From Aurantiochytrium sp. KH105 (Eukaryota > Sar > Bigyra > Thraustochytrida > Thraustochytriidae), in NCBI GenBank assembly GCA_003116975.1, contig BGKB01000123.1, positions 186,001-250,000 of the forward strand: a stretch of 64,000 nucleotides of DNA, written 5' to 3'. Of this stretch, positions 1 to 64,000 are shown in pieces. Made by a program: the position numbers and the translations under genes. A model generated the notes under the pieces. It had not been told where the DNA came from and did no database searches. It saw only the letters and a program-made list of their open reading frames with translations. Within the stretch, counting starts at the first letter, position 1; each line of letters opens with the position of its first letter.

Positions 1-164
1 CATCATACCACATCATTTTTTGATGATGGCGTGCATTCGCAGGAAAATACAGTGACTTGAGCCTTGGCCTGGTACAAACGCGGTTTCGAACGCACGTACC
101 AAAAATCATTGCAAAAGGGGGGAGGGGATTATTAAAAAAAATAGATCCTTGTAAGCCCAAAAAG

Positions 165-1418
165 TTAGTGTGATGGAGGTACGGGTGGAGCTTCTTCATC
201 GTAGATCTGGACATGCTCAAAAAGGTTGAGGTAAAAGTCGACACCCTGAGCAGTCTCGTCGCGACAAAGGTAACCAAGTTTCTCGGCAGTCTTGAGCTGC
301 TCAAGCGCGAGCTGCAACGAAAGCGAAAAGGCAGATGCAACAGAGACAGCATTGATACGTGCCGTAAAAGGATCATTTTGGTCGCGCAAAAGCTCAACGA
401 AGCGAGAGGACACGGTGTCATCGTTGAGACTGATGGACTGTAATACGGAAACGCCGCTTTCAAAGGTCTTGAGAACAAAGTTAAGCCCGAGTGGCTTCAT
501 AAGGATACAGGCCTGATACAGATCATTCGGAGAAATGAGTTCCGTGCCTCGCGCACGATTGACAAGACAATAAAGATCTGTCAGCGCGATGGCGCCCGTC
601 GCAGAGTGCCGTTTAAGATGCTTGGCGAGGAAATCAGCGAGCTCGCGTGCCAGTTCCTCGTGGTAGCGACTCCCGCAGGCTCGTTTCGTCGCGGGGTTGG
701 CAATACCCATGTCATTCAGGAGAGCAAAAAAATCATCCTCTTGTTTCCTTTCCACAGTTTCAGAGGAGCCACCCGCTGCTGCAGCGGCAGCAGCCTGTGC
801 TTTGGCCTGGTTTTGGCTGATGGCAGAGGAGAAGCGATCCGCGAGTTTGACAATCTCGGATGCAGAGTCTAGCAGCTGCTTGAGATCTGAAAAGGCCTCT
901 GTGGTCAGGTTCGCCGTTTGTTCGCGCTCCTGTTGTTGACGTCGCATGACGCCACCAACGCCGGCAAACTGCGTGTTGAAGCCGGACTCTCGTTTGACCA
1001 CCTGTTTGGGTTTTCCCCAGTTTTTCCGCGCCAAGGACGTCTGAAGACGCTCAAAGACTTCCGCGCATTTGTTATCCCTGAACACAAAGCGCAGGAGAGG
1101 TGCCGAAGGATCGCTGGCGAAAAAGAGGTCGATCCGAGGTTCCCTACGGAAAAGGCTCGAGTGCGCCTCTGCCTTGAGAATGCGCTGGAGCGGCAGCTTC
1201 ATTGCGTGCGCTTCGTCGGGGTTCCGCCCCGGCTGTGGTGGCGTCCACCACCACACGTGGTGCGTCGTCACCGCGAGCATGCCTTCCTTGCACTCGTGCA
1301 GGAGCTTCTTGTTCCTGTCGCACAAGCTCACGCGCGTCGCGGTCGCGACCTGCGTCTCATCTTCCTCGAGCGCGGCGCGACCTGCCGAGGTCAGCTGCGC
1401 CGGGACCAGCTGTTCCAT
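165..1418 (-). CDS. VPS36: VPS36-like ESCRT-II subunit (GLUE + EAP30 domains)
   Basis: Predicted ESCRT-II subunit that would bind phosphoinositide and ubiquitin at endosomes and help sort cargo into multivesicular bodies. The product is about 417 residues. The N-terminal ~140 residues resemble a GLUE/PH-like domain (LHECKEGMLAVTTHHVWWW, then a region ending before RLQTSLARKNWG). After a Gln/Ala-rich linker, the C-terminal ~200 residues look like the tandem winged helices of the EAP30 family (TDLYCLVNRARGTELISPND, LNLFEHVQIYDEEAPPVPPS). I chose the ATG at 1418 because the frame upstream to 1661 translates a TGGCT simple repeat into a Leu-Ala-Trp-Leu-Gly tract that looks non-coding. The gene is divergent from TBCB. 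Family assignment rests on domain order and motif resemblance. Confidence 0.85.
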   Translation of the reverse strand: MEQLVPAQLTSAGRAALEEDETQVATATRVSLCDRNKKLLHECKEGMLAVTTHHVWWWTPPQPGRNPDEAHAMKLPLQRILKAEAHSSLFRREPRIDLFFASDPSAPLLRFVFRDNKCAEVFERLQTSLARKNWGKPKQVVKRESGFNTQFAGVGGVMRRQQQEREQTANLTTEAFSDLKQLLDSASEIVKLADRFSSAISQNQAKAQAAAAAAAGGSSETVERKQEDDFFALLNDMGIANPATKRACGSRYHEELARELADFLAKHLKRHSATGAIALTDLYCLVNRARGTELISPNDLYQACILMKPLGLNFVLKTFESGVSVLQSISLNDDTVSSRFVELLRDQNDPFTARINAVSVASAFSLSLQLALEQLKTAEKLGYLCRDETAQGVDFYLNLFEHVQIYDEEAPPVPPSH

Positions 1419-1420
1419 CG

Positions 1421-1470
1421 AGCCAAGCCAAGCCAAGCCAGGCCAAGCCAAGCCAAGCCAAGCCAAGCCA
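1421..1470. repeat. (AGCCA)n pentanucleotide repeat
   Basis: Ten AGCCA-type units, one of them GGCCA. The tract ends two bases from the VPS36 start codon, so it lies in the immediate 5' UTR of that gene, where it reads TGGCT. Confidence 0.95.
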
Positions 1471-1566
1471 AACTCAGACCCAGCCAACCCGGCCTCGTCC
1501 CGAGATCTTGCCCAACTTCTTGCTTGCCTTTTTGATCTTGCTGTTGCTGCGGCACTCGATCCGCCT

Positions 1567-1615
1567 CTGACCCTTGCAAGGGTCAGAAAAGATGTGCGAC
1601 CCTTGCAGGGGTCGC
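1567..1615. promoter_or_regulatory. Two 20-bp palindromes in the VPS36/TBCB divergent promoter
   Basis: CTGACCCTTGCAAGGGTCAG at 1567-1586 is a perfect palindrome. GCGACCCTTGCAGGGGTCGC at 1596-1615 is the same palindrome with one central mismatch. Both carry the GACCCTTGCA core and start 29 bp apart, between the two divergent start codons at 1418 and 1836. They look like paired sites for a dimeric transcription factor; the regulator is unknown. Confidence 0.55.
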
Positions 1616-1835
1616 AACGTCTTTCTTGCGAGTTTAGCGACCTGACAGCTTCTTTCTGCACGTTGTCTTTCGCCGCTCGTCAGCAGGCGGGCGGAGGCAG
1701 GCAGTCGAACATCTGTGGATTTTGTGGACGCCAAGGACTCTCTGAGCTGCCACGAGGAGATTCTGCAGGCGGTGAGAAAAGGGGAGAGCGAAGGAAACGA
1801 GGGCGTGCAACAAGCAAGTAAGTGAGGAAACGAGA

Positions 1836-2734
1836 ATGGCGTCCTTGCGGCTCGACGTCTTTCACACGGGCCTGCAGCTCAATATGCCGGAGCTGGTGTT
1901 TACACGGGACAAGAGCGTGCACGATTTGAAGGAGAACTTGTACAGAAGGACGGGAACGAAGCCAGAGGATATGGAACTCTGGCTTGTCGACGCGCTCGAT
2001 CGAAGGCGCGAGATCCTCAATGACGATGCCAGGACTCTTGGCTTTGTGGTCCCACCTGAAGCCGAGGGCGCCGGCTGGAAGCTTCATATAGTCGACACGG
2101 ACGAAACGAGCATCAGTGCTACGCCAGATCTTCTTCAAGGCGACGTTCCGAAATACGAAGCTCCGCACGGCCGAAAGGACTTTGCAGAGTTCCGTCGTGC
2201 CAAACGTGGCGAGAAACAGTCGGGCTCTCCGGCACCTACCTCAAAGACAGGGCTTAAGGAGGCAGCCGAGTTTGAGGAGGACGAACGGGTCGTAACGCTA
2301 AAGGATGGTCTTAAGGGCACGGTTCGATATATCGGAAAGTGTGCGACTGCAGCCCCAGGATTCTTCGTTGGCGTCGAACTCGATGAACCAAAGGTACGTT
2401 TTGAAAGAAGGGGCCAGCGCACACGATAAAGCCAAAAAAAATACTATTTCTACACGCGCCCATGCTTTCGTGTGCGCAAGTGAATGAATGCATGAATGAC
2501 TGACGAAGACCAAATGCGCTCTTTCGATCATTTCATACCTTTGGCGATCTGAATGAATTGACTTGGTCTTTCGCTTCTTGATTTTCCCCTACATCTATCT
2601 AGGGCAAGCACGACGGCACCGTCAAGGGCAAAAAGCTTTTTGATTGTCCTGAAAACCATGGTATCCTCGTACGACCTTTTGCATTGCGTCACATGTGTCA
2701 CGCTGACACCGGGGACACTCGAGAGGAGCTTTAG
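1836..2734 (+). CDS. TBCB: Tubulin-folding cofactor B (Ubl + CAP-Gly), two exons
   Basis: Chaperone that binds alpha-tubulin and, with TBCE, takes part in tubulin heterodimer assembly and disassembly. Exons are 1836-2393 and 2603-2734, separated by a 209-nt intron (AAG|GTACGT ... TCTAG|GGC, phase 0). The product is 229 residues. Residues 1-90 form a ubiquitin-like domain, 110-150 are charged linker or coil, and 155-225 are a CAP-Gly domain. The CAP-Gly signature is split by the intron: exon 1 ends FFVGVELDEPK and exon 2 opens GKHDGTVKGKKLFDC (residues 187-201). The C terminus is acidic (REEL), comparable to the D/E-rich end used for TBCE binding in the family. Without splicing the frame would stop at 2429 and lose half of the CAP-Gly domain. 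Confidence 0.92.
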
Positions 2735-3015
2735 GCCCAAACACAATTGTATTAGCCACCGCCGCCGGCAAACATCGGAATAAACAATGGATCTTTTTTT
2801 AACATTCTTTTTTCATGTTATACGTAGAGCTTTGCTTGTGCTTTCAAAACAATAGCCTAGAGAGAAAAAAAAAATAAGAAGAATTTGGAAGAGAGCCGTT
2901 GGGTCCAAGTGAGTCAGAGTCCCCTCTCGCCAGCACCAAGTCTGCTGCTTGTCTTGCGCCGGCTGGCTCGTCACTGGATAGCAGAGCCGTGACGAGCGCA
3001 CTTCACAAAAAGTGG

Positions 3016-4186
3016 TAGGGTAAAACCTCCGATTAGCACATCACACCGATTTGCTACAGAATCGGCGCCCGAGAAATCGTATAGGAGTTAACTACTACTC
3101 ACTAAGACCATGTTGCAAATCAATGGTATTTTTAAATAGGCCATAAAATAAGCCAAATAAGCCGGCCAATACATTTGTATGAGAAAACGTGTATCAATGG
3201 ATTCCTGGCGGTCGAAGGACATGTACGATCTCGAGCGACTTAAAGGCATCGAGGCTCAAGACAAGTCCCGTGAGGCTGCAATCAAGGCGAAGAAACAGAA
3301 GACGGTCAAACAATTCGTTGAAGAAGCAGGTGTCCGCGCTTTCCTACTCCAATAAGGATTTCTCGTTCGAGTTTGCGCGAGACGACAAGATTACAAAAAC
3401 AAAACTCATTGAGGTCCTACAACTCGCAGGGAAACGTGTTTCGATTCAGCGGTCTCGGCAAGAGCTGCTGGAGCTTGTACGTTCCCTCTCTGCAAGCTCA
3501 GAGGAACATGTCTCAGAAGAGGCGAGCTCATCACGCGAACCAAACCCTCCTCAGAACGCTGATGAAGTTCCAGCTGGAACGTCGGAGAGCGTTCCGGATA
3601 CAATGGAAGAGGAGGATCTCGTGAAAGCGGCACTTTTTGCAAACGCTGCTCTTTCTGGGTACACAGGCGGCAAGCTAAACGTTGCCATTTGGTGAGCTCC
3701 TTGACCAAGATCAAACAATGGGATAAAAACCTTCCTTGGCAAGCCAAACGTGCACAACTTTTTCGCATGACCGTAGAGTTCATTCGATCACTCCCTGAGA
3801 TCGCTAATCCTGGCCTATGTCAGCTGGAATCGTCGCCACAAGCGAAATAGATAGTAACAATGTGTCTCGTAGAGAAAAGTAACACTAGACCAATTTCGGT
3901 AAAAGTAAACAAATATAAAACTAAGTATGTTACTAAAACCAGACTCAGAAGCATTGCGCAAAATCTGCGTGTGGAAATCATAGGTCGGTGGCTCCGTGGC
4001 GAGGAAAAATCTGAAAACTATAATTGATCTCAAGCAACACCAATCGACTGAGTTCGTTCACTGATCAAACTACGAGCTCTCCATGCTCGTTCGCACGCTC
4101 TACACGACTCCTACAACCAAAAGTTGATTTTTGATCGAAAAATGATTTTTCTAACATTGATGTTGAAAATCGGAGGTTTTACCCTA
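3016..4186. mobile_element. Putative TIR element of 1171 bp (decayed DNA transposon or MITE)
   Basis: TAGGGTAAAACCTCCGATT at 3016-3034 recurs as an exact reverse complement at 4168-4186. The outermost bases are TA on both sides, so a 17-bp TIR flanked by a TA target duplication is possible, as in Tc1/mariner-type elements. The interior is visibly more AT-rich than the neighbouring genes. It holds broken reading frames and no recognisable DDE transposase, so it is probably non-autonomous or decayed. The only support is the terminal repeats and the composition; no second copy occurs in this window. Confidence 0.5.
3197..3839 (+). pseudogene. Uncharacterised fragmented coding region inside the TIR element
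   Basis: Three stretches in different frames look like protein. A charged helix opens MDSWRSKDMYDLERLKGIEA (3197 to ~3329). A second segment (~3357-3690) contains KTKLIEVLQLAGKRVSIQ and an acidic Ser/Glu-rich tail. A third (~3697-3839) contains IKQWDKNLPWQAKRAQLF and ends at a TAG. Very short introns could join them (for example 3330-3381 and 3659-3696), but splice sites are weak, so decay or frame errors are as likely. No family recognised. It lies wholly between the terminal inverted repeats. Confidence 0.35.
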
Positions 4187-4347
4187 TTCTTTTTTCGCCA
4201 ATGTGTTCATGTATATTTTAACGGGAGCACCGAACAACACTCCATCCAACCAGATCAAAACAAGAGATTGACACAGCCAGGCCCCGCTGTATGCGGCAGC
4301 GGCGGCGGCGGCGGCGGCGGTGGCGGAGTGATCAAAGTAGCACAAAG

Positions 4348-5940
4348 ATGCGAGCGCCCGCGCGCGTGGCGCTCGCCAGCGTCGCTGCCGCGTGTTTGAT
4401 CGGCCAAAGCTTTGCAGAAGATGGAATGACCGAAGCAATTGCTCCAGAAAGTCTCGAAAGCTTGCACTTGGGCGCGAGCTGCTACTTCCGAAGCCACTTT
4501 ATCGGAAGGAAAGACCTTGTAGATTTTGATATCGCCGTGCTTCGCGACGTCCAGGACGAGCTTCTTGATCAAAACTTGGAGGGATTTGCAATCTCTTTCC
4601 ACAACATTCTGGATCAAGAGCTCGATCTTGACCGCGTCTTTGCTTCGAATGTCACAGCAATACTTGCGGAAACCTTTGCGGGTCCCAGCAACGAGTTGAC
4701 GTATGAAATGTATCAGAATGCTTACTCGGGGGAACCCTACATGAGGTACTCGACTTCAGAACGGAGCAAGTTTTACCAATTTTTCAAGGACGGAAAGTAC
4801 AAATATAGCGGCGATCACGAACATATTCGAAGTGCCTTTATCGTGTGCGTCGTACCTCCCGCGTGGGTGAGCGAAGCGACGCTTGATCGGGTGGAGCTGG
4901 TCGAGGGCATTGAGCTCCACGTGGAAATCGAAGAAACAGACTTTGAGCTCCGGGTGTGGAAATCATTAGTCTACCGATTAGTCTTTCAGTACGGCTCAGT
5001 GATAGGCGCCCTTATGAACATCGTCGAGTCTGCGTTCGGTCTCCGCATCTATTATTTGTTTTGTTCCATGGAAGAAATTCGCAAGGCTCACACTCTTCCA
5101 GTTTTGTGTCTGACGCTCAATCTCATGTCGACGACAACAATTGGTCTGGTCATGCTTTTGGATGGATGGGGGTCCACGGGTTTTCTCACGGAGGAGACCC
5201 AGAGTGTTTTTGTTACTTTTACAATGAGCACAACGCTGGGGACGGTGATTTTGATTGGCGTTCACTGGATTCGTCTTCGGCGAGTCATTGCTTCTGTTCG
5301 CAAAGCTGCCAGGTACAGGACCGCATTGAAAGGCTCCTCGAGTTCGTCCAAAAATCACCGTTCAAATAATGCCACCGCAAATAAGGGCCTGACAACTCAG
5401 CCAGAAGCTCGAGGAGGTCCATCGTTGCTCGATCGATGGCTCAATCATCCACGTGCCGCGCTTGCGCTCAAGGGCCTTGCGTTTTTATGTTGTCTTGTGG
5501 ACCTGGTCTGCTTTGTATATGCCAAACTGTTGCGGCGGTCCGTGGAGGATATTTGGAAGCCTCTTTTGCTCATCTTAGCATTGCTTTCGCTTTTCTGCGC
5601 AGCATTTTTCATGAAGGAGGCGTCTGGTTTTGCGCATGACATTGCCAACTTGGTGCATGCGAGCAACTTCAACAACCCGGAAAATTTGAGTTTTCTGCAG
5701 CGTACAACGTACCACATGGAAGGAGCGAGCTTCTTTCTCATCTTTACTGTTCCGTGCACCACTCTTCTGGCCTTTGCGCCAATCCGCACCAAGGTTGGTC
5801 TATGGATTTGGCTTTGGGAGTTTATGTTTGTGGTTCGCATTGGCGTCGCTCACAATGTCAGCTGTGTTTCATATTTAAATCGCACGGGTCGAAAGCGACG
5901 AGGAAATAAAATATCGCCCTCAACAAGCCCGCCGACATGA
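4348..5940 (+). CDS. Orphan polytopic membrane protein with signal peptide
   Basis: The product is 530 residues. It starts with a typical signal peptide (MRAPARVALASVAAACLIGQ, then SFA), which is why the ATG at 4348 is preferred over the upstream Arg-rich frame at 4291. A luminal or extracellular region of about 190 residues follows (short motif YRSTSERSK-like segment near 130-140; Cys pair not obvious). About seven hydrophobic segments come next, roughly residues 207-232, 250-272, 287-308, 372-392, 402-422, 459-480 and 483-502, with a Ser/Asn-rich loop near 328-355. This ectodomain-plus-7TM layout resembles a receptor or transporter, but I see no GPCR or channel signature and do not recognise the family. 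Confidence 0.75.
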   Translation: MRAPARVALASVAAACLIGQSFAEDGMTEAIAPESLESLHLGASCYFRSHFIGRKDLVDFDIAVLRDVQDELLDQNLEGFAISFHNILDQELDLDRVFASNVTAILAETFAGPSNELTYEMYQNAYSGEPYMRYSTSERSKFYQFFKDGKYKYSGDHEHIRSAFIVCVVPPAWVSEATLDRVELVEGIELHVEIEETDFELRVWKSLVYRLVFQYGSVIGALMNIVESAFGLRIYYLFCSMEEIRKAHTLPVLCLTLNLMSTTTIGLVMLLDGWGSTGFLTEETQSVFVTFTMSTTLGTVILIGVHWIRLRRVIASVRKAARYRTALKGSSSSSKNHRSNNATANKGLTTQPEARGGPSLLDRWLNHPRAALALKGLAFLCCLVDLVCFVYAKLLRRSVEDIWKPLLLILALLSLFCAAFFMKEASGFAHDIANLVHASNFNNPENLSFLQRTTYHMEGASFFLIFTVPCTTLLAFAPIRTKVGLWIWLWEFMFVVRIGVAHNVSCVSYLNRTGRKRRGNKISPSTSPPT

Positions 5941-6173
5941 GCTGCAAACAAATGCGTACCCGATAGCACAACATGGTTAGATCATATATACTTTTTTTGG
6001 ATTTGCTGCTGGCGAGGCTAGATAGCTAGCGTTTGCTTTGTCCTGCTTCGTTCCATTCAGCTTTGCTTAGCATTGATTTGCTGATGAGCGTATGACGGCT
6101 CATTGTGGGTCTGCTGATGAGGTTAAACAGCTGGATTGTGTGCGTGCGACTCATGTGTCCCAACCTGCTGGCT

Positions 6174-7427
6174 TTAGGCAAGGCGCTCCACCATGAGTGC
6201 CGAGGCTCCGCCGCCGCCATTGCAAATCGAGGCCACACCAATGCTAGCGTCGCGGCTGTGCAAGGCTGTAAGCAGCGCCATGACAATGCGGCTTCCAGAG
6301 GCACCGATCGGATGACCAAGAGAAACGCCGCCGCCATGAATGTTGATGCGATCGCGGTCGATGTTCATGAGCTCCATGTTGGCGAGTGCCACAGCGGAAA
6401 AGGCCTCGTTGATTTCGTGGTACTCAATGTCGCCAAGAGTCATGCCAAGGCGGGAAACAAGTTTGTTCACCGCGAGCGCGGGGGCAACGCCGAAGCGGTA
6501 CGGGTCAACGGCGGCATCTTCATAGCCGACGATGCGGGCAAGCGGCTGCAGACCACGGTTGCGTGCCTCTTCCTCGCTCATAAGCACGAGCGCGGCTGCG
6601 CCGTCGTTGATCTTGGACGCATTGGCAGCTGTAATGGTACCGCCGTTCCTCTTGAAAGCCGTGGGGAGCGAACCAAACTTCTCCGGCTTGAAACGCTTGC
6701 ACTCCTCGTCCTCCTCGACCACCGTCACATTCCCCTTGCGGTCTTTAATCTCGACGCGGGAGATTTCATTGGCAAAAATGCCATCCGCTTGTGCCTTGCG
6801 GGCGCGCTCGTACGAGGAGATCGCGTAGGCGTCTTGGTCTTCACGGCTGATACCCATTTCCTCAACGAGTCGTTCTGTGCAAGCGCCCATAATTTCTTTG
6901 TCGTACACGTCCCAAAGTCCATCGTGCTGGATCGAGTCAATGGCAGTCGAAGCACCAAATCCCGTGGGCTTGCGTAGGTACATGTAGTGCGGGGTGTTGC
7001 TCATCGACTCCATGCCGCCGGAAATCATAATTTCGCGGTCTCCGAGCGCGATGGCCTGGGCTGCCATCATCGTAGCTTTGAGACCGGAGGCGCACACCTT
7101 GTTCACCGTGGTGCAGGGGGTGTTCAGGTCCATGCCTGCGCCGAGAGCGACCTGGCGCGCGGGCGCCTGGCCCACGCCGGCCTGCAGCACATTACCAAAG
7201 TAGACTTCCTCGACCTCGCTCGCGTCGATCTTGGCCGAAGCGAGGGCTCCTCGAACGGCAATTTGTCCCAATTCGGGCGCTTTGACACTCGACAGCGCGC
7301 TCTGAAAGCACCCGACGGGCGTCCTGCTCATTCCGCAGATCACCACGCTGCGTCCAAGCGCTTCCTTCTTGCCGGACACGCGCAGGTTCGTGCTCACCAG
7401 CTTCTGGATAGTCTCCATCTTGGACAT
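6174..7427 (-). CDS. ACAT: Acetyl-CoA C-acetyltransferase (thiolase II)
   Basis: Condenses two acetyl-CoA to acetoacetyl-CoA, or runs in reverse, feeding the mevalonate pathway or ketone and fatty-acid turnover. The product is 417 residues, the full thiolase length plus a ~25-residue N-terminal extension. Catalytic elements are all present: nucleophilic Cys112 in NKVCASGLKA, NEAF at 340-343, His372 in GHPIGASGSR and Cys402 in CNGGGGAS. There is no C-terminal peroxisomal SKL-type signal. The extension (MSKMETIQKLVSTNLRVSGK) is only weakly like a mitochondrial presequence, so location is open. Single exon, convergent with the membrane-protein gene upstream in the window. Confidence 0.93.
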   Translation of the reverse strand: MSKMETIQKLVSTNLRVSGKKEALGRSVVICGMSRTPVGCFQSALSSVKAPELGQIAVRGALASAKIDASEVEEVYFGNVLQAGVGQAPARQVALGAGMDLNTPCTTVNKVCASGLKATMMAAQAIALGDREIMISGGMESMSNTPHYMYLRKPTGFGASTAIDSIQHDGLWDVYDKEIMGACTERLVEEMGISREDQDAYAISSYERARKAQADGIFANEISRVEIKDRKGNVTVVEEDEECKRFKPEKFGSLPTAFKRNGGTITAANASKINDGAAALVLMSEEEARNRGLQPLARIVGYEDAAVDPYRFGVAPALAVNKLVSRLGMTLGDIEYHEINEAFSAVALANMELMNIDRDRINIHGGGVSLGHPIGASGSRIVMALLTALHSRDASIGVASICNGGGGASALMVERLA

Positions 7428-7649
7428 CCTGGCCTTTGCCTCCTTTCCTCGCGCTGCTTCGACAGTGGCTCCTCAACTCGCGCTCTCTCGCCGCCGTCGC
7501 TACACGTTCCGGACTGCTGCCGCGCGGCGACGGGATGCAAAGCGACGCGCGTCTCGTGTTTCGTGTCTGCTTGCTCGCCTGTGACCGATCTTCTCGCAGC
7601 GTCCCGCCTCCTTGTCCTATCCGGAGATCTTTGTGCCCGCTGCCTTTGG

Positions 7650-8020
7650 CACTGCCAGTCCAAAACCAAGAGTCCAAAACCAAGAGCAAGGCGTCCAAAA
7701 AACCAAGCAAGGCGTTCAAAACCAAGAGCAAGGCGTCCAAATCCAAGAGCAAGACGTCCAAAACCAAGAGCACGACGTCCAAAACCAAGAGCAAGACGTC
7801 CAAAACCAAGGGCAGTCCTGACACAAAAGCAAGAGCAAAGCTAAAAGCAAAAGCAAAAGCAAGGTGTCCAATTGCAAAAGTAAAAGCAAGAGCAAGGCAT
7901 TCGAATGCGAAAGGAAAAGCAAGAGCAAAGCGTCCGAAAGTGAGAGCAAGGCGGCCAAACGGAAAAAAGCAAGGCGTCCTAAAGGGGATGCAAGACGTCC
8001 AAAAAAGGAAACAACAAACA
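7650..8020. repeat. Degenerate 21-bp minisatellite upstream of the thiolase gene
   Basis: Consensus unit GTCCAAAACCAAGAGCAAG plus two bases (21 bp), clearest at 7700-7810, decaying into AAAGCA-rich sequence by ~8000. The period is a multiple of three and the unit lacks stops, so long frames stay open on both strands (Lys/Ser/Thr heptads on +). I treat it as non-coding promoter-proximal repeat. Confidence 0.8.
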
Positions 8021-8026
8021 AGATAA

Positions 8027-9891
8027 AGGTGCAGAATCGAGCTGAACGAAGAGTAAATCGAGCGACCAAGAGTATGCTCGTAGGGAGTTGGCGCTGATTT
8101 ATACCATGAGCACACGCACAAGCTTTGCGATGCATGACCTGATCTTCTGGAGAATAATGCAATACTTTTCATGTGAAAAGCGTTGCCAATAATAGCGGAC
8201 GTAAGCGACCTTGGAGATGTCGTAATGAGATTTTGCGAACAAGCTCTGACTATAAACGTCGGAATCCCAAGTACAGATTACTAGCTTCTGCAATGGTATT
8301 GATGAACGCGACGTGCGTTGTCCCTCTCGCAACACGCTTCATATGGTGTGAGTTAATACCATTCTCTGAAATCATTTCCTCTTGGTGTAGCCTCCCTCTG
8401 GGCTTTGCTCTGGCCTTGAGCTGAGCTGAGCTGAGCCGAGCCAATTTGGCCCTTTAAAGGAGCCCTGCTTTGACTGCCGGCCCGGAAGCAATTAATTGGG
8501 TCTCTTTTAGAGTTCATTTAGGTCCGTTTGAGAGAAGAGGATCACGCTCTCAGACCCCCAGCCGAGAGTAAGGCCGGAGGTCTGGCGGGCCATCACGAGC
8601 CGGGCCGGCCACTGTGCCTGATCACAGCGCAAGGTGAGGCCTTCGCGAAGGTTCTGCGTCGCCGAATGAGGCGATTCATGCGTAGGGCTTCAACAGTGGG
8701 CTCGTTGCTACTACCTAATCACAAGTGAAGAATGGCTCCTATCCGTTGAAATTGGAAATAAAGCCCCGACCGAACGTCTTGACGGCGACGCTTTTTATTG
8801 TGCCGAATCATGCAGGATTTCTCGCAAGTTATGTTTGCGTAGAACAAGCTCAAGTAGCGCAAATGAGACTGTGGAATCTAGCCAGCCAGGCCTCGCATCG
8901 CGTTGCTGTTGTTTGATGACTCAGCTTATTTTTTATTATTTGGGCCAGCCACAAGACGAAATGGTCAGAGGGGGCAGAGAAGGTGAGGGGGCGCGCCGCG
9001 ACACGGCCTCCCGCTCCGTGATCGAATGAAAATCGGCGGGCAAAGGGCCGGAGAAAGGGCACGGAACCACGGGCGCCATCTCCGCTTCGCCGAGGCCTGC
9101 GACCACCACCGTTCTGGACCTCTCGAACCTGCGAGAAACCCCTGCTCGAACTGTTCGAGCTGCTGCTGCTGCTGCTGCTGCTGCTGCCGCTAGTAGTAGT
9201 GTTGGTGTTGGACGCGGGGGCCGGTGACCGACCAAAATGGATTCCTCGTCGCACAAGCGAGACACAGCAGCCAGACCTGGCGGGCTGAAGCCCTGCATGC
9301 TTCGAGTGGCGACCGCGACCGCGAGTCCAGGGCGCGGGCCTTGTAGGAAGCGAAACGAGTGTCTGCAGCTGCACTGACAGCGCCCTGCTCTGCCAGCATC
9401 GCCGCGGCGGGAAGCTCCTCAGTTCCGCGGCGGGCGGCGAGGCGCTCTCAGGCGGCCTGGACCGGCCCGACTCAATCGCGCTCTCACAGGTCGCCTTCGC
9501 AAGCAATCGAGTCGAGTCGAGTGGAGTCGAGCGCGTGAGCAGCCGGAGCTTGCAGCCAGGCAGCCAGATCCCATACGCCGCGCCGCACGCACGTCGCGTC
9601 GCGCCGCCGGAGCAGCCGCTGCAGCCTCGGCAAGCAGCAGCCTGGCAGCCGCGTGCGAGGGAGAGGGCGAGGGAGCGAGGGAGCGAGGGAGCGAGGGAAG
9701 AAGAAGAAGAAGAAGAAGAAGAAGACGAACCAGGCACGGCGCGTGGCGCACGTGCGAGACTCTATACAGAGCGTGGCAACGCAACATCGCAAACGAAGGC
9801 GTGCGAGCAAGCAGCCTGGTGTGGCTTGACTTGGCCCACGTGCGAGCAAGAAATCAAGCTTGGACACGCTCGCATTTTGGGACGCCATTGA
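8027..9891. other. Intergenic region between thiolase and NACHT genes
   Basis: No gene supported. It contains a GAGCTGAGCTGAGCTGAGCC short repeat near 8420, (CTG)9 at 9160-9186, a GAGGGAGC-type repeat near 9660-9696 and (GAA)9 at 9697-9723. A 16-mer CTGCCGGCCCGGAAGC near 8474 also occurs just upstream of the first LRR receptor gene. The last ~700 bp are GC-rich and probably include the promoter and 5' UTR of the NACHT gene. Confidence 0.6.
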
Positions 9892-12800
9892 ATGGGCGAC
9901 TCTCACGATGGACGGTCAATATGGCCGCTCCACCAGCGGTCGCAGCGGTCGCACGATGAATCAGAACAAAACTCCGAGTACAGCGCGTCGGACGCGTCCC
10001 AAGAGTTGAAGCTCGTTGAGTCCGAGAGCATGGACGACGTGTTCAGAGTTGAGCAGCGGCCAAGCTTCGAGAATCGGCTAGGCCTCCACGGTAAGAACAG
10101 GCCCATCCGGCATGTCGATGAGGCAGCCCTTGCCATGGCAGCCCGCTCCCCTGCCAGCTTCGTCTTCATTGGCAAGGACCTCCGACACTCGGCCGCTCGT
10201 TCCAGCGTGTATCAGATTTCGAGCGGCCGACGTCTCATGCTCGATCGCGCGCGTCGCCTTGACAGCGAGGTCAATTCTGCGGCCGTGTCAGACTCTTTGG
10301 TCATGCAAATAAAGATTGTTCGCTATGACCCAGACGAGGCGTACTTGGTCAACATGTACGAGGTTGATAAAGAGTGCAACATTTCCTTAAATTTGCGCTC
10401 GGCAACGCGTCTCAAGCTCGAAAAGGGTCGCCATTGGGGCGAGGCGACCGCAGACTTGTTACACAGGTACTTTCCTGCGCTCGGCGACTTGACTGTCAGA
10501 GTGTTCGAAAACAAAGGTGCATCAGGACAACCGTTTCGCCTGCCCGGACGCAGGTCCCTCCGCAAAATATCAGAGTCCGACTCATTAGAGAGCATGGGAA
10601 GCTCGGAGAGCAGCGCCGACGGCACCTCTTCACCACGGCCTTCTTCACAACGCAACAAACGATTGGTCGAAACCGAGCAAGAAGAGGAAGAGAGCAAACG
10701 AGAAGATGATCAGGACTATGACCATGAGAGCGGCGCATTCGCAATGCGGAGCGAGAGTGATGACGATTTTCTCATCGAGGGTGAATCGGGTCTCAGCGAG
10801 GATGTACAAATTGCAATTCACCCTCCGACCGGCAAGTCAAACGAAATTATTGTCGAGCTTGGCCCTGCGGCTGTTGCGGCTCTCGGCTCGGAACACTTTA
10901 TCAAGTGTACGTTTTATTGCCCGCGCATCGAGCGCGAGCGCCACTTCGTATGGCAATGGACCAAGGATGGCCACGTCGCGTCGACACTCAAGCACAGCGT
11001 TGGTTTCCAGATGAGCTCCGTCGCGGTTGCTCTCTCGCAAAACAATGATGACAGCGCCACGCTGCGTCTTGCAGGCCGGCCGACCTCGCTTCCATCCCGA
11101 GCCGTTCCCCCTTCATCGACCTTTATCTTTGATCTCGATGCGTCTGCGACCAATGGAATCATTCCCGTGACGGTGTTGCGGAACATGCTGCTTCACCGCT
11201 GGTTTTTCCCTCCTCGCATTGTCGACAAGCACATTTTACGTGACATTCCGCCAGACCTGGAAGGGATCGGGCCTAGCTGGATCGAGCGTGTGAATGCACG
11301 ACTGCGCGAGCATATTCTCGAGGGCGATATTGACGATGTTGACGAGGACACTCGCGAGGCAATCCTTATTCTCTTTCCATTCGCGTGCAAGGTTGCACTC
11401 GAGACTCTTGGAGGCGGTTTCAGCGGCGCCAAGGTGTACCGATGCGTCAACACAAATTGGGATGGGTCTCAAGAAATTCCTTCTGTCGTCAAAGTCGATG
11501 ATGCCGAGTCACTCGAAGACGAATTTCGACGCATGGTCGAAATCACGCCGCTTCTTGGAGAAAATGCACCACGCATCCTGGCGCGGGCCACACACAAGGA
11601 CCTTAGCGCTCTTCGTATCGAGCTCTGTGGGGCAACCTGGTGTCTTCCCGGCGCTGGCGAGTACAACACTCATATCACAACCTTTCGCAAGCTTTTTAAG
11701 AGCGAGCTCTCCCGTCTAGCGAAAATCCCCACCTCGACAAACGCCCAAGCCTCCCCTGTTTCCCGCATTACACGTCGCCGCCGGGACAAAGTAGCTTCGA
11801 CCACAGAGCTTCCCCACAAGCATTATCCGGGTGCGGAATACGGCTCCAAAATTACGCGGCAGAGTAGCGGGGATGGAAGCAGTTGCAGCAATGGGAGCAG
11901 ACGCAGCCTCGACATTTCTGGAAACGATAGTCACGCGATGGGGGACTGTGTCCCGCATCCGGCAATTGGCCGGTGCCGCCTTGTGCCTCGTTCTGTCAGC
12001 GAGACGCTCGTGCAGCGACCCGGTTCGGCGCAAAGGGACCCGGCCGTGGCGAGTCGTCGACTTCTCATGCGGCAGCACTCGCGAAGTGCCGTCATGCAAG
12101 ACTCTCATATGCAGACGCTTGTGCTCAAGAGGTCTTCGACTATGTCAACAGAGTCTGAGGTGACGCGTGGCACAGAGGATCAAAGCGTGGTGTTTGGGGA
12201 AATCGAGGCGGTTGTAGGCGAAGTATTTGGAACCATTCTTCGCGCTGGCGCCATCGACATGGCCACAGTTGAGCAAAAGTCTCTCTTTGACAAAGATGGG
12301 TACCCGCTCGCAGCCACGGTTCGTCGTCATGTGGTGGAACGTGAGCATGATGCCACGGCAGATCTATTCTTGGGCCCTCAGGCGCGATCTCTCGTTCAGA
12401 AGTGGACCGGTCTCGAGCGTATGGACGTTCGCGAGTACTTTGTTCATTTTCTCGATGTCTTACAAAGTTACGAGCTTGACACTACGGCACCAAAGCAGCG
12501 ACTCATGGGCCACGTGCATGGCGATCTCAACGGTGCCAACATTCTTATTGATGGCGAGAGCATTGTGTGGCTCATCGACTTTGCTTTTTCGGGAATGCGC
12601 CCCGTCCTCATGGATCTCGTCAAACTCGAAAACACACTCCTCTTTGAGTATACGCCTCTTCAAACGGAAGCCAGCCCGGAGGGAATTGCTGTCGCTGAGT
12701 TTGCCAAGGTTGTCGAGGCCTTGGTCAGCAGCACAATTTCTGATCTCCCGCCTCTTGCGTCCCTGGCACCGGACTATCGGGCTCCAGGTCATTTGGCCCT

Positions 12801-15800
12801 CGATCAGCTGTGGAGCGTGCTGCGCCGCATCCGACAGCACGTTGTTGCCTTTTGCGAAAAGGACCCACGTCCAGAATATCTGCACGCAGGCAGACTATAC
12901 TATGCGCTGAAAACACTCTCTTTTCGGGATCTTGGTGTGGAGCAAAAGAGGTTTGCGCTTGCGAGCGCACTTGGGCACGCAAGCAGGCTTGCGCACCTTC
13001 TTGCCCCTGGCATGCTTGGACCACAACGCGCGGTCACGGAATACACGACGGCGGATAAGACGGTTATTGAAGCACAGGTCTCGGCACATTTCAAGAGTCT
13101 GCAGCGGGAGCAGGTCAAACATCTCACCATGGTTGGCGCAAAAGATGCGCTTTTTGTGGACCCTGTGTCACGGAGCAGACTCTCTGTGCTGAAGCAATGT
13201 GTTAATCTCGAGATTGCGGAGCATCCTTTGGGCAGAGGCGACGAAACGGAGTCGAATACGGCCAAGTTCTCCATTATGGACGTCGCAAGCAAGATCGATG
13301 CACTGCTGGAAGCCTTCTCGGAAGCCGCGGACGAGCTTCCCATTCCTGGCATGGTCTGCCCAGGTGATATTCCCATGCTTTGTGCGCAAGATCAGGTGCG
13401 ACTTTGCTACATGCAGCTCTCGCTGCGCACGCCTCTTGAGGATGCGCTGCAGATCACCCTCGAGCCTTTCGCAGCACTCACAACGAGTATGCAATACGTT
13501 CCTGCGCGGGATCTCTCGCGGCGACTTGTTTTCTCACTCGTCTATCTCGAAAGCAAGGTTTTTGCCGAGGCAAAGAACACCACATCTCAGGTCGACGGGA
13601 CGACCAAAGAGACAAGCGCGGTGGCTTTACTCGGCGAAGCCACTGCCTCGGTGCTTCCCAATGTAAATGGAAAGCTTTTCCTGTCGCCACTGTGGTTGCG
13701 GCGAGCGGCGCTGACGCTATTTAACGAGGTTGACGCCCTCCATTACGGTCAGTACTATTCTCGACTTGCAGAATTACTTCCCTCTCAGCTACGCGTCGCG
13801 GAGTCGAGACTTCTCGTACTGCTGGGACCCCCGGCAAGCGGGAAAAGTGTTTTTATGCGTCAAGTTCTTGTCCACGGGACAATTTCGCAGAGTCACAGAT
13901 CGTCATTGTGTCTTGTTCCGCTTCGCATTCGGTTGATTGATATTGGACGTCATGTGCACGAGCTGCAGCTTACAGCGGATGACGATCTGATTATGCTCTA
14001 CCTTACACACCTTTATGGCGCCGCGTCCACGAAGTTGGCGTACTTTCGAAGCATCCTCTTTTCTGGGCGAGTCCTTCTCTTGCTCGATGGCTTTGACGAA
14101 GCTGGAACTTCGCGCGAGGTGATTGTGCAGTACCTGACGCGTTTCTTGCAGCGCAATCAGGACCTGCGCGTTATTGTCACGTCGCGCGAAACCGGTTTTG
14201 TCGAGTTTCAGGATCGTTTTCACGCCATAGGTTTCAAGGGTCTAAAGATGCAGCCCCTCTCGACGGCCATGACCCAAGATATTGTGTCGCGTCGCTTACA
14301 TGATGGTGAGCAGGATCCCTTAAATCTTCAACTGCAGCGACAGATTCAAGCCGCAGAATTTCGAGGCATCGCCCACAATCCTCTCATGCTCAGTCTCTTG
14401 GTGCACGTGCTCAAGTCCCACAACGAGGCTTCTGCGTCTTCGGTGCGCCGGCTTTCTGGGCAGCTCACACCGATCGAGAGTACGAAGGCCCTTCCTGTGG
14501 CTCGTGAGGGAGCGCCAATGCTCCGTTCCCAGCTCTACGCCTTGGCTGTGGACCAGATGCTTCATCATGGCGATCCAAAGTACAAACGACATCGCAGTCG
14601 CGAGGACAAGGCGATTGGGCGGGACCTTGGACTTCTGCAGGACCCCTTGGCGCGGAGTATTCTTTGCAACGTGGCCCTCTTGGTCCACAGCCGTCGGTAT
14701 ATCGAGGTTGGACTCGATGACTTTGGCGCGGTTGTTGTGGCTCTTTCGACGCAGGGTCTCGGCGTCGAGGATGACGAACGCGCCCGCATCTCCAAAAGGC
14801 TTGTGACCGTGAACAATGGACTGCAACGAAGTATTCAGCGTAACTTGGTGCCGCTCTTTGAGCTTCGAGAATCGCAGACGCGCAATTCGGCGCGCAGTCG
14901 AGAGTCTCAAGCCTTCTCGCGTACTCTGATCTTCACTCATCTTTCGCTTCAAGAGCACTTGGCCGCGGAATGCATTGCTGAGCGGCTCGCGCTTTGTCAT
15001 GGCATGAATGACACTGAGGGCTTTTTGCATGTGTGCAGCGCGTACTTTGGAGGACATCTTTTGGAGGATACCTGGTGGCATGACGTGTTTCTGAGCACAT
15101 GCGAGATTCTGAGCTTGTCCAGTGAGGGGGCCTTGCACCATTTGCTTAGGGCGCTCTTTGTAACGGAGCAGGTCTCGCGACATATGCAAGCCACGCTCAT
15201 CGCGCTCAAGCAAGTATGGATGACCACTGCGAAGCAGGGTAACGTGCCGGCTCTGGTGGGTCTCTTGAAGCAGCGAGCAGATATCAACGCTTCTTACGTG
15301 GATCCGAGCCTCGAAGGCGGCGAGACGTTTGACTTGGTCTTTGTCGTTGATCAGTACCAGAACACGTGTCTGCATCACGCAGCTGAGAACAATCGGCTTG
15401 TTTACGTTGACGAATTGGGCGTGAATGTCAGTTTTGCAGACATTTCTAGGCTGCGTTCGACGAGCAATTTTCAATCCTGGAAGCCCAGCAGCACGGCATC
15501 GTGCAACAACAATCTGGAAATGCATCGCAAGCTGGTGCGTACGCCGGGCGATGAAGACGTTGACGAGGAAGACCCGAAGACGGTTCCAGAGATCGTGAAA
15601 GCCATCAAGGCTCAGGACGGCGATGCGGCTTGTGCACTTTTGGCAGAAAATTCGACGGTTTTTGCGGCGAGTGGATCGACAGGCATGACTGCGACAATGT
15701 GGGCGTGCGTGATGAACATGCCTGAAGTGCTGGAAAGGCTGCTTGAGGCAGACAAGGAGCGTGAGTTCATGACTGTTTGCTCTCGTAAAGGAAACACGTG

Positions 15801-16473
15801 TCTGGCCTTTGCCGTGGAGCATAATGCACGCGAGTGCGTCGGTCAGCTCCTGGCGCGAGGGATGTCGCCCACGTGGCGAAGCCGAAACAAGGACACACTT
15901 TTGCTCATCGCCACTTCGTTTGGCTTCAATGAAGTTGCAGCGCAGCTGATTGAGTTTGGGGCCATGTCTGGCGAGGCGATTGTGGTCTCTGCTCTCCAGG
16001 GCCGTGACGGCTTTGTGCAAAAGCTGCTGGAGATTTGTGGCGACGACGCTGCTCATCTTGTGAACCATGTCGTCAATATTGGGGTGAACCCGCTTGCCGC
16101 TGCCTGCGTTGCGGGTCATCAGAGTACGATCGCGCTGCTCTTGGCCATGGGCGCCGACGTGAATCATCCCATCAACGTACAAATGGGTACTTGCGCTTTG
16201 CATGTCGCGATGCAAAAGTGCAATTTCGAATGTATTGATCTTTTGGTGAGCAATGGAGCCAATGTGAATCTTGCGAGCCCTGCGGAGAGCGCTGCAGTTC
16301 CAGGGCAGACGGCTTTGAGCCTCGCTCTCAGTATGAGTGACCCGAATGCGGAAAGCAACGAATTTGTGAGCTATTTGCGCACCCACGGTGCCAAGACATG
16401 GGAGGAGATGACGCCTCAAGAGCAGGATGAAAATACGCGCTCCTGGTATGCGATTTTTGGACCCGCCAAGTAA
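9892..16473 (+). CDS. APH-like kinase + NACHT ATPase + ankyrin repeat protein (NOD-like)
   Basis: Single-exon ORF of 2193 residues. Residues 1-490 are not recognised (Ser/acidic-rich linker 222-300). Residues ~497-1040 look like an aminoglycoside-phosphotransferase/choline-kinase-type fold. A Gly-rich loop LGGGFSGAKVYR (506-517) is followed by VVKVD with Lys534, then a Ser/Arg-rich insert (~605-770), then HGDLNGANILID (876-887) and LIDFAFSG (894-901). The catalytic residues Asp878, Asn883 and Asp896 are therefore retained. Residues ~1300-1700 form a NACHT module: Walker A GPPASGKS (1312-1319), Walker B RVLLLLDGFDEAG (1393-1405), sensor-like RVIVTSR (1426-1432) and the NLR-type FTHLSLQEHLAAE (1681-1693). 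Ankyrin-like repeats cover about 1780-1845 and 1900-2165. It is probably a cytosolic signal-transducing STAND ATPase with ankyrin ligand sensing. NACHT and ankyrin calls are firm, the kinase call is good, and the immune role is inference. Confidence 0.88.
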   Translation: MGDSHDGRSIWPLHQRSQRSHDESEQNSEYSASDASQELKLVESESMDDVFRVEQRPSFENRLGLHGKNRPIRHVDEAALAMAARSPASFVFIGKDLRHSAARSSVYQISSGRRLMLDRARRLDSEVNSAAVSDSLVMQIKIVRYDPDEAYLVNMYEVDKECNISLNLRSATRLKLEKGRHWGEATADLLHRYFPALGDLTVRVFENKGASGQPFRLPGRRSLRKISESDSLESMGSSESSADGTSSPRPSSQRNKRLVETEQEEEESKREDDQDYDHESGAFAMRSESDDDFLIEGESGLSEDVQIAIHPPTGKSNEIIVELGPAAVAALGSEHFIKCTFYCPRIERERHFVWQWTKDGHVASTLKHSVGFQMSSVAVALSQNNDDSATLRLAGRPTSLPSRAVPPSSTFIFDLDASATNGIIPVTVLRNMLLHRWFFPPRIVDKHILRDIPPDLEGIGPSWIERVNARLREHILEGDIDDVDEDTREAILILFPFACKVALETLGGGFSGAKVYRCVNTNWDGSQEIPSVVKVDDAESLEDEFRRMVEITPLLGENAPRILARATHKDLSALRIELCGATWCLPGAGEYNTHITTFRKLFKSELSRLAKIPTSTNAQASPVSRITRRRRDKVASTTELPHKHYPGAEYGSKITRQSSGDGSSCSNGSRRSLDISGNDSHAMGDCVPHPAIGRCRLVPRSVSETLVQRPGSAQRDPAVASRRLLMRQHSRSAVMQDSHMQTLVLKRSSTMSTESEVTRGTEDQSVVFGEIEAVVGEVFGTILRAGAIDMATVEQKSLFDKDGYPLAATVRRHVVEREHDATADLFLGPQARSLVQKWTGLERMDVREYFVHFLDVLQSYELDTTAPKQRLMGHVHGDLNGANILIDGESIVWLIDFAFSGMRPVLMDLVKLENTLLFEYTPLQTEASPEGIAVAEFAKVVEALVSSTISDLPPLASLAPDYRAPGHLALDQLWSVLRRIRQHVVAFCEKDPRPEYLHAGRLYYALKTLSFRDLGVEQKRFALASALGHASRLAHLLAPGMLGPQRAVTEYTTADKTVIEAQVSAHFKSLQREQVKHLTMVGAKDALFVDPVSRSRLSVLKQCVNLEIAEHPLGRGDETESNTAKFSIMDVASKIDALLEAFSEAADELPIPGMVCPGDIPMLCAQDQVRLCYMQLSLRTPLEDALQITLEPFAALTTSMQYVPARDLSRRLVFSLVYLESKVFAEAKNTTSQVDGTTKETSAVALLGEATASVLPNVNGKLFLSPLWLRRAALTLFNEVDALHYGQYYSRLAELLPSQLRVAESRLLVLLGPPASGKSVFMRQVLVHGTISQSHRSSLCLVPLRIRLIDIGRHVHELQLTADDDLIMLYLTHLYGAASTKLAYFRSILFSGRVLLLLDGFDEAGTSREVIVQYLTRFLQRNQDLRVIVTSRETGFVEFQDRFHAIGFKGLKMQPLSTAMTQDIVSRRLHDGEQDPLNLQLQRQIQAAEFRGIAHNPLMLSLLVHVLKSHNEASASSVRRLSGQLTPIESTKALPVAREGAPMLRSQLYALAVDQMLHHGDPKYKRHRSREDKAIGRDLGLLQDPLARSILCNVALLVHSRRYIEVGLDDFGAVVVALSTQGLGVEDDERARISKRLVTVNNGLQRSIQRNLVPLFELRESQTRNSARSRESQAFSRTLIFTHLSLQEHLAAECIAERLALCHGMNDTEGFLHVCSAYFGGHLLEDTWWHDVFLSTCEILSLSSEGALHHLLRALFVTEQVSRHMQATLIALKQVWMTTAKQGNVPALVGLLKQRADINASYVDPSLEGGETFDLVFVVDQYQNTCLHHAAENNRLVYVDELGVNVSFADISRLRSTSNFQSWKPSSTASCNNNLEMHRKLVRTPGDEDVDEEDPKTVPEIVKAIKAQDGDAACALLAENSTVFAASGSTGMTATMWACVMNMPEVLERLLEADKEREFMTVCSRKGNTCLAFAVEHNARECVGQLLARGMSPTWRSRNKDTLLLIATSFGFNEVAAQLIEFGAMSGEAIVVSALQGRDGFVQKLLEICGDDAAHLVNHVVNIGVNPLAAACVAGHQSTIALLLAMGADVNHPINVQMGTCALHVAMQKCNFECIDLLVSNGANVNLASPAESAAVPGQTALSLALSMSDPNAESNEFVSYLRTHGAKTWEEMTPQEQDENTRSWYAIFGPAK

Positions 16474-16768
16474 AATGAAGAATTTTTGAATAGTATACTT
16501 TGGTGGCATTTGATCTGCGGTGGCCCCTGGGCTCGGCTCGATGAGCAAGCAGCAAGCTAGGCTCTTTATTCTGGCTGCACTTGGCTAGCTAGCCGGTTGA
16601 CTGGCTAATTGGCTGCCAATTCTGCTATTCTTTTTCGTTTTGGTGAGATGCGTTCTCGCGTGCCAATCTCTGAAATAAAGGAAATGCACTTGCCAGGGTT
16701 GGTTGGTTGGTTGGTAATGCAGAGATTGTGACAGAAAACATCTTTGATAATGATAATCATGTTCGAGT

Positions 16769-19576
16769 TTATTCAGAGTTGACGGCGCGGATGGCCTCGT
16801 TGAGACGATCGACGGCACGCGGCGTGTGGTAGGGGCCAAAGCCGACGCGAACAAAGTTTTTGCGGAGGTCGATGTCAATGTTGTGGTTCTCGCTGAGCTG
16901 GGCAACAACCTTGGCGGCCACCTCGGCGTTGTCCTGACGGAAGACGAGAGTGTGACTCTGCGTGGCCGGGTCATTGGCGATGCTAACGAGACGAGCCTTG
17001 GAAAAGGGCTTGTCGGCGGCTTCCTCGGAAGCGACGCCGTCCTTGAGGAAGGACGCTTGGGCCTTGAGAACGGCATCATGCATGAAGGGGACGGTGATGC
17101 GCTGCTCGCGCCACATGCGCATGACATGGACAAAGACGACGAGGCAAGGCAAGAAGGAAGGCGTACCGCCGAGGAGGGAGAATCCCTCGCAAAAGTTGGC
17201 CTCGGAGCCCATCTTGATGCCGTCGCTGCCGTTGCCGAGGACCGAGGGGTCCGCGAGCCAGCCAGTGAAGAGTGGGCGCGGGACGCTGCGCTTGGGCGGG
17301 AGGGCAATGAAGCAGGCGTTGGAGGAGGATCCGACGTGCTTGAGCATGCCGGCAACGTAGTGGAAGCGGGTCGTTTCAGCGCCACTGAGGTCCGTGGGCA
17401 GGGCACCAAAGCCGTGGTAGCCGTCAACAATGACGAGCGAGTCCTTGTTGGCCGGCGACTTGTCGAGCGCGGCGGCAGCACGGTGCGAAAAGGCAGCAAC
17501 ATCCGGGAGGAGCGTCTGCTGCTGCAGGTAGGTGCACTGCGAGACGTAGACGAGATCAACGACAGGGGTGGCCTCGATGGTCTCGATGATGCGCGCCTCA
17601 AGCGTGTCGCGGGGCTCAATGGGGACGGTGATGACCTTGAAGTGCTCCTCGCCGAGCTCGCGCATGCGGTTCATCTGGCGGGTCATGGAGTAGAACTCGT
17701 TGTCCGTGGTGATGACGACCTCGGGGCGCTTTTCGAGGAGAGCCTTTTCAAGGCGCTGCGAGAGCAGGCGAGAGACGACCTCGTGGGAATTGTGGCCGAA
17801 CTCGATCGGGTGCGAGCTCTCGAGGCGCAGAATCTCGCGAACAAAGGTGCTGGCCTCCGGCATGATCTGGCCAAAGAGGATGCCCCAGCAGTGGTTGCCC
17901 TCGACATGGTAAAGTCGGTAGAGCTCCTTGAGGCCCGCGTAGAGAGCGCGAGGCGGGATGTCGCCCCAGGCGTGGTCAAGGAAGGCAAGTTTGCGATCCT
18001 CCGAGGTGCCAAAGCTGCGGGGCACGCCGGTCGTGCTGTAGAGCGCTCCGAGACGATCATCGACGACGACGGAGGTTTCGCTGTCGCTGGCCGGGTTAGG
18101 CGAAGAGGTGCGCGACGGCGAGGAGCCGCGGTTCTCCTCGATGGCGTACATGATGCGGCCCTTGAGGTGCGCCAGGCGCTCGTCGGTAATCCGGCCAAGC
18201 TCGGAGCGTGCGTGGTCGAGCACGGGGAAGACGGGCTTTTCAAAGGTCTTCTTCAGTGCCATGACGCTCATCTTCATGGTGCCCTTGGCGGCGCTGCCGA
18301 TGACGTTGGTCGCGAGAATAAAGTGCTTTTGGTAAAAGCCGCCAATGAGCGCAGACTCGACGATCTCGAGGGACTTGATGTATTCATAAATAGCGGGCTG
18401 GCGCTCGGGATGAGCGTAGAGCTCGAGAAGGGCATCTTGCACGTTTTCGTCTTCCTGTGGGTTCTCTGCGTCGACGGCCGTTGCGTCGACGAGGCGGTCC
18501 AAGACGGGCTGCATGAGCTCTTCGACGCGCTTGCGGAACTGCTTGACCTGCGTGCTGCCAGCGCCAGAGGTTCCCTCGATCTCCACCTTGAGCTCGAGGT
18601 AGTCGCGGAGGACCATGCTGGTGAGCATCATGACATGGGCGCCGAGGTACTCAAAGGTAGAGGCGGCGACGCGCACGCAGGCTGCGGCGTTGCAAAAGTG
18701 GCCATTACGCTTGATGTGGTTCTGGGCGGAGCTAATGCGGTCCAGGAGCACAAATGCCCAGCACTCGGTGCCGAGGTGAATGGCACGAAAGAAGAAGTCC
18801 TCCTTGTGCTGGTACTCTTGGTCGGTGAGCAGGCTTGCGACGTGCGCGGAGCGAACCATTTCCTCGTACGCGAGGTACTTGCGGCCGTAGGGCACGGCAT
18901 AGGGCGACAGACCGACAAGCTCGCGCAGTGCAGAGAGTTGTTCCTCGACACCAACGCCGACGGACCAGTCGCCGAAGCAGGTCGTGAAGGCGCCGGTGAT
19001 GTTGCGGACGATTTTACGCAGAGACTGGGCCTCGTGCGCGTCCTGGTCTCCGTCCTTCTTGACCCGTTCAACGGCTTCAATGACGAGCTTGAGAGCGGAG
19101 GACTGGCGCGAGCGGTCGATGTTGGTGTCGGCGGCGGTGGGTGGACCGTCCTCAATGGGGAAGCGCTGCAAGAGGGATCCGATGGGCTGCGGCGGAGCGT
19201 CGGTTTCCAGGCGCTCTTCCTCGAGCTCGCCGTCGATGACCTCGGCAAGGAGCTGGAACTGGCGCTCAATATCGGCAGCGATCATTTCGATGCGCGGCCG
19301 CTTGACGACGTACGGGCGGTCATCGTTGATGAAGTGCGCGAGGAGCACGAGGGCGAGCTCCACGCCCTGCATACCGGCCGTGAAGCAAGGCTCGAGGCGC
19401 GCGTTCTTGGTCAGGGGCGCATTCCAGCTGTCCCTGAGGCCGTGGAGGAACACATAGTCTTCGTACAGGTCGCGGATGCGTGCCTCGCGCTTGGCCTTGG
19501 TCGCCGCCACCTTGGCCGCGACCTCCTCCTTGCTCTTCACCGCCGGCTGCTGCTGCTGCTGCTGCTGCTGCTCCAT
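16769..19576 (-). CDS. Tryptophan 2,3-dioxygenase-like / kynureninase-like PLP enzyme fusion
   Basis: The product is 935 residues. After a poly-Gln start, residues ~35-450 resemble the haem-dependent tryptophan dioxygenase superfamily. FFFRAIHLGTECWAF (261-275) matches the family's F..HQ..ELW helix, EGTSGAGS (334-341) the substrate loop, and QKHFILATNVIG plus GTMKMS (416-437) the WR..H...IG..GTGGSS motif, making His418 the candidate haem ligand. Residues ~500-935 look like a fold-type I, class V PLP enzyme closest to kynureninase: VVITTDNEFYS (620-630), VIVDGYHGFG (715-724, Asp718 as PLP ring partner) and GMLKHVGSSSNACF (743-756, Lys746 as Schiff-base lysine). These are steps one and three of tryptophan-to-anthranilate catabolism. 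A PrnB-like relative of the dioxygenase is an alternative for the N-half. Convergent with the NACHT gene. Confidence 0.78.
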   Translation of the reverse strand: MEQQQQQQQQPAVKSKEEVAAKVAATKAKREARIRDLYEDYVFLHGLRDSWNAPLTKNARLEPCFTAGMQGVELALVLLAHFINDDRPYVVKRPRIEMIAADIERQFQLLAEVIDGELEEERLETDAPPQPIGSLLQRFPIEDGPPTAADTNIDRSRQSSALKLVIEAVERVKKDGDQDAHEAQSLRKIVRNITGAFTTCFGDWSVGVGVEEQLSALRELVGLSPYAVPYGRKYLAYEEMVRSAHVASLLTDQEYQHKEDFFFRAIHLGTECWAFVLLDRISSAQNHIKRNGHFCNAAACVRVAASTFEYLGAHVMMLTSMVLRDYLELKVEIEGTSGAGSTQVKQFRKRVEELMQPVLDRLVDATAVDAENPQEDENVQDALLELYAHPERQPAIYEYIKSLEIVESALIGGFYQKHFILATNVIGSAAKGTMKMSVMALKKTFEKPVFPVLDHARSELGRITDERLAHLKGRIMYAIEENRGSSPSRTSSPNPASDSETSVVVDDRLGALYSTTGVPRSFGTSEDRKLAFLDHAWGDIPPRALYAGLKELYRLYHVEGNHCWGILFGQIMPEASTFVREILRLESSHPIEFGHNSHEVVSRLLSQRLEKALLEKRPEVVITTDNEFYSMTRQMNRMRELGEEHFKVITVPIEPRDTLEARIIETIEATPVVDLVYVSQCTYLQQQTLLPDVAAFSHRAAAALDKSPANKDSLVIVDGYHGFGALPTDLSGAETTRFHYVAGMLKHVGSSSNACFIALPPKRSVPRPLFTGWLADPSVLGNGSDGIKMGSEANFCEGFSLLGGTPSFLPCLVVFVHVMRMWREQRITVPFMHDAVLKAQASFLKDGVASEEAADKPFSKARLVSIANDPATQSHTLVFRQDNAEVAAKVVAQLSENHNIDIDLRKNFVRVGFGPYHTPRAVDRLNEAIRAVNSE

Positions 19577-21127
19577 CTTTGCGCGTTGCGTGTCTTTGAT
19601 TCGCGTTCGCTTTGCTTTTGGTTTTGGTTTTGGTTTTGGGTTTCGGGTTTGCTTTCGCTTCGTCGCGGGTTTGTTTGCGGCGCGCCTTGGGCTGTGCTGC
19701 TCGCGCCCAGGCCTGGCTGCTCGCGCGCAGGCCTGCTCACTCTTCCTACTAGGACCACTCTAGTAGGGGAGAGTGAGCGGGCAAGTGCGTCCTTCGCTTC
19801 GCGTCCATTCCCGCCAGGCAGGCAGGTAGGCAGGCAGCCAGTCTGGGGCGGCGAAGAAAAGTGCAGGAGAAAGGTCCCGCGCGACTCCATCTTGCCATGC
19901 CTGGGACCGTCCGGCACAAATGCGCCACCGAGGCGGAGCTGCAGCTTCCGCTGTGGGGGCCGCCTGGGTCCAATCGAGTTGTGGCCAGAAGAGACGAGAC
20001 GCAGACGCAGACGACTTGAAGCAGTAGCAGCTCATGCCAGCAGCCAGCAGTGGCAGCTGGCTAGGCAGACTCGCGAGAATGCCAAGGCCTCGCGCCCTGC
20101 CGCCCTCGCTCCTGCCGGCGAGCGGTGGCGGCTGGCGGCGGTGCAAACGGCTGGCGACCAACTGCAAGCAGCAGCAGGAAGCAGCAGCAGCGGGCGGGGC
20201 AGGAAGAAGCGAAATACTCATGGTTGGCAACGACCGCCACAAGCCCCAAAGGCGCGCGCGAGAGACTTGTGCAGCGCGACGCCAAGCGCGCGAAGATTGC
20301 CGCCGCGACGCGACCTGGAGCGCAGAGCTCGCGTTGCCTGCCCAGCCTGCGCAGTCGCCAGGCCTGCCGCTGCGACGACGCGAGGCGATGGGTTGTGGAC
20401 GGATGGTGTGGATGGATGGATGTGAATGGGATGAATGGGCAATGGCGGATGGAGCGCCAGCTCTGCGGAGAAGGTGCAGATGCCGGGGACAGGCTTGCGT
20501 TCAGAGCGGAGAAGTTGTGCTGAGACGCGGCAAGCGCGCGAAGATTGCGGCGCGGCGTCCGGGAGTGGCGGCCGCGCCGCGTGGCGGTGCACACGCGGAG
20601 CTCGTGGGACTTGTGCTGGAGGGGGCGAAGCGCGCGAAGATTGGGCGCGCCGAGGACGCACGCATCGAGGTGGAAGCGCGCGAGCTCCCATGCTTGGCGA
20701 CCCGCGCCACAAGGGAGGAGCCGACGGTGCGAGGTGTTGTCGCGACAGCACATGCAGCTGCTTCTCGGAAGGTTCAGCAGCGCAACGAGATCCCATGCTT
20801 GGCCACGCGCGGCACAAGTGGGACAAAAAGGTAGAATGTCGCTGCTCGCAACCCCGGCGGCTGCGGCCCAAACCAAGCAGCGACAGCGACATTAACAAAA
20901 TGATTTCTGGCCTGGCTGTTCGCGACGCACGATGATCCGGCGCTCCGTGCGCACCATTTTTCGGCGCTCTGCCGCTGGGTAGTCAACGCCGGGATCCGCT
21001 ATGCTCAGTAAAAAGGGGGACGGACACGCCGAACTGGGTGACGGTACTCATCGCGGCACCAACAAGATTACTCGGGCCACTGGCAAAAGGTCAGCGACCA
21101 TGCCGATCGGCCGGGAGACCAGGTAAA
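19577..21127. other. GC-rich intergenic region with dispersed short repeats
   Basis: No gene supported despite long open frames on both strands. It holds the promoter of the dioxygenase-kynureninase gene, a GGTTTT repeat near 19620, and three exact copies of AAGCGCGCGAAGATTG at 20284-20299, 20532-20547 and 20628-20643. A second family around CCATGCTTGGC ... CCACAAG appears near 20218, 20690 and 20793, with a looser copy near 19890. Confidence 0.6.
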
Positions 21128-22274
21128 CAACACGTGTCAAACGTTGCCTACCCAAGTTGCGCTCTACCACGTGAGAAGAACGTAGTATCTGGTCGTGCTC
21201 ACAACGAAGCCAATTGACGAAGTGGACTCAAACGACCTGACTGCTCCCCTTTTAGAAGGGCTGAGAACCTGTTTGTGTGAGATCCTCCGAGTCGAAAATA
21301 TGGGTCGTCCATCGACTATGCTTAGAATTAGGATCGAAACGAATGTGCGAAGAAGCTCATGACGCATACGCAGAAAAGGAGCTGAGCGCGAAGCAGATTA
21401 ATACACATCTGTGCAATGTAGATGCGCAAAGCAAGCTGAAGTGAAAGGTCTAGCGAAGTCTACGCCATGCAAATTGCAAGTATGGTTGGCTCGGCTTTCA
21501 TTTTTGGTCCTGAAATGGTTCTGATCGGGGTATGCGACTCGAAATGAATCAGGATCCGGAGTTCAGATGGATGTCTCAGGCACTGGCGACGGCGGCGACG
21601 GATGACAACAGCTGCAACACGGAAACGGCCACAAATGCACCAGCCACAGGACCCACGATAAGCGCCAGCGGCACAGCCGACGACTCGCTGACGTTGCTCA
21701 CCTGGAGCGTCGCAGACTTGTTTCCGTGTTTGCCGCTGTCGTCATCCGTCGCCGCCGTCGCGCGGCCAAGACCGAGGCCGACGAGAACGCCAAAGACGCC
21801 GTTGTTGCCAGTGCCTGAGACTTTCATCCGGGTTCTGGGTTATGATTCACATCAATTTGAGTCGCATACCCCGATCAGAACCATTTCAGGACCAAAAATG
21901 AAAGCCGAGCCAACCATACTTGCAACTTGCATGGCGTAGACTTCGCTAGACCTTTCACTTCAGCTTGCTTTGCGCATCTACATTGCACAGATATGCATTA
22001 ATCTGCTTCGCGCTCAGCTCCGATTCTGCGTATGCGTCATGAGCTTCTTCGCACATTCGTTTCGATCCTAATTTTAAGCATAATCGATGGACGACCCATA
22101 TTTTCGACTCGGAGGATCTCACACAAACAGGTTCTCAGCCCTTCTAAAAGGGGGGCAGTCAGGTCGTTTGAGTCCACTTCGTCACTTGCTTTCGTTGTGA
22201 GCACGACCAGACACTACGTTCCTCTCACGTGGTAGAGCGCAGCTTGGGTATAGGCAAAGTTCGACACGTGTTGC
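21128..22274. repeat. 1.15-kb inverted duplication built on an LRR-receptor 3' end
   Basis: Left arm 21128-21540 and right arm 21859-22274 are near-identical inverted copies of about 415 bp; outer ends are CAACACGTGTC and its complement. The 318-bp middle continues the symmetry imperfectly. Read on the minus strand, its left half encodes a transmembrane piece ALIVGPVAGAFVAVSV. Its right half, read on plus, matches the cytoplasmic-tail DNA of the LRR receptors (VVIRRRRRAAKTEA-like). So two receptor 3' ends plus their flanks lie head to head. Small frames inside the arms are mirror images and not credible genes. Confidence 0.85.
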
Positions 22275-23319
22275 GCAGGACTGTGCGAGTGAGAGGGCGG
22301 CCGCCGGCGCCGTGCGACGCGCGCGCCACGCTCAGCTGGCAAGCTGTCAACACACACGCGTGCACGCTCTCACTCGAACGAACGAGCGAGCGAACGATGG
22401 ATTCCAACTGACCAGGCCCAGCGCTGCCACCACGGCGAGCGACGTGGCAGCACGCGACAAGCGCAAGCCGCTTGCGTGGGACTCTCTTCGCTGCCGCTGC
22501 TCGAGCCGCACGCGCCTTCCTTTCGGCCCTCTTGGCCGTTTGTTCACTTGCAAGGACCAATGGTTCACTTTGCAGCGCGCGGATAGAACACTTGGCTGGC
22601 TTGGATCCGAGTCTTGGCACACGCACATCAACAGCAACCAGCACGCAGCGCTGCAAGCTAGCCCCTGGTGCCCGAGTCATTTGAGTGGTGGCTCACGGGG
22701 CAGCCTTGCCAGACCTGCGGCCGAGAGAAGGATCAAGCGTTAATGCTTGCTTGGCTCTGCTCCAAAAGGATGTGCTCATCATTGCTACCGCCACCATGAT
22801 TTTGACCCTTCGTGGGAGGGAACAAAGTGCGTGTGCTCGACTCGCAGCTGGAGCTGGTCCTCGCCCAACGCTCTCGTCAAACCAATGATGCTCTCGCCGG
22901 AACACCTCTCTTGCTGCTGTCGCGTTGGAGCGAGGGAGGAATCAATCCCAGCGACGAGAGCAGCTGCAGCACGCAGCAGTTGCAGACGCCTGCCATGAAC
23001 GCACTGCAAGCTGCAGCAGCTGGACTGCCGGACCAGCCAGGCGCAGCTACAGGCGCCTCCTCCTTCTCTCTCCCTCGGCATACACTAATGCGCACTCGCC
23101 AGCGAGGGAAAAAGTGGAAAATAGAGGCGAGGGGTACGCAACTCGCGCGCGCGCGCGAACTCATCATCATGCCCGGGTCAGGCGAGCCTAGGCAGACCGG
23201 CGCATGAGAAGGTATAGCACTGCAGACCCGCAACAGACGCACGCCCTCGCTGCCGGCCCGGAAGCCAGCAAGAGCTCAAGTTGACCAGGTCCTCTTCAAG
23301 CAAGAACGGCGTGGTCGCG
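22275..23319. other. Upstream region of LRR receptor gene 1
   Basis: No gene supported. From about 22720 to 22920 it is clearly homologous to 26910-27110, which lies upstream of the second LRR receptor gene. The last ~120 bp before the start codon also match the second gene (shared GGCCCGGAAGCCAGCAA). This is the 5' flank carried along by the tandem duplication. Confidence 0.7.
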
Positions 23320-25516
23320 ATGATGCTTCGGCATTTGGTGCTCCTGGTGGTCCTCTTTTGTACCTCAGCCGTGACGAGGGGCGCAACCTGCACCTGCACC
23401 CCTTTCGCTTGTTCGAACCGGTCGATTCGTGCTTACTGCACCAACAAATTGGAGAAGACGAGGATCGCAACACTGACGTTTTCGAGCCTCCCCTTTCCTC
23501 CTTGACCTCGCTCACGTACCTGTAAGTTTTCTTCGTTGCAGAGTGCTGACGAAGTTTACTAATCAATCCTGTCTGTAATCGTAGCAATCTGGTACACAAT
23601 GGGCTGACGGCTATTTCTAAATCTGCTGGCCAGCTGACAAATCTTAAGTCACTGTACGTGCATCAAGATCGTCGATGTGGCGAGACCTTACTAAGAAAAT
23701 GGCAACTAATGTTTGCTGTACGAGAAATACCTTGTTGCAGATACATTCACGACAACAAGCTCACGGAATTGCCCTCTTCGATCGGGACTTTGACAAAGTT
23801 GACATACTTGTACGTTTATTCGGCCAAAGCTGCCCATGCTCCTTGTATGCAAAAAAGGTGGCACTGACAACTTGAACGCGAGCAAAAACAGAACTCTCTG
23901 GTCCAATCAGCTCACGTCCCTCCCCGAGAGCATTTCGGGACTTGTCGAACTTGCCGAATTGTAAGTCAGATGATGTTATCGAACGGTTGGCGAGACATAC
24001 AAGAGCTGCCACTAACATCCGCTTCTCGAAAAATACCTTGTTGCAGAGATTTCTCTCACAACAACCTCACCGGATTGCCCTCTTCGATTGGGGCTATGAC
24101 CAATCTGACTCACTTGTACGTGAAAGTTGCCGAAGCTGGCGGTGCTCCTCGAACATTAGAAACATGACCCTCACGCTTGAACGTGAGCAAAACAGACATT
24201 TCTACGGCAACAAGCTCACGTCCCTCCCCGAGAGCATTTCAGGACTTTCCGAACTTACCAGCCTGTAAGTCAGATGATGTTACCGAATGGTCGGAGAGAC
24301 CTAAAGGAGTTGCCACTAACACTCGCTTTTCCAAAAATACCGAATTGAAGATCTCTCTTTCAGAACAAGCTCACGGAGTTGCCCTCTTCGTTTGGATCTC
24401 TGCCCAAGCTGGCATACTTGTACGTGAAAGTGTCCAAAGCCGGCGATGCTTTTCAACTGGAATTTTTTTGGAAAAATAATCTCACGAGCACAAGCACAAC
24501 AGGGTGGGCGAGACATAAAAGAGTTGCCACTAACATTCGCCTTTTTTTCTTAAATTGCATCATTGCAGGGACGTAGATAAGAACAAGCTCACGGAGTTGC
24601 CCTCTTCGATTGGGGCTTTGACCCATATGACTTCGTTGTACGTGAAAGTGGCCAGAGCTGGCCGTAATCTTTAAATGACAGAAAGGTGACCTCTTACATT
24701 TGAACGCGAGCAAAAACAGATTTCTCTCGGACAATCGGCTCACGTCCCTCCCCCAGAACATTTCTGGACTTTCCGAACTTACCAGCCTGTAAGTCAAATG
24801 ACGTTATCAAAATGGCGAGATAGAATAATAGTACACGAGCGAACCGCTGGAAACGAACTAACACTCCGGTTTCTGCTATAGATACGTGTCTAACAACACT
24901 CTCACCTCCCTTCCCGAAAGTTTGTCCGCACTCACAAAGCTCAATAGACTGTAAGTTCAACGCACTCACTCATCAGAGCCAGAGACCAAGCCTACTCACA
25001 ATCAATCGAACAGAAATCTCGACGACACAGATCTTACGACGCTTCCTCAAGCGATCACTAGCTTGACAAGTCTGACCTACTTGTAAGTCCTTCGCGAGAT
25101 ATTAGCGGTGCAAGAAAGCTCACACGATTTCGATTCGCAGAAGGATTTTCAACGTTCCTCTCTGCGGGCCACAGCCAGTTCTTCCTGACTCCCTCAACAA
25201 TTATTACAGGCCCTATGAAGGAACAGGAGAATTCCGCTCGTGTCAAACGCCGTCCCCTACGGCCGAGGAGTCGTTAGATTCGGTGGCGCTTATCGTGGGT
25301 CCTTTGGTTGGTGCGTTATTGGCCGTCTCCGTGTTTGCCGCTGTCGTCCTTCGTCGCCGCGATCGCGCGACCAAGACTGAGGCCAACGCAGTCCCCAACG
25401 CAGTCCCTTACGCCGTCCCCTACGCACCAGACGTAGGCCCCTACTCACCAGAAGCAGTCCCCACCGCGGTTCCCTACGGCCGAGCTGACAGCGACGAACG
25501 AGTGCCACCAATGTGA
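23320..25516 (+). pseudogene. LRR receptor gene 1 (12 exons, frameshifted first exon)
   Basis: Exons: 23320-23521, 23585-23653, 23741-23809, 23892-23960, 24047-24115, 24196-24264, 24351-24419, 24569-24637, 24720-24788, 24882-24950, 25014-25082, 25141-25516. The ten internal exons are each 69 nt, bounded by phase-2 GT-AG introns, and each encodes one 23-residue plant-type LRR (LxLxxNxLTxLPxSIxxLTxL). Exon 1 encodes a signal peptide and a Cys-rich cap (ATCTCTPFACSN). The last exon encodes an LCGPQP cap, a transmembrane helix (VALIVGPLVGALLAVSVFAA) and a short cytoplasmic tail with NAVPYAVPYAP repeats. Exon 1 is 202 nt where the frame needs 203: one base is missing near 23440-23460 relative to gene 2, causing a stop at 23503. 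One LRR exon between 24420 and 24568 is also partly deleted. It is either a recent pseudogene or a base-call error. Confidence 0.8.
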
Positions 25517-25686
25517 TACCGACGAGTCGTCCGTCGGCAACGCCGCTGGCGCGTTTCGTGGGTCCTCGGTTTGGTGCGTTTGTGGCCGTCTCCGTGTTTG
25601 CCGCTGTCTTCAATCGCCGCCGCCCTCGCGAGGCCAAGATCGAGGCCAACGAGAACGCCATCGTCGCCGTTGTTGCCAGAGCCTAG
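25517..25686 (+). pseudogene. Duplicated transmembrane/tail exon remnant after LRR gene 1
   Basis: Directly after the stop codon, an open frame repeats the receptor's membrane segment and tail (FVGPRFGAFVAVSVFAAVFN, then RRRPREAKIEAN) and ends at a TAG. It lacks an acceptor site that I can identify. The same remnant follows gene 2, so it predates the tandem duplication. It could be a relic or an alternative last exon. Confidence 0.6.
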
Positions 25687-27973
25687 ATTCAGAGTCCAGG
25701 TCATGATTCTCTCCCATGCATCACCAGCATGGATGAACTCGAAGAGACTATCGATGCTTTTAAAAGCAAGAAAATGCTGAAAGTGATGTTCAATTCCACC
25801 TTCAATTGCATCTCCAAAACCAACCAACATCTAGTTACTTCACCTTCGGAGTTCTGATTCAACCTCGTGCTCAGGAACGTCAACTCGAAGTCCCCATGAT
25901 GAGTCCTCTTCTGATGAGGCGCCCTTGTTGAAGAGATACCCGGCGGGGTAAAAGGCCTCGCGACCTGAAGTGCGCTTCTGATTCAGAGAATAATGAGTCC
26001 TGTGCATTGATTACGCCTGCATGAGTTCTCTTTCTTCTTGCACCAGCAAACCATTTCGTTGACCCGTGTTAAAGGCTTGCATGTGCAGGTGAACGGTCCA
26101 TATTGGCTCGCGCCTCCGGCGCGGCTGGTCCCGGAATAAACGAAAGGTCTAAATGGCGGATAGGAGACGCGACCGTGCAAAAAACACCCTTCTTGTCCAA
26201 ATTTCGTGTCCAAATTGTCCAGATTTTCATGTCCAAGATGGGCACAAACCAGGGCGCGCCCCCGGAATAAAGACCTTGCAAAATCGCACTTCAGAAATCT
26301 AATCTAGGGCCCAGCTTTCTCCACATTGCCTCTTCTGGCCTTGAACATCAAGATTCGTGCTACCTTAGTCCCGATACTTACGCTCTGAATGTAGACAAAC
26401 TGTGTTGGCGCTGCGTTCAACGCACCAGCTCGTGCCGGCCTCTTCGTCATGACATTTTGTCAGCGCATCGCAAGAATGACAGCAAGTGACAAGCGAGAAT
26501 AAGGTCACGTGATGTGCACGCACGGATTGCGTGACGCCAAGATCATACAGGTTGCACATCGTTGCTGGTATGTTTCTACAAGCTCGAGTGCTGTGGCGAT
26601 CGTCGGCGTGCGAAAAGATACGCATTTCTTCGAGCCAGTCAACGATGAGAACCAGCGAGCACTCTCGCATTTAAGATCTGACCTTGGCCATTCGGCCACG
26701 ATCAGCCTCAAGCTACCTTCTCTGCCAAAGTACTGTCTCTTTGATCATCATTGAAGGCTGCTTCAAGAAGCTTGCCAATGCTGCTGAGGCGTCTCAGCTC
26801 CAGACTCTCACAAGACAAACAAGCAGCACCCGTGCTCGTCGCGTTGTCTTCTCGGGCCTTTTTTCACAAATCACGCGCGTGTCTCAACGCAGCAAGCCAG
26901 GCTTGCTTGGCCCGAGAGAAGGATCAAGGGTAAATTCTTGCTTGTCCCTGCTCCAGAGGATGTGCGCATCATCGCCGCAGCCAATCATGATTTTGACCCT
27001 TCATGGGAAAGAACAAAGTGCGCTGTGCTCAACTCGCAGCTGGTCCTCGCCCAACGCTCTCGTCAAATCAATGATGCTCTCGCCGGAATACCTCTTTTAC
27101 TGCTGTCGCATTGGCCTCAGGAGCAAACTTTGACTGCCTAAGCGACAATCCGCGGTTCAAAAAGTAAGAAGATGATGATGACGAATTCGCCGTCTTCACA
27201 TAGACTGTTTATAAAGGCCTCGCCGCGTCCCCATCCCCCCCTCCCCCCCAAACCTGCTCTGTTCGTTTCTCGTGCGCCGCAGCAGCCAGCGCAGCGGCCA
27301 ATCTCGTCGGGCGCAGCTGTCGGCTCCGGGCTGGGCTGGTCTGGCGACAACCTCGCGGCCTTCGAGGCAAACACAGCCCGAGCGAGAACAGTCAGGAACC
27401 AGACCCTCGAGCGCGTGCACGAGCCAGCGCGAGGCCCAGCAGCAGCAGCTGCGAACGAGCGGCCATGGCGGGGGACGGAGGAATCCGCCAGACACCGGCA
27501 CTGCGGCCGCGACGTCCAGCGAGCAGCAGCAGCAGTTGCAGTCGCCGAAAACGCACTGCAAGCAGCAGCAGCAGCAGCAGCAGCTCGGGCCAGCCGTGGC
27601 GCCTTCTCCTCTCCCTTGCACTGATGCACTCGCGGGAATTTCGTGCTCTCAGCGACGCTCAGCATGAAGAAGAGACAGGCGGGGTGTACCCAGCGGTATC
27701 GTAGGGAGGCAGATCAGGCGCACGAAACAAACCATAATCGTAACGTCACGTCACGAGGGTCCAAGCCCTCAAGAAGGGGCCCTCTTCCGGCCCAAGGGTG
27801 GGTCGGCGCCCCGGCCTGATCTCTACTGATTGAAGGCTACATAATCATTGACGCCACGTCTCAGAGTCAGAGTCAGGCGAGCCGGGATAGACCTGCGAAG
27901 AAGAAGGTACGGCAGCAGAGCCGTAACAGACGTCCACCGCCCTCACTGTCGGCCCGGAAGCCAGCAAAAGCTC
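25687..27973. other. Intergenic region between the two LRR receptor genes
   Basis: No gene supported. 25690-25910 is a 3' flank homologous to 29850-30080. 26910-27110 is the duplicated 5' flank that also precedes gene 1. 27430-27600 is rich in CAG/CTG triplets, and 27740-27820 contains GC-rich inverted repeats (AAGCCCTCAAGAAGGGGCCC-type hairpins). 26100-26280 contains several GTCCAAATT/GTCCAAGAT repeats of unknown nature. Confidence 0.55.
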
Positions 27974-29678
27974 ATGATTGGTCCTCTTCGTTCGAGGAGG
28001 AAGAACGGCGTGGTCGCGATGATGCTTCGGCATCTTCTGCTCTTGATGGTCCTTCTTTGTGCCTCAGTCTTGACGAGTGGCGCAACCTGCACCTGCACCC
28101 CTTTCGCTTGTTCGAACTGGTCGATTGAGGCTGACTGCGCCGCCCGCATTGCCAAAGGCGAGGATTCCAACACTGACGTCTTTCAGCCTCCACTTTCCAC
28201 GTTGACCTCGCTCACGTCCCTGTAAGATTTTCTTCGTTGCAGAGTACTGGCAAGAGAAACTAATCATTCCGTCTATAATCGTAGCGATCTGGGGTCCAAC
28301 AGACTGACGGCTATCTCTGAATCTGTTGACCAATTGACAAATCTTGAGCGTCTGTACGTGCATCAAGATCATCGATGTAGCGAGACCGAAAAGAGCTGCC
28401 ATTAACATTCGCTTTCGGACAATCATTCCACTGTAGATATCTCTATGACAACAGGCTCAAAGAACTGCCCTCCTCGGTTTGGGCTTTGACTGAGCTTGGA
28501 AGATTGTACGCTAAAGTGATCAAATTGGCCGTGGTCCTTGATTTAAAGGTACTGGAAAGATGCCGCTTATACTTTAATGCGAGCAAAAACAGGTCCTCCT
28601 ATAGCAACCAGCTCGCGTCCCTCCCCGAGAGTATTTCGGGACTTTCCGAACCTTCCGATCTGTAAGTCAGATGATGTCATCGAATAATTGATGAGACCTT
28701 GAAGAGTTGTCACTAACATTCGCGTTTCGAAACTTACCTGATTGCAGATCTCTCTCTTGCAACAACCTCACGGAATTGCCCTCTTCGATTGGGGCTTTGA
28801 CCAAGCTGAATACTTTGTATGTGAAAGTGATTGAAGCGGGTTGTTCGCTCAGAATATCAGAAAGATGACTCTTTCATTTGAACGCGAGCAAAATAGATCT
28901 CTTTACAGCAACCTTCTCACGTCCCTCCCCGATAGCATTTCGGGGCTTTCCGAGCTTACTTACTTGTAGGTTGGATGATGTCACCGAAACGGCGAGGAAG
29001 CCATGGATTATACGAGCGAACCGCTGAAAAGGAACTAACACTTCGTTTTCTGTTATAGACTCATGAACAGCAACCCTCTCAAAACCCTTCCCGAAAGTCT
29101 GTCCGCACTCACAAAGCTCGGGCTCCTGTACGTTCAACTCATTCGCTCATCCGTATTAGAGACCAAGCGTACTCACAACTATTCGAATAGGGACCTCTCC
29201 GACACAGATATTACGAAGCTTCCTCAGGCGGTCAGTAACATGACAAGTCTGACCTTGCTGTAAGTCCTTCGCGAGATATTAGCGGAGCAAGAGAGCTTAC
29301 ACGATTCCAATGCGCAGCTACATCGATGACGTTTCTCTCTGCGGGCCACAGCCAATTCTACCTGCTTCTCTCGCCTTCAGGCCGTATGCAGGAACAGGGG
29401 AATTCGGTGCGTGTGAGGCTACGCCGCTGCCTGTGGCGCTTATTGTGGGTCCTATCGTTGGTGCGTTTTTGGCCGTCTCCGTGTTTGCCGCTGTCGTCAT
29501 CCGTCGCCGCCGTCGCGCAGCCAAGACCGAAGCCAAGACCGATGCCAACGTAGAGCCCAACGCAGTCCCTTACGCAGTTCCCTACGCACCAAACGCAGCC
29601 TGCTACTCACCAGACGCAGTCCCCACCGCGGTTTCCTACGGCCGAGCTGACAGCGATAAACGAGTGCCACCAATGTGA
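27974..29678 (+). CDS. LRR receptor gene 2: signal peptide, LRRs, one TM helix, short tail
   Basis: Exons: 27974-28221, 28285-28353, 28437-28505, 28593-28661, 28748-28816, 28897-28965, 29059-29127, 29191-29259, 29318-29678; 1092 nt, 363 residues, in frame throughout. A start at 28019 (MMLRHLLLLMVLLCASVL) gives a cleaner signal peptide and may be the real one. The seven internal exons are exactly 69 nt with phase-2 introns, one LRR each. LPSSIGALTKL-type and LPESISGLSEL-type repeats tend to alternate. The last exon has an LCGPQP cap like plant LRR receptors, a transmembrane helix near residues 284-306 (VALIVGPIVGAFLAVSVFAA), a basic stop-transfer and an NAVPYAVPYAP tail with no kinase or other signalling domain. 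It is likely a plasma-membrane receptor or adhesin; the ligand is unknown. Confidence 0.85.
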
Positions 29679-29849
29679 TACCGACGAGTCGTCCGTCGGC
29701 AACGCCGCTGGCGCGTTTCGTGGGTCCTCGGTTTGGTGCGTTTGTGGCCGTCTCCGTGTTTGCCGCTGTCTTCAATCGCCGCCGCCCTCGCGAGGCCAAG
29801 ATCAAGGCCAGCGTGAATGCCAAAGTCGCCGTTGTTGCCAGAGCCTGAG
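29679..29849 (+). pseudogene. Duplicated transmembrane/tail exon remnant after LRR gene 2
   Basis: Same relic as after gene 1 (FVGPRFGAFVAVSVFAAVFN, then RRRPREAKIKAS), ending at a TGA. A few substitutions separate the two copies, yet both stay open to a stop just after an Ala-Val-Val-Ala-Arg-Ala ending. Confidence 0.6.
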
Positions 29850-30717
29850 ACATCCGGCGTTCGGGTCATGATTCTATCGCATGCATCACCAACATGGATG
29901 AGCTCGAAGAGATTACCAATGATATCGACCAATCAGTGGAAAAAGAAGCTGAAAGTGATGTTCAATTGCACATCTCCAAAACCAACCAAAAACTAGTTCA
30001 AATCCTAATGCAAGATTTACTTCAGCTCCGGAGTTCTGATTCACTGTCAATCTCGTGCTCAGGAACGGCAACTCGAAGCCACAAAAGTATGAAGTTCAAC
30101 GAGTACATCTTCAATTGCAGCCACCACATCAGCATTAATTAGGCATGGTTCAGGTTCTAATTCAACATCCACCTCACTCAGCTTCGGAGTTCCGATGCAA
30201 CCTCGTGCCCGGGATCCTCAACTCGACGTGACCGTGACGACTCGGGAGTCTTTTCTCGAGAAAACCGGAGAAAACATGAAGAAAACCCAAGGAGAAAGGC
30301 TTTGGTTTTTTTCCCGCGGCGCGTCCTGCTGCCTACGAGGCAGAATGAAGAAAGCATAGAGAAGCGCGACTCGCAGCGCGGACGAGGAAGCGCAGAGCGT
30401 GGTAGGCGCCGGGGCGTAGCGTAGCGCAGCGCAGCGCAGCGCAGCGCAGCGCAGCGCAGCGCAGCGCAGCGAAGCGCGCGTCGCTGCTTTTGCGGCCCCG
30501 GCCCACGACACAGAGCGGAGCGGCGGCCCGCTGCAAGGAGCGGGCTGCGAACGGCACGCTGCACTCCGTCGACGTGCGGGCCTTATTCACTTGCGCCGAG
30601 GCCCGCCCGCAAGGCCTTGCGGCAAGCCGTCAACGCCTGTCCACTGTTCGTGGGCTAGTTCTTGCTCGCGCTCTCCGTGCGGCTCTTCGATCGTGTGGCA
30701 AGCGTTAACTTTGCAAG
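29850..30717. other. LRR gene 2 3' flank and promoter of the E2F-like gene
   Basis: 29850-30080 matches the 3' flank of LRR gene 1, including a conserved ATGGATGA(G/A)CTCGAAGAG. 30165-30230 is a further shorter copy (GGAGTTC ... CAACCTCGTGC). (GCGCA)9 lies at 30424-30468. The sequence from ~30480 is GC-rich and presumably the E2F-like promoter. No gene supported. Confidence 0.55.
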
Positions 30718-31749
30718 ATGGGGCCGTCACCTTATCCCAAGGACCTCGAGAGCGACAACGAGCAGGTCAACACCGAGACCCCTGCGAATCCCACGCAAAA
30801 CGCGAACACGGAGAACTCAGACCATGCCGATGTCGGGCGCATTGCTCGGGAAATAATAAAGGCCCTTGATACCAAAAGCGAGGATGGAGTTCAAGTCGAA
30901 GCCCTGGTCAAGGCGAAGGGCTTTCGTGCGGACGTGGCAAAACGAACCGTGCGTCTCCTCGAGGAGCTGGGCCTCATCAAGATCTCGGACACAGACGCTC
31001 TCGCAACAAGTGACGACCTCCCTATTGTACACCTTGAGTCGTCATTCGGACGAGACCCCAGCGCTTCATCTGCCGAGGCTTCGTCCAGTAACCTTGACGC
31101 TGCACGAGGCCTTCTTATGATATTAGCGATGCGAGCCAGGCTTGCAGACGCCAACCTCGAACTGAAGATGCTCGATGAGGTCATTAATGTGCTTAAAGAG
31201 GTATTGGTCGCCTCGATGACCCAGGAAAAGTGTGACCACCTGTATATTACCGACCAAGACCTTGCACAAACGCTTCGTGCGGAAGATCCTGACCGACAGA
31301 TCCTTTTACTCAAAGGACCGAGGTCCTCGTTACTGGTTCCAACAAAGGAAGCTGGCAGTACTACATTTCAAGTGCGTCTCCTGTCACGGAATTCATCGCC
31401 AGGCAACCAACTCGACGCGCTCCTGCTTCAAGGAGAAAAGCTGGTCCCAGTTGCCGCGACTGACCAAGACGAAAACCTTGAAAATCTTCAACAGCCTTTG
31501 GAATCGGGAACACAGAATTCTGCAACGCAAGAGTCCGCAATTTCTTTAGACAACGCCGACACTAACGCTGACGCTGACGCCGACGACGAAGAAGACGATG
31601 AAGCTGACGGGACGAGGAGTCACGAAGATGATGATGACGCGACGGCACGCGCTGCTTCGACCGTCGGAGCTAAAAAGCGAAGGATACCTTTTGCACCTGC
31701 ACCATCATCCGATGAACGCCCTCAGCGGAAGGCGCGATTGAGACCTTGA
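30718..31749 (+). CDS. Divergent E2F-family transcription factor
   Basis: The product is 343 residues. Residues 41-90 fit a winged helix (RIAREIIKALDTKSEDGVQV, then LLEELGLIKIS), matching the E2F pattern in which the second helix ends LEGIGLI. Residues ~145-170 are a coiled coil (LDEVINVLKEVLVASM). Residues 173-210 match the E2F marked-box strand pattern (LYITDQDL, then QILLLKGPRSSLLVP). The C-terminal third is acidic, then basic (AKKRRIPF, possible nuclear signal). The usual RRxYD DNA-contact motif is replaced by AKRTVR, so DNA specificity may differ or binding may be lost. E2F is the best fit from domain order; it would pair with a DP protein not present here. Confidence 0.68.
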   Translation: MGPSPYPKDLESDNEQVNTETPANPTQNANTENSDHADVGRIAREIIKALDTKSEDGVQVEALVKAKGFRADVAKRTVRLLEELGLIKISDTDALATSDDLPIVHLESSFGRDPSASSAEASSSNLDAARGLLMILAMRARLADANLELKMLDEVINVLKEVLVASMTQEKCDHLYITDQDLAQTLRAEDPDRQILLLKGPRSSLLVPTKEAGSTTFQVRLLSRNSSPGNQLDALLLQGEKLVPVAATDQDENLENLQQPLESGTQNSATQESAISLDNADTNADADADDEEDDEADGTRSHEDDDDATARAASTVGAKKRRIPFAPAPSSDERPQRKARLRP

Positions 31750-32083
31750 CTCTTTGTTCATGTACAAGTAAAATCTTCTACGTATTTTGATTCTGATTTT
31801 AGTTTTTACTTGCTTGCTGATTTGCTTCTTTGTTTGCTTGCTTGTTTGCTTGCTTGTTAGCTTGCTTGTTAGCTTTTTAGCTTGCTTACTTGCTTGCTTG
31901 CTTGTGTGGTACCACATCAACTTAAAATAAAAATGCATGACAGAAAGTGCATGCGATTCACCTCGCACTCGCATACGCTCATGTGTGGTACGATATCAAC
32001 TCAATGCATGACAAGAAGCGCATGCGATTCATCCCGCACTCGCACTCGCACTCGCACTCGCACACGCCTTATCAGAGCTATCA
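31750..32083. repeat. TTGC-rich and tandem repeats in a convergent intergenic region
   Basis: 31803-31905 is a degenerate TTGC/TTGT tetranucleotide tract. 31903-31980 and 31982-32045 are two imperfect tandem copies of a ~75-bp unit (TGTGTGGTAC ... ATGCATGACA ... GCATGCGATTC). The second leads into (CGCACT)n at 32035-32063. It lies between the convergent E2F-like and SFI1-like stop codons. Confidence 0.85.
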
Positions 32084-34876
32084 TCAGGTCGCAGAGGGCT
32101 TCCGCCGAAGGACTTCGTCAAAGGTGGATGCCACTTCCGAGGCTGGAGCGCACAACTTACACACACGGACGAGCCATTCAATGAGGCTGTAAATCTGCAG
32201 ACCAGGCGCAGTGCAGCTTCGAATATAAAGGTCGCGAACAATGTCTGCCTCACAAGGAAGTTGAAGCGCTGCAGCCAAGGCAATGAGGCCTTGGACTTCT
32301 TGTTCAAATTTTATGGTTTGATCCATGTCTTCGCTCGGTAATCTTGAAACTGATAGCTTTTCCGCAAGCTGCATGATGATTTCACGATGTTCCCACACGA
32401 CGCGAAGCAACTGCAGATCGGTCATGATCTCGTCGGGACACGAAGATGGAGGAAAGATTGAACCAGACGCTGCGAATCGCCGTCTTGCCTGCGAGATCAC
32501 CTCCTGTGCCCACATGGCACGCGGTGTGTCCTGCAGAAAGTGATCAAGAAGGATCATGAAGCCCTGGACACCCACGGTGGTCTTGGTCTTGGTCTCGACG
32601 TAATCGACGACGTCCTCTACACTACAGCGATTCATGACACGTCGCACAGCATTGTCGCGCAACAGGTCAAAGTCTCGGGCAAATATGAACATGTCTCTGA
32701 GCGAGGCTCCACTCTTGTTTGCAGTGTATTGTGATACAATCTGCATCAAAGATTCTTCAAGATAAATGCCGTTTTTGCGCGTAAGCAAAGACCATGCACG
32801 CAAACAACGGCACAACAAACGGGTAATGTAGTGCAGACGAGCCTCTCGTGACCGACGAAAGGTAACATGCAATTCTGAGCAAACCCTTCGTTTTTGACGT
32901 CTTGTCTCTTTGCGCAATAATCGTACACTTCCTTTGGCCTGACGCGTGGCCTTTCCCCATTGATCAAATGCGTAGCAAACGATGGTCATGTTTTCCTTCG
33001 CCTTGGTCACCACGGCAGACCAGTGCACAAATCTCCGCAGCATGACTTCTGAGTGGCACTTCTTCATCACAAGAGTCCACCGCATAATCGCGCGATTGCG
33101 TCGAAATGAGTGTTGCCAGCACCGAAACGCCACTGCGACCTTGCAGTATCGAGCCCATACTTTCAGAGTATGACTCGCGCGCTTTTGATCGAGTTGGAAT
33201 TGGAAGACAGCCTCGCGGAACCTCCTCTTGCGCAAGCTTGTATGAGCCGAGTGTCTCCATGCGTCAAAATGGAGTTGCAAACAGTTTTGAAGGACGTTTG
33301 ATTGTAGTACCTTGAAGCTGACACGAAGGTGTCGCGTTGCAATCGTTCGCTCAAGCTTGGCCCGCCGCGTCCATTGCGCAAAAAAGTCTCGCATTTGATT
33401 TGCAACCACTAGTTCGTGCCATCGACGCCAAAATCTCTGTAGCATACTGCCAAGTCTCCACGTACGCAAGTAACGCACAGAGACGTTGCGGTTGTACCAT
33501 TTGCGAGCTTTGCGTGATCGATGACGCCTGCGAGCACTTGCGTACAATTTCATTGCACGAAACGCATTGACTTGCCTTCTCCACTGGACTTGGTTGTCAA
33601 ATCGTTTGACGCGCGCATACAGGTCCACAAATGCAGAGAGCTGGGTCGCTAGGCATGCATGCCGCCAATGTTTGAGCGCGGGTTCGAGTTGGCTTGTTCG
33701 TGCGCAATTTGTCCAGCGCGAGAAAGCGTCGCAAAGTTCGCGCTTGCTCGACACGCCTTTTATTACGGCGCGGATCTTTCGTTGGACGTATGCGTGATGC
33801 GCTAAGCCTTTGAAACCCCACTCTAAAAGCGAGTGCTTTTGCGCACATTTTATGCGCACGAAAACGGCCCACATTTTCATAAATCTGCGCAACTGATCGA
33901 CCCGGAGCACAATGCACCACGAACCCCAAGCTTTCTCGAGGAAGTGCAACCGGCGCGTGTGCGACACTAGACAACGCCACGCAGCAAAGAGGCACGATGT
34001 GGAGCGCAATGTGGCCATGCGCCCAAGCAAGCGCCGTGAATGCACGGTAAACGAAGTCCATTGCTGGAAGCGGTTCCAGAGCCTCTGACGTTCCAGAATG
34101 CGTTGGCAAATGGAAACGCCACGCTTTTGTTGGAGATTTCGTGTTACGGCATCGCTCCATCGAAAATAAGCCCAGCGTTTGCTAGACTTTTTGCGAAGTC
34201 GTTGCAGTCTGTGGCCCCATCTTTTCCATGTTCCAAAAGCATTTCGGAGGCTGCGTTCGCAAGCAAGTCGTTCTTCGAGTTTTTCGAGTTTTTGCGCTCT
34301 GGCCTGTGTTCTCCAGACGGCGAGTGTCTGGCGAAGAATGGCTCGACATGTTTTCCAAAGTCGCATTGCAGCAAAGGCTCGATTTTTGCGTTTCCAGTCG
34401 CAAACAAAGATGGCAAGACCGGATTGTGGTGAAAAGAGATGCGAGGGCATGGTTTTTTCCAGACCGCGCTGATCGAATGCCAAACATGATTCTTGCTGCA
34501 TTTTGGGGATGGCAAGACGACGGCAGTTTTCACTTTCATTTTCTGTGAGCATCACTCTCGTTGTTTCGGTAGTCCGAATTTCTGACTGTGAGGGACTCGC
34601 AAAAGTTCTCTTCTCCTCTAGATGTTCACAAGAGAGATCAAGACGTGCGCTTTTTCTGTCGAGAGCAGTTTGAAGAATTCCTTTGCGACGCGGCGGAATT
34701 TGCACATGCCTGCAGTTTGCTGAGAGCGCGCTATTTTCTCCGTTCTCTTCTTTGTCGTTGTCGTCGTCTCTGGGTCTGGGCTCAACGCGAGCTTGAAAAT
34801 CGATCCATTGCGGCCGAAGAACGTGTTTTCCAGACGCCCTCAACTTCGAGGGCTGCAAGGGCCGCAGCGCGTCCAT
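32084..34876 (-). CDS. SFI1-like centrin-binding repeat protein
   Basis: The product is 930 residues, single exon. From about residue 170 to 690 it carries many spaced Trp-containing helical repeats (AFGTWKRWGHRLQRLRKK, LFAAWRCLVSHTRRLHFL, AFSRWTNCARTSQLEPAL, FRCWQHSFRRNRAIMRW). This fits the SFI1 centrin-binding consensus of an aromatic-x-x-Trp core about every 23-33 residues, with strong basic character. The N-terminal ~150 residues are low complexity, and the last ~230 form a separate helical, non-repetitive domain. SFI1 proteins build centrin filaments at basal bodies, centrosomes or spindle pole bodies. Assignment rests on the repeat pattern, not a unique motif. Confidence 0.75.
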   Translation of the reverse strand: MDALRPLQPSKLRASGKHVLRPQWIDFQARVEPRPRDDDNDKEENGENSALSANCRHVQIPPRRKGILQTALDRKSARLDLSCEHLEEKRTFASPSQSEIRTTETTRVMLTENESENCRRLAIPKMQQESCLAFDQRGLEKTMPSHLFSPQSGLAIFVCDWKRKNRAFAAMRLWKTCRAILRQTLAVWRTQARAQKLEKLEERLACERSLRNAFGTWKRWGHRLQRLRKKSSKRWAYFRWSDAVTRNLQQKRGVSICQRILERQRLWNRFQQWTSFTVHSRRLLGRMATLRSTSCLFAAWRCLVSHTRRLHFLEKAWGSWCIVLRVDQLRRFMKMWAVFVRIKCAQKHSLLEWGFKGLAHHAYVQRKIRAVIKGVSSKRELCDAFSRWTNCARTSQLEPALKHWRHACLATQLSAFVDLYARVKRFDNQVQWRRQVNAFRAMKLYASARRRHRSRKARKWYNRNVSVRYLRTWRLGSMLQRFWRRWHELVVANQMRDFFAQWTRRAKLERTIATRHLRVSFKVLQSNVLQNCLQLHFDAWRHSAHTSLRKRRFREAVFQFQLDQKRASHTLKVWARYCKVAVAFRCWQHSFRRNRAIMRWTLVMKKCHSEVMLRRFVHWSAVVTKAKENMTIVCYAFDQWGKATRQAKGSVRLLRKETRRQKRRVCSELHVTFRRSREARLHYITRLLCRCLRAWSLLTRKNGIYLEESLMQIVSQYTANKSGASLRDMFIFARDFDLLRDNAVRRVMNRCSVEDVVDYVETKTKTTVGVQGFMILLDHFLQDTPRAMWAQEVISQARRRFAASGSIFPPSSCPDEIMTDLQLLRVVWEHREIIMQLAEKLSVSRLPSEDMDQTIKFEQEVQGLIALAAALQLPCEADIVRDLYIRSCTAPGLQIYSLIEWLVRVCKLCAPASEVASTFDEVLRRKPSAT

Positions 34877-35549
34877 CGTGCTGACCCGCCAACGCCTTGG
34901 CCGCCCTGGTGAGGCAACCAGAAGTCGCGGTAGTACTACAGGGCACCTTCAACGTTCCTCTCCGCAAAGGATTTCGAGCTGCAAGTCTAAGCTTTTGGAG
35001 ACGGAGACCGAGCAGAGCAGCGTCCACAGCGTGCGAGTGAGCGCCTCGCCTCGCCCCACCTTGGCGGGCGCACAGCCGCGTCGGCGGCCGCGTCGGCGGC
35101 CGAGCCTCCGCGGGTCCAGTGCGAAGCGGTTCTGAAGAAAGCAAGCAGGCAGGCAGGCAGGCAAGCAAGCAAACTTGTTCAAACGAAGTTCAAAAACAAG
35201 CAGATTCGGGCCAGCAAAAGCCCAACCATCGGCATCCCCGGCGCGCTCGAGACGTCTGACGCTTCTGCGCGCAAGGCAAGCTCGCTAGCTCGCACGAGTG
35301 AGCCGGCGAGGGCCGCGGTTGGGGCCACGCTGCGCGCGGGCAGAACGTCGTTGCTCGGCAGGCACTACGTTCTTCGCGGTGGTGCGAGGGAGATTGGCGC
35401 CTCACGCGACCGGCGCGAGAGCGCGTTCTTGCTTGCTCGCGCAGGTTTGGCTTGGAGCACTCGCAAGAAAGAGCATCCAAGGGAACGCAAGGCAGGAGCT
35501 GGACGTGCGAGCGGGCGGGTAAGCGTGCGTGCGTACGTTGGTGGGCAAA
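34877..35549. other. Divergent promoter region, SFI1-like / RMI1
   Basis: No gene supported. GC-rich, with a GGCA/AAGC tract at about 35144-35172 (GCAGGCAGGCAGGCAAGCAA). It presumably holds both promoters. Confidence 0.6.
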
Positions 35550-37004
35550 ATGTCTGCTGATGTGATCATGCTCGTGGACGACGAAGAGGAAGAGGAAAAG
35601 GAGAAAGAGGCTGGTCGCGGCGACGGGAATAGCGTTTGCAGCGTGGACTTGTTGGACAACGGCGCGGCGAATCGCAGCAGGCATGCTGGATCTGGCGCGA
35701 CGAATGGGGCTGCGCATGGTGCTGCAGCTGCCAAAGACATTGATGGATCATGCGGGCTTGCGCTGCGATCGAGATGGGTCGAGGCGTCAAGCTTTCGTGG
35801 TGAAGATGCGGTTTTGGATCGACTTTTGGACGCCGATTTGCGCGTCGCCAGCAATGGGTCAACAATGCCGAAAAATGTAAGCGACCTTCACGATGTCACA
35901 CTAGGTGGCAGCATTCTTTTGCAGATTGTGTCAGCCTCGGACGTGGCAAGGTCGAAGCGGGTTCTCGACAAGAACAAACTGGCGGTTGAAGAGAACGAGC
36001 ACGATGAAGAGGACGAGGGTGCGGGCCCAAACTCGCGCAACAATGGAAACGCAAGGTCTGGACCCGCTTCCAAACGTCTTCTCAAGCTCGATCTCACAGA
36101 CGGAAAGACTCGTGTGGTTGGTATTGAACATCAGAGAATCGAGGCGCTTCGGGGCTATCCTGGGGAAAAACTACTCATCTGTAACGTGCCTGTTCGGCGA
36201 GGCATGTTGCTCCTCGGCCCGAACACGGTGCGCGTTTTGGGAGGCAAAGATATTCGCGAGCCAAAAGCGTCTGCTGCAGCGAGTATTTCCGGACCGAAGG
36301 CAAGCACAACGATGCCAAGGACCGGCCCGCGCTCTCGAACCGCAGATCGTGCCAATGTCGGCAATGCAACGCTTGCTTCAGGTCCACCACATCCAGTCGT
36401 TTCGATGAGTGCGTCTACTCCTGTGCTTGTACCCGCGCCTGCGCCCGCGTCAGCGCGAGGGAGCGCAGCGGGTACGTCAGTCGCAAGTTGCGCGCCTGTT
36501 TCAGTCGACCGGCGAGCGCCAGCCGCAACGCCAGGTAGCAAAGCAAACAGCAGCCGCATCACGAGCACAACCAGCAGCACGGGCATCACCAAAGGGAAGG
36601 CACGAAGTTTTCTATACCTTGAAAAGTTTGCGCCTGGGCAGACTGCTTCGGTCAAGGGCTTTGTGTCGAGTATCTGCGAGTTTTCGGTGAAACCAGAAGG
36701 GTGTTCGCTGCGGTTGGAAATTGGGGACGGGCGGTCGGTTTGCGTCGCTACTGTTTCACACGCGCCGCTGGAGATGCTCTTGGAGCGCTCGACCGCCGAG
36801 ATTCGAGAGCTCAAGCGGACGCAGCGGCAGGCGTATAAGGCGCACATGAATCATGTGAGCAGCAAAATTCGAGCTCTCGAGGGGGTCTTTCGGATGCAGC
36901 GTCTGCACAACAATGCTCAAACATTTATGTTGGTCAGTGTGGAGGGCGCCGCTCGAATGAAGGAGTACGCAAGCTTTTTATGCGCGGCGCTTGCATCCAA
37001 ATGA
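35550..37004 (+). CDS. RMI1: RMI1-like subunit of the RecQ-Top3-Rmi complex
   Basis: RMI1 stabilises topoisomerase III with a BLM/Sgs1-type helicase to dissolve double Holliday junctions. The product is 484 residues from the ATG at 35550; the frame opens earlier but only at a non-ATG codon. The N-terminal half has the RMI1 helix plus OB fold: GGSILLQIVSASDVARS, KRLLKLDLTDGKTRVVGIEH and GEKLLICNVPVRRGMLLLGP are the recognisable strands. An acidic insert interrupts the OB fold between these strands. A long Ala/Ser/Pro-rich linker follows, then a C-terminal OB-like domain (FVSSICEFSVKPEGCSLRLE). Length is within the family range. Confidence 0.85.
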   Translation: MSADVIMLVDDEEEEEKEKEAGRGDGNSVCSVDLLDNGAANRSRHAGSGATNGAAHGAAAAKDIDGSCGLALRSRWVEASSFRGEDAVLDRLLDADLRVASNGSTMPKNVSDLHDVTLGGSILLQIVSASDVARSKRVLDKNKLAVEENEHDEEDEGAGPNSRNNGNARSGPASKRLLKLDLTDGKTRVVGIEHQRIEALRGYPGEKLLICNVPVRRGMLLLGPNTVRVLGGKDIREPKASAAASISGPKASTTMPRTGPRSRTADRANVGNATLASGPPHPVVSMSASTPVLVPAPAPASARGSAAGTSVASCAPVSVDRRAPAATPGSKANSSRITSTTSSTGITKGKARSFLYLEKFAPGQTASVKGFVSSICEFSVKPEGCSLRLEIGDGRSVCVATVSHAPLEMLLERSTAEIRELKRTQRQAYKAHMNHVSSKIRALEGVFRMQRLHNNAQTFMLVSVEGAARMKEYASFLCAALASK

Positions 37005-37081
37005 CCGACCAACCAACGTGATGGATCTGATCAATGGAGTGTTGTGTTGAATTTCATTTAGTGTGTTTTACAAAGTGTAAG

Positions 37082-37477
37082 TCAGGCGTCCCGCTTGAGC
37101 AAGTGTAATCCGAAAAGGATGAAAACACCCGTGAAAGCGACCATGAGTGCCAGCGAAGGCGCCAGCAGCGCGTATATCCTCGGTGGAAATAGTGCGGCGA
37201 GTGGATGTCCATCACCGACGAGTGGCTGCGCGAAATTGATGTCAATTTTTCCTTGTTGTCAGCTTTCACTGTCTTTGGCCATACTGGGCTTGGGCTTTGG
37301 CCTAACGCTCGGCGCCTGAGCCTGCCTTGGATCCTCTCCTCCAGGTTCACAAGTTGATCTATATCGTGCAACCGTGTCTGTCGAACTCACCGTGACCAGG
37401 AGCCAAGCCACAAAAAAGACAAAGATCGCCGTCCCCGACGTCGCTAGCGCGCGTAGTGTGGGGCCGTGCGCGCTCAT
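37082..37477 (-). CDS. DPM2: DPM2, regulatory subunit of dolichol-phosphate mannose synthase
   Basis: Small ER membrane protein that stabilises the DPM1 catalytic subunit for dolichol-P-mannose synthesis (N-glycans, GPI anchors). Two exons on the minus strand: 37391-37477 and 37082-37225. The 165-nt intron has a strong donor (ACG|GTGAGT) and acceptor (TTTCGCGCAG|CC), phase 0. The product is 76 residues. Exon 1 gives the first membrane helix (FVFFVAWLLVT). Exon 2 gives PLVGDGHPL, the family's FPPRIYALLAPSLAL and a second helix ending GLHLLKRDA. Human DPM2, from memory, is 84 residues with the same TAW ... PF ... LPRAYA ... plan. It was not visible as one open frame; only splicing reveals it. 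Confidence 0.88.
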
Positions 37478-38311
37478 AACTCCCGCAAGATCCTTGTTTG
37501 CTCCAGCTCACTCACGGCGGCGTCGGGCTGCCGCGGGCGGCCCAAGGCTCGTAATAAGGCCTCTTTTTGCGATCCGTTAGGCCTCTTTCGTGAAAGCCCT
37601 CTGTGGCATGTGCAGAAGAACCGGGGGGTGGGTTCGTTTACGCACTGCACCCGCTCAGCTGTAGTGGAGTGACCGACTGGAGGAGTCGAGGAAATGCGAC
37701 CGGCACGGTCGTGAGTACTTGCTTTGTGGCTTGGGCGACCATAGACTGACGGACGTGCACGAGGTATCGATCGCACCACCGACACGAAGACGAAAAAGGA
37801 GAAGAAGAATAGAAGAAGAAGAATTAACTGGCCAGAAAAGAGTGCTCTCGCGAGCGGGGCGTTAAGTTCCTCCTCTTCATCTAGAGAAGACAAGGAAAAG
37901 CAAGCAGGCAAGACAGTCTGACAGAGACACGCGGTACAAAGGAAGGAGCAGGCAGGCAGGCAGGCCGGCAGGCGGTCAAGCGAAGTTGAGACATACGCCG
38001 CCACTTGCAAAGTCGAGGACAGATCAACGCCGCTGCGTGGGGCGGGGGCGAAGGCGACAGCGAACGGAGAGGCTAGTCAGCACGGTGCGAACAAACGAGG
38101 CAATCAGTCGCTCACGCATACGCACAGGCCAAAAGGTCTTGGCGGTCAGTCTGTTTGTTTGGCTGGCTGGTCAAACTAAAAAACCACCTAGCACAGGAGG
38201 TGAGTGAGGTGAGGCGGCGGCTACGACGTTTGCGCAAAGCTACGCAGGCGTAAGCGGCGCCGCGCGGGCGCCGCAGCCGCGCGGAAGCTTGACATTGTTG
38301 AGAGAACCAAA
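37478..38311. other. Divergent promoter region, DPM2 / CDKL kinase
   Basis: No gene supported. It includes an AGAAGAAGAA-type purine run near 37800-37825 and GGCAGGCAGGCAGGC near 37951. Confidence 0.6.
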
Positions 38312-39852
38312 ATGAACAAGTACGAAGTACAAGGCATTGTCGGAGAAGGTGCTTATGGCGTGGTGCTCAAGTGCCGAAACAAGGAAACATCCGAGGTTGT
38401 AGCAATCAAGAAGTTTAAAGAGGGCGAGGATGACGAGATTGTGCGCAAGACGACCCTGCGCGAAGTGAAGATTTTGCGCATGCTCAAACACCCAAACATT
38501 GTCGACCTGCGCGAGGCCTTTCGGCGAAAGGGCAAGCTATACCTTGTTTTCGAGTATGTGCACAACAATCTCCTCGAGGTACTCGAGGAACGACCAAACG
38601 GCCTCGACGAGGAACTTGTGCGAAGATACATTTTCCAGCTCTGCATGGCTATCTTTTGGTGCCACAGCAACAACGTAATTCACCGCGACATCAAGCCAGA
38701 AAACCTCTTGGTGAATCGTGACCACACACTCAAGTTGTGTGACTTTGGTTTTGCACGGACCATCAAGTCTTCCTCGCAGGCGTTGACGGACTACGTATCG
38801 ACACGATGGTACCGCGCGCCCGAGCTCTTGCTGGGTTGCACGCAGTACGACTGGAGTGTCGACTATTGGTCAATTGGGTGCATTATGGGCGAGCTGACGG
38901 ATGGGCAACCCATGTACCCCGGCGAGAGCGAAGTGGACCAGCTGTACATAATTCAGCGGATCCTGGGCCCGTTGACGCCGGCGCAGAACGAGCTATTCTT
39001 GCGGAATCCGCGCTTTGCGGGTCTCAAGTTTCCCTCGATGCACAATCCGGAGACTTTGCAGCGAAAATACATGGGCAAGCTCGGCAAGCAGGCCATGTCG
39101 TTTATGACGAGTCTCATGCGCATGGACCCTCGGGAACGTCTGCAGGGCCGTGCGGCGCTGGAGCATCCATACTTTGAGGGCCTTAAGTCAGAGTTTGCCG
39201 ACATGTACGCAGCTTTGGGGCTAGACGCCTCCTCGGTGCGTGGCGAGGCGCCAAACGCTGCGGGACCTGCTGCTGCCCAGGCGGATCGGCCTCCAACAGG
39301 GGGGCGGAGCGAGCTCCGCTCGCGGGGTCGGCGAGGTCGAGACGGTCGCAGGCGAGAGCAGCGTTCGGAGCGTTCGGAGCGCAAGCAAAGCAAGCGTCAC
39401 GGCGGGAGTCAGCAGCAGCAGCAGCATGGCGGCAGCGGATCCTCCTCGGTGGAGGAGGAAAAGGAAGCCGAGTATGGTGGTGGGAACCCCGTGCATTCGG
39501 GCCGTGGCGAGGGCCACGGTCGAAAGCGCGATTCGCGTTCACGACGCTCGCATCGCGGCGAGTCTGCAGGTTCGCAAAGTTCCGTGGGAGGGGATTTTGA
39601 CCGTCGCACGCATGAGCGCAGGCGCGACTCCGCGCACGAATCACATCATGCCGGCAGCAGTAGCGGCGGCGGTGGCGGCGGAAATTCGGGGCGGAGGTCC
39701 AAGAAGAAGCAACGTGCGGAGATTAACAGCTACGAGAACCAAAGCTATCACCATCATCACCAACACCACAACCATCATCATCACCATTCTCAGCAACAGC
39801 AGCAGCCGCAACCACCACAGCAGCAACAACAGCAACAGCAGCTGCAGCAACT

Positions 39853-39883
<31 letters not shown>

Positions 39884-40087
39884 GGGTATTTCCAGCACCC
39901 TTTTCAGCAAGCCTATCCCGAGTTTAACCCGCCAACGGAGCGCTACTTGCCACAGCTTCATTCATCAGGTACAATCGTGCAAGAGTCCAAGGTCGAGGTT
40001 CCCTTTGGCAAGCTCAACATGCATGTGCATGGCGGGCGCGAGCTGTCATCTTCGGCCGCCTTTCCCATGGCATTTCGCCACAAGTGA
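38312..40087 (+). CDS. CDKL-family protein kinase with poly-His/poly-Gln tail
   Basis: The product is 591 residues. The kinase domain occupies ~1-290: Gly loop GEGAYGVV (11-18), Lys33, the CDKL signature region RKTTLRE (45-51), HRDIKPEN (124-131), DFG at 144-146, and activation loop TDY (159-161), a TxY motif shared by CDKL and MAP kinases. Overall it looks closest to CDKL5 ([12 protein letters not shown] resembles its KKFKDSEENEEV). The tail is Ser/Arg/Gly-rich with His runs and a CAG-encoded Gln tract (nt 39796-39884). CDKL kinases limit flagellar length in Chlamydomonas and act in cilia of animals, which suits this flagellated organism. Confidence 0.9.
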
Positions 40088-40253
40088 CAATGATAGCCAT
40101 GCGTACCATGTTGACTGACTGTGAGTGGTGAGTGAGTGACGCTCGTCGCTCTCAGCAGTAGCAGCAGCTGCAGCAGCGCAGCTGCAGCTACTGCTGCTTC
40201 TACCTATCTCCTACCACGTATAAGTATTCTTACCACGCCATCATCATGTTGTT

Positions 40254-40310
<57 letters not shown>

Positions 40311-42132
40311 GCCTTGCCACTGGTAATCACTGTCAGCACGGCTTTCATTCGCGGAGAGCCGGCACGCGGCCGACCACGCGCGGCCCCCTCACGTGTGTGC
40401 TCCATGGTGTCCTTACCTAAGGTTAGCTGCCGGTCCAAGTCATGCCTCGTCTGCGCACACGTCGCGGCCCCGATCGAGTAACACCTGGCCAGCAACACAG
40501 CAGGAGCAGTTGCAGCAAGCAAACCTCGCACCCATTTGCATGCTGATCGCGATCATCGTGACGAGACCACCATCATCTTCATCACCACCACCGTCATCAT
40601 CATCGACGGGACAAGACAAGCCAAGCCAAGACAAGACAAGACAACACAACCGTTGCCAGCTTCGTACCTCTCGTGACCGGCCACCCAGCGAGCGAGCTGT
40701 CTACGCTGGCGCACTCACTGCCTTGCACCACTTTGCACCGCGCCGGGCCGTGCCTCGTGCAGCAGCAGCTGCAGCTGCAGCTGCTGCAGCACGCAGGGCG
40801 AGGGCGCGGCGCGGCGAGCGGGGGAGGCGGCTCGAGATTGAGCGCGTGCACGCCGCGCTGGAGAAGCGCGCGTGTCCATCTCCCGGCCACGCGCGGACGC
40901 ACGGCCTACGTCCCACTGCGAGGCCGACTTCCCTCGTCCGTCAGAGAGGCGCCGTGTACGCCTTTCGGGGTCGGGCTCGAGCAGGCGGCCTTCCTCCCCG
41001 AGGGGGTGGTGTGCGAGTGTGCGCGCGTTCTTTGGGGGAGAGAACGCCGTTCTGGTAGTGGGTGTGCAAGTGGCCTCCAGAGAGGAGCAGCGGCCGTCGC
41101 CTCTGGGGTGTTCGAGCGCTGCGGAACTTGCCTTCCTCTAGGACCACTGCAGTTCCTGTGTTTGTCCGTAACCTGGACATTGTGCGTATGTCTAGTCGTG
41201 TAGATACAATTTTCAACGGCGTAAGTGGTTCCGTCTCTCGTTGCACCGGTGCCATGCGCGCCGCGGCAGCTTGGTGCGGGCGGCATGGCCCCGCATCAGA
41301 AGGACGGCAAGGCTCCTTTCGGAGCAGTGGCCACAGAGGAGAGCTGCGGGTGCGCGGCAGGGACCTTCTACCTCTTCCCCCCTTCTCACCCTCTCCATTC
41401 AGCCGCGGCGGAAGCACACTGGCCGCGCGCGGCGCAAGTGCGTTATGGCCGCGCTGCAAGTGGGCCAAAGGCGCGCGCAAGTGGCGCAGCCGCGCGCACA
41501 GACAGACACGCGCACACAGCGCGGGGGAAGGGGTTGTCTACACTACTTGCTAGCAGCAACAAGCGCTCGGCTCGGCGAGGCGCGCGGGCGGAGCAAGCGG
41601 GGCCGAGCCGCGGCAGAAGACCAAGGTACGCCACGCCACGCCACGCCACGCCACGCCAGCCGGGCGGCCTGGGCGAGCGAGCGCGAGCGGCGAGACGGGG
41701 CGCGCGGCGCGGGAGAAGCGCGCGAGCGGCGGGCGTGCCCGCGGCGGGATTGAAACGGCATCCCGCGCGGCGACATCGACGGCGACCCGTCCATCCATCC
41801 ATCCATCTTTCTGCATCCATCGTCCATTTCGCCAGCGCCGAGACCGCGCGCGGCGAGGCGACGCGCGGCGAGCGGACGCGCGGCGAGCGGACGCGCGGCG
41901 AGCGGACGCGCGGCGGGCAGACGCTGCGGAGCCGAGCCCCGGGCGCGTTCCGGCGCGCGAAGCAGGCGGCGAAAACCGGCTCGCGGGCGAGCGAGCTAGA
42001 CTCGAGCACGTGGCGGCGTGCACGCACGTGCAGCGGGCGAGCGAGCGAGCGAGCGAGCGAGCGAGCGAGGCAGACGCATAGGCGAGCGAGGAGATAGACC
42101 CGCTTCGCGACCGGGAGAGGGAGGAGGAGAAG
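40088..42132. other. 2-kb intergenic region with simple repeats
   Basis: No gene supported; the long frames are GC-driven. It contains (TTGC)14 at 40255-40310, AAGACAAGACAAG near 40620, alternating CAGCTG near 40765-40795, (CCACG)n near 41636-41658, (CCAT)n near 41792-41806, four to five copies of GGACGCGCGGCGAGC at ~41858-41915 and (GAGC)n at ~42036-42070. The 3' half is presumably the promoter of the WW-MyTH4-FERM gene. Confidence 0.65.
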
Positions 42133-44499
42133 ATGGCGACCAAAGCGCGACGCATCGGGGGAGACTGGGTCGAGAGCACCGACCCGCAGACCGGCAAGGT
42201 GTACTTTGCGAATCTCAAGACTCGCGAGACGTCATGGACCATGCCCGAAGAGGTGAAGCGGTTCCAGGAGGAGTCCGTCAAGAAGCAAAAGGCCGCCGCG
42301 GCAAGGGCCGCCGAGCAGGAAAAGGCCAAGTCCAGCGGGTCCTCCAAGAAACCCGAAAACGCATGGCTTGAACGCACCGACCCCAAGTCCGGACGCCCGT
42401 ACTACTACAACCCGTACCTGAAGCAGACGAGTTGGACCAAACCCGATGACGTCGCCGCCTCCGCCACGGGCGCTGGTGATGGCAAGGGAGCCTGGGTGGC
42501 GCGCATCGACCCGCGCACGAACCGCACCTACTACTATAATCAGGTCACGCGCATGACCTCGTGGGTGAACCCCGACGAGGAAGAGGCGGCCACGACGGGT
42601 CGAAGCTCGACTAGAACCTCGCTCTCCACCGGAGCCGCCGCATCGATGGTGAAGCGGATCTCGAAGCGACTCTCGGCGCAGCCCGATGCCGATGAAGAAC
42701 CTGCCTACCAAGCGGGCCCCGCCCCGCCCACGAACCGCACGAGCGCCCGAACGTCGGTGCGCATGGGTGAGATCGGTGCCCCCAAGGCCGGCAGCCGTCT
42801 GTCCATGGCCGATGTGGCGCGTCTCAAAGAGGCCGAGGCGGCCGCGGCTGGTGAGGGAACCTCCGTGGTCGGACTCCCCCAGGAAGAGGTCAAGTCCCCG
42901 CCTGTCATGGACCGCTTCGCCAAGCTCCGTGCTCTTCGCGAGCGCACCCAAAAGGACGATGAGCCGGACGAGGAAGAGGTCGCCACGAAGCAGATCGATC
43001 TCGAGGATCTGGCGGCCAACGCCATGGCCGAGGTCACCTACGACCTGAACATGAACAATTACGCCGAGCAGTACTTCAAGCTCACGCGCAAGGGCTTTGC
43101 CACGAAGAAGACGGTTCACGTCGCTGACCTGCTCACCTGGAAGGGCGAGAAGATCAAGAGCTCGCTGCATCCGCTTTCGGATCCGGCGCTCGTGCACGAC
43201 GCTGTCTTGGCCTTTTCCAACATTCTCTGCTACATGGGTGACAAGCCCTCGCGCGACCCTATGGATAATGCACTCAAGATCTTCAAGATTACAGTCGGCG
43301 CACCCGAGGAGCTCCTCGACGAAGTCTACTGCCAGCTGTACAAGCAGACGAACGCGAACCCTGACGCCACGAGCTGCCTGCGCGGCTGGGAACTCATGGC
43401 CATGTGCGCCGGTCTCTTCCCGCCCTCTTCCAAGCTCGAAAAGTACCTGCTCTCCTACATTCGCCAGACCACCGAGTCCCAGCCATACCCGGGCGTGGGC
43501 AAGCTTGCCGAGTACGCCTTGCTCCGCATCGTCAAGTCCCTCGACCTCGGTGCGCGTTCCGAGGCGCCCACCAAGATCGAGATTGCGGCCGTGCGTGAGA
43601 TTTCTCCAGTCAAGATTCGCGTCACCCTGCTGGACGGTCGCATTCTTGACATGGAGGCAGAGTCCTGGACCAGTGTCGCCGACATGAATCAGGCTGTCGG
43701 AAACCAGCTCAAGATCGAAGACGCGACGCCGTTTTCCCTCTTTGAGATTAACAGCAATGACGAGGAGCGCGCGCTCGACGATGAGGATCGCGTCCTCGAC
43801 GTCATTTCCTATTGGGAACGCGAGCGCGCGCGCCAGCGTCGCCATCCTCCCGAGTTTCAGTTTGTCTACAAGGTGCGCTTCTTCTTTGACATCAAGGAGG
43901 ACGACGAGTTCGCCGTCCAGGTGGCCTACCATCAGGCTGTGCACGATGTGACGGACTCTCGCTACCCGTGCTCCGAGGAGGATGCCTTTCGCCTTGCGGC
44001 TCTCATGGCGCAGGAGCGATTCGGCGACTTTATTGACGATGATTCCGATCACTTTGGCGATGAGCTCCAGGCGTTCTTGCCGGCCAAGTACTACCACGAG
44101 ACCATCGAGGTCAACCTCAAGGACGAGATTCGAAAGATTTGGGCTCTTCTTAAGGGATACGATTCGCAAGAGGCCATGTGCAACTACCTCGACTATGTTC
44201 GTTCGTGGAAGATGTACGGTTCGGCCTTTTACTTTGTCGAGCCTCAGCAGCGCGACTTTCCCCCCGATGCCGTTTTGGCTGTCAACGCCAAGGGCATTCT
44301 CCTCATTGACCCTGAGACGCGCGATATTATCTCGGACTGGCCTTACTCGGAGATTGTCACGTGGGGTCACTCGTCGATCACCTTTGTGCTCGTTGCAGGA
44401 AACCTCATCCGCTCACAAAAGTACTACTTTAAGTGCTCCGTCGGCAGCGAGATCAACACTCTCGTGCATGCCTACGTCAACCGTCTCGCCGACGAGTAA
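42133..44499 (+). CDS. WW-WW-WW-MyTH4-FERM protein lacking a motor domain
   Basis: The product is 788 residues, single exon. Three WW domains: Trp12/Trp35/Pro38, Trp78/Trp101/Pro104 and Trp121/Trp144/Pro147, each with an aromatic triplet (VYF, YYY, YYY). A Ser/Thr-rich linker (155-300) follows. MyTH4 lies at ~330-475 (HPLSDPALVHDAVLAFSNIL, LLDEVYCQLYKQTNANP, RGWELMAMCAGLFPPS). A FERM-like module lies at ~485-785 (IRVTLLDGRILDMEAES, then YKVRFFFDIKEDDEFAVQVA, YHETIEVNLKDEIRKIW). MyTH4-FERM tandems normally sit in myosin or kinesin tails and bind microtubules or membrane cargo. The complete ORF has no motor, so it may act as an adaptor using the WW domains to bind Pro-rich partners. Confidence 0.88.
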   Translation: MATKARRIGGDWVESTDPQTGKVYFANLKTRETSWTMPEEVKRFQEESVKKQKAAAARAAEQEKAKSSGSSKKPENAWLERTDPKSGRPYYYNPYLKQTSWTKPDDVAASATGAGDGKGAWVARIDPRTNRTYYYNQVTRMTSWVNPDEEEAATTGRSSTRTSLSTGAAASMVKRISKRLSAQPDADEEPAYQAGPAPPTNRTSARTSVRMGEIGAPKAGSRLSMADVARLKEAEAAAAGEGTSVVGLPQEEVKSPPVMDRFAKLRALRERTQKDDEPDEEEVATKQIDLEDLAANAMAEVTYDLNMNNYAEQYFKLTRKGFATKKTVHVADLLTWKGEKIKSSLHPLSDPALVHDAVLAFSNILCYMGDKPSRDPMDNALKIFKITVGAPEELLDEVYCQLYKQTNANPDATSCLRGWELMAMCAGLFPPSSKLEKYLLSYIRQTTESQPYPGVGKLAEYALLRIVKSLDLGARSEAPTKIEIAAVREISPVKIRVTLLDGRILDMEAESWTSVADMNQAVGNQLKIEDATPFSLFEINSNDEERALDDEDRVLDVISYWERERARQRRHPPEFQFVYKVRFFFDIKEDDEFAVQVAYHQAVHDVTDSRYPCSEEDAFRLAALMAQERFGDFIDDDSDHFGDELQAFLPAKYYHETIEVNLKDEIRKIWALLKGYDSQEAMCNYLDYVRSWKMYGSAFYFVEPQQRDFPPDAVLAVNAKGILLIDPETRDIISDWPYSEIVTWGHSSITFVLVAGNLIRSQKYYFKCSVGSEINTLVHAYVNRLADE

Positions 44500-45173
44500 G
44501 CGAGCCCTTTACTGACTGGTCTTCCTTTCGCGATGCCATGTTTCTTTGCCAATCCCAAACTCGTCTCCCCCCACCCTCTTTCTTTACTGTGTTACCAGGA
44601 ATGATAAAAGCGCGCCAATGTCGTTGCGTTTCGTCGCTCGTGATCAATTTTGTCATTCCTGTTTGGCGCTCTCTCATAGCGCGCTCCAAATCTTAATCAT
44701 TTTGTTGATTTTCAGTCTTGCATTTCCTGAAAGAGTCGATGACTTTACACGATGCGAATTAGCAACCAACGAAGTTGGGCTTCCGAACGAAGCGGGCAAG
44801 GCGGCACTGCTGTCTTGCACATGCAAGATACCACAAAGTTTGCCCCCACAAAAATAGTGATCCCACGGTGGTCTCAGCCTTTTCGAGACAAACAAGACAA
44901 GCATCCGCACTAGTGACAACAACCCTCTCTTGGTCTGCACACACGAGACGAAGACAGCCGCCAGTAGCTGCATGAGCGATAATGTTCCCAACGCCGTCGC
45001 AAGTGCACCTCCAAAGAAAAAAAAAAAAAAAGAGTTCAAAGAGCCAAGTCCGAAAGGAAGGACAGCTTGGCGCACGTTGCGGGGCCGAGCAAGCGAGCGA
45101 GCGACACGTGCAGGCGACGGCGCGCGCCGACGGTAGCGAAAGCGAAAGCGAAAGCGAAAGCGGAGGCAGCGCA
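44500..45173. other. Intergenic region before the SNARE gene
   Basis: No gene supported. It contains an A-rich run near 45009-45030 and (GCGAAA)4 at 45136-45159, the latter 14 bp upstream of the SNARE start codon. Confidence 0.6.
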
Positions 45174-45714
45174 ATGGCGACGAATCGGCGCGCCGAGCTC
45201 TTTGGGATGTCTGGGGCGTCCGCGCATGGCAGAAGGATGGGTGGAGGCTTTGCGAACGAGATGGACGAAGAGGAGGAGGACGGGCTCCTGGCGACCGCGG
45301 ACCAAGAGCGGCAGCAAGATGAGCTCCTCAACAACATCAGCAACAGTCTTGACACAATTAATCGCGGTGCTCTTTCTTTCAAAGAGGAGATTGAGCGCCA
45401 GAATGCGTACGTTGAACGGCGTTGGAGTCGATATTGACCCCTCGCGTTGCCCCCCCCCTCTTCACTTTGCGCTCTGCGCTTTAGGTTCGAGCTCTTTAAT
45501 CTTGTGTGCACTAACATTACCCTACCCATTCGCGCACAACAGGACGCTCGACGAAATTGGCAAGGACATGGACGGCACGCAAATCAATATGAAGGCAATA
45601 GAAGCCAAGACAAACGAGCTCGTCGAACGTGCCGGCGGACCCGGTTGGTTTTGCATCATTGTCGTGCTTTCGGCCATTGCCATGACACTCTTTATGCTCA
45701 TCATTTACACCTAG
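45174..45714 (+). CDS. Short tail-anchored SNARE (Qc-like), two exons
   Basis: Predicted membrane-fusion SNARE. Exons 45174-45406 and 45543-45714; the intron of 136 nt runs from GC|GTACGT to CAACAG|GAC, phase 2. The product is 134 residues. Residues 44-108 form a heptad-patterned SNARE helix (ELLNNISNSLDTINRGALSF, then LDEIGKDMDG). Gln76 in ERQN is the best zero-layer candidate, aligning with the EQN of syntaxin-8-type Qc SNAREs. Residues 112-132 are the C-terminal membrane anchor, with only two residues behind it. There is no Habc domain; the N-terminus is short and acidic (MDEEEEDG). BET1-like is the alternative; I cannot place it more finely. Confidence 0.8.
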
Positions 45715-46216
45715 ACAGCCCCTGCATCTGTGAGGGGCATTGCATTTCTGGGTGTGTGTGCACAGGCCGTACCGCTCGACCTTTGGAAGGGCGAGCCGAA
45801 CGCGCCTCGTTTGCGCATCACAGTGCGAGTCAAATGTCCATGCATCAAATTTTGTTCATCCTTGTACTACTTTTAGAAAAAAAAATGCCTGGACATGGCC
45901 CTGAGTTCAAGTTTTTGGCTGTTTCTGGATGGGCAACGATTCATCACCATCAACTTTTCATGCAAGTTGACCCTGCGCACGTCGTGGAACTTGGCTTTGA
46001 CTCCAAAGTCTTTTTTGCTTTGCAGCTCCCAGGGTTCTTGGAGTCAAATGTCTGTCGATCATATCTTGTTCATTTTCTTTTTCTTTTTTCTACACACTAT
46101 TCTACGCCAGGGCCACACGTCGTTTTTCTTGTTGTTCGTTGCTTACCGACAGACAGACAGACAGACAGACGACTGGAAAAAAAGCAAACGAGGATCCTTT
46201 CTGACGCACACTGACT
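45715..46216. other. Convergent intergenic region, SNARE / FGGY kinase
   Basis: No gene supported. An imperfect direct repeat (GAGTCAAATGTC ... ATCAAATTTTGTTCAT near 45828 and GAGTCAAATGTC ... ATATCTTGTTCAT near 46040) and a (GACA)n tract at ~46148-46170 are present. Confidence 0.6.
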
Positions 46217-47809
46217 TTAGTTGGGAAACAGAGACGCGTAGAGGGTCCGATGGCGTGGGACAATCTCATCCGTATACAGCGCATGGCGAGAGGCTGCTGG
46301 GGACCGCGCAATTGCCAGGCCAGCCTCAGCCTTTGCCGCTACTTTTGCAAGAAAACCTTGCGAGTCGTTTGCTTCGCCGTTCCCCTCTACGCTTGATTGC
46401 GAAGAAGAGGTTTCGAGAGCCAACATTGCAACCCCACGCGAAGTGGCCTCCTCACGAGCCCATCGCGAGGATAAAAGATCCTTGCCTGTAACGTCAGCAA
46501 TGAGACGCTGCAAAAGAGGGGATTTGGCGAGCGCAGTACCTGATGCCACGAGACGCGGACGACCGGGCGACGCCGCCTCGGCGATGGCAGCGATGAGTTC
46601 TCCGATACGTATGGCCAATGATTCCATGACAGCGTGAAGAATCTCGTGAGGCTGCGTAGATTGGGAAATACCAGAGATTGTCATTGTCGCCTTGTCATTC
46701 CAGCCCATGGACCGTTCCCCACGAAGAAAGGGAAGCACGATGAGACCATGGGAACCTGGCGCGCAAGCCTCGGCGCGCGCGTCTGCGTCCGCAGGGAGCT
46801 TGATCATATCCTCAACCCACCTATAGAGCGATCCGCCGTCCGTCAGAGCGCCACCGAGTAAGACACGCTCGCCGTCAGCACAATAACACCAAAGCCCGCG
46901 CGGCGGGAAGTCAGATGCCCCAAGAGGCACCTGCGAACGGTTCAGGAGAATGCGGGCCGCTGCGCTTGTACCGACCGTGACGGCCATGGAACGCGCGTCA
47001 ACGCACATGGAGCCAACGTTGGCAGCAAGACCGTCGGCGATGCCAAGATGAAATCGTGCATTGCGCATTTGTGGCCAGAGGTCTGCCTTGGCTTTTAGAT
47101 CAGCCACCATGGCAATATCAGTCTTTATTTCCGGTAAGGCTGCAGCAGCACGCGGAGGAAGCATGGCTCGAGCTGCTTCGTCCCAGTCTAGCGAGGCAAG
47201 ATTGATGAGGCCAGTCCATGAGGCCTCCGAGGGGCTCACAGCGGCAAGCTGCGAGGCGGTTGTCCATCTTCGTAGCAACAGGGTTGGGAGGCTGACAAAG
47301 ACGTCAACATTATCAAGTGCATTCTCTTCGTCCAAGGCACGCATCTGGCACGCCGCATAGGATGTGTGGGACATTGTGGTACCAGTTCTGCTTCGTATGG
47401 ACTGGAGACGCCCAGCGTCGACAAGCTCGTTGTGAAGCATCTCGCTCGCTTTTATGATGGATGGCGAAGATCCAGCATAGGTCAAGAGAGGCGTGCACGG
47501 ATCGCCAACTTTGTTAAGACCCACGAGGTTCATTGCAAAGCAGCTCAGGGCAACATCGTCGATGCTCTTGTTCGGGCCTAGGGCTTGGCAGCAGGCTGCG
47601 ACGGCGGCCTCGATCTCCTGCACGAGCTCATTGGCTCCTGTATCTTCGCGCAGTTGAAAGGCGCGCTGCTGCGCACTTTCCGGCACGAGCTCTGGCAAAA
47701 AGTTCTCGTCGTTGGCCACGTACACGGCGGCACGCACAGAAGAGCTGCCGATATCCACCGCGAGGACCGCGCTGCAGGAGGAGGCGCTGTCGGCCGCGTT
47801 CGAGGTCAT
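46217..47809 (-). CDS. FGGY-family carbohydrate kinase
   Basis: ATP-dependent sugar or polyol kinase of the ASKHA fold. The product is 530 residues from the ATG at 47809. The frame extends to 47959, but the extra 50 residues include a Cys-run translated from a GCA repeat and are unlikely to be coding. The phosphate-1 motif LAVDIGSSSVRAAVY sits near the N terminus and FHLGIADGLAANVGSM mid-protein. The C-terminal half has the ATP-binding VTVGTSAAARILL, LLGGALTDGGSLYRWVED and LVASGTALAKSPLLQRLIAD, in the order typical of gluconokinase and xylulokinase relatives. The substrate cannot be decided from sequence inspection; gluconate-type is my first guess. Confidence 0.85.
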   Translation of the reverse strand: MTSNAADSASSCSAVLAVDIGSSSVRAAVYVANDENFLPELVPESAQQRAFQLREDTGANELVQEIEAAVAACCQALGPNKSIDDVALSCFAMNLVGLNKVGDPCTPLLTYAGSSPSIIKASEMLHNELVDAGRLQSIRSRTGTTMSHTSYAACQMRALDEENALDNVDVFVSLPTLLLRRWTTASQLAAVSPSEASWTGLINLASLDWDEAARAMLPPRAAAALPEIKTDIAMVADLKAKADLWPQMRNARFHLGIADGLAANVGSMCVDARSMAVTVGTSAAARILLNRSQVPLGASDFPPRGLWCYCADGERVLLGGALTDGGSLYRWVEDMIKLPADADARAEACAPGSHGLIVLPFLRGERSMGWNDKATMTISGISQSTQPHEILHAVMESLAIRIGELIAAIAEAASPGRPRLVASGTALAKSPLLQRLIADVTGKDLLSSRWAREEATSRGVAMLALETSSSQSSVEGNGEANDSQGFLAKVAAKAEAGLAIARSPAASRHALYTDEIVPRHRTLYASLFPN

Positions 47810-49812
47810 CGTACTCTGCTCTGCTCTGTGTCGGTCGACCGATAGGTCGGATATCAGCCGGACGAACGGCAGCAGCAGCCCGCCGGAGCAGCAATAGCAG
47901 CAGCAGCAGCAGGAGCGGGCGTCGGCCTTCGTGGCGCTCGCGCTCCGTTCGAGCGCCACGGTCGGTCAGCTTGGGACGCGAGACTAAGGTGCTCGGTCAG
48001 CGGCGGGCGTGCGGCCCAAGTTTCTTCTACGGTCTTCTAGCTTTGGAGCTCTCTTTTCTCGTCGAACCCGTCTGCTGGCTGGACAGCATTGCTTGAGAAA
48101 GGCGACACGTGCGTGCAAGACGGTCACGAGGCCTTGAGCGTCTCGCCGTTCCCGGCCACCATCCTATCGTCACCAGCCTGAACAGCAGCGGCAGCGAGAG
48201 CAAGGTCCAGAACACGAGGCGAGTCGAGGCGCCGAAAGGAGGCATGGACGATTGCCTCGCCTCCTGCCAAAACCTGAGGTGAGGAGGCCTCGCCACAAAA
48301 GCCGCACCGCACTGCTTCGTCAGGCGCGCCGAGACTGCGTCTTCGAGCCAGCCATTGGCCAAGAGGAGACTCGTTTTCTCGACGGCACGCGTCCCGCCCC
48401 GTCCCTGACTCGCAGTCGCAGCCGATGCGACCGCGACGCGAGGTCTGCGGCCATGGCGGCAGCGGCTGGCATTGATTGCATCATGGTCGGGTGGCTCGCG
48501 CGTCAGCCGCGACCTGGCCGGGCGGCGCGCACTCTGCGTCGCCCACCTAACAACAGCCCAACCGCGGCGGCGCCAAGTGGAGCAACCGCCGCGCGCAAGT
48601 GCGGAATGCGCGGATAGGCCAGTGGCAGGCACAGGAGGTAGCACGCGACAGCGGCGCGTGGCGCCACATCGCCGACTTGCGCCGCCGCATAGCCGACTTG
48701 CACCGCCGCATAGCCGACTTGCGCCGCCGCATAGCCGACTTGCCCGCAACCGAGTGGCAGGCAGCCGGGCGAGCCTGCCGGCGCAGAGTCCAAGTCCAAC
48801 CATACGTGGCGGCAAGTGCGCGTGGGGGCGCGGCAAGTGGAAGGCTGGGCCGCGGCAAGTCGGAGACGGCCTCCGCAAGTGAGAATAAACAGCCGGCAAG
48901 CCAAGCAAGCAAGCGAGAAAGAAAGAAAGCAGGAAAGAAGGAAAGCAAGCAAGCAAGCAAGCAAGCGAGCAAGCAGAGCGGCAACCGAGGCGGCGAGAGA
49001 GGCAGCGGCATCGGTGCGGCTTGCGCAGGGCGTGCTGGCGCGCGCAGGAGGCGGGGTCGCGCCGGCGCAGGTGATGGTGAAGCCCGCCCCGGCGACTTGC
49101 AACGAGAGCCGCGGAGGGTGGAGCGCAGGGATTCGCAGGCGCAGCAGCGGCGAGGTCGAGGCCGAGGCCGCCTTCGCGCGCGGACGCACGACGGCCGTGC
49201 ATGCCAGCAGCGGCGCCTGCGCCTGCGCCGTGAGCGAGCGCGTCGGCGTCGCGGAGGTCGAGCCGCCGTAGCCCGCCGGGCGCGCGCACAGGCAGGCAGG
49301 CAGGCAGGCAGGCAGGCGGCGAGCGTAGAGCGCGCGAGCGCAGAGCCAGAGGCTGGTTTTGAAAAAGCTGGTTTTTTGAAAACACTGGAGCGCAAGGCGG
49401 CGACCGACCGACCGACCGACCGACCGCCCCGACCCGGCGAGGACCGCGGCGCGAACGGCGGCGCGCAGGACCGCGCACGCGCGGAGAGCGGCGCGCGGAG
49501 AGCGGGCGAGAGCGGCGCGCGGGTGCAGGGCCGAGGGGCAAAGACGGACCGCGCGCGAGCCGCGCCGAGAGCAGGAGGAGCCGGCGTTGAGCCGTTCCCG
49601 CGGGCGCAGCCGCGGGAGAGCGAGCGAGCAAGCGCACGCGTGACGACCGACCGGCAGAGCAGCGCGAGCAGCACAGGCAGAACCGGCGGGCGGAGCCAGC
49701 CAGAGCGGGCAGCCGGGGACGTCTGCGCGTCCCAGCGGCAGGCACCATCATCGCGCCGCCGCCGCCGCGCTCCTCGTCCCTCGAGCCGGGGAAGGGGGCG
49801 CAAGGCAAGAAA
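47810..49812. other. 2-kb divergent promoter region, FGGY kinase / PRL phosphatase
   Basis: No gene supported; open frames on both strands are low-complexity. It holds (GCA)n near 47895-47910, a 21-bp tandem repeat at 48671-48749 (core GCCGACTTGC), many scattered GGCAAGT/GCAAGTG words at 48540-48885, an AAGC/GAAA tract at 48897-48975, (GGCA)n at 49291-49317 and (CGAC)6 at 49401-49426. Confidence 0.65.
48671..48749. repeat. 21-bp tandem repeat, 3.5 copies
   Basis: Units at 48671-48691, 48692-48712 and 48713-48733 plus a partial copy. Each begins GCCGACTTGC and ends CCGCCGCATA; the middle copy differs by one base. The core CCGACTTGC is the complement of GCAAGTCGG, which recurs ~120 bp downstream. 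Confidence 0.95.
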
Positions 49813-50352
49813 ATGCTGTCGGGCTCGTCGCAAAACGTGGTGGGGAACCGCGTGTCGGTGATCGATAAGGAACCCCTGCGCATCGTCATCACCGACTCGC
49901 CCACGAACGCCAACATGGAAAGCCACATTACTGACTTGCTCGCGCGCAAGGTTAAGCATGTCGCACGCGCATCGGAGCCCACCTACGAGACCCAGACCCT
50001 CGAGCGCATGGGCATCCGCGTGCACGACCTGCAGTTCGACGACGGTGCGCCGCCCCCTGAGGCAGTGCGCAACGCCTGGCTCGACCTCGTGGAGCGCTGC
50101 TTTATCAAAGGCGAGCTGGCCAGCGATGAGCGCATTTCCGTGCACTGTATCGCCGGACTCGGCCGCGCGCCGCTCCTCGTAGCGATTGCGCTCATTGAAT
50201 ACTGTAATATGGACGCGATTGAGGCCATTGAGTTTGTGCGCAATCAGCGCCACCGCAGGGCTATCAATCGCCGCCAAGTCACCTATTTGGAGGAATACAA
50301 GCCGACCCGTCGTCGCCAGGATGGCGGCTGCGCGCCCTGCACCATCATGTGA
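49813..50352 (+). CDS. PTP4A: PRL-type (PTP4A) prenylated protein tyrosine phosphatase
   Basis: Dual-specificity-fold phosphatase of the PRL family, membrane-associated through prenylation. The product is 179 residues, slightly longer than animal PRLs (~170). The P-loop HCIAGLGRAP (111-120) carries Cys112 and Arg118 and the PRL-specific Ala after Arg. QFDDG (74-78) supplies the general acid. The C terminus has a basic patch (RRR, 166-168) and CAAX box CTIM (176-179), whose Met end predicts farnesylation. Single exon. Confidence 0.93.
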   Translation: MLSGSSQNVVGNRVSVIDKEPLRIVITDSPTNANMESHITDLLARKVKHVARASEPTYETQTLERMGIRVHDLQFDDGAPPPEAVRNAWLDLVERCFIKGELASDERISVHCIAGLGRAPLLVAIALIEYCNMDAIEAIEFVRNQRHRRAINRRQVTYLEEYKPTRRRQDGGCAPCTIM

Positions 50353-51663
50353 CTTTCTCCCACGCGCCGCGTCCCCGGACGAACGAAAGGAGAAGCGTTG
50401 CTTTTCAAGCACTCTCAAAAAAAAAAAGTTTGAAGAATCGCCTGTGCGTCATGCATGCAGTCAGTTTTCGCTCATGAGAACGAATGCAACCCTCTTTCTC
50501 TATACATACTACATACTCATACATGCGCCCCTTCTTCTTCTTCTTCTTCCTCTTCCTTTTTACTTTTATTTGTTCCCGAGTGTGTTCGGCCGTTGCCGCG
50601 TCGATGCGAGACCCCCCCCCCCCTCCCAAGATCAATAGCAACCACCCAAGAAATACAGGAGTGAGTCTCATGAGCATCATCAACAACTATCAATCATCGT
50701 AGGCCTTTCTTTTGTCCGCGTACAGTCGTGATTTATGTGCATACATGCGTGCGTGCGCGCATGCGTATTTGGATGCAGATTCCACGCACACGTGATCTAA
50801 AAAAACCGATCCGATTCGATCCAGTGCAGTCCCGTCCGGTCCGGATCTATAATCCGCTGCATACATTCGTGCATGCGAGCAAACAAGCAAGCTAAGTTCA
50901 GAGATTACGTAGTCAGTCAGTCTTGCGCGATCGCATCAAGAATCGGATCGTATGCGCTTCGAGAAAAAGGCGTCCTACTTTCTTCTTTTTTTTTAGCTTA
51001 GTTTTAAATCTTACGATAGTCTCGATCGGTTCCTTTTCTCTATCCACTAAGCCCTGCGTCACCCTACGCATCAGTGGCGGCTGAGAAGGCCGTGATGAAC
51101 CGAACAAATCTTGATCATCATCGTCATAATCATCGACATCGATACTGAAGTGTGGACAAGAATGAAATCATACGAGGAGTCGAAAAGGCAAAACATAGAT
51201 TCTCTTTTTTCTTCTTCTTGAGCACGTGGCCAAGTAACTTTTTTTTTTTTCCGATGGCACCCTTGGCCTGAGCGTAGGCTAGTCTTCGTTTGTGAAAAAA
51301 GGGAAACGGAAATAACGTCTTTCCCTACTCTGACGAGCGAGAGCTGACATGTCGACCCTTACTCGACATGCAGCCGATCCAGGAAATGCGCATATGCAGC
51401 CATTTTCCACGACTTCAAGAAATGGGAAAATGGACGAATAAACAATGTGCAGTCTTTCTTTGTTTCTTTTCTTTGTTGATTTGTTTAGTGTAGAGGTAAG
51501 TGAACTCGTTGGCTAACGGAGCGGAGTGCCCTTGCACACGGCGACCTTCGTCCCCCATCCTCCACTTCTTCTCGCTTGAAGGACTTTTTGGCTTTGACTT
51601 TGCTTTGCACAGTGTGAACGCGTGCGTGCATGCATGCGTGCGTGCATGCATGCGTGAGTGCGC
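50353..51663. other. Convergent intergenic region, PRL / PP2A-type phosphatase
   Basis: No gene supported. More AT-rich than the rest, with a C9 run near 50613, TGCGTGCGTGCGCGCATGCG near 50744 and a GTGCATGC-type alternating purine-pyrimidine tract at 51619-51660 next to the phosphatase stop codon. Confidence 0.6.
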
Positions 51664-52608
51664 TTACATAAAGTAATCGGGATAGGTCTCGCCGGAACCC
51701 TGCTCCGGAGGCCGTTGGCGCTCTTCCGTCGGGCAGGGCCCATACACGGCATAGAAAGGCTTCATGTTCTCATCAAGCTCAAGAATGGCGCCGCTGTTAC
51801 CGCACCGGTAGCAGTAGTTTGGTGCCGACCAGACCGTGACGAGGCCGCCATTGAACATCTCGCGATACCCTGTCATGACAAGCTGATGGCTACGGAGGAT
51901 GCAGGAAATGTTGTTCTCCTGATTAAATCTCTGGCACACGTCGGCACCAAATACGTAGCCAGCGCCGCGAGGGGAGATACCCCAGCCCCCCGTAATGTCT
52001 TCCGGGTCAGACCATACCAGGTCACAAACGGGTCCCTCATGCGGGACCTCCTGTTTGCGGTCCAAGGCCTGAATCTGATCAATCGTGTCGCATGAGGGCG
52101 TGAGACCCGCGTGCACCGCGAATCGCGTGTTCGGGGTTCCCTTCCCCACGAGCGCCGCCAGCGCGAGACAGTCAAAGGCCGCCGTGCACAGGCTCCACAC
52201 CTGCGAGTCTGCAAACTTGCGCATGCACTCATCGTAAAAGCCGTACACCTGCGTGATCTGTCGCGTCTCGTGGTTACCCCGAATGAGGTGAATGCGCCGC
52301 GGGTGTCGCACTTTAAAAGCAAAGAGCAGCAGTAGCGTCTCCACGCTAAAATAACCGCGGTCAACGTAGTCTCCCATAAACAGATAGTTCGTTGCCGGTG
52401 GCTTGCCGCCCACCTTGAACATCTCCATCAGGTCGTAAAACTGGCCGTGGATGTCGCCGACCACCGTTACGGGCGGCTCCACCTGCAGCACGTTCGGCTC
52501 CTTGGCCAGCTCCTCGCGCACGCGCGTGCACAGCTCCTTGATCTCCGGCATCGAAGGCAGCTCGCGCTTGAGCAGCTTCTCAACCCATCTGTCCGGGTCG
52601 TGCGACAT
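51664..52608 (-). CDS. PP2A-group Ser/Thr protein phosphatase catalytic subunit
   Basis: The product is 314 residues, full length for PP2A/PP4/PP6 catalytic subunits. Metal- and phosphate-binding motifs are intact: GDIHGQ (51-56), GDYVDRG (79-85), GNHE (111-114), then [11 protein letters not shown] and [11 protein letters not shown]. The PP2A-group signatures QVYGFYDEC and [10 protein letters not shown] are present. The C terminus is PDYFM where PP2A, PP4 and PP6 normally end YFL. The N-half mixes PP2A- and PP4-like positions, so I do not assign a specific subtype. Divergent from the dynein gene. Confidence 0.92.
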
Positions 52609-53874
52609 TATCCCGCCGGATCCGCTCCCGCGCCGTCCACCGGGCCTGGCGCAGCGCTCCCCGCCTCGCCTCGCGCCGCCGCGCGCGACCCCCGGCTCTC
52701 TCCCGCGCGCCTCCCGCCCGCCCGACCTTCGCGCCGGAGTCCCTCGCGAAGCGGTCAGAGCTCTGCTGGAGCAGCTGGAGCTAGCTAGCTGTAGCTGCCG
52801 CGACGCGGCTCAACTGCTGTCCATACTGGGCGTAATAGGAGCACGCCTAGGAGGCCGGTCGGCATGCCGGACGAGCCCTGCCCTGCAAGGCACGGCATGG
52901 CGCAGTGGGAGTAGGTTGACTGCTTGCGAGGGCCCCCAGGGAAGGAATCGACGTCGATGGGCGACGATAGGGACGACGAGCGTGGAGGGAAAGGAGAAGA
53001 GTGCCAGGAACGGGCCAGCGCTGCGATGCGGTGCAATGCAATTCATTGCAAGGAAACAGGAACTGGGATCACGGTCAGGCCGGCGGAGGATCCGAGTCGA
53101 CTTCTTTTTTGGCTTGCACTTATTAGACTCGATGGATGCGTGGCGGTGGAGATGGGCGAGGAAAAATGAAGTATGATCACGGTGACCACGTCACGTCGCC
53201 AAAGGGGGGAGGGGGGGAAGGAGAATCCTTTGGCGTGATGTTTATAGAAGTCCCCTTCCACTCTCTCCCTTCCCTTTCCTTCCCTTCCCTTTCCCTCCTT
53301 TCCTCCCTCTCTTTTTCTTCTTTTCTTTTTTCCATCTCCGGGAGCATGGCCGGGCAACTTGCCCATCAGCGATTTGACCGTTGAGCCGTTGGTTGCAAGG
53401 CCCATAGTAAACTCGTATAAATTGCCGCATGCAGCGCACAAGGCGAAAAGACCGTTCGGCCTAACGCAGGCGGCTGGCGGCCTCAAGCGCAAAGAAGGCA
53501 GGCCTAGGGCAGCCTTGGTTGCTTCGAGTTTAGCAAAATAAAGACGTCTCGGCGGCTCGGGCAGACCTCACGCCCGAGCTTGCGGCGCCCGGGGGCTCTG
53601 CCTCGTGCGCACGAGGCGTGCGCAGACCGAGGAGGGTCTTTCGGACTTGTGCGCAACAGCTTGTACGTGTGTTGCAAAAGCGCTTGCTCACGCGCAAGCA
53701 GCAGCAGAAGCAAAAAAGCAAAAGCAACAAGAGACAACAGCGAAAAGGACAACAAGACCACGGAGGAAAGCGCAAGAGCGATACTCCCTCCAAACGTTCG
53801 TTCGGCAATCTGTAGAAGAAGAAGAACAACAACAACAACAAGTCAGAGACGTAAGGACCCGAGACCGCAGGATC
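52609..53874. other. Divergent promoter region, PP2A-type phosphatase / dynein
   Basis: No gene supported. A polypyrimidine tract (mostly CCCTT/CTTTC) covers 53251-53336, with a G-rich run just before it at 53198-53220. AAGCAGCAGCAGAAGC and ACAACAACAACA repeats lie in the presumed dynein 5' UTR (53697-53842). Confidence 0.6.
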
Positions 53875-56800
53875 ATGGACTCAAGATCTGCAACCGAGGT
53901 GCCGGAGACGGCTGATGAGATGGAGTCCAAGCATATGCGCCACGACGAGGGCGTCGACCCTCGCAGCAAGTGGCTCGAGCAGCGCGTCCAAGGCGCCTTG
54001 CGCCACGTCAAGGCGGAAAAGCTACGCAAGAGCTTTCGCAGCGACGAAAACGCTCGCGCCATCGTAGACTTCTTCAAAAGCCCCGAGTCAAGGTGCCTCC
54101 TCGTGCTCGGCGATGGGGCCACGTTCACGACGGCCATGCCTTCGAAACTTCAGAGCAACGCTGGGAAAATCCTCTACTTTCTCAAGCAGGGCGCCCATGA
54201 GCTCTCGGAGACCTGCGACATGGACGCAGAAGTCTCCATGGGTGAACTCAGCAGCGAACCTCTTGCGCACATGGAAAAGGCCATTCAATGCGTATACATG
54301 CCGCTTCTCGCTGGCGCCACTGGCGCCCAAGAAGGTAGCTGGGGCGATGTGACGAGCAAAGACATTGTGGACAAGCTACATGGTTTCCTCGCCACTGTCA
54401 GCATCACGCTCGGCCAGACCCAGGGCGAGACCTGTCTGCCTTTACCGCTTACCGAGACGGGCGCCAGTGCCTCGGGCAGCAGCCACGTGCCAACGCCAAG
54501 CAAAGATAAAATCCATCTTCTCGAAGGTGCCGTCATTACCTGGACCAAGCAGATCAAGAACGTGCTCAAAATGGACCCCGAGTCCAGACTCAAGGTCGGT
54601 GCCAACCCTACTCCTGACCAAGAGATTGCTTTCTGGCGAACCAAGGCCGCCAACCTGAACAGCATCTTCACTCAGTTGCAGAGTGACCGTATTCGCAAGG
54701 TTCTTCGCGTCCTCGATTCAAGCAAGAGCACCTACTGCAATCCGTTTGCCAAGCTGTGCAAGGAGGTCTTCTCAGCGCGCATCGAGGCCAACGACAACGT
54801 GCGCTATCTGGCAATGCTCGAGCCGTGGGTCAACAAGCTGCAACAGCGGAACGGGGAGTTCCAGGACCTTGTCGCGCACTTCAAGCCTGTCATGCACACC
54901 ATTCTGCTCATCTGGAAGTACTCCGACCATTACAACACCCCGGCACGCCTTGTGGTACTAATGCGGGAGATCTGTAACGCTCTCATTGCGCAGAGCTGCG
55001 ACTTTGTCAGTGGCGACCAGATCTTCGAGCTCATCGAAGCCGATGAAGCCACCAAGGCCGTCGAGAAGCTCAAGGTCACGCTCAAGGTATGCGGCACCTT
55101 CAAATCCACTTACTTTGACTACAAGGCCACCGCCAACACAGAGTGTCCCAACAATCCGTGGCGCATCCAGAATAATGCCCTCTTTCTCCGTCTCGACTCC
55201 TTTTTGGAGCGCTGCCACGACATTCTTGACCTCACCCAGACCATCGTTCAGTTCAATATGCTGAGCAGGATCGAGATCGGTGGTACCAAGGGCAAGGCGC
55301 TCACCACTTCGGTCGTGCAAATCTATGCTGACTTCCGTCACGCCGTCGAGGCCTTCCAGCAAGTGAACTACGACATCATGGATGTGAGCGCCAAGGAGTT
55401 TGACGACGACTTTTACGATTTTCGATGCAAGATCAAAGAACTTGAGCGGCGCCTTGGTTCTATCCTTACCCAGAGCTTTGACGACGCAGCGACCATCAAC
55501 GCTCGCTTCAAGCTGCTCGACTCATTCGAGGGCCTTCTGGAGCGCCCCATCATTCAGGACGAGCTCGAGAAGAAGCATATTTCCCTGGTTCAGGCCTACG
55601 CGGCTGACCTCAAGCTCGTGCAAGAGACCTTTCTGGAGCTTAAAGACGACCCTCCCATCCCAAGCAACATGCCGCCAGCGGCAGGCGCCATTGGCTGGTG
55701 TCTTGGCCTGCTGGATCGCATCACCGAGCCAATGGAAAAGCTTCGCCAACTCAACCGCACCATCATGGACCGCGAAGAGGCTAAAGACGTGATGAAGATC
55801 CATCAAGGCGTGGTGGAGACCTTTAACAAGTATTGCAAGTCCAAGGCGCAGCATTGGGCTGCATGTGTTGACGAAACTGCCGCTGCCAAGCTCAAGCTGC
55901 CTCTTCTTCGCCACCGTGACATGGAGGCCATGCTTGCAGCTGCAGCCGCAGCTGTCGACTCTTCCGCGCTTGAGCACGCTGGATCGAAAGAGGGTTCCAC
56001 CGAAGCGGAAAGTGAAGCCAGCAAGGCTTCTGCATCGGCCTCCGCCTCGGCAGCCGCGCACATTGAGCAGATTAGGCAACACCAGAAGCAGGTCGAGGCC
56101 CATGGCGGCTTCACCTACAAGCTGCTCGAGGTCAACTTTGACCCTCAGCTTATTGCGCTCCTGCGCGAGGTCAAGTACTTTTTGCTGCTCAAGCTGGACG
56201 TTCCTGGCTTTGCGCTTGAGCTCAATAAAAAGGAAAAGCAATTCCGAAACTGGCGTGGCAAGCTGCAGCTCTGTGTCAACAAGTACAACAGCATGATGAC
56301 ATCGATTCTCCCCGTCGAATGCCCTCTTGTTCGCGCACAGGTGGAAAAGATTCATAGCGTTGTACAGACTGGGCTCTCCATGCTCACGTGGAAGTCGCAT
56401 GGCATCGATGGCTTTATCGAGAAGACAGAAATGGCAGTCTCCGAGGCAGAGACTACCTTGAGCGTGCTCAAGAGCAATCTTGCAGAAATCGAAGACATTT
56501 TGGACTCTTGGTCCGAAACTAGTATTCTCGACCGCCAGCCAAAGCCGGAGACGGTCAAGGAGTACAATCAGCTCCATACGACCCGCATTGGCGCGCGCTA
56601 TCAGCAAATCACGGAAGGCGGCAAAAACATTCATCGTCTTCTCAAGGAGAGCAACAAGACGCTCCGTATCTCGGCGGGCCACCCCGAATGGCGCTCTTAT
56701 GTCGACTTTGTCAACAATGTCGTCGTTGGCGGCTTTACTCGCGTCGTCCAGGTCTCCCTGCAGTGGCTAGAAGACCAAGTGGACCCAGCCGTCATTGAAG

Positions 56801-59800
56801 AGAAGGAGAAACCGCCCATGCTGCAAATCTCCATCAACCTCAATAACAACCAGGTCTCGTTTATTCCCAGCGTCTTTGATGAAGATCGTGCGGGTGTCAA
56901 GGCCTCGTTGCGTTCCTGGATTGATGACACCCTCAAGGCTGGCTCGCTCATGAAGCGTTTGGACATGGGGGAAGGATCATACGTCAAAGAGCTCCAGCAA
57001 GATGTAGAGGTCAAGGCACGTATGGAGGCCATCTCCGCGCATGTGAGCCGCAACGAGGAGCGCTGCCGCGAATTTCAAAAGCAGTACGAAAAGTATTCTT
57101 TCCTGTGGTCAACCGACCTGCAGGCCATGTTCGCTGACTTTATCGCTTCGGCCACCTCGCAATCCGACAACGGCCTCCGTCGCATCGATCTTGGCAAGTT
57201 TGACGCAGAGATGAACCGCCTGAACGACATCAAGGAGGAGGTGGCCTCGCTCAAGACCCCGACCAATATCGGCTGGCTCAAGATTGACTCCACGCCGATC
57301 AAAGAGAATATCGTGTACTGGGTGCAAAAGTGGCTTCATCTCTACACGGGTTACCTTCGTGACGACGTCATTTCCAAGCTGCAGAGTCTGCGCATCTTCA
57401 TCATCGAGACGCGCCGCGGCCTCGAGCGTGAGGTCTCTGCCGGGGACACAGACACCCTCATGTCGGTCATGGGCAACATTCGCGATGTGCGTTGCCGCAT
57501 GGACGACACGATTGAGATGCTTCAGCCGCTCAAGGATACAGTGAATCTCCTCAAGCAACACCGCGTTGACATCGATGACGAAGTGCTCCACGGTCCTCCC
57601 CCGGTCGAAGACGGCGCGATTCCAGGTTCCCCGGGCCAAGCTTCGCCCACCTCGCCCGGCTCAGCGCATGCCCCGAGCTCCGAACCGCTCCTCGAATTCC
57701 TCGACGCCGCGAGCCTTAAGTGGGACTCGCTCGTGAACTTTACTTTTCGCGTCAAGGAACAAATCATGCCGCTTCAGAACCAAGAGGTCGAGTTCATCAA
57801 CGCGAGTCTGCAAAAGTTTCGTGGTCACGTCGAGGAGTTTCGGGAGCTCTTCAAGGACGAAAAGAAGGGGGCGCCCTTTGCTTTTCGCGGCTCCATTGAC
57901 GACGCTTACGCTCTTATTTCCAAGTTCCGTGGTCTCTATGAAGAAAAGCGGGAGCGCGCCGAGGAACTCAACCGGCTTGAGGAGCTCTTTGAGCTCCAGA
58001 CGAGCAAGTATCGCACGCTTGCTCAGACCGAAGCCGAGCTCGATGTGCTGAAGAACCTTTGGGACTTTAAGGCCATGCAAGCCTCCACATATGAGTCGTG
58101 GAACTCGACCCAGTGGAAGAAGATCGACACCGACGAGCTCGAGCGCTTGAACTCGGATCTCTCCAAGGGGCTGAAAGCACTCGGCGCCAAGGATCCAATG
58201 TGCCGCGCCTGGCAAGTGTACCAGGATATCGAGCAGGCGTGCAAGGATATGGCTGTCATTCTTCCTCTTGTGGCCGAACTCCACTCGCCCGCCATGCGAG
58301 CCCGCCACTGGAAGGCCATCGCAGCTGCCTGCAAGGTGCCCTCCATTGCGTGGAACTCGGAAGCCTTTAATTTTGCTGCCGTGCTCCAGCTCGAATTGCA
58401 AAAGCATGCTCTTGATGTTTCGGAGCAGGTCGAAACCGCTGTCAAGGAGCTTAAGATCGAGCGCAAGCTCGAAACCATCGAGTCTCGCTGGGAGACCTTG
58501 CGTCTTGACTTTATCGACCAGGCAGGCAATCTCGCGTCTGAGGTCGCGAACCCTTATGTTGTATACTTGCCGCGGCCTTCGGACGACGTGGTCGAGAACC
58601 TCGAGACCGACCAGCTCGAGCTGCAGACCATGATTGGCATGGGCAAGTTCGTGAAATACTTTAAGGATCGCGTATCCAAGTGGCTCCACACGCTTAGCGA
58701 TATCGAGGCCAACCTCAAGGACTGGCTCAACGTATCGAAACAGTGGTGTTCGCTGGAGTCCATCTTCTTGGGCAGCGCTGATATTCGCTCGCGACTGCCT
58801 GAAGACACCAAGCGTTTCGAGGCTGTAGACCACGAGTTCAAGGAACTCGAGGCTCGCGCTTTTTCGGAAAGCCCTCTTGTTGTGCACCGCTGCACGGAAG
58901 AGGGCCTGAGCGCCGCTCTTCGTCGCATGCTCGTCGACCTCGCCAAGTGCCAAAAGTCTCTCAACGAATATCTCGACACCAAGAAGAAGGTCTATCCTCG
59001 CTTCTACTTTGTTTCGAATATGGCTCTTCTCGACATTCTTAGCAATGGAGATGCGCCGAAGCGAGTTGTTCCGTACCTTGCTGACTGCTATGACGCGCTG
59101 GCTGACCTCAAGTTCAAGGACGAGCATGCAGAGAATCCGCACGTGGCCACGCACATGATTGCTGGCGATGGCGAAACGATCGAGTTCCCTTACAGCTTTG
59201 AAATGAAGGATTCTGTCGAACACTGGCTCAACAAGCTTACCGACATGCAGAACCTCACGTTGAAGACTGTGCTTCGGGCTGCGATCGACACCGCAGTGAA
59301 CTGGGAGCATGAAAAGCCGCGTCACGAGTGGCTGTTTGACTACCCTGCTCAGGTTGTTCTGCAGGCTTGTCAGGTGTTCTGGACCGAGGAGACTGAGGCC
59401 GCGCTTGAAGACCTTGAGGCCGGCGGTGAGGACGCTGTCAAGCAGTATCTTGAAAAGTGCAATGAGCGCTTGAACCGCCTCATCAAGCTCGTTGAAGGCG
59501 ACATGAGCAAGTCTGACCGTACCAAGGTCATCTCTCTCATCACCATGGACGTCCATGCACGAGATGTGGTGCACAAGCTCATTGACGAGAAGGCAGAGAG
59601 CCCGGCCTCGTTTCTGTGGCAGCAGCAGCTTCGCAACTACTGGAAAACGGTCAACCCGAACATGGAAACTGACATTCGTATCTGTGACTTCAAGACCAAG
59701 TACTCTTACGAGTACGTCGGGAACTGCGGTCGATTGGTCATCACCCCACTCACGGATCGATGCTACATTACGCTCACGACCGCGATGCGCCTCATGCTTG

Positions 59801-62800
59801 GTGGTGCGCCGGCCGGGCCTGCGGGCACCGGCAAGACGGAAACCACCAAGGATTTGGCCCGTGCCCTTGCGCTCCCATGTTATGTTTTTAACTGCAGCGA
59901 CCAGATGAACTACCAAACCTTGGCGGACATCTTCAAGGGCCTGAGTCAATCAGGCGCGTGGGGCTGCTTCGATGAGTTCAACCGAATTCCGATCGAGGTG
60001 CTCTCCGTTGTTGCGACGCAGGTCAAGACCGTTCTGGATGCAGTTGTACGCTTCGCTGAGCCGGCAAACCGCCCGGAAGATCTCGTGAGCCGCTACGGCG
60101 AGCTCGGACTTACACCGGGAACACCGCCTTGCAAGGTTGGTTACTTTGACTTTTTCGGCGATGACCTTTGCCTCGTGCCCACGACTGGCTTTTTCATTAC
60201 CATGAACCCTGGATATGCCGGACGCACGGAGCTGCCTGAGAACCTGAAGGCGCTCTTTCGCTCGTGTGCCATGATCCGGCCGGATCTTGCGCTGATTTGT
60301 GAAAACATGCTCATGTCCGAAGGCTTTCAAAAGGCGCGTGCGCTTTCCGTCAAGTTTGTGACGCTCTACCAGCTCAGTTCCGAGCTTCTCTCGCCGCAAG
60401 CCCACTATGACTGGGGTCTACGCGCGGTCAAATCGGTGCTTCGTGTTGCAGGTGTACTCAAGCGCAGCAACCCTGGAATGGAAGAAGAAGCAGTGCTCAT
60501 GCGCGCGCTGCGAGATTTTAACACGCCCAAGATCGTGGCACACGACATGGACATCTTTTTGCGCCTCATTGCGGACCTCTTTCCGCAGTACGCAGAATCG
60601 ACGCCCAAGGTTATCAATGAAGTCCTTAAAGATACGACTAAGACGGTGTGCCGTCAGTCAAGTCCTCCACTCCAGTCAGATGAGGCATTTGTCGCAAAGG
60701 TCGTGCAGTTTCAGGAGCTTCTCGACGTGCGTCACTCTGTGATGCTCATCGGTTGCGCCGGATCCGGCAAGACCACAATCTGGAAAACCTTGTTGCAGTG
60801 CCACAATCATCTCGGCAAGCAGCGCACGGGGACGGACAAGAAGGTTGCCGTCGCGGAAACGATCAACCCCAAGGCGGTCACAAGTGACGAGCTGTACGGA
60901 TTTATGAGTCTTAGCAAGGATTGGAAGGATGGCGTGCTTTCCATTATCATGCGCGGCATGAGCAAGAACTATCGTGATCTGGGATACCATGCATACCAAA
61001 CGAGCAAGTGGATCGTTCTTGACGGCGACATCGACGCTGTCTGGATCGAATCCATGAACACGGTCATGGACGATAACAAGGTACTCACGCTTGTGAGCAA
61101 TGAACGCATCCCGCTGAGCGACTCAATGCGGATGGTCTTTGAAATCAATTCGCTCAAAAACGCGACGCCCGCCACCGTTTCACGTGCTGGAATTCTCTAC
61201 ATCAATGAGACAGACATTGGCTGGAGGCCCTTTGTAGAATCGTGGCTGACGACGCTACCAAATGAGATGGCCAAGGACTTGATTCCCCAGTTTTTTGACA
61301 AGTACGTCGAACGCATCACGGATTTTATGAAGGAGCACAAGCTTCGGTCGATCGTGCCCACGTATACGATCAGCGCCATCCAGACGATTTGCAGTCTCGT
61401 ACATGCACAAATTGGCCCCTGGGCAGCCACACCTGCTGTTGCGAGTGGCGGAGGCGTGACGGGCAACGGCGCGCAGTATCTTCTCGAGCAAATTTTTGCT
61501 TATGCCTGTGTGTGGGGCTTTGGAGGCAGTCTGGCTGCCGAGAAGGGCTCGGACGCCAAGGCGCTCTTCAGCATGCTCTTTGTGCAGGCCTTCCCGGGCA
61601 TCATCCCGGTCGACGACGCCAGCACGGTCTTTGATTACTTTATTGATACCACAATGCTGGGCCAGCCCGACGAGGCTTGGCGTCACTGGCGTGAACATGT
61701 CGAGGACTTTGTGCCGCCGTCTCTCATCGGCAGTGGACCTGGACAGACCCCTTTCTCCGCACTTTACGTCGACACGGTTGACAATGTGCGAACCAGCCGG
61801 CTTGTGGACATGCTTTCCGCGCAAAACAAACCGGTCATGCTGGTTGGAGGAGCCGGCACAGGAAAGAGCGTTATCGTGCAGAACTGGATGCGTGAGCTCG
61901 TTGCTAACAACGAGAACATGCTGTCGACGCTAATCTCGATGAATTACTTTACGGACTCGGCTGCATTCCAGCGGCAAATCGAGGGGTCGATCGACAAGCG
62001 CTCGGGCCACCGTTTTGGGCCTGCGGGCAACAAAAAGCTCGTCTTTTTCATCGACGATCTCAACCTGCCCTTTGTCGAAGAGTATGGTACCCAGAACGCG
62101 CTATCGCTGCTGCGCCAGATTATGAGTTACGGAACCTTCTTCGATCGCCATGATCCTGGCTTCCGCAAGGAGATTGTCGACGTACGCTTCGTTTCAGCAA
62201 TGAACCCATATGCTGGCAACTTTACGGTCAGCGAGCGCGTGCAACGCTACTTTACGACCTTGGCGTGCTCGATGCCCAGCCAGGAGGACCTGAACACGAT
62301 CTTCTTGTCCATTCTCGACGGTCATCTCCAAAGCTTCCCTCCATCCGTCGAGGCGATGCTGAGTACACTGGTGCAAGCTACGATTTCACTTCACACTCGA
62401 GTTGCCGAAAAGTTCCTCCCTTCGGCCGTGCGCTTCGTCTACAATTGGAACATGCGCGAGTACGCGAATGTATTCCAAGGCATATGCCGGTCCAAGGCGG
62501 AGGTCGTGAGCACCCCTGTCGACATGTGCCGCTTGTGGGTGCACGAGTGCCGGCGCGTGTACAGCGATCGACTGATCGACGAGACGGATCGCTCTCGCTT
62601 CAACGATATTCTTGTCGATGTGTCCAAATCCTTTGCCCTCGAAGACGTTGAGGATTTGCACAAGGAGCCACTCCTTTACACCAACTTTGGCCTGACCGGC
62701 GACGGTGGCGGCGAAGACGATCCCTACGCTGGCGTGGAGTCCTTTGCTCAGCTTACCAAGATGATGCAGGGCCGTCTTGAGGATTACAACGAAGTCTTTC

Positions 62801-64000
62801 CCACCATGGACCTTGTTCTCTTCGGGGACGCTGTCCGGCACGTGACGCGGATCGCCCGCATTATCCAGTGCGCGGGCGGAAGCGCGCTGCTCATTGGCGT
62901 AGGAGGTTCCGGCAAACAGTCTCTCAGTCGTCTTGCTGCCTTTATGAGCGGATATCAAGTGAAGCAGATGAGTGCGGCGCCTGACTTTACCACACCTATG
63001 CTGCTTGAGCAGCTGCAAGAGCTGTTCAAAGCCACAGGTCTCAAGGGCATCCCGACGGCCTGGATTGTTAGCGATGCTCAGATCGTCAGCGAGGAGTTCC
63101 TCGTTTACATCAATGACGTTCTCTCGAACGGCTGGATCCCGGATCTCTTCTCCAAAGAAGAGCTTCCGGGCATTCTCGATGGTCTCAAGAATGAGCTGCG
63201 TGCGAGCGGGCTATCTGACACACAGCAGGACAAGATTGCCCTCTTCGTGCGACGCATCAAGAAATACCTGCACGTGGTCTTGTGCTTTTCACCGGTTGGC
63301 GAAACCTTGCGCGTGCGCGCTCGGCGTTTCCCGGGACTTGTCAACAACACGGTCATCGACTGGTTTCACCCGTGGCCCGAGGAGGCGCTTGTGAGCGTGG
63401 CACTCAATTTTATTCGCGACGTGGATTTCCCGAACCAGGAGACTCGCGAAAATGTTGCCTATCATATGGCGACTGTGCACCTTGAAGTGGTCAAGGCATC
63501 TACGCAGTACTTGACGGCCGCGCGAAGGTTCAACTACGTGACGCCCAAGTCCTTTCTTGAATTTATCTCGTTTTACAAGAAGCTCTTGGGCGAGCAGCGT
63601 GAGCACGCGCACGGCCAGGTAGAGAGATTGCAGAATGGTCTCGACGTCCTTCGTCGTACGTCGGTCAAGGTGGCTGATCTGCAGGAGGACCTCAAGGTGA
63701 CACTCGCCAATGTGGAGGAGAAAAAGGCCGCGAGCGAGATCCTCATGGAGCAGATTGGTGTTCAGCGGGCCGACGCGGAGAAGAAGCAAGAGATTGCCGC
63801 TGCAGAGCAAGCCAAGGCCGAGGAGGCAACGCGGATTGCCAAGGAAATTCAGGAGTCTGCCAACAAGGAATTAGCCGAGGCAACGCCAGCGATGGAGGCG
63901 GCTGCAAAGGCAGTGGACTGTCTGGACAAGAAGGCACTCACGGAGCTCAAATCGCTGAGCAAGCCCCCTGCTGGCGTCGACGAGGTGACGAAGGCGTGCT
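53875..64000 (+). CDS. Outer-arm axonemal dynein beta-type heavy chain (5' partial gene, runs off window)
   Basis: Motor subunit of flagellar outer dynein arms. 3375 codons are visible without an intron. Order: DHC_N1 tail (~190-760), DHC_N2 linker (~1280-1700), then AAA1 with GPAGTGKT (1981-1988) and GAWGCFDEFNRI, AAA2 with GCAGSGKT (2293-2300), AAA3 with GGAGTGKS (2658-2665), AAA4 with GVGGSGKQ (3008-3015), and the start of the coiled-coil stalk at the window edge. AAA2 carries NPKAVTSDELYGF and WIVLDGDIDAVWIESMN, the pattern of the beta/DNAH9-11-17 class rather than gamma/DNAH5-8. Two unusual inserts occur in the tail: an Ala/Ser-rich stretch (~696-735) and a Pro/Ser/Gly-rich loop (~1243-1273). 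The ATG at 53875 is the first in frame. Confidence 0.95.
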   Translation, partial: MDSRSATEVPETADEMESKHMRHDEGVDPRSKWLEQRVQGALRHVKAEKLRKSFRSDENARAIVDFFKSPESRCLLVLGDGATFTTAMPSKLQSNAGKILYFLKQGAHELSETCDMDAEVSMGELSSEPLAHMEKAIQCVYMPLLAGATGAQEGSWGDVTSKDIVDKLHGFLATVSITLGQTQGETCLPLPLTETGASASGSSHVPTPSKDKIHLLEGAVITWTKQIKNVLKMDPESRLKVGANPTPDQEIAFWRTKAANLNSIFTQLQSDRIRKVLRVLDSSKSTYCNPFAKLCKEVFSARIEANDNVRYLAMLEPWVNKLQQRNGEFQDLVAHFKPVMHTILLIWKYSDHYNTPARLVVLMREICNALIAQSCDFVSGDQIFELIEADEATKAVEKLKVTLKVCGTFKSTYFDYKATANTECPNNPWRIQNNALFLRLDSFLERCHDILDLTQTIVQFNMLSRIEIGGTKGKALTTSVVQIYADFRHAVEAFQQVNYDIMDVSAKEFDDDFYDFRCKIKELERRLGSILTQSFDDAATINARFKLLDSFEGLLERPIIQDELEKKHISLVQAYAADLKLVQETFLELKDDPPIPSNMPPAAGAIGWCLGLLDRITEPMEKLRQLNRTIMDREEAKDVMKIHQGVVETFNKYCKSKAQHWAACVDETAAAKLKLPLLRHRDMEAMLAAAAAAVDSSALEHAGSKEGSTEAESEASKASASASASAAAHIEQIRQHQKQVEAHGGFTYKLLEVNFDPQLIALLREVKYFLLLKLDVPGFALELNKKEKQFRNWRGKLQLCVNKYNSMMTSILPVECPLVRAQVEKIHSVVQTGLSMLTWKSHGIDGFIEKTEMAVSEAETTLSVLKSNLAEIEDILDSWSETSILDRQPKPETVKEYNQLHTTRIGARYQQITEGGKNIHRLLKESNKTLRISAGHPEWRSYVDFVNNVVVGGFTRVVQVSLQWLEDQVDPAVIEEKEKPPMLQISINLNNNQVSFIPSVFDEDRAGVKASLRSWIDDTLKAGSLMKRLDMGEGSYVKELQQDVEVKARMEAISAHVSRNEERCREFQKQYEKYSFLWSTDLQAMFADFIASATSQSDNGLRRIDLGKFDAEMNRLNDIKEEVASLKTPTNIGWLKIDSTPIKENIVYWVQKWLHLYTGYLRDDVISKLQSLRIFIIETRRGLEREVSAGDTDTLMSVMGNIRDVRCRMDDTIEMLQPLKDTVNLLKQHRVDIDDEVLHGPPPVEDGAIPGSPGQASPTSPGSAHAPSSEPLLEFLDAASLKWDSLVNFTFRVKEQIMPLQNQEVEFINASLQKFRGHVEEFRELFKDEKKGAPFAFRGSIDDAYALISKFRGLYEEKRERAEELNRLEELFELQTSKYRTLAQTEAELDVLKNLWDFKAMQASTYESWNSTQWKKIDTDELERLNSDLSKGLKALGAKDPMCRAWQVYQDIEQACKDMAVILPLVAELHSPAMRARHWKAIAAACKVPSIAWNSEAFNFAAVLQLELQKHALDVSEQVETAVKELKIERKLETIESRWETLRLDFIDQAGNLASEVANPYVVYLPRPSDDVVENLETDQLELQTMIGMGKFVKYFKDRVSKWLHTLSDIEANLKDWLNVSKQWCSLESIFLGSADIRSRLPEDTKRFEAVDHEFKELEARAFSESPLVVHRCTEEGLSAALRRMLVDLAKCQKSLNEYLDTKKKVYPRFYFVSNMALLDILSNGDAPKRVVPYLADCYDALADLKFKDEHAENPHVATHMIAGDGETIEFPYSFEMKDSVEHWLNKLTDMQNLTLKTVLRAAIDTAVNWEHEKPRHEWLFDYPAQVVLQACQVFWTEETEAALEDLEAGGEDAVKQYLEKCNERLNRLIKLVEGDMSKSDRTKVISLITMDVHARDVVHKLIDEKAESPASFLWQQQLRNYWKTVNPNMETDIRICDFKTKYSYEYVGNCGRLVITPLTDRCYITLTTAMRLMLGGAPAGPAGTGKTETTKDLARALALPCYVFNCSDQMNYQTLADIFKGLSQSGAWGCFDEFNRIPIEVLSVVATQVKTVLDAVVRFAEPANRPEDLVSRYGELGLTPGTPPCKVGYFDFFGDDLCLVPTTGFFITMNPGYAGRTELPENLKALFRSCAMIRPDLALICENMLMSEGFQKARALSVKFVTLYQLSSELLSPQAHYDWGLRAVKSVLRVAGVLKRSNPGMEEEAVLMRALRDFNTPKIVAHDMDIFLRLIADLFPQYAESTPKVINEVLKDTTKTVCRQSSPPLQSDEAFVAKVVQFQELLDVRHSVMLIGCAGSGKTTIWKTLLQCHNHLGKQRTGTDKKVAVAETINPKAVTSDELYGFMSLSKDWKDGVLSIIMRGMSKNYRDLGYHAYQTSKWIVLDGDIDAVWIESMNTVMDDNKVLTLVSNERIPLSDSMRMVFEINSLKNATPATVSRAGILYINETDIGWRPFVESWLTTLPNEMAKDLIPQFFDKYVERITDFMKEHKLRSIVPTYTISAIQTICSLVHAQIGPWAATPAVASGGGVTGNGAQYLLEQIFAYACVWGFGGSLAAEKGSDAKALFSMLFVQAFPGIIPVDDASTVFDYFIDTTMLGQPDEAWRHWREHVEDFVPPSLIGSGPGQTPFSALYVDTVDNVRTSRLVDMLSAQNKPVMLVGGAGTGKSVIVQNWMRELVANNENMLSTLISMNYFTDSAAFQRQIEGSIDKRSGHRFGPAGNKKLVFFIDDLNLPFVEEYGTQNALSLLRQIMSYGTFFDRHDPGFRKEIVDVRFVSAMNPYAGNFTVSERVQRYFTTLACSMPSQEDLNTIFLSILDGHLQSFPPSVEAMLSTLVQATISLHTRVAEKFLPSAVRFVYNWNMREYANVFQGICRSKAEVVSTPVDMCRLWVHECRRVYSDRLIDETDRSRFNDILVDVSKSFALEDVEDLHKEPLLYTNFGLTGDGGGEDDPYAGVESFAQLTKMMQGRLEDYNEVFPTMDLVLFGDAVRHVTRIARIIQCAGGSALLIGVGGSGKQSLSRLAAFMSGYQVKQMSAAPDFTTPMLLEQLQELFKATGLKGIPTAWIVSDAQIVSEEFLVYINDVLSNGWIPDLFSKEELPGILDGLKNELRASGLSDTQQDKIALFVRRIKKYLHVVLCFSPVGETLRVRARRFPGLVNNTVIDWFHPWPEEALVSVALNFIRDVDFPNQETRENVAYHMATVHLEVVKASTQYLTAARRFNYVTPKSFLEFISFYKKLLGEQREHAHGQVERLQNGLDVLRRTSVKVADLQEDLKVTLANVEEKKAASEILMEQIGVQRADAEKKQEIAAAEQAKAEEATRIAKEIQESANKELAEATPAMEAAAKAVDCLDKKALTELKSLSKPPAGVDEVTKAC

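Follow-up and report, generated by a model that had tools for sequence, protein, structure and literature searches.

A TCAD9 kinase joined to a NACHT module and ankyrin repeats: a candidate NLR-like protein in Aurantiochytrium sp. KH105

A single gene of the thraustochytrid Aurantiochytrium sp. KH105 encodes a protein in which a TCAD9 (APH-fold) kinase precedes a NACHT module and C-terminal ankyrin repeats. We lean towards the reading that this protein is an NLR-like (STAND) intracellular switch with phosphotransfer as its output, and that its TCAD9 kinase is of bacterial origin. The gene lies in a 64,000-nucleotide stretch of genomic DNA, here called the window, and has the following features.

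9892..16473, + strand: whole gene (open reading frame list; intact allele L025)
9892..11361, + strand: N-terminal region, residues 1-490, without known domain (no Pfam or PDB match; allele dN/dS 0.15)
11362..13071, + strand: TCAD9/APH-fold kinase, residues ~491-1060 (Pfam TCAD9, predicted model, Foldseek)
11746..12180, + strand: insert in the kinase, residues ~619-763, of low confidence and probably disordered (pLDDT <50, model residues 140-284)
12517..12540, + strand: catalytic loop HGDLNGAN, residues 876-883, with D878 and N883 (sequence alignments)
12571..12585, + strand: metal-binding motif LIDFA, residues 894-898, with D896 (sequence alignments)
13072..13776, + strand: kinase-NACHT linker, residues 1061-1295 (no Pfam match; model unreliable there)
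13807..14301, + strand: NACHT domain, residues 1306-1470 (Pfam NACHT; Foldseek of a low-confidence model)
13825..13848, + strand: Walker A, GPPASGKS from residue 1312, with K1318 (sequence motif)
14071..14100, + strand: Walker B, VLLLLDGFDE from residue 1394, with D1399 and E1403 (sequence motif)
14932..14958, + strand: NLR-type helix FTHLSLQEH, residues 1681-1689 (sequence motif; similar in C10 and L037)
15172..15681, + strand: variable hinge, residues 1761-1930 (allele differences)
15682..16401, + strand: ankyrin repeats, residues ~1931-2170 (Pfam Ank_2 4.6e-23, Ank 4e-16; PDB ankyrin matches)

Results

The original prediction of one intact frame is borne out by both alleles. The gene is a single open frame of 2193 codons with an ATG start in the standard code, and the allele on a second contig (C51) likewise encodes 2193 amino acids. 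The two differ at 164 nucleotides (20/22/122 at codon positions 1/2/3), and the dN/dS of 0.087 over the frame indicates purifying selection along most of it, with values of 0.029 for the kinase and 0.035 for the NACHT part. In the hinge, 14 nucleotide differences give 10 amino-acid differences (dN/dS 0.75; contrast tested post hoc), and the ankyrin part carries five amino-acid differences. Long frames without coding evidence do occur here, as exemplified by an antisense frame of 742 amino acids (14320-16548), but it is highly improbable that two genes or a decaying fusion were taken for one. The third-position excess and the purifying selection across kinase, linker and NACHT argue against both, and three paralogs keep kinase and P-loop in one frame that is stop-free in both alleles. 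As far as sequence can tell, kinase and NACHT thus appear to form one unit rather than the two that had been named as the counter-case.

In searches with profile HMMs, the kinase region matched Pfam TCAD9 best (PF19974; 7.4e-26, 91.7 bits, family cut-off 40 bits), followed by Pfam APH (2.8e-6), while PHROGs contained no family for it. TCAD9 is a ternary-complex-associated domain of bacteria that occurs in their conflict systems. Asp878, Asn883 and Asp896, proposed beforehand as catalytic residues, are found at exactly those positions. Together with K534 they provide the APH-type catalytic Lys, HxD Asp, Asn and metal-binding Asp; K534 and E544 are invariant in an alignment of six rows and conserved to at least 90% in one of 54 rows. 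A pseudokinase is not favoured, as the catalytic K, E, HxD, N and D are retained at all four TCAD9 loci of the genome. In the AlphaFold model of the kinase, 384 of 646 residues reach a pLDDT of at least 70. A Foldseek search with this model returned small-molecule kinases of APH fold in 45 of the 50 matches listed and protein kinases in the other five, with only two matches at E <= 0.001. On the predicted model, the kinase part is therefore placed among the APH-type kinases, in line with the phosphotransferase fold claimed at the outset and with complete active-site motifs; a different fold, which would have spoken against the claim, was not seen in the model.

The full NACHT module with NLR-type helix that had been proposed is supported by Pfam, by Walker A and B and by the FTHLSLQEH motif, albeit with an hmmscan score (2e-5, 24.9 bits) just under the cut-off of 26.7 bits; the whole-genome search scored it over the cut-off, at 30.5 bits. 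Pfam NPHP3_N also matched over its cut-off (9e-7). The structural model of this part is too poor for detail (pLDDT 45.5), and Foldseek with this low-confidence model returned AAA+ folds, ORC first, with NLRP and NLRC4 structures among the matches. A PDB sequence search with the NACHT part gave nothing significant, and its best NCBIfam match, antiphage EruA (2.5e-4), is far under the cut-off. The predicted ankyrin repeats were recovered with high significance; PADLOC, run on the protein and on two C10 pieces, gave one strong match (2e-17), which lies in the ankyrin part, all others being at E 0.0089 or weaker. Two elements of the NLR or STAND layout are hence present, a P-loop of NACHT type in the centre, complete with both Walker motifs, and superstructure-forming repeats at the C-terminus; the TCAD9 kinase in front of NACHT is a candidate for the N-terminal effector.

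A different assignment would make the first 490 residues the effector and the kinase a regulatory or scaffold part, which phosphorylates its own NACHT or binds nucleotide. The N-terminus is indeed coding, constrained and without assigned domain: Pfam contains no match, the best PDB sequence match has an E-value of 0.36, and its own genome holds no match at E <= 0.01 except the allele. However, the N-termini of the four loci show no mutual match better than E 0.6, bar a weak match to paralog C38 that includes residues 414 onward, whereas the kinase is common to all four and keeps its catalytic set. We consider this assignment decidedly unlikely. An isochorismatase remnant was not detected by hhalign in the N-terminus of any of the four loci.

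Each of the four TCAD9 loci is present on two contigs. Behind the kinase, all four have a STAND-type P-loop match, weakly scored in two, and the C-terminal repeats are ankyrin at three loci and weak, sub-cut-off HEAT at one (C10). With hmmscan, NACHT exceeded the cut-off at C10 alone (33.3 bits); C38 reached 20.1 bits (cut-off 26.7), and some 280 residues separate its Walker A from the Walker B-like motif that follows; at C19, AAA_16 and AAA_22 gave the only matches, all below cut-off. The whole-genome NACHT search gave nine locus groups, of which the Pfam scan took in all but C131/C20. Bacterial contamination was rejected, since each locus occurs on two contigs and the window neighbours are eukaryotic (Pfam: dynein heavy chain, MyTH4-FERM-WW, protein kinase). 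A viral source was likewise rejected: a scan of viral contigs yielded 25 pattern matches and no confirmed relatives. A PfaA-like synthase was also matched in the genome, with 930 bits against a cut-off of 1010, which fits a labyrinthulomycete host.

In the kinase tree, the four loci form one clade (97/91), which joins the bacterial isochorismatase-TCAD9-phosphatase type (98/95); omission of five rows gave the same groupings (98/95 and 96/91). The bacterial ancestry suspected earlier is thereby supported as far as relatives go; the root of the tree is not fixed, so that transfer from bacteria to the eukaryote is the direction we infer. Among ten isochorismatase-type proteins scanned, seven had an isochorismatase match (three over cut-off), eight a phosphatase match and none ankyrin. 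At nine of 40 isochorismatase-type TCAD9 loci, a conserved set of three genes follows, headed by one for a MoxR-type ATPase; this links these relatives of the kinase to MoxR-type operons.

A Pfam scan of TCAD9 proteins from 18 bacterial regions, which covered all but L193-L197 and L202-L204, also revealed fusions to STAND-type ATPases: TCAD9-NACHT-FGE (L200, L201), TCAD9-NB-ARC-TPR (L191, L192) and TCAD9-AAA_35. The pairing of kinase and STAND ATPase is therefore not unique, and protein kinases are found in fungal NLRs according to excerpts of PMC4986451; the view of the combination as unusual did not hold to this extent. Such fusions could mean that the gene was inherited whole from a bacterium, e.g. 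as a TCAD9-NB-ARC-TPR gene, with only its C-terminal repeats swapped, and the AU test does not reject a grouping of the four loci with TCAD9-NB-ARC-TPR (p 0.066; 0.141 without five rows). However, the test does reject a grouping with TCAD9-NACHT-FGE (p 0.019) and one with the two fusion types together (p 0.010), and the best trees place the four with proteins in which no Walker A follows the kinase (a motif search gave 0 of 59 loci). We regard inheritance of the whole fusion as unlikely.

Discussion

Architecture, predicted fold, active-site motifs, purifying selection, paralogy and the grouping of the kinase come from the data presented here. The order of kinase, NACHT and repeats, the APH fold, the retained catalytic set, the P-loop match at every locus and the similar constraint on kinase and NACHT argue for an NLR-like switch with a bacterial kinase, as do the clade support and bacterial TCAD9 in front of other STAND-type ATPases. 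The ankyrin repeats would sense a ligand, upon which ATP binding by the NACHT module would lead to opening and probably oligomerisation. The opened module may then activate or cluster the TCAD9 kinase in front, which would phosphorylate a small molecule or a protein, possibly in defence or response to non-self. The kinase would have come from bacteria, from the branch seen in the isochorismatase-TCAD9-phosphatase proteins, and a single joining to a STAND ATPase would have preceded the split of the four paralogs, with the C-terminal sensors diverging afterwards. Counted against an NLR-like switch are the weak STAND scores, the Walker spacing of C38, the sub-cut-off HEAT repeats of C10 and the poor NACHT model with ORC as best Foldseek match. 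Fungal allorecognition relies on large, variable NLR sets, unlike the mere four loci with few ankyrin allele differences here.

STAND ATPases are also regulators outside immunity. The protein may accordingly be a metabolic or developmental signalling kinase that is gated by an internal cue and unrelated to defence or non-self, for which the low copy number, purifying selection and the scarcity of allele differences among the ankyrin repeats speak. Indirect evidence against it is that the nearest bacterial kinases partly precede MoxR-type ATPase genes, a setting described for conflict systems in parts of PMC7159879 (whose main text lacks the word TCAD9), and that the FGE or TPR parts of the bacterial STAND fusions resemble those of proposed invader sensors. 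We hold this alternative to be rather unlikely, though not negligible.

That TCAD9 accompanies STAND ATPases of several kinds, both in bacteria and here, suggests an interchangeable module. Tentatively, and with more doubt than confidence, a protist lineage may have built its own NLR class from a kinase taken over from MoxR-type conflict operons of bacteria and NACHT-type switches, which would convert infection or non-self contact into a phosphorylated metabolite or messenger. If true, this would be an output not found for eukaryotic NLRs in the literature listed. The kinase would connect an NLR-like protein of a eukaryote to conflict systems of bacteria, and the protein allows a test of whether a NACHT switch can have a phosphotransferase as its output.

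No paper among the matches listed from the open-access literature reports a eukaryotic fusion of NACHT with TCAD9 or an APH kinase. The word TCAD9 occurs in four papers of that literature, among them PMC10910872 and PMC11195610; the portions of PMC9815663 and PMC7539657 covered have nothing on such a kinase, and PMC6237848, the only listed paper to name NACHT, aminoglycoside phosphotransferase and ankyrin together, assigns them in the excerpts covered to separate genes of Aspergillus oryzae.

As to known systems, the kinase model resembles in fold APH(3')-Ia (PDB 4gkh; Foldseek probability 1.00, TM by target 0.57), glucosamine kinase (6hwk; 1.00, 0.36) and ethanolamine kinase (2qg7; 0.96, 0.34), but shares only 8-10% identity with them and differs by its long insert and NACHT fusion. 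Isochorismatase-TCAD9-phosphatase proteins have the same family, active-site motifs and tree grouping, yet lack the Walker A behind the kinase. The TCAD9-NACHT-FGE and TCAD9-NB-ARC-TPR fusions share the order of kinase, STAND ATPase and sensor-like C-terminus, with FGE or TPR in place of ankyrin; their kinases stand apart in the tree, by the AU test for NACHT-FGE only. The MoxR-vWA ternary conflict system has MoxR and vWA genes beside its effector gene, whereas none occur among the ten other window frames scanned with Pfam (of 34 frames of at least 250 amino acids). Fungal NLRs, as described in excerpts of PMC4986451, come close in layout, with effector, NACHT and repeats in this order, ankyrin tails and, in some, an N-terminal kinase; theirs is a PF00069 protein kinase in a different eukaryote group, in contrast to the APH-type TCAD9 kinase found here.

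Architecture and predicted structure of the kinase–NACHT–ankyrin protein

The gene and the features considered with it are:
9892–16473, forward strand: open frame of 2193 codons
15172–15681, forward strand: hinge before the ankyrin repeats (residues 1761–1930)
14320–16548, reverse strand: frame of 742 aa antisense within the gene
16769–19576, reverse strand: frame of 935 aa, ~300 bases downstream of the gene
53605–63999, forward strand: dynein heavy chain frame, continuing past the window end

In agreement with the original prediction, the frame is intact from its ATG start, the kinase residues D878, N883 and D896 are all present, and ankyrin repeats form the C-terminus (Pfam, 4.6e-23). K534 and E544 were found in the kinase as well. 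Pfam assigns the kinase to TCAD9 (7.4e-26; 91.7 bits against a cut-off of 40) and APH (2.8e-6), and additionally reports an NPHP3_N match (9e-7). The proposed NACHT module is supported: Walker A and Walker B motifs were found and the whole-genome search yielded 30.5 bits, which is over the cut-off; the Pfam scan gave 24.9 bits (2e-5), under the cut-off of 26.7. Residues 1 to ~490 had no Pfam match, returned nothing significant from the PDB and matched only the allele in the own genome. A weak match to the paralog on contig C38 starts at residue 414.

The kinase region (residues 480–1125) was modelled from 54 aligned rows, comprising 47 of 59 bacterial loci and seven rows from the same genome. 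Mean pLDDT was 69 and pTM 0.67, with 384 of 646 residues at 70 or higher; the insert at ~619–763 is unreliable. Structure prediction and a Foldseek search, as had been proposed for this region, point to an APH-type kinase: the 50 matches listed comprise 45 to APHs, glucosamine kinase, Rv3168 or ethanolamine kinase, plus five to protein kinases. Two PDB matches had E ≤ 0.001, namely glucosamine kinase 6hwk and APH(3')-Ia 4gkh (probability 1.00 each; TM by target 0.36 and 0.57, respectively). The model of the linker and NACHT was poor (pLDDT 45.5), and its Foldseek matches were headed by ORC, followed by NLRP, NLRC4, FtsH and other AAA+ structures.

Genomic context and allele comparison

The neighbours in the window are a dynein heavy chain, a MyTH4-FERM-WW protein and a protein kinase, which mark the locus as eukaryotic. 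With 930 bits, under the model cut-off of 1010, a match to a PfaA-like synthase fits a labyrinthulomycete. The 935-aa downstream frame carries a weak Hs1pro-1_N match (3.7e-7, over the cut-off); this family is called after a plant nematode-resistance protein.

The assembly comprises 76.0 Mb in 367 contigs, and most loci found are paired. The window lies on C123, and the second copy of the gene, on C51, is likewise an intact frame of 2193 aa. The alleles differ at 164 nucleotides (20/22/122 by codon position) and 37 amino acids, giving a dN/dS of 0.087 for the whole frame (kinase 0.029, NACHT 0.035, linker 0.082, ankyrin 0.14, N-terminus 0.15). Counting aligned bases and leaving out gaps, divergence of the flanks is 5.7% on the upstream side and 3.3% on the downstream side. 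The hinge is unlike the rest of the gene: its dN/dS is 0.75, with 10 amino-acid changes among 14 nucleotide differences, and the contrast of 10 amino-acid versus four remaining nucleotide differences with 27 versus 123 elsewhere, tested after seeing the data, gave a Fisher p of 5.9e-5. Because the allele differences fit the sense frame, the antisense frame is likely due to chance.

TCAD9 and NACHT genes in the same genome

TCAD9 kinases are encoded at four loci, every one of which is represented on two contigs (C123/C51, C10/C7, C38/C160 and C19/C185); one copy per locus was scanned with Pfam. In each of the four, the kinase is followed by a match to a P-loop ATPase. NACHT is over the cut-off in C10 (33.3 bits) and under it in C38 (20.1 bits), as in the window's gene, while C19 matched only AAA_16 and AAA_22, both under their cut-offs. 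Ankyrin repeats follow the P-loop in all but C10, where HEAT matches that fall short of the cut-off take their place. Between alleles, dN/dS comes to 0.163 for C10, 0.101 for C38 and 0.254 for C19.

The ankyrin part of the window's gene is best matched (38%) by C26/C252, a NACHT-ankyrin gene without a kinase. This gene matches the NACHT of the window's gene as well (30%), for which C10/C7 is the higher-scoring match (31%, 445 residues). Remaining NACHT matches have WD40, TPR or other architectures (six locus groups scanned, including C26/C252). C78/C169 seems to be an AAA_5-vWA protein and not an NLR. The 773-aa C74/C178 protein (locus L041, 3412–5730, reverse strand) combines an AAA_16-type P-loop with an SH2 match (4.3e-5).

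Bacterial relatives and kinase phylogeny

A profile of the four kinases identified 59 loci in bacterial genomes, from 141 pattern matches. A Walker A pattern behind the kinase in the same frame was found in none of the 59, two of whose frames are cut at the 3' end. Ten were scanned with Pfam, revealing TCAD9 in all, an isochorismatase match in seven (three over the cut-off) and a dual-specificity-type phosphatase in eight; the protein type at these loci joins an isochorismatase-like domain, the TCAD9 kinase and the phosphatase. Three conserved genes lie downstream of the kinase gene in nine of the 40 loci examined out of the 59. The first encodes a MoxR-type AAA ATPase (AAA_3, AAA_lid_2) in both loci scanned. 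The third shows a weak vWA match (E 0.003) at L064 but no such match at the other scanned locus, so that a full ternary system is suggested rather than shown.

In searches that scored only the top few candidates of each genome, the Pfam model detected TCAD9 in 24 of 400 Chloroflexota genomes (above the cut-off in 20), 8 of 386 Cyanobacteriota and 25 of 282 Myxococcota. Eleven further bacterial TCAD9 proteins, chosen for long frames, included two TCAD9-NACHT-FGE, two TCAD9-NB-ARC-TPR and one TCAD9-AAA_35 protein; two had weak STAND matches under the cut-off and four had none. Ankyrin repeats were absent from all 21 bacterial TCAD9 proteins scanned. At bacterial locus L188 (9545–13624), TCAD9 shares a protein with a receiver-domain match and another match of APH type; L189 (3944–6739) encodes a protein kinase fused to TCAD9.

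In a midpoint-rooted tree of 46 kinases with long branches (four from this genome, 25 from the 59 loci and 17 more), those of this genome fall into a single clade (97/91), which groups with the isochorismatase type and two Myxococcota rows (98/95), and the kinases of the NACHT-FGE and NB-ARC-TPR fusions sit apart. Without five rows, supports were 98/95 and 96/91. AU tests on groups named after the tree was seen, in a sample leaning toward relatives of the four, rejected placing them with NACHT-FGE (p 0.019) or with both fusion types (p 0.010); placement with NB-ARC-TPR was not rejected (p 0.066; 0.141 without the five rows). An independent origin of the kinase–STAND pairing in this eukaryote is favoured, though not proven.

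Comparison with known systems

Taken together, the protein is best read as an NLR-like sensor with a kinase of bacterial origin, the output of which would be phosphotransfer; that it senses, oligomerises or serves in immunity is inference, as is its substrate. Published studies treat ternary conflict systems (eLife 2020, PMC7159879), name TCAD9 as associated with vWA-MoxR-VMAP (PMC10910872), count kinases akin to the aminoglycoside kinases as effectors (PMC8195603), propose C-lectin folds, FGE included, on STAND proteins as antigen sensors (PMC10907252) and list PKinase N-termini and ankyrin tails for fungal NLRs (PMC4986451). What is noteworthy is that four loci of a eukaryote form a family on the basis of a kinase from bacterial conflict systems and keep its active site; the bacterial TCAD9-STAND proteins and the fungal NLRs with a kinase lessen this interest. 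Like the protein described here, bacterial TCAD9-NACHT-FGE and TCAD9-NB-ARC-TPR proteins join TCAD9 to a STAND module, but they carry FGE or TPR instead of ankyrin repeats.
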